A stretch of DNA of 57,892 bases from a virus: positions 1 through 57,892 of IMG/VR virus record IMGVR_UViG_3300022821_000022; one strand, written 5' to 3'. Positions 1-57,892 of this stretch are shown in pieces; within the stretch, counting starts at the first letter, position 1, and each line of letters opens with the position of its first letter. The position numbers and the translations under genes are program-made. Under the pieces are notes generated by a model that saw only the letters and a program-made list of their open reading frames with translations, was not told the DNA's origin and made no database searches.

Positions 1-138
1 CCGCACCGTCACATAGTCCGTCGTCCCTGACGTTGAGCCAGAGGTATGAACCGTGGTGTTGAGGCTGGATATCCCGGCAACCATGATAGGCCGCCCGTTA
101 AGGCCAGCAGAAAAGGGAACTCGTACAATCGTGCTCAT
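1..138 (-). CDS. Tail-associated small protein, N-terminal part (cut by window edge)
   Basis: The 46 codons visible on the minus strand are near-identical to the start of the complete 113-residue gene at 57179-57520 (MSTIVRIPFSAGLNG, with V for I once). Its ATG overlaps the TAA of the upstream fibre gene (TAATG), which implies translational coupling. The gene is cut by the window edge, not by a stop codon. If the molecule is circular, this is the same gene as 57179-57520. If there is a tandem duplication, it is a second copy. Function unknown; the position among fibre genes suggests a minor tail or fibre-accessory role. Confidence 0.75.
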   Translation of the reverse strand, partial: MSTIVRVPFSAGLNGRPIMVAGISSLNTTVHTSGSTSGTTDYVTVR

Positions 139-609
139 TATGCACCTGCATATAGTTGGTTTCGGAGGACGGAATCACCGTGGTCAAAAGCTGGTGCCAC
201 TGTTCCGGTAAGGACCTTCTTTAGGACCCCGGCATCTGCGTCATACATCAGTAGATAATCGGCGGCTGTATCCGTTTCAGAACCGACGGTCCAGCCAGAC
301 ACCAGTAAATTTGCAAGCGTTACCTTGCGCTTTCCAGATAACCCCGCGTCATAGATTGCCACCGTGTCAGCGTCAGAAGGGGTCGTTTGTGCGGCCAGGG
401 CGTCGATATCAAACGTGGTAATCGTGCCCACGTCGATTAGAGGATTAACAATGCGCCAATGGTTGCCCGTTGAATTGTAGGCAACGTCCACAAAGGCACT
501 GAGGAGTAACTCGCCGCCGGTTAACGCAGCGCCAGCAAATGTCACGACAGCCAAAGCGCCAAGTGCGCTCGCGTTAAGTGTGGCGGCCCCCGTGTTGGTC
601 GCAACAGGT
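1..609. repeat. Imperfect terminal repeat, left copy
   Basis: Positions 1-138 match 57383-57520 with two mismatches, and roughly 400-609 match 57690-57892 with scattered mismatches. The middle (about 160-390) diverges strongly, and this copy is 99 nt (33 codons) longer. The repeat covers the start of a 113-residue tail protein and the C-terminal two thirds of a tail-fibre gene. It is either two strain variants at the closure point of a circular assembly or a real tandem duplication of a fibre plus small-protein unit whose middle was not assembled. Confidence 0.85.
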
Positions 610-860
610 CTAAACCGCAAGCGGCAACCATCCGTAAGTGCGATCGTATAGGGCGCCGTGACAACGGCCGCATTAACCGCGCCGGTATCGTCGCCGCAAT
701 ACGTTGTCCTGCCCTCATAAAGGCGTGCCTTCGATGGTAGGAGGTCAAACCCCGCCGTTAGAGCCGTCGTAATAAGGTTAATATCCTCCGCCCGCGCCTG
801 GGTAAGGCGAGCAAGGGCGGTGTAATTGTCCTTGTCAAAATAGTCGTTTGTGTCGGTCAA
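138..860 (-). CDS. Tail fibre / receptor-binding candidate with repeated C-terminal modules
   Basis: This is a 240-residue structural protein directly downstream of the nozzle gene, whose 3' end it overlaps by 4 nt. The N-terminal half carries a typical phage fibre beta-strand segment (around LTDGCRLRFRPVATNTGAAT). The C-terminal part has two related modules of about 33 residues: one containing ADTVAIYDAGLSGKRKVTL and one containing AADYLLMYDADAGVLKKV. Both follow the pattern hydrophobics-YD, a short turn, then K-K/R-V, which recurs in phage tail fibres. The second version of this gene at the right end (57520-57892) has only one module. Host contact or fibre attachment is inferred from position and repeat style; no enzymatic domain is seen. 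Confidence 0.7.
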   Translation of the reverse strand: MTDTNDYFDKDNYTALARLTQARAEDINLITTALTAGFDLLPSKARLYEGRTTYCGDDTGAVNAAVVTAPYTIALTDGCRLRFRPVATNTGAATLNASALGALAVVTFAGAALTGGELLLSAFVDVAYNSTGNHWRIVNPLIDVGTITTFDIDALAAQTTPSDADTVAIYDAGLSGKRKVTLANLLVSGWTVGSETDTAADYLLMYDADAGVLKKVLTGTVAPAFDHGDSVLRNQLYAGA

Positions 861-2968
861 CGGTCAATCCCCCTCGGGGCGTAATAGTGCTGAATCGCAT
901 GAAGCGTATGGACGCCCTCATATGCGGACTCGGAAAGAACGGCGAGGCTGATATCTGTCCCAACGCCCTCTGTGGGGACCTCGGCCTTGCCGACAAGACG
1001 ACTGGACCAATAAAACTGGTTCCAGGCATCCTGGTTATAAATTCCACCACCGCCGTCTACATCGAAGGCTAGCTCTGGCGTGGCGTCCCGGTCAGTGTCG
1101 CCGCCGGAAAAGAGGGCAGAGGCGAATATCTGGACAGAAGGATCGGCGTCTAGCTTTAGGTGTGACTTCTTGTACTGCTTGTTCCGGTTCGGAGTGCCGT
1201 CGTTATCCCAGGTCATGCGGTGATAGGCCTGAATTACGGCGCCGTCGAAGCTGGTGCCAACGTCCATTTCGTAGACCATGCCATCATCAGAGCCGAAAAT
1301 TATCACCTCCTCTCCTGCATCGTCACCCGTGCCACATATCTCGGCACATACGCACAAAACCTCGTCGTCGAACTCAAGGGGCAAGACACAAGGCAGGCGC
1401 TCTGGGCTTGTTTTGCGGCCAAAGAACACGAACAAGGCCGACCCATCATCAAAGAATACTCTGTACTGATCGCGCCTTTTTGCAACGATAGAACAGGTAG
1501 GAAGCACCCCGGCGGCGCGTTTAGCCGCGAAAAAGGGCTCTTGCAGGAGAGACAGGGTGCCTAGATTGAAGTTGCCCATCTTGTCGCTGGAATCGCCCGA
1601 CAGCTTTCTAAGCCCGGTATCGTCCATGAATACCGGCGTAGACCCCACAAGTTGCAGGGTGTCCTCGTAGGCGCCCGCGTAGTCGTTTTCATCGTCCAGG
1701 ACGTAATCATCGGAGTCATTGCCATACAGGATCTTGAGCGTGCTGCGGCTGGTAAGAACCTGCACCGCGCCCCAGCCTGACAACATATTGGTCATTTCAC
1801 GGCCGAGGCCAATCTCGGAGGCGCCGGCAAAGGTTGTCCACTCATGGGGCGAGCCAATGTCTGAATTCTGGCGTGATCCACCGCGGAAGGCGAAAACAAG
1901 CTGCGCCTTGAACATTCCGATATGAGTCGGGCGGTCGTCCGTCATGCCCGTGTCGATCATAACGAAGTAGTTACCGTCGAATTCAAAGCCCCGGTTAACG
2001 CCATTTACGCCATAGAAGCGGATTAGATCCGAAGATCCATAGAAGTTGTGCGTATAGAAGCGGTAGTCACCGCTCGCGACGAGCGTTTGCGCTGTAGCAT
2101 CTGCCGCGATTGTCGCTATATTCGCCTGCGTCGGGGTGCTGATATTCTCGGCAGAGAAAGCACCGCTTGGGCTGTAAATAATGAGTTTCCCGGCTGCATC
2201 GCCGTCAGCCCAGGCACCCGACGTCAATATGATCCGGCGCACGGTCGCTGTTTCCGTCGATGTATCCCCGGTAATCACGTGGCCCTCGGCTATTTCAGCC
2301 GTGCCGCCGCTGGTAAAGACAAGCTGATAGCCTAAATCCACCTGAACCCAGCCAGCCGCCGAGGATTTCCACATATCAGTGGCCGTGGCGCCCGCGTTGT
2401 TGCGGAAGCAGTACCGGATACCTTTGAACTTCCAGACGCCCAGAATAGACCCAGAGCCCGTAGGAGCGGCAATAAGCGCCCTGGCCGCCTCTATGGCCGC
2501 CTGTAGGTACGTGGCGTCGAGAGTGTCATTGCTTGCCCCGCGCTTCGCCGTTGTGTCCGTGGCGACAGCTTTAGTTACGGCTGAAACCTGTATAGGGTCG
2601 TTATCCGCCCAGGTTCCCGTGACCTCACGTAAAATCATGTAGCCGACAGCATCGGTGCCAACATATGAGCCAGAGTCAATTACCGCTACGGTCGAAACAA
2701 TACCCGTGGCCCCGGAGTTTGCCCCGGTTACGGCTGTCCCAGCGGCGACCTCGACGGTCCCTGCGTCAAAGGGCAGGGTCCAATAGGACTGGTCCGACGG
2801 CTTTGGTTGCCCATCATATCGCTCATAGCCTGAGTATCGACGCGCACCGCGCATCACAGGCTCGTAATTCTTGGCACTAATAGCCCGTCCCGGCCGCATT
2901 AGATCCGGTGGTGTTACGAGATCTAACGTGCCTTCGATAGGCCGTAAACGTCCACTTCTCATCGCCAT
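857..2968 (-). CDS. Tail nozzle / tail tube-like structural protein
   Basis: This 703-residue protein begins with a region (residues about 20-55) containing MRPGRAISAKNYEP and SGYERYDGQPKPS. I recognise this signature in large structural proteins of short-tailed phages that form the tail nozzle or tube end. The rest is rich in beta-strand-type repeats, for example a GATGI-x-V insert near residue 85 and a related segment near residue 230 (TSETATVRRIIL), compatible with a beta-propeller-like body. It lies between the adaptor and fibre genes, the expected place for a nozzle protein. ATG start. The role is assigned by gene order and the N-terminal signature; a general tail structural protein is the alternative. 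Confidence 0.7.
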   Translation of the reverse strand: MAMRSGRLRPIEGTLDLVTPPDLMRPGRAISAKNYEPVMRGARRYSGYERYDGQPKPSDQSYWTLPFDAGTVEVAAGTAVTGANSGATGIVSTVAVIDSGSYVGTDAVGYMILREVTGTWADNDPIQVSAVTKAVATDTTAKRGASNDTLDATYLQAAIEAARALIAAPTGSGSILGVWKFKGIRYCFRNNAGATATDMWKSSAAGWVQVDLGYQLVFTSGGTAEIAEGHVITGDTSTETATVRRIILTSGAWADGDAAGKLIIYSPSGAFSAENISTPTQANIATIAADATAQTLVASGDYRFYTHNFYGSSDLIRFYGVNGVNRGFEFDGNYFVMIDTGMTDDRPTHIGMFKAQLVFAFRGGSRQNSDIGSPHEWTTFAGASEIGLGREMTNMLSGWGAVQVLTSRSTLKILYGNDSDDYVLDDENDYAGAYEDTLQLVGSTPVFMDDTGLRKLSGDSSDKMGNFNLGTLSLLQEPFFAAKRAAGVLPTCSIVAKRRDQYRVFFDDGSALFVFFGRKTSPERLPCVLPLEFDDEVLCVCAEICGTGDDAGEEVIIFGSDDGMVYEMDVGTSFDGAVIQAYHRMTWDNDGTPNRNKQYKKSHLKLDADPSVQIFASALFSGGDTDRDATPELAFDVDGGGGIYNQDAWNQFYWSSRLVGKAEVPTEGVGTDISLAVLSESAYEGVHTLHAIQHYYAPRGIDR

Positions 2969-2974
2969 AGAGGG

Positions 2975-3691
2975 TTACGCAAGAGGGCGTCCTCCTATGG
3001 ATATGGTTGGGAGTTGTCTTGCTTCGAGGCGCCCCATGACTGCGGTGAAGTGGTTTTCAGACCTGGAATAGACAAGGCTATCGGCCTCATCTTTCTCATG
3101 CAGGAGAAGCACGGCCTGATGCACGATCGCCATGTGAAACTCTGCTGGCATTTCAGGCACGTCGGTCGTGAGAGCCATGGTCTGTGGTGATTTCCAACTC
3201 TCTCCCTTTAGCGTGTAGGGGCCGTCCGGCGCCTTACCAAGGCAGAGTTGCCCATCCGGGGCCTCGCACCATTCGGTCGGCTTTCCTGATGTCTGGACGC
3301 CACGGCCGTATTTGTCTTTCCACGCCTGAAACGATATCTGCGTCATTTGAGACTCGTCGGCGCGGCCGGTGGCGGTCAGGTAGATAGAGAAGGCTTTGTA
3401 GGCATCAGCGGCACCTGTGTTGTCGTCAACAAAGGACGCTAGGCGCGTGAGGCCCAGCGCAGCGGCGTTGTATCGAGCCTCTGTGGGCGCGACGATTGCG
3501 GTTATAGGGGCAGAAAACTCGTTTCTAAGCCACCGCCAATTCTGGTGCTTGGTCTGGATTGTGTCCCAGGCAATACCGACAGCATCCACGATAAGCGCAG
3601 ATTGGCCGGAAAGGCCCGTGACCGCCCCTATTGTTGCAGAGGAGGTCCCGGACCATTTTCGCGTCTTTTCGGCAATCTCAAGGAAATTCAC
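2975..3691 (-). CDS. Head-tail adaptor protein
   Basis: This 238-residue protein has the character of podovirus adaptors that bind the portal and connect it to the nozzle. The N-terminus (MNFLEIAEKTRKWSGTS) is followed by an 'SGQSALIVDAVGIAWDTIQ' segment and then 'NWRWLRNEFSAP', a pattern I associate with the SU10-type phage adaptor family. The C-terminal helix region (EFHMAIVHQAVLLLHEKDEADSL) is also typical. It is 6 nt upstream of the nozzle gene and follows a hypothetical structural gene. No catalytic motif. The family call rests on recollection of its signature, so the general head-tail connector role is surer than the exact family. Confidence 0.65.
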   Translation of the reverse strand: MNFLEIAEKTRKWSGTSSATIGAVTGLSGQSALIVDAVGIAWDTIQTKHQNWRWLRNEFSAPITAIVAPTEARYNAAALGLTRLASFVDDNTGAADAYKAFSIYLTATGRADESQMTQISFQAWKDKYGRGVQTSGKPTEWCEAPDGQLCLGKAPDGPYTLKGESWKSPQTMALTTDVPEMPAEFHMAIVHQAVLLLHEKDEADSLVYSRSENHFTAVMGRLEARQLPTISIGGRPLA

Positions 3692-3706
3692 CCAGGACCC
3701 TCGTTG

Positions 3707-4333
3707 TTAAATGTGTGCATCTTCCCGGATTCGCCGCGAACGGTTGATCCGGCGCATCTTTGCTTCGCGCTGTTCTTGTTTGTACGGCTCTAGGTCCGCA
3801 TTCCACTTAGCGATTTCTTCCTCGCTCGGCCGTCTGAGAACCGAATAGGTGTACGCGGAAGCCTCCCGAGGCTCTGCGTTTCGGCCTAAATCATCGTCCC
3901 AGCCTTCGTGTATGGTGCTGATGGATTCTTCGAGGACCATGAAGTTACGGTATGGGATCTCAACGTCCTTGCCGCGGGGTATCCAGAAAGACACGCCATT
4001 CAGGTGGCAGGGAACATTGCTGCTTCCGCCCTTGCCCGACGAGTTATGGATGCGGATTTTCACCAGCGGGTCATGGGCACCAAACTTGAGCGGATCGACC
4101 TTGCGGGTTTTAACCGGCGGTTCCTCGTAGTGTGCTCTTTCAGCCCTGGGGCCAGCATCGCCACCGTCCGCATGTTCAGCGTCGAGCTCGATATAGTTCT
4201 CAGCCCACATGGTTTTAATCAGCTTTGTGAGCTTTGGAATCCCCGTCTTAGGGTGAGTCTTATCGACGCCCAGCTTCACCTGGACAAACCACAAGAGTTG
4301 TTCCCGTGTGGCATCTTCGATCATAACCTTCAT
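3707..4333 (-). CDS. Hypothetical virion-region protein
   Basis: This is a 208-residue protein between the putative head-decoration genes and the adaptor. The N-terminal 50 residues look like a small helical domain (MKVMIEDATREQLLWFVQVKLG). The central part contains a beta-type segment (VPCHLNGVSFWIPRGKDVEIPYRNF), and the C-terminus is a highly basic helix ending in RINRSRRIREDAHI. That tail could bind nucleic acid or a capsid partner, but this is only composition-based. Similar small proteins occur between capsid and adaptor genes in N4-capsid phages, which suggests a head-completion or structural accessory role. No family recognised with certainty. Confidence 0.6.
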   Translation of the reverse strand: MKVMIEDATREQLLWFVQVKLGVDKTHPKTGIPKLTKLIKTMWAENYIELDAEHADGGDAGPRAERAHYEEPPVKTRKVDPLKFGAHDPLVKIRIHNSSGKGGSSNVPCHLNGVSFWIPRGKDVEIPYRNFMVLEESISTIHEGWDDDLGRNAEPREASAYTYSVLRRPSEEEIAKWNADLEPYKQEQREAKMRRINRSRRIREDAHI

Positions 4334-4368
4334 TGTCGTATCCTCTGGTTGTTGTTAAATAGCCGCCT

Positions 4369-4707
4369 CTAGTTAGATTTTCTTTCTGATGCGTAGAATA
4401 GGCCCGCAGTACCGCTTAGACCGATCACGCCAATACGGTCCTCATCGCCGTCTAAAACAATGTCGTAAGGCGTGTTCGCTGGAATGTAGTGGTCCGTTAC
4501 GGCCGCATTTGCGCTGCTCTCAACGGCCCGGTAGTGGGCGGGCTGTGTCGCGACAATGCGAACCATTACGTTCTTGTTGGTAAAGGTCGAAGTCATTGCA
4601 CCAACCGCGGCCGAGAACGGAACACCCGTCATGGACTGACCAGGGACGAACGGTACTTCTACCGTCCTCCCATTTGCGTCAGTCGGAAGCCTAGCTTTGT
4701 TTTTCAT
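4369..4707 (-). CDS. Hypothetical small structural protein
   Basis: This 112-residue protein is predicted to be mostly beta-strand, with no membrane segment or catalytic motif. It starts MKNKARLPTDANGRTVEV and includes alternating hydrophobic/threonine stretches (MTSTFTNKNVMVRIVATQPAHY) as in a beta-sandwich. It follows the two head-decoration-like paralogues in the same leftward transcript, with short intergenic gaps. Head fibre, decoration or minor capsid protein are all possible. The size, the beta character and the position next to the major capsid block favour a virion component. I do not recognise the family. Confidence 0.6.
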   Translation of the reverse strand: MKNKARLPTDANGRTVEVPFVPGQSMTGVPFSAAVGAMTSTFTNKNVMVRIVATQPAHYRAVESSANAAVTDHYIPANTPYDIVLDGDEDRIGVIGLSGTAGLFYASERKSN

Positions 4708-4734
4708 CGAACGGGCCTCCTAGCCCTGCTTAAA

Positions 4735-5184
4735 TTAAGCGGACTGCTCGGGCGCTGCTCTGAAGGCAATGTAACTGTAGACCTTCGCACTGACAGAGAT
4801 TGTGTCGCCAATCGAGAAGCCGTTCGATCTCATTGTTACGCCAAGCGTTGCCTCAAGACCCATGGAGTCCGGGGTAGACGCATCGCCGCGGATATAAGCC
4901 GCTTTGGCGGCCCCAATTCCGTCATGGCCGATATAAACGGCGCTTCCGAAGTTTCTAACGAGAACGACGCAGTTGGGCGTCCATGTGCCAAGCGCGGTGC
5001 TCTGCACAATCTCGTTGAGGTTTGAGCCGTTGCCGGTGCAAGTGCCGGTTCGTACCTGCTGGTTTCCGCGGGCGGACTCAAAGAGAGCGCGGGCGACTGT
5101 CCCGGCGGCGCGGTTGTTGCCATGACCCACCTGGACGGCGAGTTGGTTGGCCTTGGTCGTCTGGGTTAATTTCGCGGCTGTCAT
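4735..5184 (-). CDS. Head-decoration-like protein, paralogue of 5271-5573
   Basis: This 149-residue protein shares the strand motif TGTCTGNGSN (residues about 46-55) with TGTYTGNGSN near the start of the neighbouring 100-residue protein. After it both have an isoleucine/valine strand, an asparagine/cysteine-rich region, a 'VLVRNFG/MLVRGATG' strand and a C-terminal Y-x-A-tail ('YSYIAF' / 'NTYYYTAL'). I read them as tandem paralogues. This copy has an extra N-terminal stretch of about 45 residues. Both lie immediately after the major capsid gene, where decoration or cement proteins are normally encoded. A strong stem-loop lies between the two genes. No catalytic motif is seen. Confidence 0.6.
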   Translation of the reverse strand: MTAAKLTQTTKANQLAVQVGHGNNRAAGTVARALFESARGNQQVRTGTCTGNGSNLNEIVQSTALGTWTPNCVVLVRNFGSAVYIGHDGIGAAKAAYIRGDASTPDSMGLEATLGVTMRSNGFSIGDTISVSAKVYSYIAFRAAPEQSA

Positions 5185-5205
5185 AGTCAGGGTATCCTTT
5201 TATTT

Positions 5206-5249
5206 AGGTGAAGGGGGGCAGGGGTACGCGTAACGTCCCTGCCCCACCT
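5206..5249 (-). terminator. Large stem-loop between the two decoration-like genes
   Basis: A perfect 9-bp inverted repeat (GGGGCAGGG at 5215-5223 and CCCTGCCCC at 5237-5245) is extended by AGGTG/CACCT flanks. It lies in the 86-nt gap after the highly expressed capsid genes. On the transcribed (minus) strand it is not followed by a U-tract, so a partial terminator, RNA-processing site or transcript-stabilising hairpin is more likely than a strong intrinsic terminator. Confidence 0.55.
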
Positions 5250-5270
5250 GTAGACAAAAGCCCGTGCGCT

Positions 5271-5573
5271 CTATTCGCCGAGGGCCGTGTAGTAGTAGGT
5301 GTTGCCGCTGCGGCTCATTGACCCGCCTGCGACAAAGCCGTGCCCGTCTGGGTTTGTGGCTTGATCGGTCGTATGGAACCCAAGGGTTTCGATACGAAGG
5401 AAAGAGCCGGTGGCGCCACGGACAAGCATTGCTGCGCCCGAGGACATACCGGCTTTCCACTTGCCGATTTCCGACTCGTTGCAAGCCTCGATCGCTTGCG
5501 GGACAAAGCCGATTAGAACACTCACATTCGACCCGTTGCCGGTGTAAGTGCCTGTTTTTACGTGGATAGTCAT
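5271..5573 (-). CDS. Head-decoration-like protein
   Basis: This 100-residue beta-rich protein is encoded 45 nt after the major capsid gene. It begins MTIHVKTGTYTGNGSNVSVL, continues with 'GFVPQAIEAC', and then has 'SSGAAMLVRGATGSFLRIETLGF' and 'GNTYYYTALGE'. This resembles a short phage virion family whose signature is G-T-Y-T-G-N-G, followed by a 'G-F-x-P' strand. The next gene (4735-5184) is a longer paralogue. Gene position and size suggest a capsid decoration or head-spike protein. No enzymatic residues. Confidence 0.6.
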   Translation of the reverse strand: MTIHVKTGTYTGNGSNVSVLIGFVPQAIEACNESEIGKWKAGMSSGAAMLVRGATGSFLRIETLGFHTTDQATNPDGHGFVAGGSMSRSGNTYYYTALGE

Positions 5574-5618
5574 AGTGTCGTTTCCTTATTTCTGTGGGGG
5601 CGGAGGTCTACTTAGACC

Positions 5619-6623
5619 CTATGAGATTGCCGTTGCGGCACACTCAGCACGCGCCATCCACGTTTCGTTCAGCCGTACAGCCGTGAAGTAGTGCAAGGCA
5701 CCTACATAGCCGCGTTGCCCCAAAGGATCAGACTTGTCGCGCTGACTGGTTGGGATCATCACGGGTTCGCAAGCCGCCTTACCCTTCAAGGGCACAACGC
5801 CATAAGCGTCCTTGCCGGTGATAAGGACCGGATACACGTCCGAGGAAGCCCCGGTAGTGGAAACGGTGTCTACGACAGCGTTATAGGTGCCACCAGCATC
5901 AGCCCACGGGTCCAGATCCGCGGAGAGGACGTAGCGCACGTTTTCACATGAGCCCACTTCTTCTTCGCAGAGGGTTTGACGCGATCCGTATTCAGCGACC
6001 GGCGTAAAACTCGGCATTTCAAGCAAATCGTGTTCCATATCAGTATGGGAAATGCCTGCGTAGGCCGCCCAGACGGCGCGTGTCTGGTAGTTCGGGCTCG
6101 CATCCTGGATGCGTGAGATCTTCTTCGCCTTTTGAGCGTTGAGGAACCGTGTGATAGCCCGCTGTTGGGTTTGGTCGATCGGCGTATTGATATCCGTCCG
6201 AGCCGCGCCATTAGCACGGTACACGTTCGTACCCGCTTTCACGACGCCCCAGGTGACGGCTTCAATGGTTTGAGCCATCTGGTCAGCAACCGCCTTGAGG
6301 CAGTCGTTAAACGCAGAGTCTTCAACCAAGTTCGTCACCCAGTCGGTGAATTCTACCAGGACGCCAAACTGCTGCATCGTTGCAGTGACATCTTCGTAGG
6401 TGAACTGTTGGGCGGTCGGTGTGACGCCTTCGGTCAGTGGCGTGGTTGCCGCTGCGAAAGGAACAAGGCGGCGGAAAGTGACGTTATCCGCTTTGTTTGC
6501 AGGAAGTGGTTTGGTCATACCAAACTTGCCGAGCACGACGGTTGCCTGAGCCCAGGCAAGCATTTCGATTTCAGCGTAGGTATTTGTCCGTTGGTCGATT
6601 ACGGCAGTTGTCGTGACAGTCAT
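5619..6623 (-). CDS. Major capsid protein, N4-gp56 family
   Basis: This 334-residue protein has the features I know from the N4-gp56 major capsid family. There is an N-terminal 'YAEIEMLAWAQATVVLGKFG' helix with 'KADNVTFRRLVPFAAATTPLTEGVTP' following, then 'QFTYEDVTATMQQFGVLVEFTDWV' and the long helix 'DQMAQTIEAVTWGVVKAGTNVYRAN'. Length is at the short end of the family. It forms the icosahedral shell. It is preceded by a scaffold-like gene and followed by decoration-like genes, the canonical head-gene order. ATG start. Confidence 0.9.
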   Translation of the reverse strand: MTVTTTAVIDQRTNTYAEIEMLAWAQATVVLGKFGMTKPLPANKADNVTFRRLVPFAAATTPLTEGVTPTAQQFTYEDVTATMQQFGVLVEFTDWVTNLVEDSAFNDCLKAVADQMAQTIEAVTWGVVKAGTNVYRANGAARTDINTPIDQTQQRAITRFLNAQKAKKISRIQDASPNYQTRAVWAAYAGISHTDMEHDLLEMPSFTPVAEYGSRQTLCEEEVGSCENVRYVLSADLDPWADAGGTYNAVVDTVSTTGASSDVYPVLITGKDAYGVVPLKGKAACEPVMIPTSQRDKSDPLGQRGYVGALHYFTAVRLNETWMARAECAATAIS

Positions 6624-6653
6624 AACTAGGTCCTCGTAAAAGGCCCCGGTCCG

Positions 6654-7796
6654 TTAGCGGAGAGCTCTCTCCACTGCTTCGGCTTGCTCCCGTCTTTTCA
6701 ACCAATGAGTACGCCAATACTCTGAGTCGTCAGTATCGGCGGACGGTGTTGCGCCAGAGCCGGACGTTTCGACAGCGGCGCTAGAATCTAATTGGAGAGA
6801 TCGACGGATAGCTTCGGGGCTGGGATTGGGTGGATTAGCCGGTTCACCGGCTGGTGAATTTTTCTTAGCCGCCACTATCTCAATCCCATAACCTGTGTCT
6901 CGATCGAACTCGCGCATCACCATCGCTACGTCTTTACCGTTCGTCACAAAATCAGTATTCGCCTGGATAATCGACCTAAACTGATCTGATTGTCCGTCAG
7001 CCCATGCACCAAACTTCTCACCAAAATCAGGGGACTTAACAACTTCCGTATAGCTGGGGATCAACGCATGTAGAGTAGTATTTTCGCCCGAGAGGTATTC
7101 TCTCTCTCGTTCCAGGGATACTTCTTTTGACATCGCCGATATTGGTGCAATCCTGGCTTCTACCGTGTCGCTTTGATTCTTGAGAGCCTTGGTCAAAACA
7201 CTTTCAACCGCTCCAAGAGCGTCGGGATAGTCCTCTTTTGCAGCAATCCAGTCTGGATCTGTTGTGTAGTCATAACTTGGTACGGGTTCAGCTACCGGCG
7301 CCGGGGCGGCGGCAGGGCGTTTTTTAGCTTCTGATCGTGCCGTTCGTAGAGTAGAGATTTCTTGCCCGCGTTCCACGAAACGCTTTTGCATAGCATCAAT
7401 GGCGGCATGGGCGCTTTCGGGCCCTTCGTCACGTTGCTTTTTCAAAAGTGCGATATCGGGATCTGTGGCAGCTTTTGCCCATATATCCGGGCCATCGGCG
7501 GGCGCTTGCGCGGCCTGTGCTGGTTCTGGATATGGGTCTGATACTGGTGCTTGTGCCGGTTCCGGGTCGCCTTGAGCCGCCGGGGCGGCCTCCGCTTCCC
7601 CTTCTAGGTCGCCTGTCGGTACGTCGCCGTCTGGTTCGATCGCCCCCATACCATCACCATTCGGATCGGCATGCTTTGCGGACATTTGAGCCCAGTCGTC
7701 GTCGTATTGCTTCTGATCCACACCATCGGGTGCCGGCGCATTTGCGGCGGTATCCTCATCGGCAGGGGTCTTTGCGGTCGCAGGTTTCTTAGCCAA
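6654..7796 (-). CDS. Scaffolding protein candidate
   Basis: This is a 380-residue, strongly acidic, Ala/Pro-rich protein. Residues 1-120 are low-complexity and probably disordered, with repeated PEPAQ/APAP elements. A helical centre (about 130-250) contains 'AIDAMQKRFVERGQEISTLR'. The C-terminus ends in a basic helix, 'WLKRREQAEAVERALR', the kind of coat-binding tail seen in P22-type scaffolds. The position between portal and capsid genes is the standard scaffold position. The start is TTG at 7794-7796, supported by an AGGAG sequence 7 nt upstream. The assignment rests on composition and order, since scaffold sequences are poorly conserved. Confidence 0.7.
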   Translation of the reverse strand: MAKKPATAKTPADEDTAANAPAPDGVDQKQYDDDWAQMSAKHADPNGDGMGAIEPDGDVPTGDLEGEAEAAPAAQGDPEPAQAPVSDPYPEPAQAAQAPADGPDIWAKAATDPDIALLKKQRDEGPESAHAAIDAMQKRFVERGQEISTLRTARSEAKKRPAAAPAPVAEPVPSYDYTTDPDWIAAKEDYPDALGAVESVLTKALKNQSDTVEARIAPISAMSKEVSLEREREYLSGENTTLHALIPSYTEVVKSPDFGEKFGAWADGQSDQFRSIIQANTDFVTNGKDVAMVMREFDRDTGYGIEIVAAKKNSPAGEPANPPNPSPEAIRRSLQLDSSAAVETSGSGATPSADTDDSEYWRTHWLKRREQAEAVERALR

Positions 7797-7840
7797 GTCT
7801 AGTCTCCTAAAGCGGCAGCATTAACTGGCGCTAATCACAT

Positions 7841-7868
7841 GAAGGTAAGCCTTGGTCTAATATGTCAA
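7841..7868 (-). promoter_or_regulatory. TTGAC-N16-TACCTTC motif upstream of the scaffold gene
   Basis: On the minus strand, TTGACA is followed after the same spacing as at 10414-10441 by the identical heptamer TACCTTC. It sits in a 68-nt gap, about 45 nt upstream of the scaffold start. TTGACA is a good -35 match, but TACCTTC is not a sigma-70 -10 element. This may be a phage-specific promoter or a coincidence of two sites. Confidence 0.3.
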
Positions 7869-8095
7869 TGAATTTCCGACTGAGATAATCCAGGGGCAAT
7901 CTTCGGAGGGGGCTTTGTCTCTGCCATCAGAAGGGTTGTACGCATGGCTTTTATGTAACCCCGCCAGTAGCCATCGCCCTCGGGTGTCGCCCCATCCTCC
8001 AGAAATCCCCTGGCTTCTTCGATATTCGCTTTAAGTTTCGTTTCGATTGCGGCCCAAGTCGGGCTGTGCTGGTCGATCTTGAATTCATCGCTCAT
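7865..8095 (-). CDS. Small hypothetical protein between portal and scaffold
   Basis: This 76-residue protein overlaps the portal stop by an ATGA junction (8092-8095), so it is translationally coupled to the portal. The sequence is largely helical and acidic in the first half (DEFKIDQHSPTWAAIETKLK), with 'EARGFLEDGATPEGDGYWRGYIKAMRTTLLM' in the centre. Small proteins of this kind between portal and scaffold are common in podovirus-type genomes, but I cannot name a function. No membrane segment or metal-binding motif. Confidence 0.7.
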   Translation of the reverse strand: MSDEFKIDQHSPTWAAIETKLKANIEEARGFLEDGATPEGDGYWRGYIKAMRTTLLMAETKPPPKIAPGLSQSEIH

Positions 8096-10404
8096 TGGAC
8101 GGTGCCCGTGGTTGAGATATTCGGGTTAGGCGCTGTGGCCTTAACGACCATTTGGCGCTGCGTCAGGGCAGCATCCACGGCGGTCGCCCGCTCCTTGGCG
8201 GCAATCTCACGGTCCTTCTGGGCTAGGCTCTCACGGTTTTTGAGTAGATCCGCCTGTATCTTCTCCATAGAAAGGCCCGAAGTCTGGGACAACTTCATCA
8301 TCTGGGTCTCGCGGTCCATTACGGCCTTGTCCATTGCGGTCTGGCCGGCCATTCGAGCTATTTCCAGCTTAATTTCATCTGGCGAAGGCGGTGGCGGTGG
8401 CGCTGTGGCCTGCTTTTCTTCTTCCTCGGCCAATTCCTCGTCCGTCATAACCAGTTTAGAGGATTCAATCATCATGGTCTTGGAGAGCTCGCGTAGGCCG
8501 TCCACATGCTTGATATATGGCGCGTACACTTCGCTTTCTCCGAATCCTCGCAGGAACTCAGTGAGGTTCTTGGACTGCATATCCCGGACCAGAAGCACCG
8601 AAGATCCACGGGCCTCGACCTCCATATCTCCCTTGATATGCTCTTTAGGGTTGTGCTGCATGTTCCAGTGATAATTACGAGTCAAACAGGGTACGGTGAT
8701 CTTATCGTCCCAATTTCTGACCGCATCACGGAATATTACATTCGCCGCATTCATGAGCATACCGCGGCCTTCTGCGGTCTCTACATGGGCCCCAGCTTCT
8801 CCCTGGGCGACCAGCGGCAGGCTGATTTCCTCGTCCAGGAAAACCATAGCCAGCTTTACGACTTCCAGCAGATATTGAAGGTTTGACGGGGTATTGAAGC
8901 TCTCAAACGGCGGTGCGGACCCAGGAGGAAGGGTCTTTCCAGTCTGGTATAACCAGGCCTTCATCCCTCTCAGGTGCCAATCGCCGTCGGCAGGCTCAAG
9001 GATATTCTGGTTAATAACGATCTGATTGCCGACACTGATATCGGCGTTATCCATCATCATGCGCCATGCGGCGTTAATGATCGACTGGGCGTTGCGGGCC
9101 AGATATGGCACCCCAAACCCGAATATGGACGTGGTATCCTCGACGAAACAGGCCGCAGAGTAGACAGAATCGCCGGAATCCAGAGGATGCGGCCCCAATT
9201 TGAGTGGTTTTCCGTCACTAAACCAGAGAACGACCTTCTGTTCTACGAGCGGGTCCTCCTCCTCTAGCGTGGATATAACCGTCGCGGCATCGTTCGGGTT
9301 CATAATTGATCTGGCGATAGAGTCTATTTCAGCGCCAGTTAGCGGGCCGTGGTATTCCCAGACAATATAACGATTTTCAAGCGAAACATTCTGGTTGTTG
9401 GTGATTTCCCGGATGCTTTGGAGGTAGTTCGGCGCCTGCTCCATCGGCTTGCTTTTGAGGAGCTCGCGGATCTGATTGCGGTCGAAACCGGGCTTTCTAG
9501 CCAGTTTTCTAAGCTGTGACTTGGTATAGGCGTGGCGTTCGTAGAAGAATTCGCACTCGTCGATGGTCCGGGCGTTCATATCCGGGAAGAAGTCCCAGGG
9601 GTCTACGCGGTTCCATTCGGGGCGTGGGTCGGTCTGTACGTCTAGCTTCCATTCGCCGTCAGCGACGGTCCAGCCACCCCGGATACGGCTTTTACTGAGC
9701 GGGCCCTTCATAACGACCGTGCCGATCTTGGTCATATCCTTAATACCGACGCGGCATTTCTCGCCAAACTTGGACTCTACAAGCTGGTCCTCGTTTTCCT
9801 TCTCCATCGCCTCGCCGACGGTCTTGGCTTCTTCAAGTTCATGGGCTGCCTCAATAGCGGCCTGGGCGAAGGGTTGAGCCTTGGCGGCCGCCTCCTTCTC
9901 CTGCACACGCATATTGTCGGCGTATTCCTGGTCGATCGCGGTCGATGCGAGCTTGCTGTAGAGATTGGCCTGCTTAATGAGCTTCCGCGATTCAGCGCGG
10001 GATTTCTCTAGCTTGTTGTTCAGTGTGGGTACGGGCGTTGGGCCCATGGCCCAGTTCTTGTCGTCTGTCGGGAAAAGAATATCCCCGATTCTCGCGCTCC
10101 AGGCGTTTGTTTTCGGTCTGGTTAGGTTGGCGAACACCTTGGACTGCTTGGCTGCGTCGAGGGCGGCCTCTGTTCCTGGCTCATATCTGCCGTGGTATTG
10201 GCGTAAATCTTGAATCCACCGCTGTTCGATTGAGGACTTCTTGCCGACCTGCTCAAGGGCTTCCTTGTCCAAACGGTCGCAAATAGCGGCCACAGCGGCA
10301 GTTGTGCGCTCTCTGTCCTCGGTGCTCATGGCTTCGATTTCTTCCGCCAGGAGCTCGATTATATTCGGTTCAGGAAGTACATCCTGATTCTGGGAGGTCG
10401 TCAT
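8092..10404 (-). CDS. Portal protein
   Basis: This is a 770-residue protein of the P22/N4-like large portal type that forms the dodecameric DNA gate. It is long and mostly helical. The N-terminal crown/clip part includes 'RWIQDLRQYHGRYEPGTE' and 'SKVFANLTRPKTNAWSARIGDILFP', a typical portal signature. Mid-protein 'WNRVDPWDFFPDMNARTIDE' is also characteristic of phage portals. The C-terminus is a long Glu/Ala/Gln helix (barrel-like). It lies between terminase and scaffold. No Shine-Dalgarno is visible before the ATG; instead the TTGAC-N16-TACCTTC motif ends only 9 nt upstream. Confidence 0.85.
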   Translation of the reverse strand: MTTSQNQDVLPEPNIIELLAEEIEAMSTEDRERTTAAVAAICDRLDKEALEQVGKKSSIEQRWIQDLRQYHGRYEPGTEAALDAAKQSKVFANLTRPKTNAWSARIGDILFPTDDKNWAMGPTPVPTLNNKLEKSRAESRKLIKQANLYSKLASTAIDQEYADNMRVQEKEAAAKAQPFAQAAIEAAHELEEAKTVGEAMEKENEDQLVESKFGEKCRVGIKDMTKIGTVVMKGPLSKSRIRGGWTVADGEWKLDVQTDPRPEWNRVDPWDFFPDMNARTIDECEFFYERHAYTKSQLRKLARKPGFDRNQIRELLKSKPMEQAPNYLQSIREITNNQNVSLENRYIVWEYHGPLTGAEIDSIARSIMNPNDAATVISTLEEEDPLVEQKVVLWFSDGKPLKLGPHPLDSGDSVYSAACFVEDTTSIFGFGVPYLARNAQSIINAAWRMMMDNADISVGNQIVINQNILEPADGDWHLRGMKAWLYQTGKTLPPGSAPPFESFNTPSNLQYLLEVVKLAMVFLDEEISLPLVAQGEAGAHVETAEGRGMLMNAANVIFRDAVRNWDDKITVPCLTRNYHWNMQHNPKEHIKGDMEVEARGSSVLLVRDMQSKNLTEFLRGFGESEVYAPYIKHVDGLRELSKTMMIESSKLVMTDEELAEEEEKQATAPPPPPSPDEIKLEIARMAGQTAMDKAVMDRETQMMKLSQTSGLSMEKIQADLLKNRESLAQKDREIAAKERATAVDAALTQRQMVVKATAPNPNISTTGTVQ

Positions 10405-10413
10405 AAGATTTAG

Positions 10414-10441
10414 GAAGGTAGACTTAGGCGCTTTTCGTCAA
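10414..10441 (-). promoter_or_regulatory. TTGAC-N16-TACCTTC motif upstream of the portal gene
   Basis: This shares TTGAC, a 16-nt spacer and TACCTTC with 7841-7868, and 17 of 28 aligned positions overall are identical. The right part lies 9 nt before the portal ATG, so if it were a -10 region the portal mRNA would be nearly leaderless. Only two sites were found by eye, so its role is a guess. Confidence 0.3.
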
Positions 10442-10451
10442 GGATATTGTT

Positions 10452-10901
10452 TCAGTGCCCGCCGCTCACAATCTTGGAATAGGCCTTCCAGCCGTCCTTT
10501 GTGATCCCCGAGCGGATCTTTCCTTCGATCAGGCCCAGCGTCATATGTCCCTGTTCAACCAAGGCTATAACGTGATCGACGGCGGCCTCTTTCGACCACC
10601 CCGTAATCCCAGCGATTAGCTGCACCCCGTTATCATCCATGAGACCCTGCCGGATGGTCTGTAGGTCGAACTCTGCGAGAGCGGTGGCGTCGAATTTAAC
10701 GACGTAGGCCTCGGAATGCCGATCCCCAAACTCTGCCCGTTGCTCGTCGGTCTGGTCCAGGTGGTCAAATGTGACTTGCTGGGCCTTAGCTCTAAACCCG
10801 GTGGCACTCAGCTTGTCGGGCGTGATAATGGCGGGGCCTTTTTTCATTCCTGATTGAGCCGCGCTACCGTCCAGAAGGCCCTTCTTGATTGGGGTTTTCA
10901 T
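10452..10901 (-). CDS. Hypothetical protein between terminase and portal
   Basis: This is a 149-residue soluble protein. A short basic N-terminus (MKTPIKKGLLDG) is followed by a beta-type segment (AQQVTFDHLDQTDEQRAEFGDRHSEAYVVKF) and a helical C-terminal half (GWSKEAAVDHVIALVEQGHMTLGLIEGKIRSG). It overlaps the upstream regulator-like gene by an ATGA junction, so both are probably co-translated in the packaging operon. No family recognised. The position suggests a packaging or head-assembly accessory role, but nothing in the sequence proves it. Confidence 0.65.
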   Translation of the reverse strand: MKTPIKKGLLDGSAAQSGMKKGPAIITPDKLSATGFRAKAQQVTFDHLDQTDEQRAEFGDRHSEAYVVKFDATALAEFDLQTIRQGLMDDNGVQLIAGITGWSKEAAVDHVIALVEQGHMTLGLIEGKIRSGITKDGWKAYSKIVSGGH

Positions 10902-11323
10902 GTTGAGACACTCATTGCCAGCGCGAAGGCCATACCCATAGAGATACGCCTATCGCCGACTATTATGGTTTCAGGGACTTGGCCTGCTATAGCGACCTTG
11001 GGTTCGTCTATCACCCTCGCATCGACCACCATCGGGAAGTAGCGCCGCAGCACGGTAATGATCGGCTCGGCTTTTGAGGGCTCTGGTAGGTTATAGAGGG
11101 ACGTAAACTTAATGCCGTCGATACTGGCATAAACCGCTTGATATCCGTCACGCTTGAGGCGACCGGATAAGACAAGATCCCCGCGTGCGATCGACACCTG
11201 CTCTGTTGTCATACCAAGCAGGGCGCCAAGGGCCTTGTTATTGCCGCTGCACCCCTTTCCCTCCTTTGCTGCGTTCCTGAGGTAACGGGCCAGCTTCTCT
11301 TTCATCGCTCGACGTGCAGACAT
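10898..11323 (-). CDS. Small winged-helix-like protein next to terminase
   Basis: The best start is the ATG at 11321-11323, 8 nt after the terminase stop, with AGGAGTG upstream. This gives 141 residues, starting MSARRAMKEKLARYLRN. Residues about 20-55 (NNKALGALLGMTTEQVSIARGDLVLSGRL) look like a helix-turn-helix with a following wing (GYQAVYASIDG), so DNA binding is plausible. An upstream GTG/ATG extension into the terminase gene is possible but has no need of support. It could act in packaging-site recognition or regulation of the late operon. Function is inferred only from the fold-like pattern. Confidence 0.6.
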   Translation of the reverse strand: MSARRAMKEKLARYLRNAAKEGKGCSGNNKALGALLGMTTEQVSIARGDLVLSGRLKRDGYQAVYASIDGIKFTSLYNLPEPSKAEPIITVLRRYFPMVVDARVIDEPKVAIAGQVPETIIVGDRRISMGMAFALAMSVST

Positions 11324-11331
11324 AAACACTC

Positions 11332-12957
11332 CTATGGCACTGGTGCCCTTGGTGGGAATTTGGGTTTTGCTTTGGGGACTTCGTAAGTCACGGGCTCCGC
11401 AAAGGTCAGGGCTATGGCATCCCATTCATCGGGAGACCGTATACCGCGTGCCCGCATATCGTCTTTGGATTCCAGCTTTATGCGCTGGTTCATATCGTAT
11501 TTGTAGTGAGGGCCAACGGCGTCAGACTGCAATGAATCACTGTCTGGTATGTCAGCCCCGCCTACCTGCTCCAACCAATCCCGCGATCGCATCCACATTT
11601 CTGTGCGGCGGTCTTTCGGGCCCGGTCGTTTCTCCATCTTCTTGCCGGTTTCAGACTTGATCCATATATCAGGCTCTTGTGGCGCTCCGCCAAAGTTCAC
11701 AGGGACACAGATTTTCTTATACTTCTCGCCCCAGGAGCACAAAATATCGAAGGTCCCAGCACCCAGGCCGCCCACGTCGATAAAGAATTTAGCGGGCTTA
11801 TGGTGGTCAATCTGCTGTTTGCACCAGTTCGCGCCTTCGACCACATCGAGCTTAATTTTGCTCTCAATGCGGCGGACCTTGCGGCCCTGGCGGTAGGCTA
11901 TACTAAAGCGATCGTTACCGTAGCGAGCGGGATCAGCACCCATAACAAGCGGCCCGAAGCCATCAGCCACGGTCTTGCGGGCCCGAGCAACCAGAGAGGC
12001 CTTAATGTAAGAAAGGTCTGTCGATACGTTGAAGGCCTCGGTCGCGGTCGCGGGGTATTCCTGCTGGAATAGGTTGACATCCTGTAGCGCGACAATTTTA
12101 TTGCGGCGCCATAGCATCTGAGAGAGTTCGAGGTCGTATAGATCTCTGTATTCAATCTCGTCGTCGTCTAGCTCGTAAAGCACACCCTCTTTTGGCTCAA
12201 TCCGGTATTCCGATTGCCAGAACCAGGGGATAAAGATTGGGATATATTCGGAGAGGCCCGCTTCGGCGTCCTGCCACATCAAATGGAACAGGTTGCCCAT
12301 GCCGTTCGCGGTCGATTCCAGGATTACTTCTGTGCCCACGGCGTCAGGTATGGCCTGCATAACCCCAGCGGCGTGCTCGTCGGCATTGGGCCAGAAAGCG
12401 ACCTCGGAACCGTGGAAATACTGAATTGTGCCGGATCGGCCGGCGGCGCGGGTGCCTGCGGTAGAAACACGATATCCACTGTCCAGGGCCGAGAAGTCGA
12501 GTTCCTTGGCGTTCGCCGCACGGGTCGGTGGATGGTCTGGGTCATTCTCCCAATATCGGGTCGTCATTTCAAACAGGTTATCTGTGGCGGCCTGTTCGTG
12601 GGTCAGGATAAAGGTTCTCACGCCCTTGTTGTGGGTGGTCCGCCAATAAAAGCGGCCTTCCACGTAGGTCGAGCACCCTTGTTGTCGCCCCTTCAGGATG
12701 ATCGCCCGAATCTTGCCGGTTTCTTCTAGCTGCTTTTGAAGGAGAAGATGGATATGGAGTTGAACACGGTTTAACCGGAAGGGCTCTAGGGCGCCCTCTC
12801 CTGCGGTGACGTTCTTGGTGCGGATTCTTAGATTGTTGGCAGCGTAACTATTGAAGTTTTCGCTTATCTGTCGCCGTTCGCGCTCCGCTAGGAGTTGCCC
12901 TATCTCGTAATCCTCGTTCGAGAATGGCGTTGTCGATAGCTGCGTCGAGCTCATCAC
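11332..12957 (-). CDS. terL: Terminase large subunit
   Basis: This 541-residue packaging ATPase/nuclease has a Walker A-type loop GRQQGCST at residues 90-97. The segment 'FHGSEVAFWP' (181-190) is followed by the Walker B region VILES (211-215) and coupling motif STANG (215-219). The 'FQQEYPATATEAF' motif (about 297-309) precedes the RNase H-like nuclease domain, whose first acidic residue is in MGADPARYGNDR (Asp342). It translocates DNA through the portal and cuts it. It overlaps the small subunit gene by 110 nt in another frame if the first ATG is used; a later start would shorten that overlap. Length is normal for the family. Confidence 0.92.
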   Translation of the reverse strand: MMSSTQLSTTPFSNEDYEIGQLLAERERRQISENFNSYAANNLRIRTKNVTAGEGALEPFRLNRVQLHIHLLLQKQLEETGKIRAIILKGRQQGCSTYVEGRFYWRTTHNKGVRTFILTHEQAATDNLFEMTTRYWENDPDHPPTRAANAKELDFSALDSGYRVSTAGTRAAGRSGTIQYFHGSEVAFWPNADEHAAGVMQAIPDAVGTEVILESTANGMGNLFHLMWQDAEAGLSEYIPIFIPWFWQSEYRIEPKEGVLYELDDDEIEYRDLYDLELSQMLWRRNKIVALQDVNLFQQEYPATATEAFNVSTDLSYIKASLVARARKTVADGFGPLVMGADPARYGNDRFSIAYRQGRKVRRIESKIKLDVVEGANWCKQQIDHHKPAKFFIDVGGLGAGTFDILCSWGEKYKKICVPVNFGGAPQEPDIWIKSETGKKMEKRPGPKDRRTEMWMRSRDWLEQVGGADIPDSDSLQSDAVGPHYKYDMNQRIKLESKDDMRARGIRSPDEWDAIALTFAEPVTYEVPKAKPKFPPRAPVP

Positions 12958-13504
12958 CAGTTAGCTCCCTCAAAAGAGACCCGGCGCCTACTCCCGGTTT
13001 GTCGCCCGCCGCGGGCTGCTGGAACATTTGCAAGTGCTTCCCGATGTCGACCAGGGCACCGCGCTTGTCCGCCAGCTTGAATGTAACGGTTCTCTCCATC
13101 GAGCCCCCGGATTGCCCGGTTTTCTCTATAATCTTCACTTCGCCAATGGCTGCGGCCTGGGCCCGCGTAATAGCTGACATATCCACGCGCAGCATACCGT
13201 CCGCATCTGGCTTCACGTAATCGAGCATGTTCGAGAAGCCCAAACGGCAGAGTTCCTTCATTACGTCGTCTGCTTTGACGCTGCACCGCTCGCTGCGTTT
13301 GTCTATTTCCCGCTGAATAAAGGCCTGGGCCGCGATTGTTTGCACGATCTTCCAGCCGGTTTTCACGTTGATCTTGCAGGCCTGGGCGGCCCGAGAGATC
13401 GACAGATCCACCATGTATTCCTCTAAGAAACGGCGGTGTGTAACCGTAAGACCGTCCTTGTCTTTTCTTTGAGGCTTCGCTTTTGGTTTGGGGTCTGTTG
13501 CCAT
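12848..13504 (-). CDS. terS: Terminase small subunit
   Basis: This 218-residue protein is of the Terminase_2 (XtmA-like) type. After a basic leader, residues about 20-65 form a DNA-binding helix-turn-helix ('RRFLEEYMVDLSISRAAQ' then 'INVKTGWKIVQ'). Next is the family-typical 'FIQREIDKRSERCSVKADDV' helix and the 'LGFSNMLDYVKPDADG' segment. It recognises the packaging site and recruits the large subunit encoded just downstream. It is separated by only 17 nt from the glycosyltransferase gene upstream, so packaging genes are directly fused to the end of the sugar cassette in one transcript. Confidence 0.85.
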   Translation of the reverse strand: MATDPKPKAKPQRKDKDGLTVTHRRFLEEYMVDLSISRAAQACKINVKTGWKIVQTIAAQAFIQREIDKRSERCSVKADDVMKELCRLGFSNMLDYVKPDADGMLRVDMSAITRAQAAAIGEVKIIEKTGQSGGSMERTVTFKLADKRGALVDIGKHLQMFQQPAAGDKPGVGAGSLLRELTGDELDAAIDNAILERGLRDRATPSGARTATDKRKLQ

Positions 13505-13521
13505 GGGTCAAAAGCATATGC

Positions 13522-14841
13522 TTACCGATTAACAATATCAAGAATCGCAGTCGAAACGGACTCGGCCATGCGGGGCGCGTCCATCATGTATTTGCCAATC
13601 CACACACCAAACGCGGTGCCGTGCGTTATCCGTAGGGATTCGTCCTCATGTAGCTGTAAGGCCAGTCCGCAATAGGCGGCGGTCCCCTCGACCCAGGGCT
13701 GGAGACCATAAAAGACCTCGCGGGCGCCATCCTCCCAGGTTGCCTGAACGAGGGCCGAGGCGCTTTGTTCCTCTGCGGTTTTCTCGTCATGCAGCCAAAC
13801 AACAGGTTTGTACGCTGCCATCGCCTCATAGGCGCAATGTCCGGACTGAAACGGGAAGGTGTCGAGATACACGTCGATCACCTGGGCCCAGAGCCGGGTA
13901 TTGACCCAGCCAAGGAAGGACGTGCGTTTATCTACGCCATGTTCTGCGAACTTGCGCCACACGGTATCCTCGCGCCCGGTGTAGACAAATATGGAATCCG
14001 GGCAGTCTTTCAGGATGGTAGCGACGGCCTCAATATACTGGTCTGACATTTTCTCTGCCCGCCCCATCCAACCGAATATGGTTTGAACCCCTATGCCTTC
14101 CCTGATTTCAAGGGCCCGCTCTGTTTGGCTTTCGTCAAGCAATTCAGGCAAAGCGGTGTAGGTACATTTCCACGTCCGGCCCGCGATTTCCTTGGTCTCG
14201 TCGAACGGGTGGCAGGCGTCCAGGTAGCCGTCTATGGCACCGACACTCAGGCCATGCCACTTATGCGCCCACCAGATATGTTTCGGAGCCACGCCTAAAG
14301 CGGTGGCGAAGGCCATCGACTGCACGACGGAAACGAACACCATAGCGTCGAGGCCGTCCCTAATGCTTATATCCCGAAGCTCTAGCCATGAGTCGAGCAG
14401 GTTCTCGTTGAGGATATGCTTGACCGTGTGGCGCTGAAAAGCCTCGTCGAATTCGGGGTTACGGTCGCCAAAGGTGTAGACGATCGGCAGAATACTGCGG
14501 TTGCCCACTTCGCTGCCCACTTCGCTGCCCAATTGGGCAAGCGCATCCAGGAAGGTAAGCAGATTGACGCTATGGGCCAGGAGCGTAGCGGTCGGCATGA
14601 AGAACCCGATAGCGGGCGGCAGCACACCATCGGCATAAAGACCGCCATATCGCCACGGATTCTCGGGCCCCTTTGGCATTAAATCGCGCCGCATACGGTT
14701 CCCCGCCTCGATCAGCGGGTACTTCATCACACCATGATAGGCCTCGAAGGCTTCCGCGCTGTCCGTGGGGCTCTTAGCCATTCCCGACGTAGCCGCTTCC
14801 ATAGCGAGGGCGTCGAGGGCAAAGCCGTAGGCGTCTTTCAC
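13522..14841 (-). CDS. GT-B type glycosyltransferase (GT41/HMW1C-like)
   Basis: This is a 439-residue protein. Its C-terminal half has the nucleotide-sugar-binding layout of GT-B enzymes: 'TIFGWMGRAEKMSDQYIEAVATIL' and 'IFVYTGREDTVWRKFAEHGV' are followed by 'DVYLDTFPFQSGHCAYEAMAAYKPVVW'. This last pattern is like the donor-binding motif of O-GlcNAc-transferase/HMW1C-type enzymes, which glycosylate proteins. The N-terminal half contains a 12-bp tandem repeat (protein GSEVGSEVGN). The start is GTG, overlapping the TGA of the epimerase gene. Acceptor unknown: virion protein, host surface glycan or host protein are all possible. It is the last enzyme gene of the cassette before terminase. Confidence 0.75.
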   Translation of the reverse strand: MKDAYGFALDALAMEAATSGMAKSPTDSAEAFEAYHGVMKYPLIEAGNRMRRDLMPKGPENPWRYGGLYADGVLPPAIGFFMPTATLLAHSVNLLTFLDALAQLGSEVGSEVGNRSILPIVYTFGDRNPEFDEAFQRHTVKHILNENLLDSWLELRDISIRDGLDAMVFVSVVQSMAFATALGVAPKHIWWAHKWHGLSVGAIDGYLDACHPFDETKEIAGRTWKCTYTALPELLDESQTERALEIREGIGVQTIFGWMGRAEKMSDQYIEAVATILKDCPDSIFVYTGREDTVWRKFAEHGVDKRTSFLGWVNTRLWAQVIDVYLDTFPFQSGHCAYEAMAAYKPVVWLHDEKTAEEQSASALVQATWEDGAREVFYGLQPWVEGTAAYCGLALQLHEDESLRITHGTAFGVWIGKYMMDAPRMAESVSTAILDIVNR

Positions 14842-15797
14842 GTTGTCGGGTCCGCCTCAATCCGGCGTGTGGCCCATTGGCCGACATTCTGCCTGTACCA
14901 ATCGACGGTCTCACGCAGCCCACCAAGCCATGTGGTTTCTGGTTTCCAGTTGAGATCTCGTAGGGCTCTGGTGTTGTCGCACCAATGCTTATGGACCTGT
15001 CCCGGCCGATCCCCGATATTTGCCGGGAATAGGGAGCTTTCCATAATCTTAGACACACACTCAGCGACGTTGTTCACGGAGACAGCGTTGCCGGTGCCTA
15101 GATTGTATACCCGTTCCCGCGTGTGCTCGGTCATAACGGCGTTAATGCCCTCAACCAGATCATCGACGTAGATGTAATCCCGAATAGCCTCGCCGTCGCC
15201 GTGGACTGTCATAGCCTCGCCGCTGATATCCTGGGTGATAAACCGAGGAATCAGCTTCTCCGGGTGCTGGCGAGGGCCGAAGCAGTTGAACGGCCGCACA
15301 ATCTTGGCCTTGATTCCGTAGGTCTCGATATACGAGTAAACCGTGCGATCGGCGCCACACTTCGCAGCGGCGTAGGGGCTCATTGGGTTCAAGGGGTGGT
15401 GCTCATTCATCGGTCTGGTCACGTCCCAATCGGTGCCGTAGACCTCAGACGTGGAGATATGGATTAGCTGGACCTCGGGATTGCGGCGCACGGCCTCGCA
15501 TACGGTCTGTGTGCCGATCACGTCGGTCTCGAAGAACAGGCGGCTATTCACGATAGACCGGGCCACATGGGTTTCAGCGGCGAAGTGGACCACCATATTG
15601 ACCTTGTGAACCAGATCATTGACCAGCATCACATCGCAGACGTTTCCGTAGATGAAGGTCGCCCGAGGGTCGAGGTTGTCCTGTAGTCCCGCGTAGGTCA
15701 GGCAATCCAGGACCAGGACCTCATGCCCAAGGTCGCACATCAGATTGACGAAGTGGGAGCCGATAAACCCGGCGCCCCCGGTGACTAGAATTCTCAT
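14838..15797 (-). CDS. NAD-dependent nucleotide-sugar epimerase/dehydratase
   Basis: This is a 319-residue short-chain dehydrogenase of the extended type. The Rossmann motif TGGAGFIGS is at residues 6-14. The catalytic pair YxxxK is at Tyr142-Lys146 (SPYAAAKCGAD), with the serine/threonine motif STSEVYG at 115-121. dTDP-glucose 4,6-dehydratases usually have STDEVYG with an Asp-Glu pair; here Asp is replaced by Ser, so a 4-epimerase, decarboxylase or GDP-sugar dehydratase activity should be considered. 'RPFNCFGPRQHPEKLIPRF' and 'RDYIYVDDLVEG' are classic for sugar-nucleotide members. It is coupled to the downstream glycosyltransferase (GTGA overlap). It supplies a modified nucleotide sugar. 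Confidence 0.85.
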   Translation of the reverse strand: MRILVTGGAGFIGSHFVNLMCDLGHEVLVLDCLTYAGLQDNLDPRATFIYGNVCDVMLVNDLVHKVNMVVHFAAETHVARSIVNSRLFFETDVIGTQTVCEAVRRNPEVQLIHISTSEVYGTDWDVTRPMNEHHPLNPMSPYAAAKCGADRTVYSYIETYGIKAKIVRPFNCFGPRQHPEKLIPRFITQDISGEAMTVHGDGEAIRDYIYVDDLVEGINAVMTEHTRERVYNLGTGNAVSVNNVAECVSKIMESSLFPANIGDRPGQVHKHWCDNTRALRDLNWKPETTWLGGLRETVDWYRQNVGQWATRRIEADPTT

Positions 15798-15823
15798 ACT
15801 TATGGGACCTATTCGTTAATGGG

Positions 15824-16513
15824 TTATTGTGCGGTGAACCTAAACAGGCTGGCCGGGACCAGAAGCCCCAGCGTGGAACGGTCTGCCACCCCAAAGGGGC
15901 GCAATAGATCGGGGTCTGGCGGCATGATCTGGACAAGGTTAGGGCCTATCAGGCTTGCCATATTGGTTACACCCTTCTCGATACCCTCAACGTCGTCGAA
16001 GGCGTAGATGGTGTCGGAGCCCGAAAGATCGGCAATTAAATCGACATCTTGGGCCTGTAGCCGCCCGTCGAAAAAGAAAAGGTCTATTTGTTTATGGCCG
16101 TGCAGCTTCACGCGCTCGAACATGACCGGGGACATTGTTTTCGGGTAGGTAATAACGGTTGGGCCTGAATGGCGGTTTAGGTCCTTTTCGCTCAAGCAAG
16201 CATTGTTGCCGTCGCATGTATGGATTGTACCAGCCTGGACCATCCCCGAAGCCATGGCGAAGGTGGACTTTCCGATATAGGTCCCAATCTCACAAACCGC
16301 AGTAGGTTTGATATATGAGGTTAAAAGATGGAGCCATATTGCTGTCGATAGGGGGATAGACCCTGTTTTCTCAGCCATAAAGTCCTCGGCAGCTTCGGCA
16401 GTCCGGCTGTAGCCCACCATCCCATCGTGAACCTTGGCGACACGAAACGCGCTCAACCGAAGCAGCCGCTCCCAGAACAGCTTGGACAGGTCGTATGTTG
16501 CGATATCAAACAC
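15824..16513 (-). CDS. SAM-dependent methyltransferase (Methyltransf_24-like)
   Basis: This is a 229-residue class I methyltransferase. The SAM-binding loop is 'VCEIGTYIGKSTFAMAS' (residues about 73-89, E-x-G-x-x-x-G), with a following acidic position in 'IHTCDGNNACLS'. The 'IDLFFFDGRLQAQDVDLIADL' segment matches the motif IV/V region of O-methyltransferases such as those acting on sugars or small molecules (F-F-x-D-G). The start is GTG, overlapping the preceding methyltransferase gene by 8 nt. In the cassette it probably methylates a sugar or its nucleotide-linked precursor. Substrate unknown. Confidence 0.75.
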   Translation of the reverse strand: MFDIATYDLSKLFWERLLRLSAFRVAKVHDGMVGYSRTAEAAEDFMAEKTGSIPLSTAIWLHLLTSYIKPTAVCEIGTYIGKSTFAMASGMVQAGTIHTCDGNNACLSEKDLNRHSGPTVITYPKTMSPVMFERVKLHGHKQIDLFFFDGRLQAQDVDLIADLSGSDTIYAFDDVEGIEKGVTNMASLIGPNLVQIMPPDPDLLRPFGVADRSTLGLLVPASLFRFTAQ

Positions 16514-17561
16514 CCAGCATCTCCCTCAGAGTTATGACCTTGATATCTCCCGGTATCTTGGCCTTGATTTCCTTCTCGTATGTCAGAGACATAATCAGCA
16601 TCACGTCGATAGGATCGGGGCGACGGAGAATGTCAGCCGCGCTCTCGATCATAATATCCACGCCATCAAGCCACTTGCCCGCCATACCGTCGTCGAATAG
16701 CCGGTAGCGTTTCAGGAAGTCTTGATCCCGGCAGTACGGCAGGAATCTCATGGGGCAGTAGATCCCGACGCGCTGGCCCGCTGCGTCGAGAGACATAAGC
16801 AGGTTTCCGACGTGGGCATAGTTCCGCGTAGCCTTGTTGATAAACGCGCCGAATGTTTCATGTGAAACAGGACTAAAATCTATTACCCGCGTTGTTGGCT
16901 CACCGACCACATACAGCTTTCCTCTAACATCGTGGAGGCTTATCGGGTCCAGGCCAGCGGCGGCGAAGGTTCTTCGGATTGAGTGTGTAGTGAAGTAGCT
17001 TAGGTGCTGTCCCTGGGCCATTGATATATCACCGAACGCGACCTCGGCGGTGCAGTCGGGCACGACAATGAAGATTTTGCCTGACTTCCTCAAAAGAGGG
17101 ACGCATGATTTAAGAAACGCTACCGGGTCCTCAACGTGCTCAAGAACATGGTTAGCGATTACTTGATCGAAGTGCTTGTCTGGTGGCTGGCGGTGCCGTT
17201 CCTCTGCTGGGACAGGCCATTTCCCAACCCAGGCCGTGTGCTCGGCACCATGCTTTTCAATGTGATCCCCTAACCATCCCGTACCAGGACCAATCTCAAA
17301 CACCTTCAACTTTTCTGCTGGCGTGTACCTATTCTTGAGGAACTTGTCGTAGTTATCAGTCGCGCCCAGGTTCTCGGACCCGTGCTCATAAACCTTGTCC
17401 AGGGCGTTCATAAGCTCGGGATAGATATGCTGGCGAACGAGCCTGATATCGTTGTCGTAATCCCATGTGAAGTCTGCCCGCGCCGGTATTGCCGGGTCAG
17501 GTGTTGGAATTGAGGGGTCCGCGTTGAGGCGCCAGTTAAACGGCAGCTTGGGGATAATCAT
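16506..17561 (-). CDS. SAM-dependent methyltransferase, sugar-type
   Basis: The ATG at 17559-17561 overlaps the aminotransferase stop (ATGA) and gives 351 residues; a longer reading frame upstream lies inside the aminotransferase gene and was discarded. Motif I is 'VFEIGPGTGWLG' (residues about 88-99), and 'FDQVIANHVLEHVEDP' is the post-motif typical of Methyltransf_23/11 enzymes. The C-terminal 150 residues form an extra domain, as in C-methyltransferases that act on nucleotide-linked keto-sugars. Beside an aminotransferase and an epimerase/dehydratase, sugar methylation is likely. Substrate and C- versus O- or N-methylation cannot be determined. Confidence 0.75.
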   Translation of the reverse strand: MIIPKLPFNWRLNADPSIPTPDPAIPARADFTWDYDNDIRLVRQHIYPELMNALDKVYEHGSENLGATDNYDKFLKNRYTPAEKLKVFEIGPGTGWLGDHIEKHGAEHTAWVGKWPVPAEERHRQPPDKHFDQVIANHVLEHVEDPVAFLKSCVPLLRKSGKIFIVVPDCTAEVAFGDISMAQGQHLSYFTTHSIRRTFAAAGLDPISLHDVRGKLYVVGEPTTRVIDFSPVSHETFGAFINKATRNYAHVGNLLMSLDAAGQRVGIYCPMRFLPYCRDQDFLKRYRLFDDGMAGKWLDGVDIMIESAADILRRPDPIDVMLIMSLTYEKEIKAKIPGDIKVITLREMLGV

Positions 17562-18631
17562 GCTGCAAGGACCTCGTTTGACTTGGATATGACGTAACCG
17601 ACCGCAGATTCGTCCAATCCGGCCCAAATCGGGAGGCTAACCGCGTGTTTTGCGGCCTCCTCTGCGCCTGGGTAATCCGCCGGATCGAGGGTGTACACCT
17701 CCCTGAACTGGGCATGGTGGTGCAACGGGCGGTAATGACGGCCACATTCGACCCCATGCGCGGCCATAGCGGCGATATAGCTCTTGGCGTCTGGAACGTG
17801 GACGATAAACAGGTGGTGCGAGTGCCCCTTTTCACGCTCGGGCAGGAGGCAGCCACGCAATCCATGGCGGTATAACTGGGCTACTATGGCGCGTTCACGC
17901 CTCATGCGCTCGGCTCGGCCTAGCTGTACGAGACCTAACGCGGCCTGAATGTCCGTCATGTAGTAGCGGAAGCCTTCGTGAAGAACCTGGTGCTCCCTGT
18001 CCCCAATAAGGCGGGCCTTGCTGTCCGTATCGAATCCGTTCGATCTCATGCGCCGTATTCGCTTTGCTGTCTTTGGTGACTGGGTGACGTACATCCCGCC
18101 ACCGCCCGCCGTGATTGGTTTGGTCGCGTTGAAGCTGAACACCGCGTCGGCGTCCGCGCCTGGGTCGTATGGCAGGCAATGGGCGGCGTCCTGAATTATG
18201 GGCCTTCGGTTGCCCCACGGCTCCTTGGTCATAGAGCCCGCCATATGAACCGGCATATAGGCGCCGCAGTGGTTCTGCTTTTCGTGAACGTCTATCGCCT
18301 TGCCGGTAATCAACAGGGTTAGCGGGTCCACGTCGCAAAACACGGGCATACAGTCAGCAAGCTCGATTGCTCGCAGGGTGGCGGCGTAGGTCCAGACAGG
18401 GACAGCAACCTCGTTGTCCGGGTGAATTACGCTCGCCAGCAGCCCCATATGGAGCCCGGCGGTGCAGCTTGAGACCGCGACAGCTATGCAGCCATCACCG
18501 CACGCATTGGCGAAAGCCTCCTCGAACTCCTCGACCTTTGGGCCCTGGGTGATCCAGCCAGACCGCAGGACAGCCGCGACAGCCTCAACCTCGCCCTCGC
18601 CTATGCTCGGGTGGTGGAGCTTAATCTCCAT
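17558..18631 (-). CDS. DegT/DnrJ/EryC1/StrS-type sugar aminotransferase
   Basis: This is a 357-residue PLP enzyme. The N-terminus 'SGWITQGPKVEEFEEAFA' is a family signature. The cofactor-contacting 'IQDAAH' is at 146-151, and the Schiff-base lysine is Lys171 within 'FSFNATKPITAGGGGM'. The C-terminal 'GRHYRPLHHHAQF' fits the substrate-binding region of 3- or 4-amino-sugar transaminases. It converts a keto nucleotide sugar to an amino sugar. It is translationally coupled to a small membrane protein upstream and a methyltransferase downstream. Length is normal. The exact position of amination is unknown. Confidence 0.88.
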   Translation of the reverse strand: MEIKLHHPSIGEGEVEAVAAVLRSGWITQGPKVEEFEEAFANACGDGCIAVAVSSCTAGLHMGLLASVIHPDNEVAVPVWTYAATLRAIELADCMPVFCDVDPLTLLITGKAIDVHEKQNHCGAYMPVHMAGSMTKEPWGNRRPIIQDAAHCLPYDPGADADAVFSFNATKPITAGGGGMYVTQSPKTAKRIRRMRSNGFDTDSKARLIGDREHQVLHEGFRYYMTDIQAALGLVQLGRAERMRRERAIVAQLYRHGLRGCLLPEREKGHSHHLFIVHVPDAKSYIAAMAAHGVECGRHYRPLHHHAQFREVYTLDPADYPGAEEAAKHAVSLPIWAGLDESAVGYVISKSNEVLAA

Positions 18632-18830
18632 TGCGGAAAATCCCGACTAGCGGCGTGTATTTGAAGAGCAACTTGCGAGGCCACTCCCGGCCATAAACGA
18701 AGGCCAGGAACACAGCGGCCAAACAGGCAGCGATTAAGACGATTGCCAGGATCAAACTTGTCCCGACAGCGGCAGCGGCTAGGTAATTCGCCGCGAGGAA
18801 GAACGTGATAGCCCTACACAGATGGTCCAT
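18621..18830 (-). CDS. Small two-helix membrane protein in the sugar cassette
   Basis: This 69-residue protein has two hydrophobic segments: residues about 8-22 (ITFFLAANYLAAAAVG) and 25-47 (LILAIVLIAACLAAVFLAFVYG). It ends in a basic tail 'REWPRKLLFKYTP'. It starts immediately at the stop of the FAD-oxidoreductase gene and overlaps the aminotransferase start by 11 nt, so it is part of the same translational unit. It may anchor the enzyme complex to the inner membrane or have a separate role, for example in superinfection. No known family recognised. Confidence 0.65.
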   Translation of the reverse strand: MDHLCRAITFFLAANYLAAAAVGTSLILAIVLIAACLAAVFLAFVYGREWPRKLLFKYTPLVGIFRNGD

Positions 18831-19939
18831 TAGTTAAGCCATTCATAGATATGGCGGAAGATTTCGGGCTGATAGAACAGGCCTTGCTCGGCGCCCGATC
18901 CGAGAAGCGTTACCGGCGTGAGGGCGTTGAGGGCCAGCCGTACCCGGCCTAGCGCCTTCTCGTTCGCTATCGTTGGCACGGGCAGAATAGGCCCGAGGTC
19001 GTGGGTGCCCAGTCTTTGTAGGCCATCGGGCATTAAATCCATCCCCGGCGGGTCTATGTACTCGTAGCTGATCCGCCGGTCGTTGGGGTCGCCCGTGAAA
19101 TTGCAGTACCAAGTGACTCGAAAACGACTCGTATTCGTGTAATCGAAGGCGTAGTGCAGGTCGTGATCCGGGGCGTCACCCAGGCAATTCACCACGGTCA
19201 CGCGCAGCGGCTCATGCTCAAGGTCAGGCCATGGGATACCATAGGTCCTCGCGGCACCACGTAGCCCAGCGGTCCAGATAACGTAGGCATTAGAAGGCAG
19301 GATACCGTCCGTATCGAAGTCGAAGGCCACGCCCATGCTCTTGAGCTTAACCACGGCGGCGTCAGCCAGGGCGACCATGCCATCCTTGGGGTAGAAGCTC
19401 GTCTGCTCTGATCGGTACTTCTCAGGCAAGGTGCGTTGATCCGGCCATGCGAGGAGGCCAGGGGCCTTGTCTGGCTCAAACTCGTAAGCCTCCAGGGTCC
19501 ATATCTCATCCATTATCACGCACCGATCGACTTTGATTAGCTTGTCCGCGTGGTCGGCAAGGATATCTGCATCGTCCACGTCCCAGAGAGATTTAAGAAT
19601 ATCAGGCTGGGCGATACCCGGAGGCGGGTTCGCGATGGGTCTCAGGTCCGGGTAGGGCGAATTGGTCTGTAGGTGGTCGCCAAACCAGCACCCAGCTATC
19701 TCACGGGGAATCGGATGATGGTCCACCGGCAGGTCGCGCCAAAAGCGGTCTATCTCGTCTATGCCGCACTCCGTATACCAGTGCATCCCGGCCTCGAAGT
19801 GGTGCGCTTGTTCGGTCGTACCTCGCCACAAGCCACCAGGGCCGCTCGCCTTTTCCATCACAGTCACATCATGGCCGCGAATTGCCAGCAGATAGGCAGC
19901 GGTTAGGCCAGCGGGCCCAGCGCCTACGACGTACTTCAT
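18830..19939 (-). CDS. FAD-dependent oxidoreductase (UDP-galactopyranose mutase/amine oxidase-like)
   Basis: This is a 369-residue flavoprotein. The dinucleotide-binding motif GAGPAG (residues 6-11) ends the first strand with Glu29 ('VTVMEK'). It is followed by 'GPGGLWRG' (about 33-40), the second FAD motif of the amine-oxidase/UDP-galactopyranose mutase superfamily. A late 'PVTLLGSGAEQGLFY' segment fits the C-terminal FAD-contacting region. Within a sugar cassette a mutase-like isomerisation or oxidation of a nucleotide sugar is plausible. The residues specific to true UGM could not be confirmed by eye, so only the superfamily is firm. It overlaps the upstream gene by an ATGA junction. Confidence 0.75.
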   Translation of the reverse strand: MKYVVGAGPAGLTAAYLLAIRGHDVTVMEKASGPGGLWRGTTEQAHHFEAGMHWYTECGIDEIDRFWRDLPVDHHPIPREIAGCWFGDHLQTNSPYPDLRPIANPPPGIAQPDILKSLWDVDDADILADHADKLIKVDRCVIMDEIWTLEAYEFEPDKAPGLLAWPDQRTLPEKYRSEQTSFYPKDGMVALADAAVVKLKSMGVAFDFDTDGILPSNAYVIWTAGLRGAARTYGIPWPDLEHEPLRVTVVNCLGDAPDHDLHYAFDYTNTSRFRVTWYCNFTGDPNDRRISYEYIDPPGMDLMPDGLQRLGTHDLGPILPVPTIANEKALGRVRLALNALTPVTLLGSGAEQGLFYQPEIFRHIYEWLN

Positions 19940-20367
19940 GTGCCTTTGCCCCGAATCTCACTCGCAATCGACTCTAAGACAGACGCTATATTCGCCATAT
20001 GTGTCTTTGAATAGGCACATTCAGAAACGAGAGTACGGAAGGAAAACTCACGACCAAACGCTTTGTCCTCATCCCCGGCATCTTCCGCGCAAAGATTCCA
20101 ATCAAGGCTATCAACGACAAAAGTTATATCGCCATCTGTCCAGGGGTTAATCGCAGCATGTATATCCCCGACAAAATCGAGGACGGCAGCTTTGGCTATT
20201 TCATCCGTGGCAGCTTGGTACACAGCCTTGGCACCATCAAAGTCGAAGTGAAGGTGCTCAATCATGGCATTACCCAGCTTGGCCGGGTCGAGTTTGAGGG
20301 CATCAATAACCGCGCCTTCTATCGTCTCGGCACTATCCCAGTATTTAATCTCCATTTCGGCGCTCAT
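19936..20367 (-). CDS. Hypothetical protein, tandem paralogue B
   Basis: This 143-residue acidic protein begins MSAEMEIKYWDSAETIEGAV and ends SIASEIRGKGT. It aligns along its whole length with the adjacent 20364-20810 product: EIKYWDS, LKLDPAKLG, DEIAKxAVxDF, W.DGDI.F.VD..DW, E.AGD, and the ending LESIASEIRGKG. This makes a clear tandem duplication. No catalytic signature is evident. The conserved acidic residues and tryptophans suggest a compact immunity-protein-like or chaperone-like fold, but that is speculation. It is coupled to both neighbours and lies inside the sugar cassette. Confidence 0.7.
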   Translation of the reverse strand: MSAEMEIKYWDSAETIEGAVIDALKLDPAKLGNAMIEHLHFDFDGAKAVYQAATDEIAKAAVLDFVGDIHAAINPWTDGDITFVVDSLDWNLCAEDAGDEDKAFGREFSFRTLVSECAYSKTHMANIASVLESIASEIRGKGT

Positions 20368-20810
20368 GGGCCTTTGCCCCGAAGCTCACTCGCAATCAAT
20401 TCCAAGGTGGAGGCCATAACCTCGGCGTGATTGTCCCTGGTATCCCCTTCCTCAAGGTCCAGGTTGCCCAGGCACTCCGTAATCACGGCGCGAAGGGACC
20501 AATGGCGATCAAACGTGGTGCCGTCGTCGCCAGCCGATTCCGCGTTGATCTTCCAATCAATGTTATCGACCAAGAACACTATATCGCCGTCTACCCAGCG
20601 ATTAACCTCGAAGCAGAGAGACTTAGCGAAGTCCACAACGGCCCCTTTCGCTATCTCGTCCGAGACTGCCTGAAAAGCAACCTGGGAATCGTCGTCGTCC
20701 AGACTAAGGTTGTCAATGATAATGCGGCCTAGTTTCGCCGGGTCTAGCTTGAGAGAGCCAATAACGGCATCCTCAATCTGATTGACACTATCCCAGTATT
20801 TAATCTCCAT
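20364..20810 (-). CDS. Hypothetical protein, tandem paralogue A
   Basis: This 148-residue protein starts MEIKYWDSVNQIEDAVIGSL and is paralogous to 19936-20367. Upstream, the ancestral start MSAEMEIK is still present at 20836. However, a 14-bp tandem duplication (ATGGAGATTAAATA twice) now ends that frame with TAA after 8 codons, and the real gene restarts on the ATG overlapping this stop (TAATG at 20808-20812). The first eight codons therefore act as a tiny leader. No known function. The pair is sandwiched between a methyltransferase and the FAD oxidoreductase genes. Confidence 0.7.
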   Translation of the reverse strand: MEIKYWDSVNQIEDAVIGSLKLDPAKLGRIIIDNLSLDDDDSQVAFQAVSDEIAKGAVVDFAKSLCFEVNRWVDGDIVFLVDNIDWKINAESAGDDGTTFDRHWSLRAVITECLGNLDLEEGDTRDNHAEVMASTLELIASELRGKGP

Positions 20811-20890
20811 TATTTAATCTCCATTTCGGCGCTCATTCGCCTTTTTCGCCTTATCAGCGAGGGCTTCAATGTATGGCAGCTTATGGAAAG

Positions 20891-20917
20891 GTAGTGACGC
20901 GCTGCAAAAATCACTAC
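20891..20917 (-). terminator. Stem-loop at the end of the methyltransferase gene
   Basis: A perfect 7-bp inverted repeat (GTAGTGA at 20891-20897 and TCACTAC at 20911-20917) includes the stop codon of the 20914-21528 gene. No U-tract follows on the minus strand, so termination would be weak. It may only slow ribosomes or polymerase before the paralogue pair. Confidence 0.3.
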
Positions 20918-21528
20918 GGGGCTTCTTCTCTCAGAATGTGGATACAGAACTCAAACGGCAGATAGCCAGCTTCGAGCGTCCACCGCTTAGACAGGGTTGA
21001 GGCCATTATCGCCGCCTGCCACGGGCTTATATGAAAGTCGGTAGGGCCCTTACGGTCGGCGCTCTCGTCCAGGAAGTCGATATGAAGCCCGATTCTGGTG
21101 CTTTCCCAGAGGAGGCGCATGGTCTCGGCTATGTGGTCCATGTGTTTGGGGCGGTCACGCTTGCCCATACGGGTAAACACGCCACACGCCACAACATGAT
21201 CCCAGGATACGCCAAACTGAGGCAGGTCCTCAACGGTCCCGACCTCGAACTTGTGCTTTGGGTATGCTTGGCGGGCATTGCCGATGAACCCGGCAAAAGG
21301 ATCAACGCCTAGATAGTTGTTAGATCTCACGACCTTTGCGAGGCCACCGAGGCCGCAGCCGAGGTCCAGGACAGTAGCGTGTTGAATGGAGCCGCCGGTT
21401 AGCTGGAGATACCGAGTGAGGCACTTCTCCTCCTTGGTCCAGCCGAGGGCCTTATTCGTAGCGCCGCATTGATTTAGCGCAGTCCGGTAGCTGGCGATAA
21501 CCGCAGGATCGGGGGCGAGTTCACTCAT
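20914..21528 (-). CDS. SAM-dependent methyltransferase paired with WbqC-like gene
   Basis: This is a 204-residue class I methyltransferase. Motif I 'VLDLGCGLGGLAKVV' is at residues about 53-67, followed by 'YLGVDPFAGFIGNAR', whose Asp is the SAM ribose ligand position. Then come 'VVACGVFTRMGKRDR' and 'HMDHIAETMRLLWE'. It overlaps the WbqC-like gene by 8 nt. WbqC-like and methyltransferase genes are often neighbours in O-antigen and glycan loci, which fits a role in sugar modification here. The substrate is unknown. It differs in sequence from the two other cassette methyltransferases, so it is not a recent duplicate. Confidence 0.75.
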   Translation of the reverse strand: MSELAPDPAVIASYRTALNQCGATNKALGWTKEEKCLTRYLQLTGGSIQHATVLDLGCGLGGLAKVVRSNNYLGVDPFAGFIGNARQAYPKHKFEVGTVEDLPQFGVSWDHVVACGVFTRMGKRDRPKHMDHIAETMRLLWESTRIGLHIDFLDESADRKGPTDFHISPWQAAIMASTLSKRWTLEAGYLPFEFCIHILREEAP

Positions 21529-22237
21529 ATGGCAGAGGTCCCCATCCCGGTCCGGTCTCGATTAGGAAATCCAAGGCAGACAGATAGGGAATGAATGGCT
21601 CGCGGTGCTGTGGATACACCGGATGGTTTTCTGAGAAGTCCGACCATTCAATAGTTACTCCCGCCCGAGAGAATTGAATTTCTGAAACATATTGTCGTGC
21701 TGTTGGGCCTGATATGAAAACGTCGGCCCCTAGCCGCTGACATATTGCCAAGGGTCGGTAGGTTCTGTCCAGGTCTTTCGAGATTTCCATACCAGATACG
21801 CGCAGGGTCGGGGTTGTAATCCCTAGATGGTGTGCCATCCATTCGATAACCGCGATATTGAGGTCAGCCAGAAACTCGTGGTCCTCTGCTATCAGGTCCC
21901 GGAACTCCTCGACGTATTGCTCGACGTGCGGCGCGTTCCGATACCAGTTGCCCAGCTTCTCCGGGATATTTACCTGCCATAGGTCGCCGTGCGTCGTCAG
22001 CGGTAGCTCGTTCAGCATCAGGAATCCATCGCCCTTCTTGCCGCCACCATGCCGCGTGGGCACCGATAGCCAAGTCGATTGGTTCTTGGGGTCTCTCATA
22101 TGGTTCCGGTTGGCGTATCCCTTCCGGCTGAACTGCACGTCGTCATAGAACACGAACAGGTCTGCCCGGCGCATCATATCGAAGTAGCCCAGCCAGGGCA
22201 TAAAGTTGGGTTGGATCACAGCAACGGATACGGTCAT
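21521..22237 (-). CDS. WbqC-like protein
   Basis: This 238-residue protein matches the WbqC family. The N-terminus 'VAVIQPNFMPWLGYFDMM' is followed by 'ADLFVFYDDVQFSRKGYANRN' and 'WLSVPTRHG', which are the hallmark segments. The ending '...SALDFLIETGPGWG' is also typical. The family is found in O-antigen and other polysaccharide clusters, where its reaction is not firmly established; transfer of an acyl or amino group to a nucleotide sugar has been suggested. Its presence is good evidence that this phage region makes or modifies a glycan. It overlaps both neighbours, as expected for one translational unit. Confidence 0.85.
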   Translation of the reverse strand: MTVSVAVIQPNFMPWLGYFDMMRRADLFVFYDDVQFSRKGYANRNHMRDPKNQSTWLSVPTRHGGGKKGDGFLMLNELPLTTHGDLWQVNIPEKLGNWYRNAPHVEQYVEEFRDLIAEDHEFLADLNIAVIEWMAHHLGITTPTLRVSGMEISKDLDRTYRPLAICQRLGADVFISGPTARQYVSEIQFSRAGVTIEWSDFSENHPVYPQHREPFIPYLSALDFLIETGPGWGPLPYE

Positions 22238-22485
22238 GGGTAAAGCCTTCCATAGAAGCCCGATTGATAGAAGCCCGATTGATAGAAGTTCGATAGAGGG
22301 ACACGGGTCTGGCCCTGCCGGATTGAGGTCCCATAAAGGGCCATATCGCCTATCTCGCTCTGTATCCGATCCACGCTTGCGGCCAATATTCGCTGAAACG
22401 CGGCCTCTAGCTCTGGCGGGAGGTCAGGCCCTTCTTTGATGAATAGCTGGGTGTAGACGTACTCCACCTTGATCTCCTCTGTCAT
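22234..22485 (-). CDS. Small hypothetical protein with C-terminal FYQSG repeats
   Basis: I chose the ATG at 22483-22485, which overlaps the stop of the small Cys/His gene upstream (ATGA). This gives 83 residues, starting MTEEIKVEYVYTQLFIKEG. The C-terminus carries tandem SGFYQ-type repeats (NFYQSGFYQSGFYG), encoded by three 15-bp units at 22252-22296. The N-terminal part has a helical amphipathic segment (LPPELEAAFQRILAASVDRIQ). An ATG 13 codons further upstream is possible but lies inside the neighbour gene. Function unknown. The aromatic repeat could be a flexible binding tail. Confidence 0.55.
   Translation of the reverse strand: MTEEIKVEYVYTQLFIKEGPDLPPELEAAFQRILAASVDRIQSEIGDMALYGTSIRQGQTRVPLSNFYQSGFYQSGFYGRLYP
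22252..22296. repeat. Three 15-bp tandem units
   Basis: Units of ATAGAAGCCCGATTG lie at 22252-22266 and 22267-22281, with a degenerate third at 22282-22296. They are in frame and encode the FYQSG repeats of the 22234-22485 protein. Copy number may vary between strains by slippage. Confidence 0.8.
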
Positions 22486-22607
22486 AGCGCCACCCCAAAG
22501 GGAAACCCGGCCACGCTTAAACATGGTCGGGCGTCGAGGGTTTGCGGCACCGTAAAATGCCTATGGCAATGGAGATCACCGCAGTCATTATAGGCCATGG
22601 TGCTCAT
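22482..22607 (-). CDS. 41-residue Cys/His-rich small protein
   Basis: The ATG at 22605-22607 overlaps the stop of the upstream Tat-like protein gene (ATGA), and its own TGA overlaps the next ATG (22482-22485). Both junctions argue for a real, coupled gene. The product reads MSTMAYNDCGDLHCHRHFTV and ends SVAGFPFGVAL. Cys9, Cys14 and the histidines around 13-17 (CGDLHCHRH) could bind a metal, with one more Cys near residue 29. Too short for reliable family assignment. Alternatively the region could be a spacer that merely keeps coupling. Confidence 0.45.
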   Translation of the reverse strand: MSTMAYNDCGDLHCHRHFTVPQTLDARPCLSVAGFPFGVAL

Positions 22608-23104
22608 TCGTCTAGCTCCGCGTCCACCATATCCAGGATGGTCTTTAGGACAGGCGGGACCTTGCTTTGCCATATCCGGCTGATTGCAGCGTCGAGCCGT
22701 TCATGTTCTCGGTGGTAGGCCCGCATCCTCACGCCATACGCCACTTGCCGGTAGGCGTCAGAGACAGACCGCAACGGCAATAAGTGAGTCTGCCGCACAG
22801 CATTACCAAAGGAATCGCCGTTGTTCGGGTGCTCCATCGCGTTCATTTGCTTGTTGATGGCCTGAACCGCAGCCTGCTTCTCGTCGTAGTGTGGTTCGGG
22901 CTCGTCAATGCCGCGCGCCTGCACTGCGTAAGTTTCTGGCAGCTTAAAGCTAACGGTCTTCGCATTACCCAGGAATTCCCTGTCCACCAAGCCCCGCATG
23001 GCGAGGGATTTAGCGTCCAGTTGCATCGACCCAACGGCAACGGCCCCGGCAGCACCGGCACCCAGGCGCAGCAGGTTCCGGCGTGATTTAGCTGTATTGT
23101 CCAT
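22604..23104 (-). CDS. Protein with twin-arginine-like leader
   Basis: This 166-residue protein begins MDNTAKSRRNLLRLGAGAAG. Residues 7-13 (SRRNLLR) fit the twin-arginine consensus S-R-R-x-F/L-L, followed by an Ala/Gly/Val hydrophobic stretch to about residue 26 and a possible cleavage site near 31 (LDA-KS). The rest is soluble and mostly helical with no recognised domain. A phage protein exported folded by the host Tat system would be unusual. A twin-arginine leader could also be coincidental, or the protein could be of host origin. It sits between the nuclease-like gene and small coupled genes. Confidence 0.6.
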   Translation of the reverse strand: MDNTAKSRRNLLRLGAGAAGAVAVGSMQLDAKSLAMRGLVDREFLGNAKTVSFKLPETYAVQARGIDEPEPHYDEKQAAVQAINKQMNAMEHPNNGDSFGNAVRQTHLLPLRSVSDAYRQVAYGVRMRAYHREHERLDAAISRIWQSKVPPVLKTILDMVDAELDE

Positions 23105-23882
23105 TGCGCTCCCCTATGAAAGTCCGCCCCAGGTCCGTTAACTCAAGGCAGCCGTCGCCGTTCTTCTTCGCCAGTTTGGCGATATACATAGTTTGACGCG
23201 CCTTCTTAGCCGCATCCTCTGATATGCCCCACACTTCCGGGCAGACACCAGCGGGCATCATATGAGGGCCAAACGCTGACGAATGGGCGTGGATAGCCTT
23301 GAGGTGTGGGATTAGCGGTGTGTTGTCGTAGATCTTAGCTTCGGGCCCTGGTGGCATGGTGACCTCCGTTTGTGGCAATGGGTAGGTAGGTTGGTGTAGC
23401 TGGTGCATCTGAACACCTTGATAGGTTTGGCTGCCCAGCTTGATCGGGCCCGCCTCCTCGAAGAATCGCCGACTGGAGATAAACCCATAGACGCGGGCGC
23501 TATTAGGCCCTTCGGAGCCCATCTGCATAAGAATTTCAGCCTTGAGAGGGCTATGTTCTGCGATATAGGCGAACCGTGGATTGGATTTGAGAGCAGTCTT
23601 AACCTGTACGGTCCACCCCTTCCCCGGCCAGATTAGATCAACACCACCATCAAGCTCGCCCTCGGTTAGGACATCAGATACGGGATAGCCGAAATACTTG
23701 AGAGCACAGGCCTCCCCGACGATTCCACCGCGCTGTCGGATCGGCCAGGGCTTATGCAAGTCGCCTTCGTGCTGTTGAAAGCGGCCAAGATTGTCGAAGC
23801 CAGCCTCACGTGTCGCAAGCTCCCGATCAACAATGGCTATCTCAGCGGCGTCCAGGTGGAGGATTAAGGTTCGGTCAGTCAT
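23088..23882 (-). CDS. PD-(D/E)XK-like nuclease
   Basis: This 264-residue protein contains a likely restriction-endonuclease fold. Glu57 in 'IVGEACALKYFG' is followed by Asp82 in 'LDGGVDLIWPGKG' and the Q-x-K motif Gln93-Val-Lys95 in 'WTVQVKTALK'. This spacing (E, D-x10-Q-x-K) is typical of archaeal-Holliday-junction/Mrr-like PD-(D/E)XK domains. The C-terminus (about 205-264) looks like a winged helix (KKARQTMYIAKLAKKNGDG followed by LELTDLGR). It follows a DNA methyltransferase gene, so a modification-linked nuclease is one reading. A recombination or resolvase nuclease working with the RecT protein is another. Confidence 0.6.
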   Translation of the reverse strand: MTDRTLILHLDAAEIAIVDRELATREAGFDNLGRFQQHEGDLHKPWPIRQRGGIVGEACALKYFGYPVSDVLTEGELDGGVDLIWPGKGWTVQVKTALKSNPRFAYIAEHSPLKAEILMQMGSEGPNSARVYGFISSRRFFEEAGPIKLGSQTYQGVQMHQLHQPTYPLPQTEVTMPPGPEAKIYDNTPLIPHLKAIHAHSSAFGPHMMPAGVCPEVWGISEDAAKKARQTMYIAKLAKKNGDGCLELTDLGRTFIGERNGQYS

Positions 23883-23929
23883 TCCGGGCTCGCCGCGTCG
23901 AACGTCAGAGTTTTGCGTATCTTAGTCAT
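23879..23929 (-). other. Possible 16-codon bridging ORF
   Basis: A micro-ORF (MTKIRKTLTFDAASPE) starts at the end of the methyltransferase gene and ends with a TGA overlapping the nuclease ATG. It fills the 39-nt gap exactly and may serve only to pass ribosomes from one gene to the next. Confidence 0.3.
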
Positions 23930-24566
23930 TGTATATCCTTTCGATTACCGGGCCGCCGCGCTGTCCACGTTCCCAGATGTACCAGCCGTGGGCCGTGGGA
24001 GTACTACCGCCCTTCTTCTCGGCCTTACTAAGGCTTGCCATCCAGCAGGTCGCACGGGAGCCGCAGAGATAGATACGATTAGGCGGGTTGGCGTCCCAGA
24101 AGGCCTCGCGCTTCACTGATTCGTACCAAGCCCATCGCTGAAAGCAGATTATCTTGCGAGCGCCGTAAGCCTTGGCTGCCTCTATGAATTCCACCGCACG
24201 GCTAAACGGCGGGTTTATGAAGACCGTAGCATCCTCACACTCGACCGTGATCCGGTGTAGGTCAGAGCCCTCAACATGCACGTACTTCTCGTCCATCGGT
24301 TCGAGGTAGTTGACGTTGTAATCGAGACCGGACACCCAGGGGTAGATGTCATTCTGTATGACGTGGTGGCCCAGAGTCGCAGCGACGTATCCCATGCGCC
24401 CATCGCCAGCGCACGGGTCGATAACAACGTGAGTCATTAGCTCCCGGTCCAGTATCTTATGGATAGCCCACATTGAGGTACGCCAGAATTCAAGTTGTTT
24501 AACCCTCTCGGCGAGGAGAGAGGAGAACTCAGGTTCTTTGAAGTCGCATTCGGGGTAGGTGCTCAT
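23922..24566 (-). CDS. Adenine-type DNA methyltransferase
   Basis: This is a 214-residue class I methyltransferase of N6-adenine type. Motif I is 'VVIDPCAGDGRMG' (residues about 47-59), and the catalytic motif is INPPF (117-121) in 'ATVFINPPFSRAVEFIEAAKAYG'. The family keeps D/N-P-P-Y/F, which flips and methylates adenine. There is no separate target-recognition domain, as in small phage Dam-like enzymes, so specificity is unknown. It lies between a ribbon-helix-helix-like gene and a nuclease-like gene, all overlapping or nearly so. Likely roles are protection from host restriction or methylation-linked regulation. Confidence 0.8.
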   Translation of the reverse strand: MSTYPECDFKEPEFSSLLAERVKQLEFWRTSMWAIHKILDRELMTHVVIDPCAGDGRMGYVAATLGHHVIQNDIYPWVSGLDYNVNYLEPMDEKYVHVEGSDLHRITVECEDATVFINPPFSRAVEFIEAAKAYGARKIICFQRWAWYESVKREAFWDANPPNRIYLCGSRATCWMASLSKAEKKGGSTPTAHGWYIWERGQRGGPVIERIYND

Positions 24567-24799
24567 GCCCTGGCCTTTGCTTTAGGAAGGGTGCCAGTCA
24601 AGAAGAACTCAAGGTCCTGGTCTGCCTTCTCATTCAGGAGCCGCAGCCCTATACGCATGACATCGTTATCACTGAGATTTAACTCTACACCGTGATATCT
24701 GGCGTTACTTTGGATATTGAGCAGCCGTTCTTGATCCCACTCGTTCAGGCGGACGGTGATGGCCTTTAGATTACGTCCTGTACTGTCTGTGTCTGTCAT
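24563..24799 (-). CDS. Ribbon-helix-helix-like small protein
   Basis: This is a 78-residue protein. The strand 'LKAITVRLNEWDQERLLNIQ' followed by helices around 'LSDNDVMRIGLRLLNEKAD' is the pattern of ribbon-helix-helix (Arc/CopG-type) regulators, in which an N-terminal beta ribbon inserts into the DNA major groove. Its ATG is 49 nt downstream of the replication-protein gene and its stop overlaps the DNA methyltransferase start. It may autoregulate this part of the operon. No toxin partner is visible next to it, so a toxin-antitoxin role is not supported. Confidence 0.6.
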   Translation of the reverse strand: MTDTDSTGRNLKAITVRLNEWDQERLLNIQSNARYHGVELNLSDNDVMRIGLRLLNEKADQDLEFFLTGTLPKAKARA

Positions 24800-24848
24800 A
24801 GTGATAATTCCTCTGTTTTTGTGTGACCCGGCAGCCTAGCCGGGAGGT

Positions 24849-25499
24849 TTACGTGTTAATTTTCTGCGCCGCCGAAGCATTAGCATTAGCCTCGGGGCCT
24901 ACTTTCCCCCCGCCTCCTTTCTTTTCTTTCAACGGGACGATTGTTTTTTCAATCTCAGAAGCAGGTTCTTTGTCTCTGAGTGCAGGCGGTAATGAGTGTG
25001 CTAACACGTCATGATTAGCCATCGGAGGAGGGCCACCAGGGCCCGTATCCGAAGGGTCCGTATTCCCTCTAGAACTCTTTGTAGTTCTAGTTCCCCCCAC
25101 GTCCGTTGACTGCCCGTTATGCTCCCGTTTAGCAGCCGTTGAACGACCGTTGGCTAACCCCTTGCGTTTAATAGCGGATTTGCGCCCCGCATTTACACGC
25201 TGATCGTATGCCTTTTTAGACTTTCTCAATATTTCGCGGGCACGCTTCTGAACTAACTTGCCATTTTCGAGGATAAAGAACTCCCTAATAACGTCCTTAT
25301 GATCGGCCCATTCTGCCGCTGTCATTTTAGCGACGCGGGCCAATATCCGGTCGTCATTAGGGAGGGGTTTGGCTTGCTTGTAATAATGGAACAGGAGCAA
25401 CAGATATGCGCCGTGCTCGATGGTGGTCAAATGAGCGGTATCGGAGAGATAGTCGCCAATGTGGAATTGTACCCAATGAGTATGTGACGCCATCACCAA
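24849..25499 (-). CDS. DUF1376-like replication protein
   Basis: This is a 216-residue protein. The N-terminus 'WVQFHIGDYLSDTAHLTTIEHGAYLLLLFHYY' is the hallmark of DUF1376 (YdaU-like) proteins. These carry a winged-helix fold related to primosomal or replication-initiation proteins and are common in phage and prophage replication modules. From residue about 110 it becomes low-complexity and hydrophilic (K/R/T/S, then G/P-rich), likely a disordered linker or partner-binding tail. The start is either the ATG at 25499 or the ATG two codons later; both overlap the AAA ATPase stop. It probably loads the replisome with that ATPase. Confidence 0.8.
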   Translation of the reverse strand: MVMASHTHWVQFHIGDYLSDTAHLTTIEHGAYLLLLFHYYKQAKPLPNDDRILARVAKMTAAEWADHKDVIREFFILENGKLVQKRAREILRKSKKAYDQRVNAGRKSAIKRKGLANGRSTAAKREHNGQSTDVGGTRTTKSSRGNTDPSDTGPGGPPPMANHDVLAHSLPPALRDKEPASEIEKTIVPLKEKKGGGGKVGPEANANASAAQKINT

Positions 25500-26521
25500 T
25501 CCTCCTCCTTGATATCGTCGGGCTCTAGCGCCTTCTTCTCGTCATAGGGGCGTCTGTGTTGGCTCTGGTATGGGGTCTCGAGGCCTTCTCTCGGCCACTC
25601 AGGTTCTCGGTCCTGGTTCACGAATACGCCATTCTTCCGCACTACCTGGATTTCTGCCGGACTGGCGCCATAATTGCTTTTTTTGCTCTCCAGGACAAAG
25701 GGCCCACGGCCAAATTCGTCCTCGACCTCTCCAGCCTTACATTTACGGTGGTACAGATAGAGTCTCGATCGCACGGCATTGTGCCACGCTGTAGATCCGC
25801 TGGTGCCGCTGCCGCTACTTATCCCGGACATACTCGGGTGCGCCAACAACAGGACCACACCATTGATATCGTTAGCGAGACCACCCAGGGCATTAATAAA
25901 CGCTGACGCTTGGGGCCTTGAAATCTCATTGCCGCCGAACACATTATACAATGAATCGAGCACCACCAATCGGGCCCCACGCTTCAAAGCCAGCTGCTTC
26001 ACCTGAGTTAAGAACGGTTGGATTGATCCATCCTCATCATACTTCCCAGCCGAGTACATAATATTGTCCATACCCATGCGGGACAGGAGCGTGACCCAAT
26101 TTTCGAGGTCAGAAAACTGTGATCCCTGGGCTGCTAGAATGTCGCCAAGTCGGCGCTGTAGCTCGTCTGGATCATCCTCACAATGGACCCCCAAAGTCGG
26201 AACATTAGCCACCTTTTGACCCAGCCATGGCGAACCGGTTGCGGCGGATACGAGGAGTTGCATAGCTATATGGCTCTTGCCGGTGCCACCTTCTCCACTC
26301 AACATTGTGACCGTGCCCACTGGCAAAATGTCCTGAACAATCCATTCCCGCTGCGGAATAGGGACACCCTGCCATTCAGACGGACTGATGAGACCATCAG
26401 CACCGGTTGGCAAATGTAAAGCCTCGGCCAGACCACCACTACGGGCACCCTGGACCCGCCTCTGCTTGTTTACGGATCGGGCTGACATCATTTCATATTC
26501 GGGCGGCAATTCGGTGGTCAT
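25493..26521 (-). CDS. RepA-like AAA ATPase (AAA_25), replication helicase-type
   Basis: This is a 342-residue P-loop ATPase. Walker A is GEGGTGKS (residues 76-83), following 'WIVQDILPVGTVTML', and Walker B is 'RLVVLDS' (184-190). A sensor-like histidine sits in 'VVLLLAHPS' (near 230). The pattern is that of RepA/KaiC-like AAA_25 proteins of phages and plasmids, hexameric ATPases that open or unwind DNA at origins. Beside the DUF1376-like gene it gives a minimal replication set. No polymerase or primase gene is seen, so host enzymes must complete replication. Length is normal for this class. Confidence 0.85.
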   Translation of the reverse strand: MTTELPPEYEMMSARSVNKQRRVQGARSGGLAEALHLPTGADGLISPSEWQGVPIPQREWIVQDILPVGTVTMLSGEGGTGKSHIAMQLLVSAATGSPWLGQKVANVPTLGVHCEDDPDELQRRLGDILAAQGSQFSDLENWVTLLSRMGMDNIMYSAGKYDEDGSIQPFLTQVKQLALKRGARLVVLDSLYNVFGGNEISRPQASAFINALGGLANDINGVVLLLAHPSMSGISSGSGTSGSTAWHNAVRSRLYLYHRKCKAGEVEDEFGRGPFVLESKKSNYGASPAEIQVVRKNGVFVNQDREPEWPREGLETPYQSQHRRPYDEKKALEPDDIKEEDW

Positions 26522-27024
26522 GTTGGGAACCTAACGTCTGGGATAGAAAACGGGCGCTCAAGCTGGGCCAGAAGCATCACTCCGAACGCCTGATTTGTTG
26601 TGATAAGATAGGGTATGTCAGCCAAGTGTAGCGGCCAAAATGCGCGTAGATCTAGCACGACTATTCCGGCGCAATCGTTCTGGAGCCATTCCAGCGGGGT
26701 CTCATAGACGCGAAGCGGCTCCTTATAGAAGGACGCCCGCTCTAGTGCCTCGTGCCCAAGGTACGGCGAGCCACCGTTGTACGCGGTCCAGAAGGCTAAT
26801 GGCGCATCCAGGCGAAACGCGACCATATCAAGGAGTGTCTGCTCAAACGATGCGACCGGCAGGACATAGCCACGGCGGCCCGCGTCTGCATCCGGTCGCC
26901 AATTGCCTTTGCTCACAGAGAATAGCGTCGAAAACAACATGGCCTCGCGGCTGGTTTGAGCCGATACCCCCGCTCTTTCGAGGTTCTCAATATCGGCCTG
27001 GGCCAAGTCTTTGAGGGCTCCCAC
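26518..27024 (-). CDS. Hypothetical protein upstream of RepA-like gene
   Basis: This 168-residue protein starts at GTG (27022-27024), directly adjacent to the previous stop. The N-terminal 35 residues form an acidic helix (ALKDLAQADIENLERAGVSAQTSREAML). The centre contains 'VLPVASFEQTLLDMVAFRL' and 'FWTAYNGGSPYLGHEAL', and the end 'YLITTNQAFGVMLLAQLER' is hydrophobic. I recall this type of protein accompanying RepA-type ATPases in alphaproteobacterial phages and prophages, but no function is known to me. It overlaps the ATPase start by 4 nt. Confidence 0.65.
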   Translation of the reverse strand: MGALKDLAQADIENLERAGVSAQTSREAMLFSTLFSVSKGNWRPDADAGRRGYVLPVASFEQTLLDMVAFRLDAPLAFWTAYNGGSPYLGHEALERASFYKEPLRVYETPLEWLQNDCAGIVVLDLRAFWPLHLADIPYLITTNQAFGVMLLAQLERPFSIPDVRFPT

Positions 27025-27258
27025 TTAGGCGGCCAGAGCATGTACGAGCATGAAAGCCCGGATTTTCGCCAGTGTCTTGCGGCGCAATACCCGGTCGCCC
27101 TTCCGCATATCAAAGACCAATTTGCTATCATTAGTCGCCAGCACACCGAAGGCTGTCGCCTCCATATCGTGCCGGTCGAGGAAACGCTCGACCTTAACTA
27201 GCATATCCGCTCCGCGCTGACGTGCGCGGGCGAGTTCTTGGCGCTTGTACTTATCCAT
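27025..27258 (-). CDS. Small basic protein, first gene of the leftward operon
   Basis: The start is the ATG at 27256-27258 with AGAGG 7 nt upstream. A longer reading frame into the control region was rejected because it crosses the hairpins and promoter-like sequence. The 77-residue product starts MDKYKRQELARARQRGADML and is basic and helical, with 'VFDMRKGDRVLRRKTLAKIRAFML' in the second half. As first gene of the leftward (replication/late) block it could be a regulator or DNA-binding protein. No classic helix-turn-helix stands out. Confidence 0.65.
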   Translation of the reverse strand: MDKYKRQELARARQRGADMLVKVERFLDRHDMEATAFGVLATNDSKLVFDMRKGDRVLRRKTLAKIRAFMLVHALAA

Positions 27259-27325
27259 AAATAACCTCTGTTTTTTCGAGGAATCGAATATCACTCTTTT
27301 TTCCTCTAAAAGCAACCAAAACCCA

Positions 27326-27354
27326 TTGCAAGAACGGCTGTTCTCATGTAGGGT
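27326..27354 (+). promoter_or_regulatory. Candidate rightward promoter in the divergent control region
   Basis: TTGCAA at 27326-27331, a 17-nt spacer and TAGGGT at 27349-27354 form a weak sigma-70-like promoter, pointing to the early region starting at 27439. A dyad AGAACGGCTGTTCT lies inside the spacer. The 180-nt gap between 27258 and 27439 is the only place where the two large transcription units diverge, so promoters must be here even if these elements are not exact. Confidence 0.35.
27331..27344. promoter_or_regulatory. GAAC-N4-GTTC dyad, operator candidate
   Basis: AGAAC-GGCT-GTTCT is an inverted repeat with the geometry of a LexA-type box (GAAC-N4-GTTC). It lies within the candidate promoter spacer. 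The phage encodes a LexA-type DNA-binding domain at 33029-33280, which may be its ligand; host LexA is another option. Confidence 0.4.
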
Positions 27355-27360
27355 CTGTTT

Positions 27361-27381
27361 GCTCTGGTTCATTACCAGAGC
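27361..27381. promoter_or_regulatory. Perfect 8-bp inverted repeat in the control region
   Basis: GCTCTGGT (27361-27368) and ACCAGAGC (27374-27381) are separated by TCATT. It may be an operator downstream of the rightward start point or a 5' leader hairpin 58 nt before the first early gene. Confidence 0.45.
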
Positions 27382-27438
27382 CGTGAGCCCCAGCCAGGAT
27401 GGGCACACGCCACAGAAACAGTAGGAAAGCTCACGATT

Positions 27439-28104
27439 ATGACCCTCACAGCATATCATAACGACCATAAAGTTAAGGCTGATCTTCTCAGCTCCTTAAA
27501 AGCTCACGCCAAGGCTGATCGAATTGTTAAAGGTCAGTATTGGGAAGATGGAAAGGGTTGCGCGGTCGGCTGTACGCTTGACTCAGTCGGGCACGCCAGT
27601 CACTGCGACCACATGGCTTACGAGAGAAAATTAGGCATCCCGGTTATGCTTGCCCGCCTAGAGGATACGATATTCGAGGGTCTTTCAAACGGGGATGCAA
27701 AAGAATGGCCGATCATGTTTGCTCAAGCAATAAAGCCCGGCGCTGACTTGTCTCGAGTTGGCTGGAAATTCCAGCATTGGATTTTAACTGGCTCTCGTCT
27801 TTTAAACGATGGCGGCAGAGAGGACGTAGCTAAGGCAATCAAGCAATGCGCTGATGTGTTAGTGCCACTAACGCGAGGGCGTCCAGTGGATAAGTTCGCC
27901 GCCTGGTCCGTCGCCAGGTCCGCCAGGTCCGCCGCCGATTCCGCCGAGTTCGCCGCCGAGTTCGCCGATTCCGCCGCCTGGTCCGCCGCCGATTCCGCCG
28001 AGTTCGCCGCCAGGTCCGCCAGGTCCGCCGCCGATTTCGCCGAGTTCGCCACTTACGAACACATGGCTGAAAAACTACTCCGGTTAATGCGGGCTGCTAA
28101 ATGA
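27439..28104 (+). CDS. First early gene; conserved phage protein with Ala/Ser-rich repeat domain
   Basis: This is a 221-residue protein. Residues 1-150 (MTLTAYHNDHKVKADLL, then GQYWEDGKGCAVGCTLDS and PVMLARLEDTIFEGL) belong to a family I recognise from many proteobacterial genomes and phages. Its members have a conserved N-terminal half, an Ala-rich repetitive stretch and a terminal leucine helix. Here the repetitive part (residues about 153-204) is built from S-A-A-D-S-A-E-F / A-A-R-S-A-R-S-A units. The final helix 'HMAEKLLRLMRAAK' is typical. Function unknown. AGGAAAG lies 9 nt before the ATG. Confidence 0.75.
   Translation: MTLTAYHNDHKVKADLLSSLKAHAKADRIVKGQYWEDGKGCAVGCTLDSVGHASHCDHMAYERKLGIPVMLARLEDTIFEGLSNGDAKEWPIMFAQAIKPGADLSRVGWKFQHWILTGSRLLNDGGREDVAKAIKQCADVLVPLTRGRPVDKFAAWSVARSARSAADSAEFAAEFADSAAWSAADSAEFAARSARSAADFAEFATYEHMAEKLLRLMRAAK
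27895..28050. repeat. GCC-based tandem repeat within the first early gene
   Basis: About 155 nt consist almost only of 6-, 9- and 15-nt combinations of GCC, GAT/GAG TTC, TCC, AGG and TGG. The units read GCCGCCGATTCCGCCGAGTTC or GCCAGGTCCGCCAGGTCC. The array stays in frame and codes for the Ala/Ser-rich segment. Length is likely to vary between isolates. Confidence 0.8.
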
Positions 28105-28129
28105 AAGTTAATAGTTTTTGGAGGTTAGA

Positions 28130-28495
28130 ATGTCAGCCAAGATAACAACGTCCCCATGGGGCAAGCCCGACAGTCAAAAGACGATTGCACCGGGGATCAT
28201 CCAAGTCTGGACACCCTCACACGGCGGGTTCTGGGTAGACCCTACCCGGCTCCATGAAATGAGCGAGAGGGTGCCTGAACTTCTGACCCCTAGCCAGTTT
28301 TTCAGGTACAGCGGCAATATGGCTGACGGTGCATGGTTCGAGGAAGATTCAGAGTGCGCCCGTGTCTTCATTGCCTTCCCTGAATTCTTCCCTGGTGTCG
28401 ATCAGGAAGAAGTCGCCAAGCAATTCGCCTACTTTAACCCAGAAATACAGGCCGCAGGTCTGGCTCGCGCAGAGCGTGAGGCCTCATATGTTTAA
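28130..28495 (+). CDS. DUF7007-like small protein
   Basis: This 121-residue protein starts at the ATG at 28130, which has GGAGG 5-6 nt upstream; a TTG four codons earlier is inside that site and was rejected. The N-terminal part 'SPWGKPDSQKTIAPGIIQVWTPSHGGFWV' is the signature of DUF7007-type phage proteins ('W-G-x-P-D', 'G-I-x-x-V/W-x-T/S-P-S-H-G-G-F'). It continues with 'WFEEDSECARVFIAFPEFFP'. Function unknown. The gene is part of the early run of small genes. Confidence 0.7.
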   Translation: MSAKITTSPWGKPDSQKTIAPGIIQVWTPSHGGFWVDPTRLHEMSERVPELLTPSQFFRYSGNMADGAWFEEDSECARVFIAFPEFFPGVDQEEVAKQFAYFNPEIQAAGLARAEREASYV

Positions 28496-28676
28496 GATTG
28501 TCCGCGCATATAGCCGCCCCGATCCACAGAGCCCGAGCGGGCACCTGGAAACTAAGAAGGGCCTGTCGCTTGAGGAAGCACAGAGCCACTGTAGGCGCGA
28601 CGACACCAGCACACGCGGAACCGCCAAGAAGGCCCCCGGTGGCTGGGATTGGTCAGACCAGTACGAAGAAACCTAA
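28488..28676 (+). CDS. Small conserved phage protein
   Basis: This 62-residue protein starts at the ATG at 28488, overlapping the end of the DUF7007-like gene by 8 nt. The sequence 'MFKIVRAYSRPDPQSPSG' then 'LSLEEAQSHCRRDDTSTRG' and the ending 'GWDWSDQYEET' follow a pattern I know from small phage and prophage proteins: a beta-strand start, 'GLTLEEAQAHCR-x-D/E-D-T-S', and a terminal W/Y-acidic tail. No enzymatic residues. Function unknown. Confidence 0.7.
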   Translation: MFKIVRAYSRPDPQSPSGHLETKKGLSLEEAQSHCRRDDTSTRGTAKKAPGGWDWSDQYEET

Positions 28677-28694
28677 CCCCCAAATCCCGCAACC

Positions 28695-28727
28695 GCCCCG
28701 CCGTGCCCTGAGAAGCGCGAGCGGGGC
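28695..28727 (+). terminator. GC-rich stem-loop after the first early genes
   Basis: GCCCCGC (28695-28701) pairs perfectly with GCGGGGC (28721-28727), 19 nt apart. The following CTTCTGGG has no T-run, so this is at most a weak or Rho-assisted terminator or a processing hairpin in the 95-nt gap. Confidence 0.4.
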
Positions 28728-28771
28728 CTTCTGGGTGCCACTCTCGGCTCACGTTAAAAAAGGCAGAAAAA

Positions 28772-28945
28772 ATGATTAGATCAGTATTAACGACAATCGC
28801 GGGCGGATGTCTCGGCTATACAGCGGCGGTTCTGGTCATAAACGGGACCTATTCATACAACCCCATGAAACTTTTGATTCTCGGCATGTTGATCGGGGTC
28901 GCATCAGTAACGACTCTCATTGTCTCGGCGATGGTGAACAGATAA
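28772..28945 (+). CDS. 57-residue two-helix membrane protein
   Basis: The ATG at 28772 is preceded by an A/G-rich AAAGGCAGAAAAA tract, and the stop at 28943-28945 overlaps the next ATG (TAATG). The product begins MIRSVLTTIAGGCLGYTAAV and has two hydrophobic segments, about residues 5-23 and 33-54, separated by a short polar turn (NGTYSYNP). It ends SAMVNR. Such small early membrane proteins can block superinfection or alter the host envelope, but no specific function is recognisable. Confidence 0.6.
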   Translation: MIRSVLTTIAGGCLGYTAAVLVINGTYSYNPMKLLILGMLIGVASVTTLIVSAMVNR

Positions 28946-29229
28946 TGGCTCACACCAATCGCCAGAAGGCAGCTTTGGCACACGCCACGCTCGCCACATT
29001 CGCCGCAGCCGTTGGAATGGGTGGTGACTTCGACAAACACCACGCCGACGACCGCCAGGACGCGCTAGGCGACCTACTCACCAATCTCATGCACCTGACA
29101 GCACAGGACCCCGGCTTGGACTTCGCAGCGGCGCTAGAGACCGCTGGGGGCAACTTCGACGAGGAAGTGTTCGAGGAAACGGACCACACCAGCGACGACG
29201 TGCCAGACATTTCACAGTTGGGGAGCTAA
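28945..29229 (+). CDS. Hypothetical small acidic early protein
   Basis: The ATG at 28945 is coupled to the stop of the membrane protein gene and gives 94 residues, starting MAHTNRQKAALAHATLATFA. The second half is strongly acidic (NFDEEVFEETDHTSDDVPD). It contains 'DFDKHHADDRQDALGDLLTNLMHL', a helical segment that resembles small phage proteins of unknown function found next to RecT genes. An upstream start inside the membrane protein gene was discarded. Confidence 0.65.
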   Translation: MAHTNRQKAALAHATLATFAAAVGMGGDFDKHHADDRQDALGDLLTNLMHLTAQDPGLDFAAALETAGGNFDEEVFEETDHTSDDVPDISQLGS

Positions 29230-29233
29230 GACC

Positions 29234-29620
29234 ATGGAACAATTCAGACACCCGCTCTCCCGCATCATCCACGAAATCAATTCTAAGCGAAACGCCCGGT
29301 TTTGGCTTTTCGTCCACGGATCGCCCGTTAAGCTAACCCTCAAGCCGGGGCAGACCATCAACCATTGCGCCGGTAGACCTACAAACGAGGGCTATTCCTA
29401 CGAGACCACGCAGCTAACGCATGAGATTGATCAGATCAAATGGGTGGCCGGTTCTATTGGTTGTGATTGTGATGGTGGGTATGAGTACTTTAAAGAGTCT
29501 TCATGCGAGCCTCACCTTTTGCGCGATAGGGAAATCAAGGACTACGACTTCGGTTTTCCAATCTGGTCCGATGGCGAATCCAGCCAACGCGACCAGTTCG
29601 CAGAAGCGGCGGGGTATTGA
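29234..29620 (+). CDS. Hypothetical early protein
   Basis: This 128-residue protein starts MEQFRHPLSRIIHEINSKRN, followed by a beta-rich part (RFWLFVHGSPVKLTLKPGQTINHCAG). It contains Cys-Asp-Cys and aspartate-rich segments (GCDCDGGYEYFKESSCEP) that could bind a metal, then an acidic C-terminus. Neither an enzyme motif nor a DNA-binding motif is clear. It follows the previous gene by 4 nt in the early operon. Confidence 0.65.
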   Translation: MEQFRHPLSRIIHEINSKRNARFWLFVHGSPVKLTLKPGQTINHCAGRPTNEGYSYETTQLTHEIDQIKWVAGSIGCDCDGGYEYFKESSCEPHLLRDREIKDYDFGFPIWSDGESSQRDQFAEAAGY

Positions 29621-29621
29621 T

Positions 29622-29960
29622 ATGAGCAACATACTCTTACCCCGCTCGTTCGCCCCGCACCTTACCGACCTTCTAGCCAGAGGGCTCGACGATTTGGCGT
29701 CACTAATCGAGTGTGGCGACCTATCGGACGAGGCATACGAGGCGGCCTCTGAAACGGTCGCAGAGTTCGAGGCTATGCTTTGCAACGGCGAGTGGGGCGT
29801 CCGTATGATCCCCGCTGCCAATGGCGGCAAGTATAGTTGCTGGCACCGTAACCCGCATAACAACGCAGTCCAGAGATACGACACTGAGGAGGAAGCCACT
29901 AAGGCGGTATCCCTCGGCGCTGTCGACCCAACAGCCGTATATGAAGCGAGGAGAATCTAA
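29622..29960 (+). CDS. Hypothetical early protein
   Basis: The start is the ATG at 29622, one base after the previous stop; the open frame upstream lies within the neighbour gene and was discarded. The 112-residue product has an acidic helical first half (LTDLLARGLDDLASLIECGD, then DEAYEAASETVAEFEAML). A second part has 'NGGKYSCWHRNPHNNAVQRYDTEEEATKAVSLGA', resembling a small alpha/beta domain ending with an amphipathic helix. Function unknown. Confidence 0.6.
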   Translation: MSNILLPRSFAPHLTDLLARGLDDLASLIECGDLSDEAYEAASETVAEFEAMLCNGEWGVRMIPAANGGKYSCWHRNPHNNAVQRYDTEEEATKAVSLGAVDPTAVYEARRI

Positions 29961-30268
29961 TGAGCAAGTTTATCCCCACGGCCAAAGGCCGCTTTGTTGT
30001 CATTTTCAATCAAGACCATATCCGGGCCTTCGGAACGGGCTATCGCCCTGTCTATATCGAGGAAGGCCGGAAGTGGGTCTATATGCTCGACTGGGCCACA
30101 GGAGATACGGCGCGGGTCAAACTGTCCGTCCTGGACGCTACCATCGCCTCACACACGTCTATTAACCCCCTGCCGCGTCTAAAAAAGCTAAAGGCTGGCA
30201 AGGCACGGGCGAAAAGGTCCGTCCGCCTGTTCCGCAACGCTATCGAAAGCGCGAGGGCCGCCACCTAA
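29960..30268 (+). CDS. Hypothetical basic early protein
   Basis: This 102-residue protein is coupled to the previous gene (TAATG). Residues 1-60 form a beta-type domain (GRFVVIFNQDHIRAFGTG and KWVYMLDWATGDTARVKLSVL). The last 30 residues are highly basic (PRLKKLKAGKARAKRSVRLFRNA) and could bind nucleic acid. No family recognised. Its stop overlaps the next start in the same way, showing tight coupling across this run of genes. Confidence 0.6.
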   Translation: MSKFIPTAKGRFVVIFNQDHIRAFGTGYRPVYIEEGRKWVYMLDWATGDTARVKLSVLDATIASHTSINPLPRLKKLKAGKARAKRSVRLFRNAIESARAAT

Positions 30269-30591
30269 TGAGTGACGAACCAGAAGTAGGGTTTTTCAAG
30301 ACCAAGCTGGTATCAGGGGGTCCTTGGGTCGCTGTCCACATTTGGGATGGCCCGCCTACGGACCCCTTAACCGGCGAGACCCTAGACCGCTCTTGGCGGT
30401 TACAAGCACTTGTTAATGACGAGCCAGAGGACCCTACGACGATATGGCCGGGGCCTGTCCCGATCCCACAGGAAGAATACGATTATCTACTGACCGTTCG
30501 CGCCTGGGCTCTGGAGCACAATCCAGACGACCCAGCAGCCGCGCCCCGCCGCCGGATAGATATGAACAAGCTACCACCCATTAAATTTTAG
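30268..30591 (+). CDS. Hypothetical early protein (proline/acidic-rich)
   Basis: This 107-residue protein starts MSDEPEVGFFKTKLVSGGPW and is coupled to the previous gene. It has 'VAVHIWDGPPTDPLTGETLDRSWRLQALVNDEPED' and a C-terminal 'YDYLLTVRAWALEHNPDDPAAAPRRRIDMNKLPPIKF'. I recognise this general layout from small phage proteins found before recombination genes: a polar beta start, tryptophan-rich middle, then the 'Y-x-x-L/R-x-A-x-W-A' helix. The function is not known to me. It lies 23 nt upstream of the coiled-coil gene. Confidence 0.65.
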   Translation: MSDEPEVGFFKTKLVSGGPWVAVHIWDGPPTDPLTGETLDRSWRLQALVNDEPEDPTTIWPGPVPIPQEEYDYLLTVRAWALEHNPDDPAAAPRRRIDMNKLPPIKF

Positions 30592-30614
30592 CCACCAACC
30601 AGAGGACTAAAACT

Positions 30615-31745
30615 ATGCCAGAAATCACCCAAGAGCCCGCACCCATAGGGCACAACAAGCCACCCCTCGAAGAATACTTTGCGGATCTAAACGCGGATCT
30701 TCCTCAAGATCTACAGACCGAAATGAAAGAGGCCATCGACCGCGTGAATGAATTGGTCGAGAACGCCGAGCTTGTCCCGGACACAATCAGCAACGAGGAG
30801 GAGGAGGGCAAGGCGACCGATATCGTTTCCCAAATGAAGAAGCACCGCAAAAACCTTGAATCCAGGCGCACGGGAATCAAGGCCGGGGCCCGCAAAGCGG
30901 GGGAAATCATCGACGGTTTCTTCAAGAAGAAGGGGCTACAGCCGCTCGACGATGCTTGCGATACCATAAACCGTGGCGTGACAGCGTTTAAGCGGATCAA
31001 AGCCGAGGCCGAGAAACGCAAACGCGAGGAGGCGGCCCGTGAAGCTGCCGCCGAAGCCAAGCGCATCCAGGCAGAGGCCGACGCCGCAGAAGACAAACGC
31101 CGCGAGGCAGAGGCAGCGGCAGCCAGAGCCAAGGCGGAGAGAGAAGAAGCCGAAGCCGCCAAGCGCAAAGCTATCCAGGAAGCAGCCGACGCGGAAGAAC
31201 GTCGCAAGAAGGCCGAGGCCAACCGCATCGAACAGGAAAGGCTCGCAGCAGAAGCCACCTCTGCTGCGGCCAAAGCCGACGCCCTGGCCGCAGCAGAGGA
31301 GGCAGGGCGCCAAGTCGCGGAGGAAGCCCGCAAAAAGCAGGAGGCTCAAGAAGAAGCGGATCGCCAGCGCCAAGCCGAGGCAGACGCCAAGAGTGAAGCG
31401 GCGCTCGCCCGTGCAGAGGCTACAGACGCCCGAGCAGACGCTAAGACCGCTACCAAGCTGTCCAATTCGGCCACAGGTGACGCACGAAAGGCGGATAAAG
31501 CCGCAAACGCCAAGCAATCAGACGTTAGCGGTGTTCGCGGGGATCATGGCGGGCAGTCCAGCCTTACGACCAAGTGGGTCGGGGATATCACCAACCGCGA
31601 GAAGCTGGACCTGGAAAAGCTGCGTCCGTTCTTCTCAGAGGACTCCCTGCAAAAGGCCCTCAACGCTTTTGTGAAGCTGCACAAGGACACCCAGAAGGTC
31701 AAAGGTGCCAAAATCTACGAGACCGATCACACGTCCTACCGCTAG
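30615..31745 (+). CDS. Long coiled-coil protein encoded upstream of RecT
   Basis: This is a 376-residue protein. A start with 'EPAPIGHNKPPLEEYFADLNADL' and a helical domain to about residue 120 is followed by some 180 residues of nearly pure Ala/Glu/Lys/Arg heptad-like coiled coil (E-A-E-K-R-K-R-E-E type). It then has a short globular C-terminus ('KWVGDITNREKLDLEKLRPFFSEDSL'). Similar proteins often precede RecT/Bet-type genes in phages and may act as an architectural or loading partner for the annealing reaction. This is inferred from context. No ATPase or nuclease motif is visible. Confidence 0.7.
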   Translation: MPEITQEPAPIGHNKPPLEEYFADLNADLPQDLQTEMKEAIDRVNELVENAELVPDTISNEEEEGKATDIVSQMKKHRKNLESRRTGIKAGARKAGEIIDGFFKKKGLQPLDDACDTINRGVTAFKRIKAEAEKRKREEAAREAAAEAKRIQAEADAAEDKRREAEAAAARAKAEREEAEAAKRKAIQEAADAEERRKKAEANRIEQERLAAEATSAAAKADALAAAEEAGRQVAEEARKKQEAQEEADRQRQAEADAKSEAALARAEATDARADAKTATKLSNSATGDARKADKAANAKQSDVSGVRGDHGGQSSLTTKWVGDITNREKLDLEKLRPFFSEDSLQKALNAFVKLHKDTQKVKGAKIYETDHTSYR

Positions 31746-31783
31746 TTGGTTGGTAGGCCACTTCAAAAAGGAATACCTTGATT

Positions 31784-32893
31784 ATGACAAACGCTATAAC
31801 AATCGCCGCACCACGGCTGCCGTACCACCCGCAGGTACAAGAACGCTTTGGCGTAGACCAGAGCACTTGGCGCGTACTGGTCGAAAGTACCTTTCCAGGA
31901 GCTATAACGCCCGAGGCTGTGATTCTCGCCCTCGGCTACTGCAAATCGAGAGGCCTGGACCCCCTCAAGAAAATGGTTCACATCGTTCCGGTTTGGGATT
32001 CCAAGCAGAAAAAGAACGTCGAGACCGTATGGCCCAGCGTCGCAGAAATGCGGGTTACAGCCCACAGGACTAAAGAATACGCAGGGTGCGACGAAACTGT
32101 GTTCGGAGAGGAAATCGAGCAGACCTTCGAGGGCAAGGACTACAAAGGCAATGCCCTCAAGATTCACGTAAAGTTTCCATCCTACGCCCAGGTCACAGTC
32201 TACCGGATGGTTGCGGGCGTTCGCTGTCCTTTCCCAGGGCCGCGCCTGTTGTGGCGTGAGAGCTACGGCCAACGCGGCAAGGCCGAGGTCCCCAATGATA
32301 AGTGGGCCAAATCATCCTCGTACATGATCGAGAAATGCGCCGAGGCCGCTGCATTACGCAAAGCGTTTCCAGAGGAGCTAGGCAACGACCTCGCCGCCGA
32401 GGAAATGGAAGGCCGCGTTGTTAATGATGCTGGGACCGTCACTATCGACGGAGAGACCGGCGAAGTCATGCCCGCCAAGCCGACGCGAAAGGGCCTTGCC
32501 AATACCTTAGCTAAGGAGGGCAACTCTATCCAGGCAGAGATAGACTCAAAGGCCGCAACCGATACTCTCGCCAAGGAAGAAGCCGAGAAGGCAGAGCAAC
32601 ACGGCGGCACAACCATCGAAGGCGAAGCAACCGAGGTCGATCCGGCTGAATTCGTGTTCAAGGCCCGCCTCGCATCCAAAGGCAAAATTTGGGAATACGC
32701 GGAGGCCGCTGATTGGCAAAAGGCTATCGTAGACAAGGCCGCGACACTGAGCCCAGAGCAGTTAACTAAGTTCAGACAGGCCAACGAGCCGTACATCAAA
32801 GAGGTTGGCACCAACGGCAAGTCTGATGCGGCTATCGCGCTCAATGAGGCCCTGGACGCACTTCCGGCACCAGAGCCAGAAGCCGAGGCCTAA
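31784..32893 (+). CDS. RecT/Bet-family single-strand annealing protein
   Basis: The protein is 369 residues from the ATG at 31784 (a TTG two codons earlier, closer to the AAGGA site, is possible). Residues about 20-200 hold the Bet/RecT core: 'PEAVILALGYCKSRGLDPLKKMVHIVPVWD' is the family hallmark, with 'WPSVAEMRVTAHRTKEYAG' and 'SYMIEKCAEAAALRKAFPEEL'. It binds and anneals single-stranded DNA for phage recombination and end repair. The C-terminal 150 residues are acidic and low in complexity, as in many members. No lambda-Exo-type partner gene is adjacent; the upstream coiled-coil protein is the neighbour instead. Confidence 0.88.
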   Translation: MTNAITIAAPRLPYHPQVQERFGVDQSTWRVLVESTFPGAITPEAVILALGYCKSRGLDPLKKMVHIVPVWDSKQKKNVETVWPSVAEMRVTAHRTKEYAGCDETVFGEEIEQTFEGKDYKGNALKIHVKFPSYAQVTVYRMVAGVRCPFPGPRLLWRESYGQRGKAEVPNDKWAKSSSYMIEKCAEAAALRKAFPEELGNDLAAEEMEGRVVNDAGTVTIDGETGEVMPAKPTRKGLANTLAKEGNSIQAEIDSKAATDTLAKEEAEKAEQHGGTTIEGEATEVDPAEFVFKARLASKGKIWEYAEAADWQKAIVDKAATLSPEQLTKFRQANEPYIKEVGTNGKSDAAIALNEALDALPAPEPEAEA

Positions 32894-32898
32894 TAGTC

Positions 32899-32969
32899 AT
32901 GCCCCAAACCCGCCGGTTTTTGGATCTCTCTAGCGGGACCGTAGAGCGTGGGTCGCCACGTCGGGGCAT
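32899..32969 (+). ncRNA. Possible structured leader RNA (four-way junction)
   Basis: In the 135-nt gap after the RecT gene, an outer 7-bp stem ATGCCCC/GGGGCAT (32899-32905 with 32963-32969) encloses three perfect 5-bp hairpins. These are AAACC/GGTTT (32906-32919), CTCTA/TAGAG (32928-32946) and CGTGG/CCACG (32947-32960), the last two directly adjacent. It resembles a cloverleaf but lacks tRNA features (no T-loop consensus, a 9-nt second loop). It may be a regulatory leader of the LexA-like gene or a processing element. Confidence 0.35.
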
Positions 32970-33028
32970 ACGAGGGGAACAAAAAGGTGGCGTCTACGGG
33001 CCGCCGCTGTTCTAATGGGAATATCAAA

Positions 33029-33280
33029 ATGAAAACGAACTTGAAAATACCATGCTCGCCTTTACAGGTGAAATTGTTGCGATTTATCAAGGCTTACACG
33101 GCCAAACACCGCTATGCGCCTTCGGTTCAAGAAATGGCTGACGGTTGCGGCTGGAAAAGCAAATCAGCGCCAGCGCGAATCCTCAACCAGCTTGTAGATC
33201 TGAAGCTCATTACGCGATCATCAGGCCGTATGCGTACCGTCGCGCTGACCAAGGCCGGGGAAGCAGGGGGTAAGCCATGA
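33029..33280 (+). CDS. LexA-type winged-helix DNA-binding domain protein
   Basis: The best start is the ATG at 33029 (GGGA 8 nt upstream), giving 83 residues. 'SPLQVKLLRFIKAYTAKHRYAPSVQEMADGCGW' and 'SKSAPARILNQLVDLKLITRSSGRMRT' match the LexA N-terminal winged helix (PF01726-type), with the recognition helix around residues 41-55. The autocleaving peptidase domain of LexA is absent, so it would be a constitutive binder unless regulated otherwise. It may act on the GAAC-N4-GTTC dyad at 27331-27344. It overlaps the next gene by 4 nt. Confidence 0.75.
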   Translation: MKTNLKIPCSPLQVKLLRFIKAYTAKHRYAPSVQEMADGCGWKSKSAPARILNQLVDLKLITRSSGRMRTVALTKAGEAGGKP

Positions 33281-33789
33281 GTGATTTAGACGCGCTGCGG
33301 GAAGATTTTAATGTTGCACACTCAACGGGCGTGGAGATTGGCAAATCTGCGGTAGCCGTTATACGTGATCTACAGGCAGACAACGAGCGGCTGCGGGAGG
33401 AGCGGGATGAACTTGCTCACCAGTTGAAGGTTGCGATGGGCGAGACATCCTTGCGGGATGAAAGCATTAAAACTCTGGTGTTGTTTTTTGCCGAAGATGC
33501 AGAGCGGCAAGAGTTTGTCGAGTTGGTCAAGGAGGCAAAGCCGGGGATGATTGAGCGCACCATACCGAGCTATCCGACTAAATCAGACGCAACACTAAAT
33601 TCAATGATTTTGGGCCTTCACGCGATGTTGTTTGGCGAGTCGTCACAACAAGACCCAGACCACGCCCTAGCGTCCATATCAGACGGCGGCGAGATACACG
33701 AGTTTGTTCATGAAATGGTCAGGCTGTTACCTGATACCCAACATCCTGGCTCCGCCGACGTAAAAGAAAGGACCAACTGGCGATATTAA
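33277..33789 (+). CDS. Hypothetical protein with short coiled coil
   Basis: This is a 170-residue protein. Residues 1-60 contain a coiled-coil helix (AVIRDLQADNERLREERDELAHQLKVAMG). The second half is acidic, with 'SIKTLVLFFAEDAERQEFVELVKEA' and 'GEIHEFVHEMVRLLPDTQHPG'. Base composition here begins to shift toward AT, unlike the genes before it. No family recognised. It is coupled to the LexA-like gene (ATGA). A stem-loop follows it. Confidence 0.6.
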   Translation: MSDLDALREDFNVAHSTGVEIGKSAVAVIRDLQADNERLREERDELAHQLKVAMGETSLRDESIKTLVLFFAEDAERQEFVELVKEAKPGMIERTIPSYPTKSDATLNSMILGLHAMLFGESSQQDPDHALASISDGGEIHEFVHEMVRLLPDTQHPGSADVKERTNWRY

Positions 33790-33799
33790 GACCCCTTAG

Positions 33800-33820
33800 C
33801 ACCTTGGGGGAATCAAGGTG
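33800..33820 (+). terminator. Perfect 7-bp stem-loop
   Basis: CACCTTG (33800-33806) and CAAGGTG (33814-33820) enclose GGGGAAT. No T-run follows. It lies in the 52-nt gap between two small genes and may be an attenuator or processing hairpin. Confidence 0.35.
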
Positions 33821-33841
33821 TACGAAATGGAGTTAAAACCC

Positions 33842-33982
33842 ATGAGTGATTTAAAAGAAAAAATTGAAACACTGGCAAAAAGATCAGCCGAGGCAGACAA
33901 ACCCGGTGATGCAATGCACCTTGCACAAGCGGCGCTAAGTTTGGCGCAAGCGTACGGGTCTCTTGAAGCTGTAAAGAAGTAA
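33842..33982 (+). CDS. 46-residue small helical protein
   Basis: The ATG at 33842 has TGGAG 7 nt or so upstream. The product begins MSDLKEKIETLAKRSAEADK and continues with an amphipathic helix (DAMHLAQAALSLAQAYGSLEAVKK). It is short, soluble and helical. Related short Ala-rich proteins occur in many phage early regions. Function unknown. A stem-loop follows directly. Confidence 0.55.
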   Translation: MSDLKEKIETLAKRSAEADKPGDAMHLAQAALSLAQAYGSLEAVKK

Positions 33983-33991
33983 ACACTACCT

Positions 33992-34013
33992 CCCCGGCCT
34001 TAGCAGGTCGGGG
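33992..34013 (+). terminator. Intrinsic-terminator-like hairpin
   Basis: CCCCGGCC (33992-33999) pairs with GGTCGGGG (34006-34013) with one G-T wobble. A 6-nt loop separates them and TTACTTT follows. The T-run is interrupted, so efficiency is uncertain. It separates the small-gene run from the XRE regulator. Confidence 0.5.
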
Positions 34014-34044
34014 TTACTTTAACTTGAGGCCATAGGGAGTGATA

Positions 34045-34326
34045 ATGATGAGCAACATGCTGCAAACAAAAACGATCACCCGCGTCTCCTTTGATAGAGA
34101 AGAACTGAAAAAACATATTGGCACAACCATCAAATTAGCACGCCTTGAAAAAGGCTTAACGCAAGAAGACCTCTCGGTGATTATAGGTGTTTCTAGGACA
34201 CAACTTGCGAACATTGAACTTGGCCGGAGTTACCCAGGAACAGAGGCGTTGTTGTTGGCCGTGGTTCATTTCCATTTAGTGCTGGACCGTCACTATTTAG
34301 GCGTGACAGCAACGGAGAGCGACTAA
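34045..34326 (+). CDS. XRE/Cro-CI-type regulator
   Basis: This 93-residue protein starts at the ATG at 34045, 5-6 nt after GGGAG; neighbouring ATG/GTG codons are alternatives. A helix-turn-helix_3-type domain is at about residues 29-75: 'IGTTIKLARLEKGLTQEDLSVIIGVSRTQLANIELGRSYPG', with the recognition helix around 'SRTQLANIE'. It lies just after a terminator-like hairpin, so it may have its own promoter. With no integrase or partner repressor visible, it may control a plasmid-like state or the timing of early genes. Confidence 0.75.
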   Translation: MMSNMLQTKTITRVSFDREELKKHIGTTIKLARLEKGLTQEDLSVIIGVSRTQLANIELGRSYPGTEALLLAVVHFHLVLDRHYLGVTATESD

Positions 34327-34520
34327 TGACCACCCTCACAGACCGCATATGCTGGCAAGATTTGGACGAACAACAGTGCTGCGATGCTCTCTATCAAATC
34401 GGCGGTGCTCTTCGCCGCATGGGCAATTTTGATCTAGCTGCTGACGCCGAGAAAATATCTAACGAGCTACACCCCGGCGAAATAAAGCCCGCGCCAATAG
34501 TACCGAGGACAATCACATGA
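34326..34520 (+). CDS. Hypothetical small protein
   Basis: This 64-residue protein is coupled to the XRE gene (TAATG). It contains 'DRICWQDLDEQQCCDALYQIGGALRRMGNFDLAADAEKI', a helix pair with two adjacent cysteines and a C-terminal proline-rich tail. No motif recognised. It overlaps the next start by 4 nt. Confidence 0.55.
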   Translation: MTTLTDRICWQDLDEQQCCDALYQIGGALRRMGNFDLAADAEKISNELHPGEIKPAPIVPRTIT

Positions 34521-34714
34521 CTGACCAAACGAGAAACATAAACGCCCACGCCGCCGCTAAACTTGCCTCTTGCTTATGGAACGACCGGTACGCATCACAG
34601 ACCGGGGGCCTCATGGATTTTTGGGACAAATTAACACTGGGCGAAAAGAGGACAGCAGCCCGCGAAGTCAAGAAGATTCGTGAAGCCAGACCATATACAG
34701 GGAAAACACCATGA
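34517..34714 (+). CDS. Hypothetical small protein
   Basis: This 65-residue protein is coupled at both ends (ATGA-type overlaps). It begins MTDQTRNINAHAAAKLASCL and has a helical, mainly basic second half (FWDKLTLGEKRTAAREVKKIREARPY). No domain recognised. Part of the small-gene run before the decayed region. Confidence 0.55.
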   Translation: MTDQTRNINAHAAAKLASCLWNDRYASQTGGLMDFWDKLTLGEKRTAAREVKKIREARPYTGKTP

Positions 34715-34923
34715 CCCTACTCGACAAGCTACGCGCCGCGACCGGGCCTGATCGGGAGTTGGACGGATTGATCTTTGACTCCCTAAACAAAAGGCCAGAA
34801 TACCCAGATGAGTTTGGACATGGGAAAGCACCCACCACACCTTGCTCACGCGATTTATCTGTGTGCGACTCTTGCGGAGAAACCGCGACTACGATGCTGA
34901 CGTCAACTTACCGGCGTTTTTAA
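34711..34923 (+). pseudogene. Fragment of a phage small-protein family (N-terminal part only)
   Basis: The first 35 residues, 'MTLLDKLRAATGPDRELDG' and on to the aspartate/proline-rich 'DEF', match the start of a family I know as roughly 100-200-residue proteins in alphaproteobacterial phages ('L-L-x-R-L-x-x-A-T-G-P-D-R-E-L-D'). After about residue 35 the family resemblance stops and the frame runs into sequence that in another frame encodes a P63C-like fragment. I read it as truncated by deletion. It may still be translated because its start is coupled to the previous gene. Confidence 0.5.
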
Positions 34924-35174
34924 CAGCAAAGAACATAAAAGACTTTATTCCCAAAGACTTATACGTGACGTCCAGCCAAATCGAGTTCTTGATGCCCAAC
35001 GGGCATCGGGCGTTCGGCTACAAGGCTGAATTGCTTCCTCAAGTCTGCGAAGTATATCTCGAAGCGCGCGATGCTGACGCATTGGTTCATTCGCGGGTTG
35101 ACGTTGAAAATTGTTGCCTACAATGTTGGTTCGGTTGCCTCGATTGCCGTCGCAATTTTCCTCGCGGCGGATGA
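34842..35174 (+). pseudogene. P63C-domain-like fragment
   Basis: Residues about 20-80 read 'NLPAFLTAKNIKDFIPKDLY', then 'SSQIEFLMPNGHRAFGYKAELLPQVCEVYLEARDADAL'. This closely resembles the middle of P63C-domain phage proteins (L-P-x-F-L-x-A-x-N-L-K-P-F-I, then 'Y-G-Y-x-A-E-L-L-P-x-V-C-E-V-Y-L-x-A-R-D'). The true N-terminus and C-terminus of the family are missing. The frame starts at a TTG inside the preceding fragment. It is interpreted as a remnant joined to neighbouring fragments. Confidence 0.6.
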
Positions 35175-35460
35175 GCGTTACAGTTCACAACACGGCGTAT
35201 TTATGATTCACCCAACGGCAATATCACCACAAGCAGGAATGACCGCAACTCTACTTCAAAGTACTCTTAACAGCGCCTTGGCTGATGAGACGCGCACTGA
35301 AAGCATCTTGCGCGAGAGGGCCAATGTTCCCGAGGAAATCCTCAACGACAGGCGCACTAAGGACGTTTACATCACGCCTGACGATGCCGTAAGTTTCGGG
35401 CTTGTGAGTGAGATTAGGGAGTTCTCGTTGCCACAAGGGCACCAAATTCTCCAAGTCTGA
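35071..35460 (+). pseudogene. ClpP-like serine protease fragment (C-terminal two thirds)
   Basis: The 129-codon frame reads 'IVAYNVGSVASIAVAIFLAAD' (nucleophile Ser24), then 'HGVFMIHPT' (His47) and 'RRTKDVYITPDDAVSFGLVSEI' (Asp98). This is the Ser-His-Asp order and spacing of ClpP/ClpP-like prohead or SppA-type proteases. The N-terminal strand-helix block of the fold, including most of the first strand, is missing and overlaps the P63C fragment in another frame. All three catalytic residues survive, so recent truncation or an expressed partial protein are possible. Confidence 0.6.
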
Positions 35461-35707
35461 ACCTGAATACTGCATAAGATTTATCTCCAGTTCTTAGGAT
35501 GCCATAGCAGCCTACAAATGTCACGATGCGCTAATTACTTGGCTAGTTAAGTATATAGGTCCCTGATGTTAATATTAAAAAAGGTACCGATTCAGTCTAT
35601 GACTCAAAAGATAGGATAAAGAAGGTGAAAGTCGATAACGACGAACCTATATCATATGATACACTTAGTTCTTTCGTTACGCGCATTAAATCGGCTATAT
35701 TTGGAAG

Positions 35708-36169
35708 ATGAAAAGATCAACACACATCACCGTTCTGCTAGGTCTGTTATTTGCGCTTATCGCCATATCCGCATCACGCCCTGAATGGATTAGCGACTCA
35801 AACATTTTTTTACGTGATTTTGTAAATCACGAGTTATTGAATATTCTTGGGGTTATTCTTGCCATTACGTTGGCATCCATTAGCCAAATACATTTGCGTC
35901 TTAATGAGATAGAATGGAAAATAAAGGATAACAATCAGCAGCAGCCATCACCGCCTCTGTTCGCTGGTACTAGGCGAGAGTTAATTTCATCGGCCAAATG
36001 GCTTTTAGGGCTGTTTTCTGCGGCTGCTGTACTCGTTCTTATAAAGCCCCTTGTGGCGTGCTGTGGCCTGGATGGAGCGGTAGTAAACAGTTCCGCTGTC
36101 TGGATATTGACATTCAATATTCTAATTCTATCAGATGTCACTCTATCAATATTCCGAATTGAATTTTAA
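35708..36169 (+). CDS. Membrane protein in AT-rich region
   Basis: This is a 153-residue protein. Hydrophobic segments lie at about residues 8-22, 44-60, 94-112 and 128-150. The loop between the second and third is polar (EIEWKIKDNNQQQPSPPLF). Composition is much more AT-rich than the phage core, and the 247 nt before it (35461-35707) hold no gene and are also AT-rich. It looks like a recently acquired gene, possibly a host or mobile-element piece. Function unknown. Two cysteines lie side by side in one loop (ACCGLDG). Confidence 0.6.
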   Translation: MKRSTHITVLLGLLFALIAISASRPEWISDSNIFLRDFVNHELLNILGVILAITLASISQIHLRLNEIEWKIKDNNQQQPSPPLFAGTRRELISSAKWLLGLFSAAAVLVLIKPLVACCGLDGAVVNSSAVWILTFNILILSDVTLSIFRIEF

Positions 36170-36176
36170 TTTTATT

Positions 36177-36401
36177 ATGCAGAAGTTAACCCTCAAGAAA
36201 GCACTTAAAGAGAAAAACCTCGATCAGTTCATTGCCGAACATGACAAGGACGGTGATGGAGACGTTGACGAGTTTAACGCAGCTATTTCTTCAATGGTTC
36301 AAAAATCGAAAGCAACTCAGGTTTCACCGTCTCACACAGGCGGTTGTCTGGATGCAATCTGCGGCCTTTCCAAACTTAACGCCGCACACAAAGCCTCTTG
36401 A
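36177..36401 (+). CDS. Small protein with EF-hand-like calcium loop
   Basis: The ATG at 36177 follows the membrane protein stop by 7 nt and gives 74 residues, starting MQKLTLKKALKEKNLDQFIA. The segment DKDGDGDVDEF (residues about 23-33) matches an EF-hand-type loop at positions 1, 3, 5, 6 and 8 (D-x-D-x-D-G-x-V). However, the usual Glu at position 12 is not in place, so calcium binding is uncertain. The C-terminus is Cys-containing and overlaps a minus-strand gene by 70 nt. It may work with the membrane protein. Confidence 0.55.
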   Translation: MQKLTLKKALKEKNLDQFIAEHDKDGDGDVDEFNAAISSMVQKSKATQVSPSHTGGCLDAICGLSKLNAAHKAS

Positions 36402-36517
36402 GCAAGAGCCAGAACTGATCTTCGATTTCCGTCATAAAATATCGTTGAAGAAATAACCTCAGCAGCCGCCTCAATCATCTCAGGCGTAACCACAACTTCC
36501 TTTGTTTCTTTTTCCAT
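36332..36517 (-). CDS. Small hypothetical protein, last gene of the leftward unit
   Basis: This 61-residue protein reads MEKETKEVVVTPEMIEAAAE, then 'VISSTIFYDGNRRSVLALAQEALCAAL'. This is the pattern 'V-T-P-E-M-I-E-A-A' followed by a helix, known from short phage proteins of unknown function. Its 3' end overlaps the convergent EF-hand-like gene, so one of the two may have a shorter true end. GGTGA lies 4 nt before the ATG. Confidence 0.5.
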   Translation of the reverse strand: MEKETKEVVVTPEMIEAAAEVISSTIFYDGNRRSVLALAQEALCAALSLERPQIASRQPPV

Positions 36518-36538
36518 AATTCACCGGTCTGTCAAACG

Positions 36539-36982
36539 CTATTTCAGTACCCAAGCCTGATTAACAAGCTCGGTCTCACCCAGGGCGGCGTAGATAATTG
36601 CAACGCCCTCTGGGTCTTCTGGATCTTCGCCAGCCTCAACGGCAAAGAATGACTTAATCCATGTGGTGCCGCGCTCAAGGTAGCTATATACCATATCCTT
36701 GCCGAAATAATCAAACACCGCGTCCGCTCCTTCAACTGTAATTCTCTCACCTGAAATATGCGTGTAACTGACTATACCGAACTTTGAAATCTGCCAAAAG
36801 CGGTGAAGAATATGCCAGTGGTCAGGCGGATCAATCCCGACACGCTGCCAACCAAGAACGAGTTGGGGCATTTGATCTGGGTTATCAAGGAAAACAGACA
36901 GGCGATTTGTTCCATCGCTCACATCTGGCGCGGGTTTTGTGGGTACGTGTTTTGCGCCTAGTGTCCATACTGGTTTGGACAT
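36539..36982 (-). CDS. Hypothetical protein downstream of the lysis genes
   Basis: The start is the ATG at 36980-36982, overlapping the stop of the 38-residue membrane protein (TAATG), giving 147 residues. An upstream start inside that gene was rejected. The product reads MSKPVWTLGAKHVPTKPAPD, then 'LSVFLDNPDQMPQLVLGWQRVGIDPPDHWHILHRFW' and ends 'IYAALGETELVNQAWVLK'. It is soluble and beta-rich. No family recognised. Confidence 0.6.
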   Translation of the reverse strand: MSKPVWTLGAKHVPTKPAPDVSDGTNRLSVFLDNPDQMPQLVLGWQRVGIDPPDHWHILHRFWQISKFGIVSYTHISGERITVEGADAVFDYFGKDMVYSYLERGTTWIKSFFAVEAGEDPEDPEGVAIIYAALGETELVNQAWVLK

Positions 36983-37098
36983 TAAAACATTCCAATAAGG
37001 GCTTGGATTGAAGCGGCCACGATAATTAGAGCCACCGCGCCAAAAAAGACTTGTTTGGGCAGAGGTAATCCGAGAAACCACGTTTTGAGTTTAGTCAT
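36982..37098 (-). CDS. 38-residue single-span membrane protein
   Basis: The ATG at 37096-37098 has AAGGA 7 nt upstream, directly after the o-spanin stop. The stop at 36982-36984 overlaps the next ATG. The product begins MTKLKTWFLGLPLPKQVFFG and has one hydrophobic helix (VFFGAVALIIVAASIQALIG), ending MF. Position and size fit a small lysis accessory, antiholin or pinholin-like protein, but such tiny sequences cannot be typed without an assay. Confidence 0.55.
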   Translation of the reverse strand: MTKLKTWFLGLPLPKQVFFGAVALIIVAASIQALIGMF

Positions 37099-37101
37099 GG
37101 G

Positions 37102-37458
37102 TTATTCCTTCTCATAGTAATCTATCAGGGCGTTTGTTTGTTTAACATATCTCAGGATGTCCTGGAAGGTAGCGCCAAGCGTCAAGTAAGAGTTCTCAGA
37201 CATACAGAGGTATGAAAATGGCTCACCGCTCTCTATGGCCACCGCAGCCGTTTTAGGTGTCATGGCAGTAAAGAATGACCGGCTCTCAATCTGAGGGGCT
37301 ATTACCGGCGCTGGGCGTGCTGGGTAGAACCGTGGGGCTGGAATCTCCACCGTCACCACCTCCACTGGTAGAAGCGGCTTCGAGAGCAATGAACACCCTC
37401 CGAGTAGCCATACCAGCAGCCCTAGCTGCAACAGCGGGCCGCTTCTCAATCTCAGCAT
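37102..37458 (-). CDS. o-spanin (Rz1-like outer-membrane lipoprotein)
   Basis: This is a 118-residue protein. A signal sequence 'LQLGLLVWLLGGC' ends in the lipobox LGGC (Cys22), followed by a proline-rich segment (VEIPAPRFYPARPAPVIAP), as in Rz1 proteins. It starts inside the i-spanin gene in another frame (173-nt overlap), the common embedded or overlapping arrangement of Rz/Rz1 pairs. With the i-spanin it would fuse inner and outer membranes during lysis. It is longer than lambda Rz1 but typical of overlapped rather than fully embedded types. Confidence 0.75.
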   Translation of the reverse strand: MLRLRSGPLLQLGLLVWLLGGCSLLSKPLLPVEVVTVEIPAPRFYPARPAPVIAPQIESRSFFTAMTPKTAAVAIESGEPFSYLCMSENSYLTLGATFQDILRYVKQTNALIDYYEKE

Positions 37459-37747
37459 CTAATTTGGTTCTCCAGGCATTTATGTCGGACAATTGGCGGT
37501 CTCGTTCCGCCTCGGCTTTGTTTTTTGCATCTTCGTGGAATCGTATCTGAATCTGATCTGTGGCAACCTTGGCAACGTAGCCCTCAATCCGTGAGTTCTG
37601 CGCCTGAATCTCACCCTTGAGAACCTGAGTGTTTCCAATGGCCGTGTCCCGCTCGACTTGGTAGCGTTCCGCCCGTTGGTACTGATACCCGCCAAAGGCT
37701 ATGGCTATGGCGAGACCAGCTCCCATTATGCCTGTGAGGCCGAACAT
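37286..37747 (-). CDS. i-spanin (Rz-like inner-membrane protein)
   Basis: This is a 153-residue protein. An N-terminal membrane segment 'IMGAGLAIAIAFGGYQYQ' (about residues 6-22) is followed by a long periplasmic coiled coil (AERYQVERDTAIGNTQVLK and QIRFHEDAKNKAEAERDRQL). This is the Rz layout. The C-terminus is Gly/Ser/Pro-rich where it overlaps the o-spanin gene. Its ATG overlaps the endolysin stop (TAATG). It acts in the last step of lysis, bridging to the o-spanin lipoprotein. Confidence 0.75.
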   Translation of the reverse strand: MFGLTGIMGAGLAIAIAFGGYQYQRAERYQVERDTAIGNTQVLKGEIQAQNSRIEGYVAKVATDQIQIRFHEDAKNKAEAERDRQLSDINAWRTKLDAEIEKRPAVAARAAGMATRRVFIALEAASTSGGGDGGDSSPTVLPSTPSAGNSPSD

Positions 37748-38217
37748 TACGCCTCAATCTCCGGTAATCCCCGAACAGTCCCGGCCTTGGATATGGTCAG
37801 GATTTCCATTTTAGGTTCTTCACCCTCGGGAGCGATTGAGCAATGAACCCATCCGGCCCTTGGGTCGTCAGGACTGTAAAACTCAAGAATTAACTGCTCG
37901 AATGTCAGGTTTTCAGAACACCATCGCGCTAGATCCTCATTGGAAACGCCCGGTACTTCAAAATCAACGGCGCGGCCTGTTATGTGCTGTGAGGCAGGTT
38001 TTGACCCGATGGCCTCATTCAAATCCGGGCAGCGGTACCAAGACGATGGCGCGAACGGTACCCCGTAGTGATTGCGGACAGGCTCTAGGATGCTCTCAGC
38101 GACCCGTGAGAGCCTATCGTGGTATTCCGTGGGCGGTTTGTTGTCTATGCCCTTACGGTCGGCTGTGTGGCTCTTATAGGCTTCTGTGAGGCTAAAGTGT
38201 TCTGAAAGTCTAGGCAT
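37747..38217 (-). CDS. Endolysin, M15-type peptidase
   Basis: This is a 156-residue zinc peptidase of the Peptidase_M15_3 (YcbK/A-type) group. Likely ligands are His78 and Asp85 in 'SQHITGRAVDF' (H-x6-D) and His125 in 'AGWVHCSIAP'; 'SSWYRCPDLNEAIG' (58-71) precedes them as in the family. It cleaves peptide cross-links of peptidoglycan, so is the cell-wall lytic enzyme of the phage. No signal peptide is seen, so release must depend on a holin, presumably one of the neighbouring membrane proteins. It overlaps both neighbours slightly, in a compact lysis operon. Confidence 0.85.
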   Translation of the reverse strand: MPRLSEHFSLTEAYKSHTADRKGIDNKPPTEYHDRLSRVAESILEPVRNHYGVPFAPSSWYRCPDLNEAIGSKPASQHITGRAVDFEVPGVSNEDLARWCSENLTFEQLILEFYSPDDPRAGWVHCSIAPEGEEPKMEILTISKAGTVRGLPEIEA

Positions 38218-38485
38218 CTGGATTGTCCTTGATATTCATTTTAGCCTCCATCCGGCTTATCTTGGAGAATATCTTAACAGAATCATCGTGCCGCTCGTCG
38301 AATGCTTTAGCGACTGTAGCACGTAAGCTTGTCTCGCGGGCGGTGTCTCGGGCCTCAGAAATAGCGCGTTCCGTGGCAGTATTCTTGGTGGTGTAGTAAA
38401 ATAGAGCTATCAGGAAAAGAATGAAGATGCCGGCTATTCCGTACTCAAGCAGTCCGAAACCCGCGCTTTCTGCGATTTTATCCAT
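38210..38485 (-). CDS. Small membrane protein, holin candidate
   Basis: This is a 91-residue protein. One clear membrane helix (YGIAGIFILFLIALFYY, residues about 15-31) is followed by a charged helical tail (ERAISEARDTARETSLRATV). It lies directly upstream of the endolysin and overlaps it by 8 nt, the normal holin position. Classical holins usually have 1-3 spans. This single span with a long cytoplasmic tail fits class III-type or another small group. Holin function is inferred from position. Confidence 0.5.
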   Translation of the reverse strand: MDKIAESAGFGLLEYGIAGIFILFLIALFYYTTKNTATERAISEARDTARETSLRATVAKAFDERHDDSVKIFSKISRMEAKMNIKDNPDA

Positions 38486-38669
38486 TGGCCTGACCGAAAG
38501 AGGCCCGAATCACTACCACAAAATCGTCGTCGTCTGTTCCGGTGGACGGAAGCCGGTCAATGCCAATTCTGTCGTCTGTTAAGTCCACATAGCGCCCGCC
38601 AACGTCAATAATAACGTCGAGGCCTTGCGGTCTCTCCAAGAGAGATTGGACTAGCTCAAGGACTTTCAT
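38478..38669 (-). CDS. Hypothetical small protein in the lysis operon
   Basis: This 63-residue protein starts MKVLELVQSLLERPQGLDVI and has a beta-strand-type middle with many aspartates (VDLTDDRIGIDRLPSTGTDDDDFVVVI). It is soluble and overlaps both neighbours by a few nt. No family recognised, and its role in lysis is unknown. Confidence 0.55.
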   Translation of the reverse strand: MKVLELVQSLLERPQGLDVIIDVGGRYVDLTDDRIGIDRLPSTGTDDDDFVVVIRASFGQANG

Positions 38670-39085
38670 CTGTTCGCCTGTAGGTTTTCCACATCGGTCT
38701 CTAGCTTGAATAATCGCCCTGTATTAACGTCCACCTTAAACCGTAATTCGTCGCCCTGCTCTTTGCGAAACCGTGAACTCTCAACCTTGTCAATGCGCTC
38801 ATCGAGGTCATTTAGGTCATTTGACATTCTCTCGACGAATGGAGCCATGACGCGCTGTTCCTGGGTAACCTCAGCGACAACGGCTGCGGTCTCTGAAGCT
38901 AGAGCCGTTATCTCGTCCATCTTATCGATGTAGTTTCCCATCAGGGTATTGGCGAGCCACATGGCAAACGGCACCCCCGCGACGATCATCGCCCGCGCTA
39001 ACAACTTTAGGGCAGATATTTCAGCCCAACGTTCAAAGCGTTGCGAGTCCTCTTTGCGACTTCGCCCGTTTATGTCTTCGCTCAT
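38666..39085 (-). CDS. Membrane-anchored coiled-coil protein
   Basis: This is a 139-residue protein. A basic N-terminus is followed by a membrane segment (LLARAMIVAGVPFAMWLANTLMG, about residues 28-50) and a long coiled coil ('ASETAAVVAEVTQEQ', then 'RMSNDLNDLDERIDKVESSRFRK'). It starts a few dozen nt after the terminator-like hairpins at 39.1 kb, so it is the first gene of a separate lysis transcript segment. It may be a holin partner or another lysis or exclusion factor. No family recognised. Confidence 0.6.
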   Translation of the reverse strand: MSEDINGRSRKEDSQRFERWAEISALKLLARAMIVAGVPFAMWLANTLMGNYIDKMDEITALASETAAVVAEVTQEQRVMAPFVERMSNDLNDLDERIDKVESSRFRKEQGDELRFKVDVNTGRLFKLETDVENLQANR

Positions 39086-39113
39086 TAAACAATCATCCGA
39101 CTATGCACCTACT

Positions 39114-39136
39114 AAAAACTCGGGTGCCTCGCCCGA
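39114..39136 (-). terminator. Intrinsic terminator after the TPR glycosyltransferase gene
   Basis: On the minus strand TCGGG-CGAGGCA-CCCGA-GTTTTT forms a 5-bp stem followed by five U's (stem arms 39132-39136 and 39120-39124, A-run 39114-39118). It lies in the gap before the lysis genes and would end or weaken transcription from the virion gene block. Confidence 0.55.
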
Positions 39137-39137
39137 T

Positions 39138-39155
39138 AGAAACCTCTTGGTTTCT
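39138..39155 (-). other. Perfect 7-bp hairpin next to the terminator
   Basis: AGAAACC (39138-39144) and GGTTTCT (39149-39155) with a 4-nt loop lie immediately 5' (in transcript sense) of the terminator. It may assist termination or mRNA protection. Confidence 0.45.
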
Positions 39156-39182
39156 GCAACTTTTACTGTCACACCCTCTGTT

Positions 39183-40823
39183 CTATAGGGCGTTTTCCGT
39201 TTTACCACCTGTTAATTCTACCAGGGATTGAAGGTCGCTCTCCGCTTGACTTATAGCCTCGGTCCATGACCCCTCCGGCGACTGTCGATACAGCTTCATT
39301 GACGGATACCAGGGGGTTGAGTCTCCCTCGACGCCCCAAAACCACATACGCCCGGATCTGCTAGGGATAAAGGTCCAGACAGGCTTACCCATAGCCCCTG
39401 CCATGTGGGCTGCAACGCTGGAAACCGTGATTATCAGGTCACAGGCGCCGATAAGGGCCGCAACTCCGTCCATATCTTGTCTCAGGTCCAGGTCTGGCAG
39501 GTGATTTATGAGGGGAGCCGCCGTGTTGCGCTCCTCCTCGGTGCCGTCGTACTGGATATCAACGAAGGTTACTCCCGGCATTTGCAGGATCGGGCCGAGC
39601 TCTCCAAGCGGGATACTCTTGTAGGGACCGGCTGCGGCCGTGCTCTTGTAGCAGATCCCCACAATCGGGCCCGGTGACAAACGCTCACGGAAGGCCTGGG
39701 CCCTGTCCTCGTCCCAGGTCATATAGCCCGTATGTTTAGGAAAATCCTCGACTTTGCGCCGGAACATGGCTCCCAGGTCGCCAATATTGATATGATAATC
39801 AATCTTAATCATTTTGCCGCCCTCGGCTATTTTCAGCTTAGGGAACGACCGTCTGTACCAGGGGGTGAAGCGTTCAAAGCCAGACGTGACCTCAATTAAC
39901 GGGGTCGCCCCGGCTTCAATCACGTCCTGGATCATTGAGGCGAACATAACCCGCTCGCCAATGCCTTCCTCGCCGACCAGGAGGACCTTCCCCTTCGATC
40001 GACCGTCCCAGACAGGCGTTGTGGGGTACTTGCATATCTGATTGCCGACCGCTGGAAAGCGAGTCCGCCGGTTGTAAAGGTTCCAGCCGCGCTCATAGTC
40101 ACCCATCGTTAGGACCGCGAGCATGTAGTTCTGGGCGATATAGTCACCGCTAGGATTCAATTCTAAGGCCTTCCCGAGCAGGGTTAAGGCCCTCTCAGGT
40201 TCAAGGTCGTAGATTAGGGAGCCAAGGTTCGCCAGAGCGAGCGGTGATTCTGGTTTGAGCTCTAGGGCCTTAGTGAGGGCTTCCTCGGCTAGTTCGTATT
40301 GGCCGCTAGATCTAAGGCAGACCCCGGCCCACAAATGACCCCGAGAATCCATCTGGTCGAGATTAAGAGCCACCTGGGCCAGGGACATAGCCTCGTCGTG
40401 CTTTTTCGCCTCAAACAGAGGCGCTATGGCCTGATCCAGCCAGTCTATGAATTCCTTAATGCGGGCCTGTGTCCAGCCGCCCTGGATTACCTCAAGCTGT
40501 CCCGCTTGTCCGCCTTGGCTTCCATCCTTTGCGTTTCCTGCTTTACGAGCAAATTCCGCTCCGATAACAACACGTCCAGTTCGCTCCGCTTCTCGTCCGG
40601 TGTCATTGTCAGGCTTCTGTTGATCTTCGTCTGCTCGTCCCGGATTTTCTTTAGCTTCTTCGCTACCCGGTTCATCTTTCTCATGTCCGCCCCGACCCCC
40701 TTGTTCTCGGGTAGGAGAGATTGCCTCCTGTATTCTACCGCCCCCTCGTCGTCCTTGATCTTCTGTAGGCCGCTGTACTGCTGGCTTATCTCCTTCTTCA
40801 ACTCGAAGAACCTGTCTGTCCAT
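39183..40823 (-). CDS. TPR protein with GT9-like glycosyltransferase domain
   Basis: TPR repeats occupy residues about 125-240 (for example 'ALTKALELKPESPLALANLG'). After them comes a GT-B/GT9-like domain with 'CDLIITVSSVAAHMAGAMGKPVW' and 'STPWYPSMKLYRQ', a layout I know from alphaproteobacterial TPR glycosyltransferases linked to surface or flagellin glycans. The ATG at 40821-40823 has a strong GAGGAG 6 nt upstream but lies inside the giant gene. This makes the first ~112 residues (low-complexity, R/G/E/D-rich) overlap it in another frame by 337 nt. The first ATG after the giant stop (40388) would cut into the TPR region. Start therefore unresolved; the C-terminal part is secure. Confidence 0.75.
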   Translation of the reverse strand: MDRQVLRVEEGDKPAVQRPTEDQGRRGGGRIQEAISPTREQGGRGGHEKDEPGSEEAKENPGRADEDQQKPDNDTGREAERTGRVVIGAEFARKAGNAKDGSQGGQAGQLEVIQGGWTQARIKEFIDWLDQAIAPLFEAKKHDEAMSLAQVALNLDQMDSRGHLWAGVCLRSSGQYELAEEALTKALELKPESPLALANLGSLIYDLEPERALTLLGKALELNPSGDYIAQNYMLAVLTMGDYERGWNLYNRRTRFPAVGNQICKYPTTPVWDGRSKGKVLLVGEEGIGERVMFASMIQDVIEAGATPLIEVTSGFERFTPWYRRSFPKLKIAEGGKMIKIDYHINIGDLGAMFRRKVEDFPKHTGYMTWDEDRAQAFRERLSPGPIVGICYKSTAAAGPYKSIPLGELGPILQMPGVTFVDIQYDGTEEERNTAAPLINHLPDLDLRQDMDGVAALIGACDLIITVSSVAAHMAGAMGKPVWTFIPSRSGRMWFWGVEGDSTPWYPSMKLYRQSPEGSWTEAISQAESDLQSLVELTGGKTENAL

Positions 40824-43800
40824 TTTGTACTCCTCATTGGTGCCTGACCAACGAACGACTTGATAATATTGCGTTCATCCAGCCGCTTGCTTGCCTTTGG
40901 TGGTGCGCCACCGATTATGGTGTCCGAAATCGCGTCTGATGCAGCCAAGATGTAATCACCAAGGGTAGCTGTAAACCCCTTTACAACATGCTCTATCTTC
41001 GCAGGCGAAAGGCCGGTCGCTTTCCCAGCTTCTTTAGCTAGGTATGACGTGCGATCGTTATATCGCATTTCAGGGGGCAGGTTCTCCATAGACATCGACT
41101 CTATGGGCGTGTCCCTAAAGCTGTCCTTGTTTGCAAATAGCTCGATAGGCGTAAGAAGCCATGGGTTTGAGGCCGGGTTAATGGCAAATGTATTCATTAT
41201 AAGGTTAATCATCGCCTGTTTACTGGCGCTGCTTCTGTCGTTCCCCACGATTGATTGCAACATACGCTCTGGGATGGTCCCGAAGATTGCGCCAATCTCA
41301 AAGGGCTTGGGAATATAGCCAAACTGCGGAAGCCCTACTTTCATGGCGTTACGGCGCCCAAGTATCCGCCAATAGTTGATTACCCAGCTTGCGTCCTTAA
41401 CGTATTCAGGCAGGTCGTTGTATCCACTGGCAGCCGGTAGTTCTTCGTCCTCGTCCCAGCCCTCGTCACCCATATTGATTAAGGCCATGGCTACGGTGAA
41501 CCCGACCATCATGCCGCCCTTAATCATTAGCTTCTTCATTAGGCCCTCTTTTACGGCGGCCCTGCCACCGACGCGGGCTAACTTGTAGAGGCCTTGAATT
41601 CTCGCGTTTAAGAACGGAGAGATTGAGGTTAAAAGCACGGCCAGATCGCTACCGCCGCGCTTGTAGAAGTCCATGAGATCCCCAGCGGCAAAGGCGCCCT
41701 GCCGTATGTCGCCTTTCGTGGCGTCCTTGACCCTCTTGAAGGTCACATTACGGTTAGCAAGCTCGCCGCGCCGGCCAACATGATGCTCCCACGCCCTAAA
41801 GGTCCTCATAAAGAGCTCCAGGGGATTGAGAAGATGCACCAGCTTGTTGTCTCTCTCCATCTGGCGTAGCTGTTTGAGGATGTCTTTGGGCGCGTTCTGA
41901 TAGAACCCAACGTCGCCACCGGCGGCCATCAGTTCCCGCACTTGTGGGTCGTCCATGCTTATAGTGAGGGCCTTCATAGACGCCCACATTTCCTTATAGA
42001 AATTGTTTGAGCGTTCCTCAGATATCAACCAGGACGAGCCAGAGTCACGGCCAAAGTTACGGGCCATAAATGCGGGAAAGGCTGTGATTGCGCGGGTAAA
42101 GAAAGTCTTGGTGTATATGAGTGGCGTTAGTATGTAGCCGCTCATTTCCTGCCGATACAACTGGCCTATGCTCTTGTAAACAATCCTGTTGTGGACCTCG
42201 TAATACTCGACCTTCCCATCACGGCGGATAGATACGATATTGTTGCCGAGCTTAACCGGATCTGCGATCGCGGCCATTGCGGTTATCGAACTAACCTTCT
42301 CCAGGTCGCCATCAATCGCTAACCCCTGTTTCTTTAGGGTGCTAACGGCGGCACTGGTCGGAACTAGGGCACGGATACGGGCCATGCCGACCTTTTCAAT
42401 AATGCCGAGCTCTAGCCCTTCGTCTATTGCGAGCACCGCGGCGACGTTCTTCATAGAGGCGTCGACTAGGTGTGTGATATTCTTGGCTATGTTCTCGACG
42501 ATACTAGGGATCGGTTGCCCCATGGCCTCGACCTCATGGGTCGTTTTCCCGAGCTTCTTTCTCAGGGCATTGGCTTCTGATTTCTTCTCAAACCGGCCCA
42601 TAACGGAGCCGGTACTGTCCTCAATAACGCCCCAGAGCTTCTTGCCGCCCGTAAGGCGCTTAATGCCTGCGGACTGGCCCGTTAAGCCTCGCGTCCTCCT
42701 TGGCCCCGTAACGCCAGAGCCTTCCTCTATGTGCCGATAGAACGGCACGTAGTCCATATTCTCCCAGCCAACAGTGCCCTTCTCCGGGTCTCCGTTGCGT
42801 TGCTTGTCGTTAATGAGGCCCATATCCTCCGCCATATCGAGGACCTTCTTCATATAGACCTGGAGCTTGTCGAATACCTCGACCAGTTCTGGGTTCTCCT
42901 CCCCGAGACTCAGGAGATCTTCTACGTCTGCCTCAGTCAGATTGTGCTCCCGGCCCTCACGAATAAGTTTCTGTGCCCGTACCCGTCGAGCGTAGGCGTA
43001 GCCGTTAAAGAGGCCTTCCAGGTTTCCGCTAAAGATAGGCTCCAGGATGGTATACAGGCCGCCGGTATCGTCTTGGCGCATAACCCCGTACTCACTGTCC
43101 CAGTAGGGAGCACCCCAGCGGATCATCGCTTCCATTTGTCCGGCATTATGAGAGGCGAGAGACGCGGCGACATAAGAGGCAAGCTCTCGATCGGCAGCTT
43201 CCGGGTTTAGGGCGAGGCCCATTTGGCGTTGACCAAGAGCATTATCAGCCGTGGCCCATACCCACTCGTTCTTGGCGTCTTCCCAGAGGTTAGCGCCCGT
43301 ATCCATGATCCGCTCCATGAGCGGTCGGTGGTCCGTAACGTCGGTAATCTTGTTGATTGCCCGATTCTGGGTAGGCGTTCCCCGGCGCATGAAGGAGTCA
43401 CCGTCCATCGCTGCGTCTGCCGCCAATTCCGCGTCAGTGTTCCGCATCCCCACTTCGCCGCTGGCGATCCGGTTAAAGATACTGTCGATCGTATTGAAAC
43501 CCTTGCCGATCAGTAGGTCTCCAAGAGCATTGAAGAACTCCACAACCCGGTCCCAGGCGGTGCGTTCAAAGCCTTTCTTGTCAACATTGCCTGCCTGGAA
43601 GTCCGCGAATAGATCCGCGATTGCTTCCTCTATAAGTTTTTCCTCAGAGAGGTTTTGTCCTGTCGACCGCTCTCGAACGTCGTCCATCCGGGCCTTATTG
43701 CGAAGCACGGCCTTGGATAGGGCGGTCCATTCTGACTCACGGATTACGCCTAGTTTACGCAGGGCATGGATTACTTCGTGGTTGAGAACCCAGCCCTTGT

Positions 43801-46800
43801 CCTTCTTGGCGTCGAGGGCAACCTCGATCAATCCGCGTAGGTACTGGCCGTCCATGAATTCGACTTCGCCATCTATCACCGCGGAAATCGTTTTCTTGAG
43901 TCGCAGGGCGATATGGCCGCGTGGGTCGATCTTTTTCAGGGCAGCAACGAGGTCGTTCAATAGATCCGTGGTCGCAGCGTCCGAGAATTCCCCGGTAACA
44001 GTCACGCCACCCTTGCCAACATTGTCGGAGGGGTCGGAGTGACGGCGGGAGAATTGTGGTGTGGCCTCGTCCCCACCCTTAGACGCGACCGCTAGGAAAG
44101 CCTCGCGGTCGGCTTCGGTCTCAAACTGGAACCCAGGGATAGCGCCATTGCGTGAGAACTTGGAATAGTAACCGTTGTTCTGTTTGGCAATCTGATTAAG
44201 GCGGGTGTACTCCTCACGCTCAACACGACTATTTAGTGACGCGACGAATAAGGGGATATTCTTCTTCGCGTGGTTTGTTTCTGCCGTGGTGAAGTCAACG
44301 CCTTCGACCCCCTTAATATCGACCTTAACGGTTTCACCAGACTCAATCCCGGCAAGCCATTCGCCCATTGCCTCGTCGTTAGGCAGCACGTAGGACTTCG
44401 AGCCCGAGTCATAGAAGCCACCGTTTTTCTCGGCAAGCTGGGCGACCCTTCTAAACTCTCCAGACCCCAGGAACTTCTTGGGTTTAAGCAAAGAGTTTCC
44501 GGCTTCATCAACCGTGATTTTGTACTCATTACCGCCAGCAGTAATGGTTCCGTCCTCGTTCGGCTCAACGTCTATGTCTTTTGTAAGCGGCTCAAGGCGA
44601 GTCCCGAGGTCCGTATCTTCCATACGGTCGAACAGTTCCTCGACGGTCTCAGCATTGGTGTAATCGCGGCTTCTTTGTTGAAGCTGCTCCGCAACGTCTT
44701 CATCAGCCTGCTTTTCCAGGACAATGATCTTGGTCATTACCGATGTGCCGGCCCGTTTAAACGTAACCGAGGGCATTGCGACATCAGCGACGATATAAAC
44801 GTCTTCGACAGCCTCATAGAATGCCGCGAATTTCTTGTCCGCGGCGGGGCCTGTAGGGATTAAAGCGACAATTCGCCCACCGTTTTTAAGGTGCTTAACG
44901 GCCTTCTCAACGTGTGCCACCGCCGTTGCTCCGCCTGATCCATAAGGCGGGTTCATTATGATGGCGTCATACTTATTGATTATATTCAGGTCCTCGAACC
45001 GTGAGGAGACAACCTTCGCTCCAGGCGTTGCCATAGCGGCCCGGCTTGATAGGTCCATAGACGGCTCAACAATGGTTCTGATTGAGGTCTCTGGTAGGAA
45101 ACGGGCGATAGCACCATGACCGGCCGATGGCTCTAGGACCTTCTCACCGACCTTAATATCAGCGAACTCAACCATTTTGAACCCGACAGGCTCCGGCGTG
45201 GCGAAGTAATCAATGCCCTCGCGCTGGTCTCTGCGGCCAGACTTCTTTTGCTGGGCGTAGTAGTACGTCTTGGCTCGTTCCCATGGAGTGAAGGAGTTTG
45301 ATTCCTGGCGATCCGCTTCCTTCCCGCCCTTACCGTCTTCTTCTGAAACCGGATAGGTGTCGCTATCCAGGAAAGCCTCGATAAATGACTGCTTTAGCGC
45401 CCTAGCGTTGTCTCCAAGGGCGAGGTTTTCAGCCGTAGAGGACCTCTCTGCTATCTTGTCCGCAAACGTGTATCGCTCCCAGGTGGTGCCGGTGTTGAAG
45501 TATCTGAAAGCGGCATCTGTAACCTGCCCTTCCCGATAAACCCGGCCTTCTTCCTGGATAGCTGTAACAGGGCGGCTGGGCATCCCAAGATTTACGAGCG
45601 TGCGTCTATGGATTCCGGTTGTGTCGTGCAGGGATATTCCGGCCTCGCCAGCGGCAGACTGAATAACAATAAGGTCGTAACCGTTGCTGTCCGTATTAAA
45701 CAGGTTCATAGCGCGGGCGCGTTCTCCCTTGGAGACCCTGCCGTTGTAGAGCAACGCATTGGGAAACTCTCTCTGCATTGTCTCGATTGGAGAAAGCATA
45801 TCCGCGAACTTAAGTTCGTTAACGTATGGATTGCGCTCTAGGAACTCGTCATAGAGAGACTGTAGATTGAACTCTTGAGCGGTGTCTCCATGCCCTACAG
45901 TAACGGTCGAATCACTAGCAAAGGCGCCATCCAGCGCGAACGGGTTGAACCCTCCGCCCACATTAAAGTCATGGAACACAACGACCTTTCGGCCTGCCTC
46001 AATGCTGTCCTTGATATACTGAACCGAGTGCTGCGCCTTAATCGCCTCAAGCAGCTGTTGGCGTGAGATATAATCGAATTTCTTTTGCACCATTTCGCCG
46101 AGCACGCGGAACTTGCCGTCGTCAGCCTCGTTCAGGAATTTCATAGCCTCGTCTATGCGATTCCCCAGGCCGTCCTCAATCAGGATAAACTTGCGGTCAT
46201 AGTCGGGCTCGATATCAAGGCGGCGGCCAGAGAGTGATTTTTGATCGGTGACAAGCCATTCATGGAACCCGCGCTCCATAACGTCAAGATTTACACCGCC
46301 GTCTGGGCGGGTGAGCTTGCCTGTTCGCATCCGATAGCCAAAGTGGCGCATATAGAAAGCGTCTTGCGCGTCTGGCTGGTTGTATCCGCCCTGGTTACTG
46401 TCGTCGAAGCCCTGGTTGTACTCGAATAGATACCCGTTGGCATAATCAACCGTCTTTACATAAGCGAACGGCGTGGCGCTAAGGAATAAGGCCTTTGCGC
46501 GGGGTTGCAGCTTGTATTCCTCAATACGCTTTTGAATAGCTGCGTCGAGCTCTGCCCAGGCGGCGTCTACGGTCGCTTGTGGGGCTTTGGCTTCTTGGAG
46601 CGTTTTTAGCGCATCAACAAGGGCAGCCTCTTGTGTATAGGCCTTCGTTCTTAGTCCTTGAGGGTGGTTTGTGATTGCGCGGAGGTTCTTTAGAGGCTCC
46701 GTGACCTTGCCATCCTGGGACGACATTAGCTTATGTGACTCGTCTGCCGCTACGAAGTCCCATTCGCGGTCTGCGAGGGTTTGGTTCTGACCAAGATTTG

Positions 46801-49800
46801 CATAGGTCGTCACGACCAAGCCAGTGCCGGCGCCTGCTACACCATCCAAGCGACTGACTGGTATTCCCAGGTTTTCAAAAGCCTCAATCCAGGCGTTCAC
46901 AACACCCTGCGTCGGGGCGACAACAAGTATGTTCTCTCGGCCTTGGCGGTACTGGCGTGCGATAATCCCAGCCCCGGTATAGGTCTTTCCGGTGCCGGTG
47001 CCATTTGTAAACATCATCCCGTGGCCGTTCTCGGCTGCGAAACGGCGCTCTGCTTTCAGCACATCGTCGTGTTGTTCTGGGAATAGGAACGGGAGGGACG
47101 CGGCTATATTGTCCGCATCGCCTTCGATAATCTCAACACTGTTCGCTTTTTTCTGGGCTTCCCGCTTGGCTTTTAGGTCAAGGGGTTTTGTAGTAGCCGA
47201 CTTAGCTGGGTCTGTTGTTCCTCGGTCATTGGGCGCTCTCGGCCCGCTAATATCAGGGCCTCGTCCACTGTCTCCAGATTGGGTAGCGCCCCCATGTTCC
47301 CCGGATTGTCCCTGACGTATGCCGCTATTGCTTCCCGTTCCCAGAGAAGGGGCCCCATCATTAGAAGCGACAGCCGTACCGCGGAGTCCGTCGTCCCCGC
47401 TTTGGTTAGCTTGGTCTCCTCGTTCTCCAGCGCCTCGTCCATCTGCTGATCCTGGAGCGGAAACATCCTCTTGCCGAACTCCGTCGCTAGAGGATACTTC
47501 GCTATCTCGTTCCAGATCGGCGTTGCTACTTGGTGCATTTTGGTCTCCTGGTGTCAGTAGGTTGCCTTGTCCAGCCTCGTTTTCTTTGTCCCTCTTGGCA
47601 ACTTTCTCTTTGGTGGTCTCACCAAACATGCCGCCGGGTTCGTCCTGCTCTTTTTTGGTTTTGAGCTTGTCGCCTTTGGAATCTACGAGTTGCTGATTTG
47701 AACCTTTGGCTCCAGGAATAATGCCCTGCGGCCTGGGTCCATCAACAGTGTCTACTGTTTCTGTTTCAGCCGTAGCCGGTTTATCCCCAGCCTCAGTTTC
47801 CTGCTTGTGTGTGCCATTCTGAGCGCCGCCGCTTTCAGTTCCGGGGACGATTCCGGCTTGTTCGCCACGCGCATCCCCGTTCTCTCCTTCTGGCGCATTA
47901 TTTCCATCGGTATCGCTTTCAAACGGGATTTCATCATCTTGCTCCTGTGGGTGGGGATCATAGCCGATATCGCCCTCATGTTCCATATAGTCGCCATCGG
48001 CTTCTATGCTCTCTAAATAGTTGTCGATTAGTTGCTCAAGCTTCTCGTCCGTTAAATCCTTGGAATTTAGCCCATAATCCTCTGCAAGGGCTTCCATTTC
48101 AGCGCGTTTTTGGTCTGGATCTTCCTCGACTTCAGCCACATCCTCTGGGCGCCGACCCTCAACAAGTTTACGGGCGGCGAGGTCAATGGCCTCATATAGA
48201 GCGGGGCTTTCCGACCCTTCTGGGAGGAAGCGGTCGGCTATTAGCTGCTCAATTATGTAGACAATCTGCATCCCGCCGGTCTTCTTGAACGGCTTACCAA
48301 ACGCGGGTTGGAAATTGTTAAGGTGCCCAGCCTCCTCAATCCAGCCGTCCTTGTCATTCATCCCGCCATAGGACGCGATGGCCTGTAGGATCGTTTGTGG
48401 CTCGCGGTCGATTTTTTTACCGCGAACCCTGTTGGCTTTCTTTGGCTTGGTTTTCTCGACTGCGGGCGGGGCCTTGTCCGCTGTATCTTCGGGGCTCTCC
48501 TGCCCAAGGGTTTTAAGGGCCGCCCGAACCTCGTCGGCGGTGTCCATATTGTCTACGTTTCCGCCCGAGTCCTCGATCATATCGCGGGCACCGTTGTACC
48601 AACTCCGCAGGTAGGGCCTTAGCTGTTCAAGCGTAATCCCCATGCTTTCTGCCATTTTCTGCGCTAATGACACAAATTTACGGGTGCCAGACTCAATATG
48701 GAAAACGGCCAATTCCGTACCCATAGCAAGCATTTCCGGGTCGATCCCGCTACCTAGCTGGCTCTTGAACTTGGCGGACAGCTTCTTGCGAAGCTCCTCG
48801 GCTCGCTCGGCCGTCACTAGCTTGTTGTCGGCGCCGTAGTCCGCTTTGTCTTTAACAGGAGGCGTTTCGTTAGACTCAACGGGTTTAGTCGTGGATTCCT
48901 TAGCTGGTAACTCAGGCTTAGGAGTTTTCAGCTTTTCAGGAGGGTTATCAGCTTTGGCGGGTTCCTGCGGTTTTTTAGTTTCAGGCTTTTCGGTAGGGTT
49001 ATCAGCCGACTCCGCTGGCGAATTCTGCAATTCTCCACGGATCTGCTCCTTGGACTTGGCGTTGTCTGGCTCGTTGTAAATCTCGTCAACACGGCGCTCA
49101 ACTACCTGCTCAGGCGTTTCGGTTAGGTCTATCGTTTCCGCAGCGGGCTCTCCCATTACGGGGCCCTTCTGCGTGTTGTCCTTTTTAGTCTCAGCGTTCT
49201 TGCGGCCGAGGTAGTCCCCAGCCGTCAGGACTTCATACTTCTCCTGATTGATCTTGTCCGCTGTGGCGCGTTCGGTAATTTCAAGCACACTATTGAGAGT
49301 GCCCCTTTCAACGACGACCCAGCTATTCTCTCCATGTTTGAGTTCAGGGACGCGGTAATTATCGCCAAGAATTTCCTTAGTCCGTGCTTCCTGGTCGATC
49401 TTGTCTTGAGCAAGGGTCGCGGGGTCAGTCACGCCTGGGACAAGCGCGGCTACGTTCGCCTTCATCCATGCGTCACCCCATGCGGTTATAGCGGGCACGC
49501 CCCCGGCAATTACGTCGGCGGGTGGCTCGGCTGGTAATCCATCTTCAAAGGCCTTTTTGCCCATTGCGGCGTAATCGGTAGGCTCCCCAGCCACCACGGC
49601 TTCACCACCAGAGGAGGGCTGGGCGGCTGGGGCTGTCTGGACCGTAGGCGGCGTTCCAGACAGGTCTTGTTGGGCAGGAGCGAGGGGAGGGTCCGCTTCT
49701 GCCTCTGTCTGTGACACGACCGGCTCTCGCAAACCGAATCCGCCTTCGACCTCGACAACTTCTAATGTTCTACCTCTTAGATCTTTCCGCGATTTAGCTG

Positions 49801-51634
49801 CGACCCATGCCGCAGGCTTGGTTGGGAAAGGAGATCCGTCGTTCTTTAGCGATATCGTCGGGTCCGGGGTGACTAAGGGGGCATCGTCTATCAATGGAGA
49901 AGGATCAGCCGGGGCGATATCGGGTGTGCCCGCAGCAACGTCATTCTGAATAGCCGTGCCCTCGGCAATCAAGTCGCTATCAATAGGGCTGGCTTCATCC
50001 TCCGCGGTGATCGGTGCCTGCTTCTGGGGCCCGCCGGTTAATGCTTTTCTCTCCTTGGCGGCCGCTACGATTTCACCAGCGGCGGCCTCCATGCTGTCTA
50101 CATGGTCGGCATATTGAGGCAAGACAGCCCGCAGCATATCCTCAACAATGTAGGCCGATTTTAGCTCTCGTTCTTCTACTGTGATGCTCTGGCCCTTCTT
50201 GGTCTGGGCAAGGTCGGCCTCTACCTCTAGCCATAAGCCGAAGCGAACATCCTCCATATATTCTGGGTCTTCGATATCAATACTGGCAACGTCAATCCCG
50301 GCTTTCTTCAGTTTAGCCCGTGCGATCGCTTCCGCACCCGATCCCGCTGAGTAAGCTGCGGTCGCAACCTCAAGAGGCGCAGTTCCGAGCTCTGCGATAG
50401 CTTCGGCGTAGACCTCTACCCAGTTCTGCACCTCGCCATAAGCGACCTTTTGCCCCAACGCTTCGCCAGTGCCACCAAGGACAGCCTGGGCCCCTAGTTG
50501 CGCCGGCACGTTGACGGCTTGGCGTCTGAACGGGCTACTCAGGAGCATCGACTTCGGGACCATCAGCTTCGTAGCAATCCCGCCTGATATGGCATCGAAG
50601 ATACCGACAGCCAGGCCTTTCTTTAGGCCCTTCTCCCGAGCGTCAGCCATAATGCTTTCGTCTTGGAAGGCTTTAATAAGGGATTGGCTGTCCGTGATAT
50701 CGACCCCGGCATCAGCCATGGCCTCAAGCATAGTGAAGTTTGAGTCCACCCAGAACGAGCCCGTACCTGTGCCACCAGCAAACCCTAGCATTTGAGCGGT
50801 TGTGCCTGCTGCCTTTAGGCCCAGACCTGCGGCGCCGCCCAAGGCCAAGGATGGTACCATATAGGCCGCGCTTTCAGCGGCAAGCCCCCAAATCAGGGAC
50901 ATAAAGTGTTTAGAGCCAAGCGTTCTGAAAAACGAGCCCGAAGATCCCGCCATAGCGTGCTCGACGGCGGGGTGCGATTTAATGCCTTCCTGCTTGTCTC
51001 TGCGTTGGGCGCTACTCGCGCTTTCCTCGGCAAGTCGTTCAAGCCAGAATTCGCGGCGCTCTTTTAGAAACTCTGGGTCCTGGGCCTTAACGGGGTTTTC
51101 ATTGAGACGGGCTAGAGCTCGGGCGGTAGCTGCTTCATCCCCACTAGCTCTCGCGTCTTGATAGGCCTGGATCTTAACAAGGTTCTGCGCTGCATGGCTG
51201 GCTCTGGTGGCTGCTGCGACAGTGCCAAGCCCATACCCACTTTTAGTCAGTGGATCCGTAACATTCCGCTTAAACCGCGTTCTATCGTCACCCTCTAGGT
51301 TCGCGTCGATCGACGCAGCATCCAGATTGATCTGATCCTTAGACTCCGCAGACAACGTAGGGGCTGTGTCTTGCACCTGTGCCTGCCCGAAGGGAGAGAA
51401 GGGGCTAGGCATATCAGCCTGTGTTAACGGCGCTGGACCCTCAACCGGGGCGGCGACGGGCTCTGGGATAGGCTCGGGGACGGGTTCGGGCTCAGGCTCG
51501 GGTTCCGGCGCGTAGAATTCCGCGGCGGGCTTGCCACCGTTCAGGAAGTCTATGTAAGGGTCAGGCGCACTGTTGCCGAAGTAATCGGCGGCGGGCCTTC
51601 CGCTATTCAGGAAACTCTTAAAGTCTGGCGGCAT
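40487..51634 (-). CDS. Giant polyvalent protein: helicase, DNA methyltransferase, zincin, LPD-like C-terminus
   Basis: This is a 3,715-residue protein. It has an N-terminal FLN-G/S-x-P-A-A-x-F/Y repeat and a P/E-rich tract, then hydrophobic segments near residues 241-275 and 345-365. Long low-complexity linkers run to about 1500. Next is a superfamily-2 helicase: GTGTGKT near 1545, D-E-S-H near 1626, and a motif VI-like EEGRVYREGQV near 2028. An N6-adenine methyltransferase follows (EPSAGHGA near 2166, NPPYGSGG near 2225). A zincin motif HEVIH lies near 2618, and an LPD38-like region with a membrane-like helix near 3368 lies in the C-terminal 400 residues. This resembles packaged polyvalent or DarB-type proteins, which enter the cell with the DNA and protect it. 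It lies in the internal-protein block. Injection is inferred. Confidence 0.85.
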   Translation of the reverse strand: MPPDFKSFLNSGRPAADYFGNSAPDPYIDFLNGGKPAAEFYAPEPEPEPEPVPEPIPEPVAAPVEGPAPLTQADMPSPFSPFGQAQVQDTAPTLSAESKDQINLDAASIDANLEGDDRTRFKRNVTDPLTKSGYGLGTVAAATRASHAAQNLVKIQAYQDARASGDEAATARALARLNENPVKAQDPEFLKERREFWLERLAEESASSAQRRDKQEGIKSHPAVEHAMAGSSGSFFRTLGSKHFMSLIWGLAAESAAYMVPSLALGGAAGLGLKAAGTTAQMLGFAGGTGTGSFWVDSNFTMLEAMADAGVDITDSQSLIKAFQDESIMADAREKGLKKGLAVGIFDAISGGIATKLMVPKSMLLSSPFRRQAVNVPAQLGAQAVLGGTGEALGQKVAYGEVQNWVEVYAEAIAELGTAPLEVATAAYSAGSGAEAIARAKLKKAGIDVASIDIEDPEYMEDVRFGLWLEVEADLAQTKKGQSITVEERELKSAYIVEDMLRAVLPQYADHVDSMEAAAGEIVAAAKERKALTGGPQKQAPITAEDEASPIDSDLIAEGTAIQNDVAAGTPDIAPADPSPLIDDAPLVTPDPTISLKNDGSPFPTKPAAWVAAKSRKDLRGRTLEVVEVEGGFGLREPVVSQTEAEADPPLAPAQQDLSGTPPTVQTAPAAQPSSGGEAVVAGEPTDYAAMGKKAFEDGLPAEPPADVIAGGVPAITAWGDAWMKANVAALVPGVTDPATLAQDKIDQEARTKEILGDNYRVPELKHGENSWVVVERGTLNSVLEITERATADKINQEKYEVLTAGDYLGRKNAETKKDNTQKGPVMGEPAAETIDLTETPEQVVERRVDEIYNEPDNAKSKEQIRGELQNSPAESADNPTEKPETKKPQEPAKADNPPEKLKTPKPELPAKESTTKPVESNETPPVKDKADYGADNKLVTAERAEELRKKLSAKFKSQLGSGIDPEMLAMGTELAVFHIESGTRKFVSLAQKMAESMGITLEQLRPYLRSWYNGARDMIEDSGGNVDNMDTADEVRAALKTLGQESPEDTADKAPPAVEKTKPKKANRVRGKKIDREPQTILQAIASYGGMNDKDGWIEEAGHLNNFQPAFGKPFKKTGGMQIVYIIEQLIADRFLPEGSESPALYEAIDLAARKLVEGRRPEDVAEVEEDPDQKRAEMEALAEDYGLNSKDLTDEKLEQLIDNYLESIEADGDYMEHEGDIGYDPHPQEQDDEIPFESDTDGNNAPEGENGDARGEQAGIVPGTESGGAQNGTHKQETEAGDKPATAETETVDTVDGPRPQGIIPGAKGSNQQLVDSKGDKLKTKKEQDEPGGMFGETTKEKVAKRDKENEAGQGNLLTPGDQNAPSSNADLERDSEVSSSDGVRQEDVSAPGSADGRGAGERGDQANQSGDDGLRGTAVASNDGAPSLGTGSNSGIRQGQSGEHGGATQSGDSGRGPDISGPRAPNDRGTTDPAKSATTKPLDLKAKREAQKKANSVEIIEGDADNIAASLPFLFPEQHDDVLKAERRFAAENGHGMMFTNGTGTGKTYTGAGIIARQYRQGRENILVVAPTQGVVNAWIEAFENLGIPVSRLDGVAGAGTGLVVTTYANLGQNQTLADREWDFVAADESHKLMSSQDGKVTEPLKNLRAITNHPQGLRTKAYTQEAALVDALKTLQEAKAPQATVDAAWAELDAAIQKRIEEYKLQPRAKALFLSATPFAYVKTVDYANGYLFEYNQGFDDSNQGGYNQPDAQDAFYMRHFGYRMRTGKLTRPDGGVNLDVMERGFHEWLVTDQKSLSGRRLDIEPDYDRKFILIEDGLGNRIDEAMKFLNEADDGKFRVLGEMVQKKFDYISRQQLLEAIKAQHSVQYIKDSIEAGRKVVVFHDFNVGGGFNPFALDGAFASDSTVTVGHGDTAQEFNLQSLYDEFLERNPYVNELKFADMLSPIETMQREFPNALLYNGRVSKGERARAMNLFNTDSNGYDLIVIQSAAGEAGISLHDTTGIHRRTLVNLGMPSRPVTAIQEEGRVYREGQVTDAAFRYFNTGTTWERYTFADKIAERSSTAENLALGDNARALKQSFIEAFLDSDTYPVSEEDGKGGKEADRQESNSFTPWERAKTYYYAQQKKSGRRDQREGIDYFATPEPVGFKMVEFADIKVGEKVLEPSAGHGAIARFLPETSIRTIVEPSMDLSSRAAMATPGAKVVSSRFEDLNIINKYDAIIMNPPYGSGGATAVAHVEKAVKHLKNGGRIVALIPTGPAADKKFAAFYEAVEDVYIVADVAMPSVTFKRAGTSVMTKIIVLEKQADEDVAEQLQQRSRDYTNAETVEELFDRMEDTDLGTRLEPLTKDIDVEPNEDGTITAGGNEYKITVDEAGNSLLKPKKFLGSGEFRRVAQLAEKNGGFYDSGSKSYVLPNDEAMGEWLAGIESGETVKVDIKGVEGVDFTTAETNHAKKNIPLFVASLNSRVEREEYTRLNQIAKQNNGYYSKFSRNGAIPGFQFETEADREAFLAVASKGGDEATPQFSRRHSDPSDNVGKGGVTVTGEFSDAATTDLLNDLVAALKKIDPRGHIALRLKKTISAVIDGEVEFMDGQYLRGLIEVALDAKKDKGWVLNHEVIHALRKLGVIRESEWTALSKAVLRNKARMDDVRERSTGQNLSEEKLIEEAIADLFADFQAGNVDKKGFERTAWDRVVEFFNALGDLLIGKGFNTIDSIFNRIASGEVGMRNTDAELAADAAMDGDSFMRRGTPTQNRAINKITDVTDHRPLMERIMDTGANLWEDAKNEWVWATADNALGQRQMGLALNPEAADRELASYVAASLASHNAGQMEAMIRWGAPYWDSEYGVMRQDDTGGLYTILEPIFSGNLEGLFNGYAYARRVRAQKLIREGREHNLTEADVEDLLSLGEENPELVEVFDKLQVYMKKVLDMAEDMGLINDKQRNGDPEKGTVGWENMDYVPFYRHIEEGSGVTGPRRTRGLTGQSAGIKRLTGGKKLWGVIEDSTGSVMGRFEKKSEANALRKKLGKTTHEVEAMGQPIPSIVENIAKNITHLVDASMKNVAAVLAIDEGLELGIIEKVGMARIRALVPTSAAVSTLKKQGLAIDGDLEKVSSITAMAAIADPVKLGNNIVSIRRDGKVEYYEVHNRIVYKSIGQLYRQEMSGYILTPLIYTKTFFTRAITAFPAFMARNFGRDSGSSWLISEERSNNFYKEMWASMKALTISMDDPQVRELMAAGGDVGFYQNAPKDILKQLRQMERDNKLVHLLNPLELFMRTFRAWEHHVGRRGELANRNVTFKRVKDATKGDIRQGAFAAGDLMDFYKRGGSDLAVLLTSISPFLNARIQGLYKLARVGGRAAVKEGLMKKLMIKGGMMVGFTVAMALINMGDEGWDEDEELPAASGYNDLPEYVKDASWVINYWRILGRRNAMKVGLPQFGYIPKPFEIGAIFGTIPERMLQSIVGNDRSSASKQAMINLIMNTFAINPASNPWLLTPIELFANKDSFRDTPIESMSMENLPPEMRYNDRTSYLAKEAGKATGLSPAKIEHVVKGFTATLGDYILAASDAISDTIIGGAPPKASKRLDERNIIKSFVGQAPMRSTKWTDRFFELKKEISQQYSGLQKIKDDEGAVEYRRQSLLPENKGVGADMRKMNRVAKKLKKIRDEQTKINRSLTMTPDEKRSELDVLLSERNLLVKQETQRMEAKADKRDSLR

Positions 51635-51636
51635 TT

Positions 51637-52533
51637 CTACTGATTACCAGTAGCGAGATTGAGCCGCCTTAGGGCTTCCTCTTGAGTGATTGTACCAGCC
51701 TCATATTCCTGTCTAATTCTGTCCATGGCCTGCTGCTGTTCCGGTGTAGGCGGTGCTGCGCTTGGTGGTGGCGCTGGGGTCCCACCTAATCCATTGGCGG
51801 GCGCGTCCATGATTGTCGGCTGTGCAGACTGGTTGCCCAATCCGATGGCGGCGTTAGGATTCGTAGCCGTGACCGCGCCAATGCCCTGCCCATGATCCGG
51901 CGCTTCGTCCGGAACATCTAGCCCGTGCTGCTCTGCGTACACTTTTGCCACATCGGGCATAGCGACCATAAGACCCTTGTAGACAAGGAGTAGCTTATCC
52001 GGGATTTCTTCTGGCCCTATCGAAACGCCATCTTCTGTGCCGAGCCCGGTTATATAGAGCTGCTCGAAGTCCTTTACGGCCGCCGCAACCTTGGCATCGT
52101 AGTTAACGCCCGCTGTTCTTAGGGCGACCTGTAGTTGCGCGGCGCGGTTTGCGGTCTGGTCCGCCCGGTACTCCTCCATCGAGTCCTGCTGCCTGTCTCT
52201 GAATGCGTCGTTTGATTCGTCCTGAAGGCGATTGCGGTCGGTTCTGGCCTTAAGGTCCCTCTCAGCCAAAGCATTCGTTTCTCCTTGCGAGAGCAGGGTG
52301 GCCTTCGCCTTGATTTCCGCGGCTGTGGCGTTTGTGCCAGCAAGAGCCGCTGCCGCATCCGTGGAGGCCTTCGTTTGGCGGGTGTCGGAGTCCAGCGATC
52401 GCTTATCAGCGCGAGCCTCGCTCTCGTCAGATATCATCCTCTGCCAATTCATCTTGGCCTGCTCGATAACGCCCTGGCCGTAGCCTTGAGCGGCGCCGGC
52501 TGCCATCAATCCTAATGCGCGTCCGATTCCCAT
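51637..52533 (-). CDS. Internal virion protein candidate
   Basis: This is a 298-residue protein. A short Gly/Ala N-terminus (MGIGRALGLMAAGAAQGYGQ) is followed by about 120 residues of coiled coil (ARADKRSLDSDTRQTKAS, then ERDLKARTDRNRLQDESNDAF). The C-terminal half is Pro/Gly-rich, ending in a helix 'QQAMDRIRQEYEAGTITQEE'. It abuts the giant gene and the other internal proteins, all transcribed together. The layout matches ejection or core proteins of podoviruses. No enzymatic motif. Confidence 0.65.
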   Translation of the reverse strand: MGIGRALGLMAAGAAQGYGQGVIEQAKMNWQRMISDESEARADKRSLDSDTRQTKASTDAAAALAGTNATAAEIKAKATLLSQGETNALAERDLKARTDRNRLQDESNDAFRDRQQDSMEEYRADQTANRAAQLQVALRTAGVNYDAKVAAAVKDFEQLYITGLGTEDGVSIGPEEIPDKLLLVYKGLMVAMPDVAKVYAEQHGLDVPDEAPDHGQGIGAVTATNPNAAIGLGNQSAQPTIMDAPANGLGGTPAPPPSAAPPTPEQQQAMDRIRQEYEAGTITQEEALRRLNLATGNQ

Positions 52534-53196
52534 TTATGCCCCCTGCGGCGGTGGTGGAGGCGGCGGGGCCTGTTGACCCTGCTGCGGCGCTTCCTGCCCT
52601 GCCATCTTATCCATACCCGGCAACGCCCCTTCTAGCACGGCTGGCGGCGCATCGTTTAGGGCCTGTAGGTCGGCTTTCGCGGCTTCCGGGTCCATTGTCT
52701 CTTTGTTCATCTGCTTGTAGTGATCGACAGCCTTTAGGAACCCAGTTTCGAGCTCCTCATCGGTGAATGTGTGGATACCCTTACTCTCGGCAAGCTCGGC
52801 AAGGTGCTCTGTGATTTCCTGTCCGCCATGAAGCATGGTTTCTCCGGTTATTTTCATCCCGGATTTGCTCGCTGATTTCTCAACGGCATCGACAACGTAG
52901 ACAGCGGCGGTCGCAAGGGCCTCTACAGGATCACTCCCGGCACTAAGCATAGAGACAACGCTTTCCCCGGCTTTCTCATTCCCTTCGGCGGCAATCAGGT
53001 TAAGGGCGTTCCCTACGAATTGGTCATACTGATCCTGTTCCTCTGGCGACACATTGGCCTCGGGATCACCCTCCTCGTCCAAAGGAAGGTTAGACGGGTA
53101 CTGGTCCGTCGGCGCATTCGCGTTGACAGCCCCGCGCTGTGGCGGCGGGGCTGGCTGTTGCCCGAGTCCGGGCGCGGGTGGTTGAGGAGGTAGCAT
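52534..53196 (-). CDS. Internal virion protein candidate, Pro-rich ends
   Basis: This is a 220-residue protein. The first 50 residues are Pro/Gln/Gly-rich (QPPAPGLGQQPAPPPQ). A helical, acidic middle contains 'QYDQFVGNALNLIAAEGNEKAGESVVSML', 'AVYVVDAVEKSASKSG' and 'HLAELAESKGIHTF'. The C-terminus is again Pro/Gln-rich (EAPQQGQQAPPPPPP). It lies one nucleotide from the previous gene. I recognise such proteins next to core-protein and giant genes in N4-capsid phages. Exact role unknown. Confidence 0.65.
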   Translation of the reverse strand: MLPPQPPAPGLGQQPAPPPQRGAVNANAPTDQYPSNLPLDEEGDPEANVSPEEQDQYDQFVGNALNLIAAEGNEKAGESVVSMLSAGSDPVEALATAAVYVVDAVEKSASKSGMKITGETMLHGGQEITEHLAELAESKGIHTFTDEELETGFLKAVDHYKQMNKETMDPEAAKADLQALNDAPPAVLEGALPGMDKMAGQEAPQQGQQAPPPPPPPQGA

Positions 53197-53205
53197 TGCA
53201 GTCTC

Positions 53206-54075
53206 CTAAGCGAGTCTAGTCTGTTTTGGGATCTTAATAACTTGCCCGGTATCTGGGTCCGTAATGTAGGTCCCTTCTTCATTGTTTCCGTTGCTAAGGC
53301 GCTCAGTCGGGGTTGCCATAGCAACGCTGTTCGATTGCTCTCGGGCCTGTTGTTGGGCCACATCGCTTGTCGTGCCGACACCGGCAGGGGTGCGGTTCCC
53401 CATAAGCCCAGTCGCGCCCGCGAAATTATAATTATCCCCGCGAGCCTCAAGTTGCTTGGTTCCATCGTCGCCAGAGAGAGCGTTGGCTGCCCCACCAGCG
53501 AAGCCAGAAATCAACATGGCCTGCGGAATCGTAAGGCCGCCTGCTGTAGCCCCGCCGCCTGCTGTTGTTATTGGCACCCCAGTCGCGGCGAAACCTTCTC
53601 CTAAACTCACAGCGTTTATGGGTGCCGTGTTAGCAACACCAGAGGCGAGACCGGGGCCAGCCAAGGAGGCGGGGGCGGTAGTGCCAAGGCCAGGAGCAGC
53701 AGCGGCGAGTCCTGGGAGTTCTATGCCTGCAAGGACAGCACCGCCACCAACCGCGGCGCCAGCCAATGCGCCATAGCCCATATATTTCGTAATTTTCTTG
53801 CCGGTCGCAGCGGCGTAAACGCCACCAGCGGCAGCGCCATATCCTGCATACGTGATCGCGCCGATGAGGAAGGGACTGTTTATCCCAACGGTGGCAAGGG
53901 CGCCGGTTACACCGCTCGCCAAACCGCCCCCCAAAACGGTGCCAGCCAGTGCCGGGATCGCGGCTCCTACGGTTAAGACGACGGCGGCGACCGCTAGAAC
54001 GATCGGGACGACGACCTTGGCGACCTTAATGACTTTCTTAAAGACCTTGCCAACGGCCTTGATTACGCCACTCAT
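53206..54075 (-). CDS. Membrane-active internal virion protein candidate
   Basis: This is a 289-residue protein. A basic N-terminal helix (MSGVIKAVGKVFKKVIKVAK) is followed by a long hydrophobic Ala/Gly/Val stretch (IVLAVAAVVLTVGAAIPALAG). There is another hydrophobic region around 75-125 ('ITYAGYGAAAGGVYAAATG' and similar), then a Gly/Ala-rich part and a polar C-terminus. Amphipathic plus hydrophobic architecture is common in ejection proteins that line or make the DNA channel. The C-terminal 'PTERLSNGNNEEGTYITDPDTGQVIKI' is typical of this group of virion proteins. Role by analogy. Confidence 0.7.
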   Translation of the reverse strand: MSGVIKAVGKVFKKVIKVAKVVVPIVLAVAAVVLTVGAAIPALAGTVLGGGLASGVTGALATVGINSPFLIGAITYAGYGAAAGGVYAAATGKKITKYMGYGALAGAAVGGGAVLAGIELPGLAAAAPGLGTTAPASLAGPGLASGVANTAPINAVSLGEGFAATGVPITTAGGGATAGGLTIPQAMLISGFAGGAANALSGDDGTKQLEARGDNYNFAGATGLMGNRTPAGVGTTSDVAQQQAREQSNSVAMATPTERLSNGNNEEGTYITDPDTGQVIKIPKQTRLA

Positions 54076-54569
54076 GCGGCTTCCTTTCTTTCTCTCACAA
54101 TCTCACGCTCAAAGATTAACCCGCTACGGCGGAAACCATGGCGCTCGTAGACCTTCGCAATACGTTCCGGGTCCTCAAGCATATCGGTTGCCCCTGGGCG
54201 GATAACGGCAATGCGCGGTGTGCGCTCTGCCCACTCATAAAAGCTATTCAGGAGCTTGAGGTATGCCTTCGCTGGCGCATCCGGCGTCACGTAGAATTGA
54301 GCATCGACCGCCTCGAACCTCTCTCCAACAAGGCCAATCCTTTGCTGCATCCCAATATGGTAGCCCTGGATCTGCCCGTCCTGCTCGACCACGTTTACCC
54401 AGGTCCCGGCAGGAGAACGGTTCTCATTATTGAAAACAATCTCACGCAGCAAGCCCTTGGCGTAGGTGTGGTCCACCCCGCATAGGTCCCGATAACGCGA
54501 CTTCGCCCCGGCTTCGACCATAAGATCAGCCATCCGGCGAGTGTCGGTCATGGTGGCGAGGCGGATCAT
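54072..54569 (-). CDS. GNAT-type acetyltransferase
   Basis: This is a 165-residue protein with the GNAT fold pattern. An N-terminal 'IRLATMTDTRRMADLMVEAG' (strand and helix) is followed by 'GTWVNVVEQDGQIQGYHIGMQQR' (strands 2-4) and 'YVTPDAPAKAYLKLLNSFYEWAER' (helix). The last part 'RIAKVYERHGFRRSGLIFEREI' is the family-typical Y-x-x-x-G-F strand. It probably acetylates a protein or small molecule using acetyl-CoA. Such genes are often found inside the internal-protein block of podoviruses, so it may modify a virion or host protein. It overlaps both neighbours by 4 nt. Confidence 0.75.
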   Translation of the reverse strand: MIRLATMTDTRRMADLMVEAGAKSRYRDLCGVDHTYAKGLLREIVFNNENRSPAGTWVNVVEQDGQIQGYHIGMQQRIGLVGERFEAVDAQFYVTPDAPAKAYLKLLNSFYEWAERTPRIAVIRPGATDMLEDPERIAKVYERHGFRRSGLIFEREIVRERKEAA

Positions 54570-55708
54570 TGGACAAACCCGGTCGGGGTTTGCGGTGTTT
54601 GCGGAACTTCGTCGGGCGTGCGATCCCAGGTGAGATCTACGCTGTATATCTGTTCGGCTAGATCTAGTTCAGCATCCCTTCGCAAGGAAGCATCCCGTAT
54701 CAAGGCATTGCGCTGTGTCGCTGGAATATCAGAGTTCGCATTAACTGAGGACACGTAAGACGTATAGGTCGCGTTTGCATTGGCAACCGCATTCTGTATG
54801 TTCGTGTTCCTCTGCATTTCTATGGTGTCAGCGGTGTTTTGGTCGCGGGAGTCCCGGTCTAGCCCAGCCTCATTAAAGCGGTCGGCTGATATCTTCTCGT
54901 CAGAGGTAAGCTGAAGGCCTTGGCGCTCTTTCGCCGCTGCGTCGGCCATGCCCTGTATCGCGGCACGGTTCACGCCATCAGCGAGAAGGCGCTGCATAGC
55001 AGAGGCGTCCTGCTGGGCCTGAATCTCTTTTTGGCCCGTAATCTGCTGGTCCTGTAGCTGCGTGTTGTACCCGAATCCCTGCGCGGCAAGGTTCTTTTGG
55101 TGTGTCTGGCTCGCGTCCTGCGTGGCAATTTCCATCGCCACGCCAAGCCCAGCCTTGGTGCCTTCGCCGGCCGCCATGGACGAATTAACCAGGCCCCGCT
55201 TGTTCATGGTTTTCATGGCCTCGCCACGGGCCTTTTCCATGAGCGGGCTTGTAGACGCGATCAATCCAGGAAGGCGGCTCTCAACCGTATCGTTCGCCAT
55301 TTGTGGCTGGTCGGTAAGAACGGAGTCCTGGCCTTGTGCGGCAGGCAGGTTCGGCAATCCGGGTGCTGCCGGAGTTGCCGGAGTTGCCGGAGTTGCCGGA
55401 GTTGCCGGAGTCGCTGCGGGAGGAGCAGACAAGCCCGCTCGACGCGCAGAAAGAGAGGCGGCGATCCGTCTGGCCGACGCACCATGGTTAGGGTCGTTAA
55501 ACCGAGACTCATGGCCTGCGATTTCCCGGTCCAGGGCGCCGATATCGGTAATCGAGCTACCATTAGATATCAGGCGGTCCTCAAACCCCTGGAATTCGCT
55601 AGACTTCGCCCAATCTGTATCGGACAGGCTGGACCCCTTACGCGCTGCGGCGTAATCGGAATTAATTAGATCCCGTTCTTCCTGTCCTGTTATTGGGTTC
55701 ACAGCCAT
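54566..55708 (-). CDS. Internal virion protein candidate with Ala-Thr-Pro repeats
   Basis: This is a 380-residue protein. The N-terminal 90 residues are polar and helical. Residues about 95-115 are a tandem ATP/APA repeat (encoded by 9-bp units at 55365-55409). The middle contains 'RGLVNSSMAAGEGTKAGLGVAMEIATQDASQTHQ' and a long Gln-rich helix (QDQQITGQKEIQAQQDASAM). The 'R-G-L-x-N-S-S-x-A' motif recurs in internal or core proteins of N4-capsid and related phages. It is probably packed in the head and ejected with DNA. No catalytic residues. Confidence 0.7.
   Translation of the reverse strand: MAVNPITGQEERDLINSDYAAARKGSSLSDTDWAKSSEFQGFEDRLISNGSSITDIGALDREIAGHESRFNDPNHGASARRIAASLSARRAGLSAPPAATPATPATPATPATPAAPGLPNLPAAQGQDSVLTDQPQMANDTVESRLPGLIASTSPLMEKARGEAMKTMNKRGLVNSSMAAGEGTKAGLGVAMEIATQDASQTHQKNLAAQGFGYNTQLQDQQITGQKEIQAQQDASAMQRLLADGVNRAAIQGMADAAAKERQGLQLTSDEKISADRFNEAGLDRDSRDQNTADTIEMQRNTNIQNAVANANATYTSYVSSVNANSDIPATQRNALIRDASLRRDAELDLAEQIYSVDLTWDRTPDEVPQTPQTPTGFVQ
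55365..55409. repeat. Five 9-bp tandem units in the 54566-55708 gene
   Basis: One GCTGCCGGA unit is followed by four GTTGCCGGA units. They are in frame and encode the Ala-Thr-Pro repeats on the minus strand. They may vary in copy number. Confidence 0.85.
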
Positions 55709-55710
55709 GG

Positions 55711-56121
55711 TTAGGCCTCCGGCCAGTTGTCTAAAATCGACGCCGCTTCAACGTCTGTAATTATCCCGCTTGCCTCAAGCACGCCAAGATAAGCAACCGT
55801 CAATTCATCGTCGTGCGTCATAGACTGCGCCGCAAGATAGCCCTCATACGCAAGCCAAACGTTATCGTCAGTCGTTGCCGCCTTCGTGTCCTTGTCTATT
55901 TTTCTGAACCGCTGGACCGTGAGAAGTGTTGCTAGATATGCGCGGAATCCAGCAGGTGTGAGTTCACGGTAAGCTGAAGCAGGTGCTGGTTTGACGACAG
56001 GGACAGGCCCAAGGTCATTCACCGAAGCCACACCGGGAGTTCCGGTCCAGATGTCACGTTTAGAGACAGCCGTGTTTGTTGAACCGTCTTTTTTTGTGAG
56101 TCTGTAATTACGTAAACTCAT
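55711..56121 (-). CDS. Tail-fibre accessory/assembly-like protein
   Basis: The start is the ATG at 56119-56121, overlapping the stop of the adhesin-like gene (ATGA); five upstream codons are not needed. The 136-residue product starts MSLRNYRLTKKDGSTNTAVS. Its second half, 'TPAGFRAYLATLLTVQRFRKIDKDTKAA', is followed by 'MTHDDELTVAYLGVLEASGIITDVEAASILDNWPEA'. Small proteins after fibre genes frequently act as fibre chaperones or as minor tail parts. I do not recognise a named family. Confidence 0.6.
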   Translation of the reverse strand: MSLRNYRLTKKDGSTNTAVSKRDIWTGTPGVASVNDLGPVPVVKPAPASAYRELTPAGFRAYLATLLTVQRFRKIDKDTKAATTDDNVWLAYEGYLAAQSMTHDDELTVAYLGVLEASGIITDVEAASILDNWPEA

Positions 56122-57179
56122 ACTAGCGCACCCCAAATTTCAAGAACGATATAGCCGCCACCACCTAATCCGGCATCACCGTTACCGCCGCCGCCGCCAC
56201 CACCTAATCCGCCATCGCCTCCTTTTGATCCGGTCCCAGACCCAGCACCGCCACCGCCACCAAATATTCCACCGTCACCACCTGTACCAATGCTTGCGCC
56301 TTTAGAGTTAGCGGCTCCACCGCCCGCAAAATCACCCCCAGCACCGCCAACCGGTGTAGTATAGCCTGAAGCAGCGCCACCGCCGCCACCGGGCTCACCG
56401 TCGCCCGCCGTTGTGGCGCTTCCGTCACCACCGGCACCACCGCACATTCTCCAGCCATCGATGCGCGGAAAAGAGCTGCTACTGGCTAGACCGGCATTTA
56501 CAACTCCGCCTGTCGTACCACTCGCATCGCTATCAGCGCCGCCACCGCCACCGCCAGTTGTTGTTGAGGAAGTCGTGGCGATACCATTGACGCCAGCGCC
56601 GCCGCTTGTGTGATTCGTGGTTGTTGCCGTTGTTCCGGCTGTTAGAATACTTGCGCCACCAGCACACGATACATTGACACCAGCGTTGCCGCCGTTAGAC
56701 CCGTTACCCCACGGACCACCGGGCGAACCACCACCACCCATACAGTTTACCCAGGCGCTTGTTCCGCCGTCGCCACCATCCGCATTGTCTATATTACCGT
56801 CTGCACCAGTGCCACCCGCTGCGGCAGTGCTATCAATTTGGCCCTGTTCACCGCCAGGAGCCGTAACAGTCCACGTTCCGTTTGAAACAGTGCTAGAGCT
56901 TCCATCGGTATTTTTAGCAGCAGCAGCCGCAACCGTAGCTGTGATTGTTTCACCTTCAACCAGAACACGCAAATCATGAGCCCAGGCCGCACCCGCACCG
57001 CCACCGGGCTTTGTATTATCAGCCCCGCCGCCACCGCCACCCATTACCCTAGAAACGATCTGCTTCATTCCAGCGGTAACTGTAAAACTATCAGAAGCGG
57101 TTAACTCCATCGTTTTGATAAGGGCTAGACCACCCCCAACCGCAGCGGCAGCCGGGGCGTTATCTCCATAAAGGCCCAT
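56118..57179 (-). CDS. Glycine-rich adhesin-like tail protein
   Basis: This is a 353-residue protein. After about 65 residues it becomes extremely glycine-rich, with many runs of 4-7 Gly (GGGGGGADNTKPGGGAGAAW, GGGGGGGADSDASG). The Gly runs are separated by Ser/Thr/Asn/Asp loops. This is the layout of polyglycine-II sandwich receptor-binding proteins of phages (glycine-rich domain with variable loops), as known for gp38-type adhesins. A short C-terminal strand (GGGYIVLEIWGALV) is also typical of glycine-rich tail proteins. It is likely at the tip of the fibre and contacts the host receptor. Confidence 0.7.
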   Translation of the reverse strand: MGLYGDNAPAAAAVGGGLALIKTMELTASDSFTVTAGMKQIVSRVMGGGGGGADNTKPGGGAGAAWAHDLRVLVEGETITATVAAAAAKNTDGSSSTVSNGTWTVTAPGGEQGQIDSTAAAGGTGADGNIDNADGGDGGTSAWVNCMGGGGSPGGPWGNGSNGGNAGVNVSCAGGASILTAGTTATTTNHTSGGAGVNGIATTSSTTTGGGGGGADSDASGTTGGVVNAGLASSSSFPRIDGWRMCGGAGGDGSATTAGDGEPGGGGGAASGYTTPVGGAGGDFAGGGAANSKGASIGTGGDGGIFGGGGGAGSGTGSKGGDGGLGGGGGGGNGDAGLGGGGYIVLEIWGALV

Positions 57180-57520
57180 TAGACTGTCTCCCGATCGACC
57201 CAGCCATCCAGGACAATCATGCTCGATACGGCCGCGTATGCCGTAAGGGCAAGAGTGCTTTGGAGTATCGTTCTATCAAGGAGCGTGACGTGCCCTAGCG
57301 AGGATGGAACGGGAATCTCAGTAAGTTTTGCCCCGTCCTTTTCGAGGGTTAGCAATCGCGCCTCGCTGTCCAGGTTCATCGCCCGCACCGTCACATAGTC
57401 CGTCGTCCCTGACGTTGAGCCAGAGGTATGAACCGTGGTGTTGAGGCTGGATATCCCGGCAACCATGATAGGCCGCCCGTTAAGGCCAGCAGAGAAGGGA
57501 ATTCGTACAATCGTGCTCAT
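57179..57520 (-). CDS. Small tail-associated protein (113 residues)
   Basis: This beta-rich protein starts MSTIVRIPFSAGLNGRPIMV and continues with 'SSLNTTVHTSGSTSGTTDYVTV', 'LDSEARLLTLEKDGAKLTEIPVPSSLG' and 'TILQSTLALTAYAAVSSMIVLDGWVDRE'. The last part resembles short proteins encoded between fibre genes in N4-capsid phages. Its ATG overlaps the stop of the upstream fibre gene and its stop abuts the adhesin-like gene. A partial second copy lies at 1-138. Function unknown, probably virion-associated. Confidence 0.65.
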   Translation of the reverse strand: MSTIVRIPFSAGLNGRPIMVAGISSLNTTVHTSGSTSGTTDYVTVRAMNLDSEARLLTLEKDGAKLTEIPVPSSLGHVTLLDRTILQSTLALTAYAAVSSMIVLDGWVDRETV

Positions 57521-57892
57521 TATGCACCTGCATATAGTTGTGACCGCAGGACAAGATCGCCCTGCTCGGCTGTTTGGTTTAAGGCCAATACGTTTGCGAG
57601 AGTTACCTTGCGTTTCGCAGATAACCCCTCGTCATATATGGCAACGGTATCGTCCTCAGAGGGAGAGGCCTGGGCGGCCAGCCCGTCGATATCAAACGTG
57701 GTAATCGCGCCCACGTCGATTAGAGGATTAACAATGCGCCAATGGTTGCCCGTTGAATTGTAGGCAACGTCCGTAAAGGCATTGAGGAGCAATTCGCCGC
57801 CGGTTAACGCAGCGCCAGCAAATGTCACGACAGCCAAAGCGCCAAGTGCGCTCGCGTTAAGTGTGGCGGCCCCCGTGTTGGTCGCAACAGGT
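57383..57892. repeat. Imperfect terminal repeat, right copy
   Basis: This is the shorter version (510 nt) of the sequence at 1-609. Identity is highest at both ends and poorest in the C-terminal coding part of the fibre gene (57521-57690), where one 33-codon module is missing. Confidence 0.85.
57520..57892 (-). CDS. Tail fibre, second version, cut by window edge
   Basis: The frame is open to the window edge; 123 codons plus stop are visible (from PVATNTGAATLNASAL onward). It matches the 138-860 product closely over its first ~75 visible residues. The C-terminal part then differs: 'SPSEDDTVAIYDEGLSAKRK' is followed directly by 'ANVLALNQTAEQGDLVLRSQLYAGA', with only one of the two YD/KKV modules. 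The final residues agree again. So the variants differ by a module-sized insertion or deletion plus point changes. The N-terminus lies outside the window. Confidence 0.7.
   Translation of the reverse strand, partial: PVATNTGAATLNASALGALAVVTFAGAALTGGELLLNAFTDVAYNSTGNHWRIVNPLIDVGAITTFDIDGLAAQASPSEDDTVAIYDEGLSAKRKVTLANVLALNQTAEQGDLVLRSQLYAGA

Follow-up and report, generated by a model that had tools for sequence, protein, structure and literature searches.

Phage polyvalent proteins, described by Iyer et al. in 2017, are large proteins that combine unrelated enzyme domains with LPD regions. The usual enzyme dyad in that survey is a methyltransferase followed by a helicase, Strawberry-notch-like helicases being found in few instances, and processing of polyvalent proteins in general by zincin MPTases was suggested (PMC5512222). 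DarB of phage P1 is a head protein that inhibits EcoK and EcoB; its targeting signal lies in the N-terminal 30 residues (PMC9024508). The DarB-like giant protein of the Bcep22-like phage JC1 was detected by mass spectrometry of CsCl-purified virions (PMC9144972). The virion RNA polymerase (vRNAP) of phage N4, which is ejected, is composed of a membrane-active N-terminal domain, a low-complexity linker, the enzyme, an HExxH domain, and a helical domain of about 1,100 aa (PMC12633501).

In this study, we analyzed a giant gene in a 57,892-bp IMG/VR virus record, the whole of which is hereafter called the window. Its product belongs to a known and widespread class of giant phage proteins and is not a new system, because DarB-like giants exist in phages Parlo, ZX1, Skulduggery, and 45A6 and a homologue is found in JC1 virions. 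To this widespread but little-tested class of giants, which presumably protect the phage DNA that they are injected with, the window contributes an uncultivated phage of probably alphaproteobacterial origin.

The giant gene and its neighborhood

The giant gene is located at 40487-51634 on the minus strand, with an ATG at 51634 and a stop at 40487. Its 3,715 codons (3,715 aa) contained no internal stop and occupied 19.3% of the window, in agreement with the unbroken gene taking 19% that had been noted in a preliminary description of this DNA. The start lies 2 nt past the stop of the upstream gene at 51637-52533, and the GC contents at the three codon positions (0.615/0.425/0.605) showed a protein-like pattern. 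The gene was confirmed to be real and complete. The flanking genes are as follows.

51637..54569, minus strand: upstream genes of 298, 220, and 289 aa (function not assigned) and a GNAT acetyltransferase gene of 165 aa
37102..39085, minus strand: downstream lysis-type genes, with an endolysin gene at 37747-38217 and a putative spanin-like gene at 37102-37747

The giant gene lies in one minus-strand late block together with tail-type genes, and the lysis genes follow just downstream. The endolysin gene matched phrog_894 (5e-35), and the gene at 37102-37747 appeared spanin-like from its sequence. The gene order from GNAT to the giant matched that in Parlo, ZX1, and Skulduggery, in which the giant also occupies the slot before the lysis genes; the order of GNAT, small genes, giant, and lysis cassette is common to all four phages. 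The short tail of the window phage is inferred from its gene content and its podoviral relatives. The absence of a virion RNA polymerase, as claimed in the preliminary description, was borne out: the next largest open reading frames (ORFs) encode 770, 703, and 546 aa, none of those tested matched a polymerase, and Pfam and PHROG scans found no T7-like RNA polymerase domain in the giant.

Several other features of the window were observed. The gene directly after the giant (39183 to approximately 40490) encodes TPR repeats and a weak glycosyltransferase-9 domain, and is missing from the corresponding place in Parlo, ZX1, and Skulduggery. It is possibly linked to a sugar/glycan gene cluster on the minus strand (13522-22237) adjoining the terminase genes, which contains genes for a glycosyltransferase, a GDP-mannose-dehydratase-like epimerase, several SAM methyltransferases, a DegT aminotransferase, an FAD oxidoreductase, and WbqC; this cluster may act on glycans of the virion or of the host surface. 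Apart from the giant, the window encodes a second adenine-type DNA methyltransferase at 23922-24566, which has an NPPF motif (phrog_799, 1.4e-28). An exact 111-bp repeat was found near the window ends (1-111 and 57383-57493). Past these 111 bp the copies diverge (510-bp overlap, 257 mismatches) and code for related pieces of a tail protein, indicating either gene duplication or strain variation at an assembly break.

Domain organization of the giant protein

Each of four motifs occurred once in the giant, in the order from helicase to zincin: Walker A GTGTGKT (aa 1545), DESH (aa 1631), NPPYG (aa 2228), and HEVIH (aa 2619). Pfam detected ResIII (4e-10), Helicase_C (9e-6), and LPD38 (PF18857, 1.7e-35), whereas MTS (2.5e-4) and Helicase_C_4 (Strawberry notch C-terminal) were both just below the cutoffs. 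The protein matched PHROG 10691 with 1,313 bits and the DarB-like phrog_10089 with 171 bits (3e-50). The features, all on the minus strand, are given below from the N-terminus, with their basis in brackets.

51578..51631, minus strand: N-terminal motif copy 1, aa 2-19, PPDFKSFLNSGRPAADYF (self-similarity)
51512..51565, minus strand: N-terminal motif copy 2, aa 24-41, PDPYIDFLNGGKPAAEFY (self-similarity)
50315..50917, minus strand: Gly/Ala-rich, moderately hydrophobic region, about aa 240-440, candidate membrane-active region (KD-21 peaks)
48491..48844, minus strand: conserved domain of about 118 aa, aa 931-1048 (relatives)
47165..48037, minus strand: low-complexity linker, about aa 1200-1490 (composition)
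45365..47122, minus strand: SF2 helicase/translocase, Strawberry-notch-like, aa 1505-2090 (Pfam, alignment, PDB profile)
44675..45250, minus strand: N6-adenine-type DNA methyltransferase, aa 2129-2320, NPPY at 2228 (PHROG, profile match)
44045..44557, minus strand: small domain in two copies between methyltransferase and zincin, about aa 2360-2530 (relatives; doubling by eye)
43415..44017, minus strand: putative zincin metallopeptidase, about aa 2540-2740 (alignment)
43766..43780, minus strand: HEVIH motif, aa 2619-2623 (motif, alignment)
40490..43327, minus strand: C-terminal module of about 946 aa, mostly alpha-helical (AF2, BFVD)
40865..41422, minus strand: LPD38, aa 3405-3590 (Pfam PF18857)

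The SF2 helicase, NPPY, and HExxH features named in the preliminary description were all found, whereas of its LPD-like regions only LPD38 was recognized as an LPD. The hydrophobic segments that it mentioned were present but of only moderate strength: the 19-residue KD value never exceeded 1.6, and the 21-residue KD profile peaked at 1.2-1.5 around aa 245, 340, 3064, and 3369. The Gly/Ala-rich region was matched in the giants of Pelagimonas (L115, E 5e-12) and Halocynthiibacter (L152, 1e-7). No phmmer homologue was found for the N-terminal 700 aa; matches to a few relatives were confined to aa 200-520. The domain at aa 931-1048 showed 63% identity to Parlo and was present in 33 relatives, and the small doubled domain after the methyltransferase was seen in 42.

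The helicase motifs were invariant in alignment A1, and a PDB profile match to the SNF2/Rad54 helicase was obtained (6e-9). The methyltransferase region matched PHROG DNA methyltransferase families and the TaqI methylase profile (2e-4), and NPP[YF]G was invariant in the alignments. LPD38 was found in 20 of 20 aligned sequences. The AF2 model of the C-terminal module, built from a shallow alignment of 19-20 sequences, had a pLDDT of 70.5 and a pTM of 0.69. It matched polyvalent proteins in BFVD (best E 7e-43; 57 at E<=0.001), and no significant fold match was found in the PDB. As modeled, this fold is common to many phage polyvalent proteins.

Relatives and conservation

No near DNA relative of the window was found in the phage collection by megablast, and tblastn with the giant matched 215 phage records. 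The closest relatives, those of 45A6, Parlo, ZX1, and Skulduggery, showed 44-48% identity over about 900 aa. A single-protein search of viral contigs found no relatives, whereas an alignment-based search succeeded. In viral contigs, 249 relatives were confirmed, of which the best 80 were kept; bacterial genome contigs yielded another 76 confirmed relatives at 69 loci. In L096 and L097, contigs binned as Patescibacteria and as Acidobacteria, relatives of identical length (6,959 aa) and match pattern were observed, and the two are probably one phage contig binned twice.

Conservation was counted over 94 distinct giants with closed ORFs of at least 2,500 aa. As to whether catalytic residues are lost in the alignment, a point raised in the preliminary description, the motifs were intact: Walker A was present in 93 of the 94 giants and the NPP motif in all 94. 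An HExxH or HExxxH motif followed the methyltransferase in 86 of 94, compared with 6% expected from shuffled tails. In the core tree, the window giant fell within a fully supported clade of 23. Because all named members of this clade are alphaproteobacterial (Rhodobacterales, Rhodospirillales, and a Ruegeria phage), the tree points to an alphaproteobacterial host without proving it.

Stand-alone helicase-methyltransferases of 840-1,280 aa were found in Acinetobacter prophage-like loci and in Flavobacteriia, with neither a zincin nor a convincing LPD38 tail beside them. Seven Acinetobacter prophage-like loci (L072, L103, L104, L144, L082, L113, and L132) carried such genes of 1,240-1,280 aa, without a zincin, in a conserved neighborhood.

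The doubled N-terminal motif

The self-similarity of the N-terminal motif in the window giant scored 52, compared with 29+/-5 in shuffled sequences, and this score was reached by none of 60 shuffles and none of 40 windows taken elsewhere. A significant doubling, defined as no shuffle scoring as high, was found in 22 of 95 non-redundant giants, compared with 23 of 368 neighboring proteins (Fisher p 6e-6), where 60 shuffles were used for giants and 30 for neighbors. The count is blurred by the choice of start codon, for which the first Met was taken as a guess. The motif sequences differed between lineages. Because the supported branches of the core tree force at least 14 changes, with the labeled set picked by hand, the doubling appears to have arisen or been lost repeatedly. 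In locus L066, the ORF at 5110-8607, which directly precedes a shorter giant, also had its N-terminal motif doubled (DWESGEMSAPHGGG/DWEAGEISTPPEGG), which would fit a single giant split into two genes.

The doubled motif is possibly a loading tag, or a binding or cleavage site. By analogy with cargo-loading peptides and with the N-terminal 30-residue signal of P1 DarB, we tentatively propose that giants recurrently carry a lineage-specific N-terminal peptide in at least two copies as a tag that directs loading to the head, portal, or core, and that the doubling is re-invented. If true, the doubled tag would amount to a rule of protein cargo loading in phages, and the idea is testable. A general capsid tag common to several cargo proteins was not supported, the motif being found in no other ORF of the same locus in tests of 23 loci, nor in the other ORFs of the window.

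The HExxH domain

An HExxH motif with a downstream Glu as zinc ligand is the pattern expected of zincins. H2619, E2620, H2623, and E2670 were invariant in 19 sequences (alignment A2). The AF2 model of this domain, also from a shallow alignment of 19-20 sequences, was helical, had low confidence before the HExxH helix, and did not show the three-stranded zincin sheet; it had no significant match in the PDB, and Pfam had no match to the HExxH domain of the window giant. From the conserved residues, the domain is a probable metallopeptidase. Two closed ORFs in the same subclade as the window giant (L083 and L012) lacked any HExxH. These two, and the stand-alone helicase-methyltransferases without a zincin, weaken the release of domains by the protease that the preliminary description suggested: self-cleavage may release domains but would not be required for the function of the helicase-methyltransferase dyad.

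Proposed function

We consider it fairly likely that the giant is an ejection protein of the Bcep22/Parlo DarB-like kind, which is packaged, ejected, and protects the incoming DNA in cis by methylation. The domains, the intact catalytic motifs, their conservation, and the gene position are shown by the sequences, whereas packaging, ejection before the DNA, cis-methylation, and the role of each end are what we infer; a protein acting on the entering DNA is proposed because of the shared gene order, the JC1 virions, P1 DarB, and the N4 layout. The giant would be made late alongside the virion proteins and packaged in the head, from which it would be expelled through the short tail ahead of or together with the DNA. 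The N-terminal region, possibly through the doubled tag and with the Gly/Ala-rich hydrophobic part, would serve in loading and attachment to an envelope channel, and the helical LPD38 tail would be a shared chassis for delivery. Once in the cytoplasm, the SF2 motor of Strawberry-notch-like type would move along the entering DNA duplex, and the methyltransferase joined to it would mark adenines, shielding the DNA in cis from restriction ahead of any phage gene expression. The zincin may be accessory and trim either the giant or some protein of the host or the phage.

The ejection-protein reading is favored by the retention of the helicase and methyltransferase motifs in practically every relative, by a virion-module slot that is also the place of the giant in Parlo, ZX1, and Skulduggery, and by the C-terminal fold common to many phage polyvalent proteins. 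That slot, together with the JC1 virion homologue, also makes packaging and ejection likely, as far as the payload idea of the preliminary description goes. On the other hand, the second methyltransferase at 23922-24566 means that protection may not depend on the giant alone, the resemblance to P1 DarB is weak with a reversed order, and the likeness to the N4 layout comes without sequence homology in the tail. An enzyme that is not packaged but made in the infected cell, modifying progeny DNA or remodeling the host late, would fit some relatives, which occur as enzymes on their own in a bacterial or prophage setting; such an enzyme is nevertheless very unlikely in view of the giant size, the LPD38 tail, the virion-gene position, and the JC1 relative detected in virions.

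The enzymatic part of an ejected giant could also be weighted differently. The other domains might anchor the SF2 translocase at the inner membrane, where it would pull the DNA in, with methylation being secondary; the layout parallel with N4 vRNAP, whose transcription was proposed to pull DNA in, the persistence of helicase motifs even where other domains change, and the lack of a detected virion RNA polymerase in the window agree with such a motor. However, the NPP motif is conserved to the same degree as the helicase, and the helicase-methyltransferase also occurs alone, without delivery domains, which makes an entry motor unlikely. It is likewise doubtful that the main activity is that of the zincin and that the giant is a polyprotein cutting itself into separate enzymes after entry, a reading in line with the domain release suggested in the preliminary description. 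The position of HExxH past the methyltransferase far more often than by chance, the invariant HExxH...E, and the processing proposed by Iyer et al. speak for it, whereas 8 of the 94 closed giants, including the near relatives L083 and L012, have no HExxH, the model is helical with no PDB match for a zincin fold, stand-alone helicase-methyltransferases do without the domain, and recombinant full-length N4 vRNAP, with its HExxH domain, shows no degradation (PMC12633501).

Comparison with known systems

P1 DarB, a virion protein, resembles the window giant in combining an adenine methyltransferase with an SF2/SNF2 helicase in one protein. However, it has 2,255 aa with the methyltransferase before the helicase, whereas the helicase comes first in the window giant; the two share 21% identity over 195 aa, and P1 DarB has an SNF2 helicase and no LPD38 match, in contrast to the Sno-like helicase and LPD38 of the window giant. 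Orthology was ruled out by the reversed domain order and the weak similarity. The term "DarB-type" in the preliminary description thus holds in the loose sense of the Bcep22/Parlo podophages and not in the strict sense of P1 DarB, whose order is reversed and whose helicase branch differs. "DarB homologue" for Parlo-type proteins denotes a likeness of activities, not orthology; annotations often lump both, and giants with a helicase followed by a methyltransferase are here set apart from true P1 DarB.

N4 vRNAP is similar to the window giant in length and layout, although its enzyme is an RNA polymerase and not a helicase-methyltransferase, and no sequence homology beyond the HExxH motif was detected between it and the C-terminal tail or zincin of the window giant. 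The comparison links the layout of DarB-like giants to the recently solved N4 polymerase.

The giants of Vibrio phages 1.232.O and D274 (3,162-3,292 aa) are homologous to the window giant from the helicase through the C-terminus, with 36-40% identity in the core and 27-28% over about 880 aa of the tail. Their zincin motif is HExxxH, their doubled N-terminal motif differs from that of the window giant, and no SLT motif was found in them. As far as their published descriptions go, and likened by description rather than sequence, JC1 gp69 and Bcep22 gp75 are DarB-like giants of about 4,500 aa in the same virion slot; the Bcep22 giant is described with a lytic transglycosylase domain, unlike the window giant.

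The window giant conforms to the polyvalent proteins of Iyer et al., an assignment made in the preliminary description and upheld by the helicase, methyltransferase, HExxH, and LPD38 in one protein and by the virion/packaging-type gene neighborhood. It also conforms to the Bcep22/Parlo DarB-like giants, which have a homologous helicase-methyltransferase core in a protein of more than 3,000 aa. The giants of Parlo (3,764 aa), ZX1, Skulduggery, and Ruegeria phage 45A6 are of similar size and have the zincin past the methyltransferase. Those of Parlo, ZX1, and Skulduggery have a lytic transglycosylase at their start, identified from Pfam SLT for Parlo and by sequence reading for the other two, whereas SLT was absent from the window giant in the Pfam scan; this N-terminal domain is variable across the DarB-like family and was not taken as defining. 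The Parlo giant also has GNAT-like and LPD39 matches, neither of which is present in the window giant. Compared with the Parlo type, the window giant has an unusual N-terminus without a lytic transglycosylase, and carries the doubled N-terminal motif and LPD38 in place of the transglycosylase, the GNAT-like domain, and LPD39.
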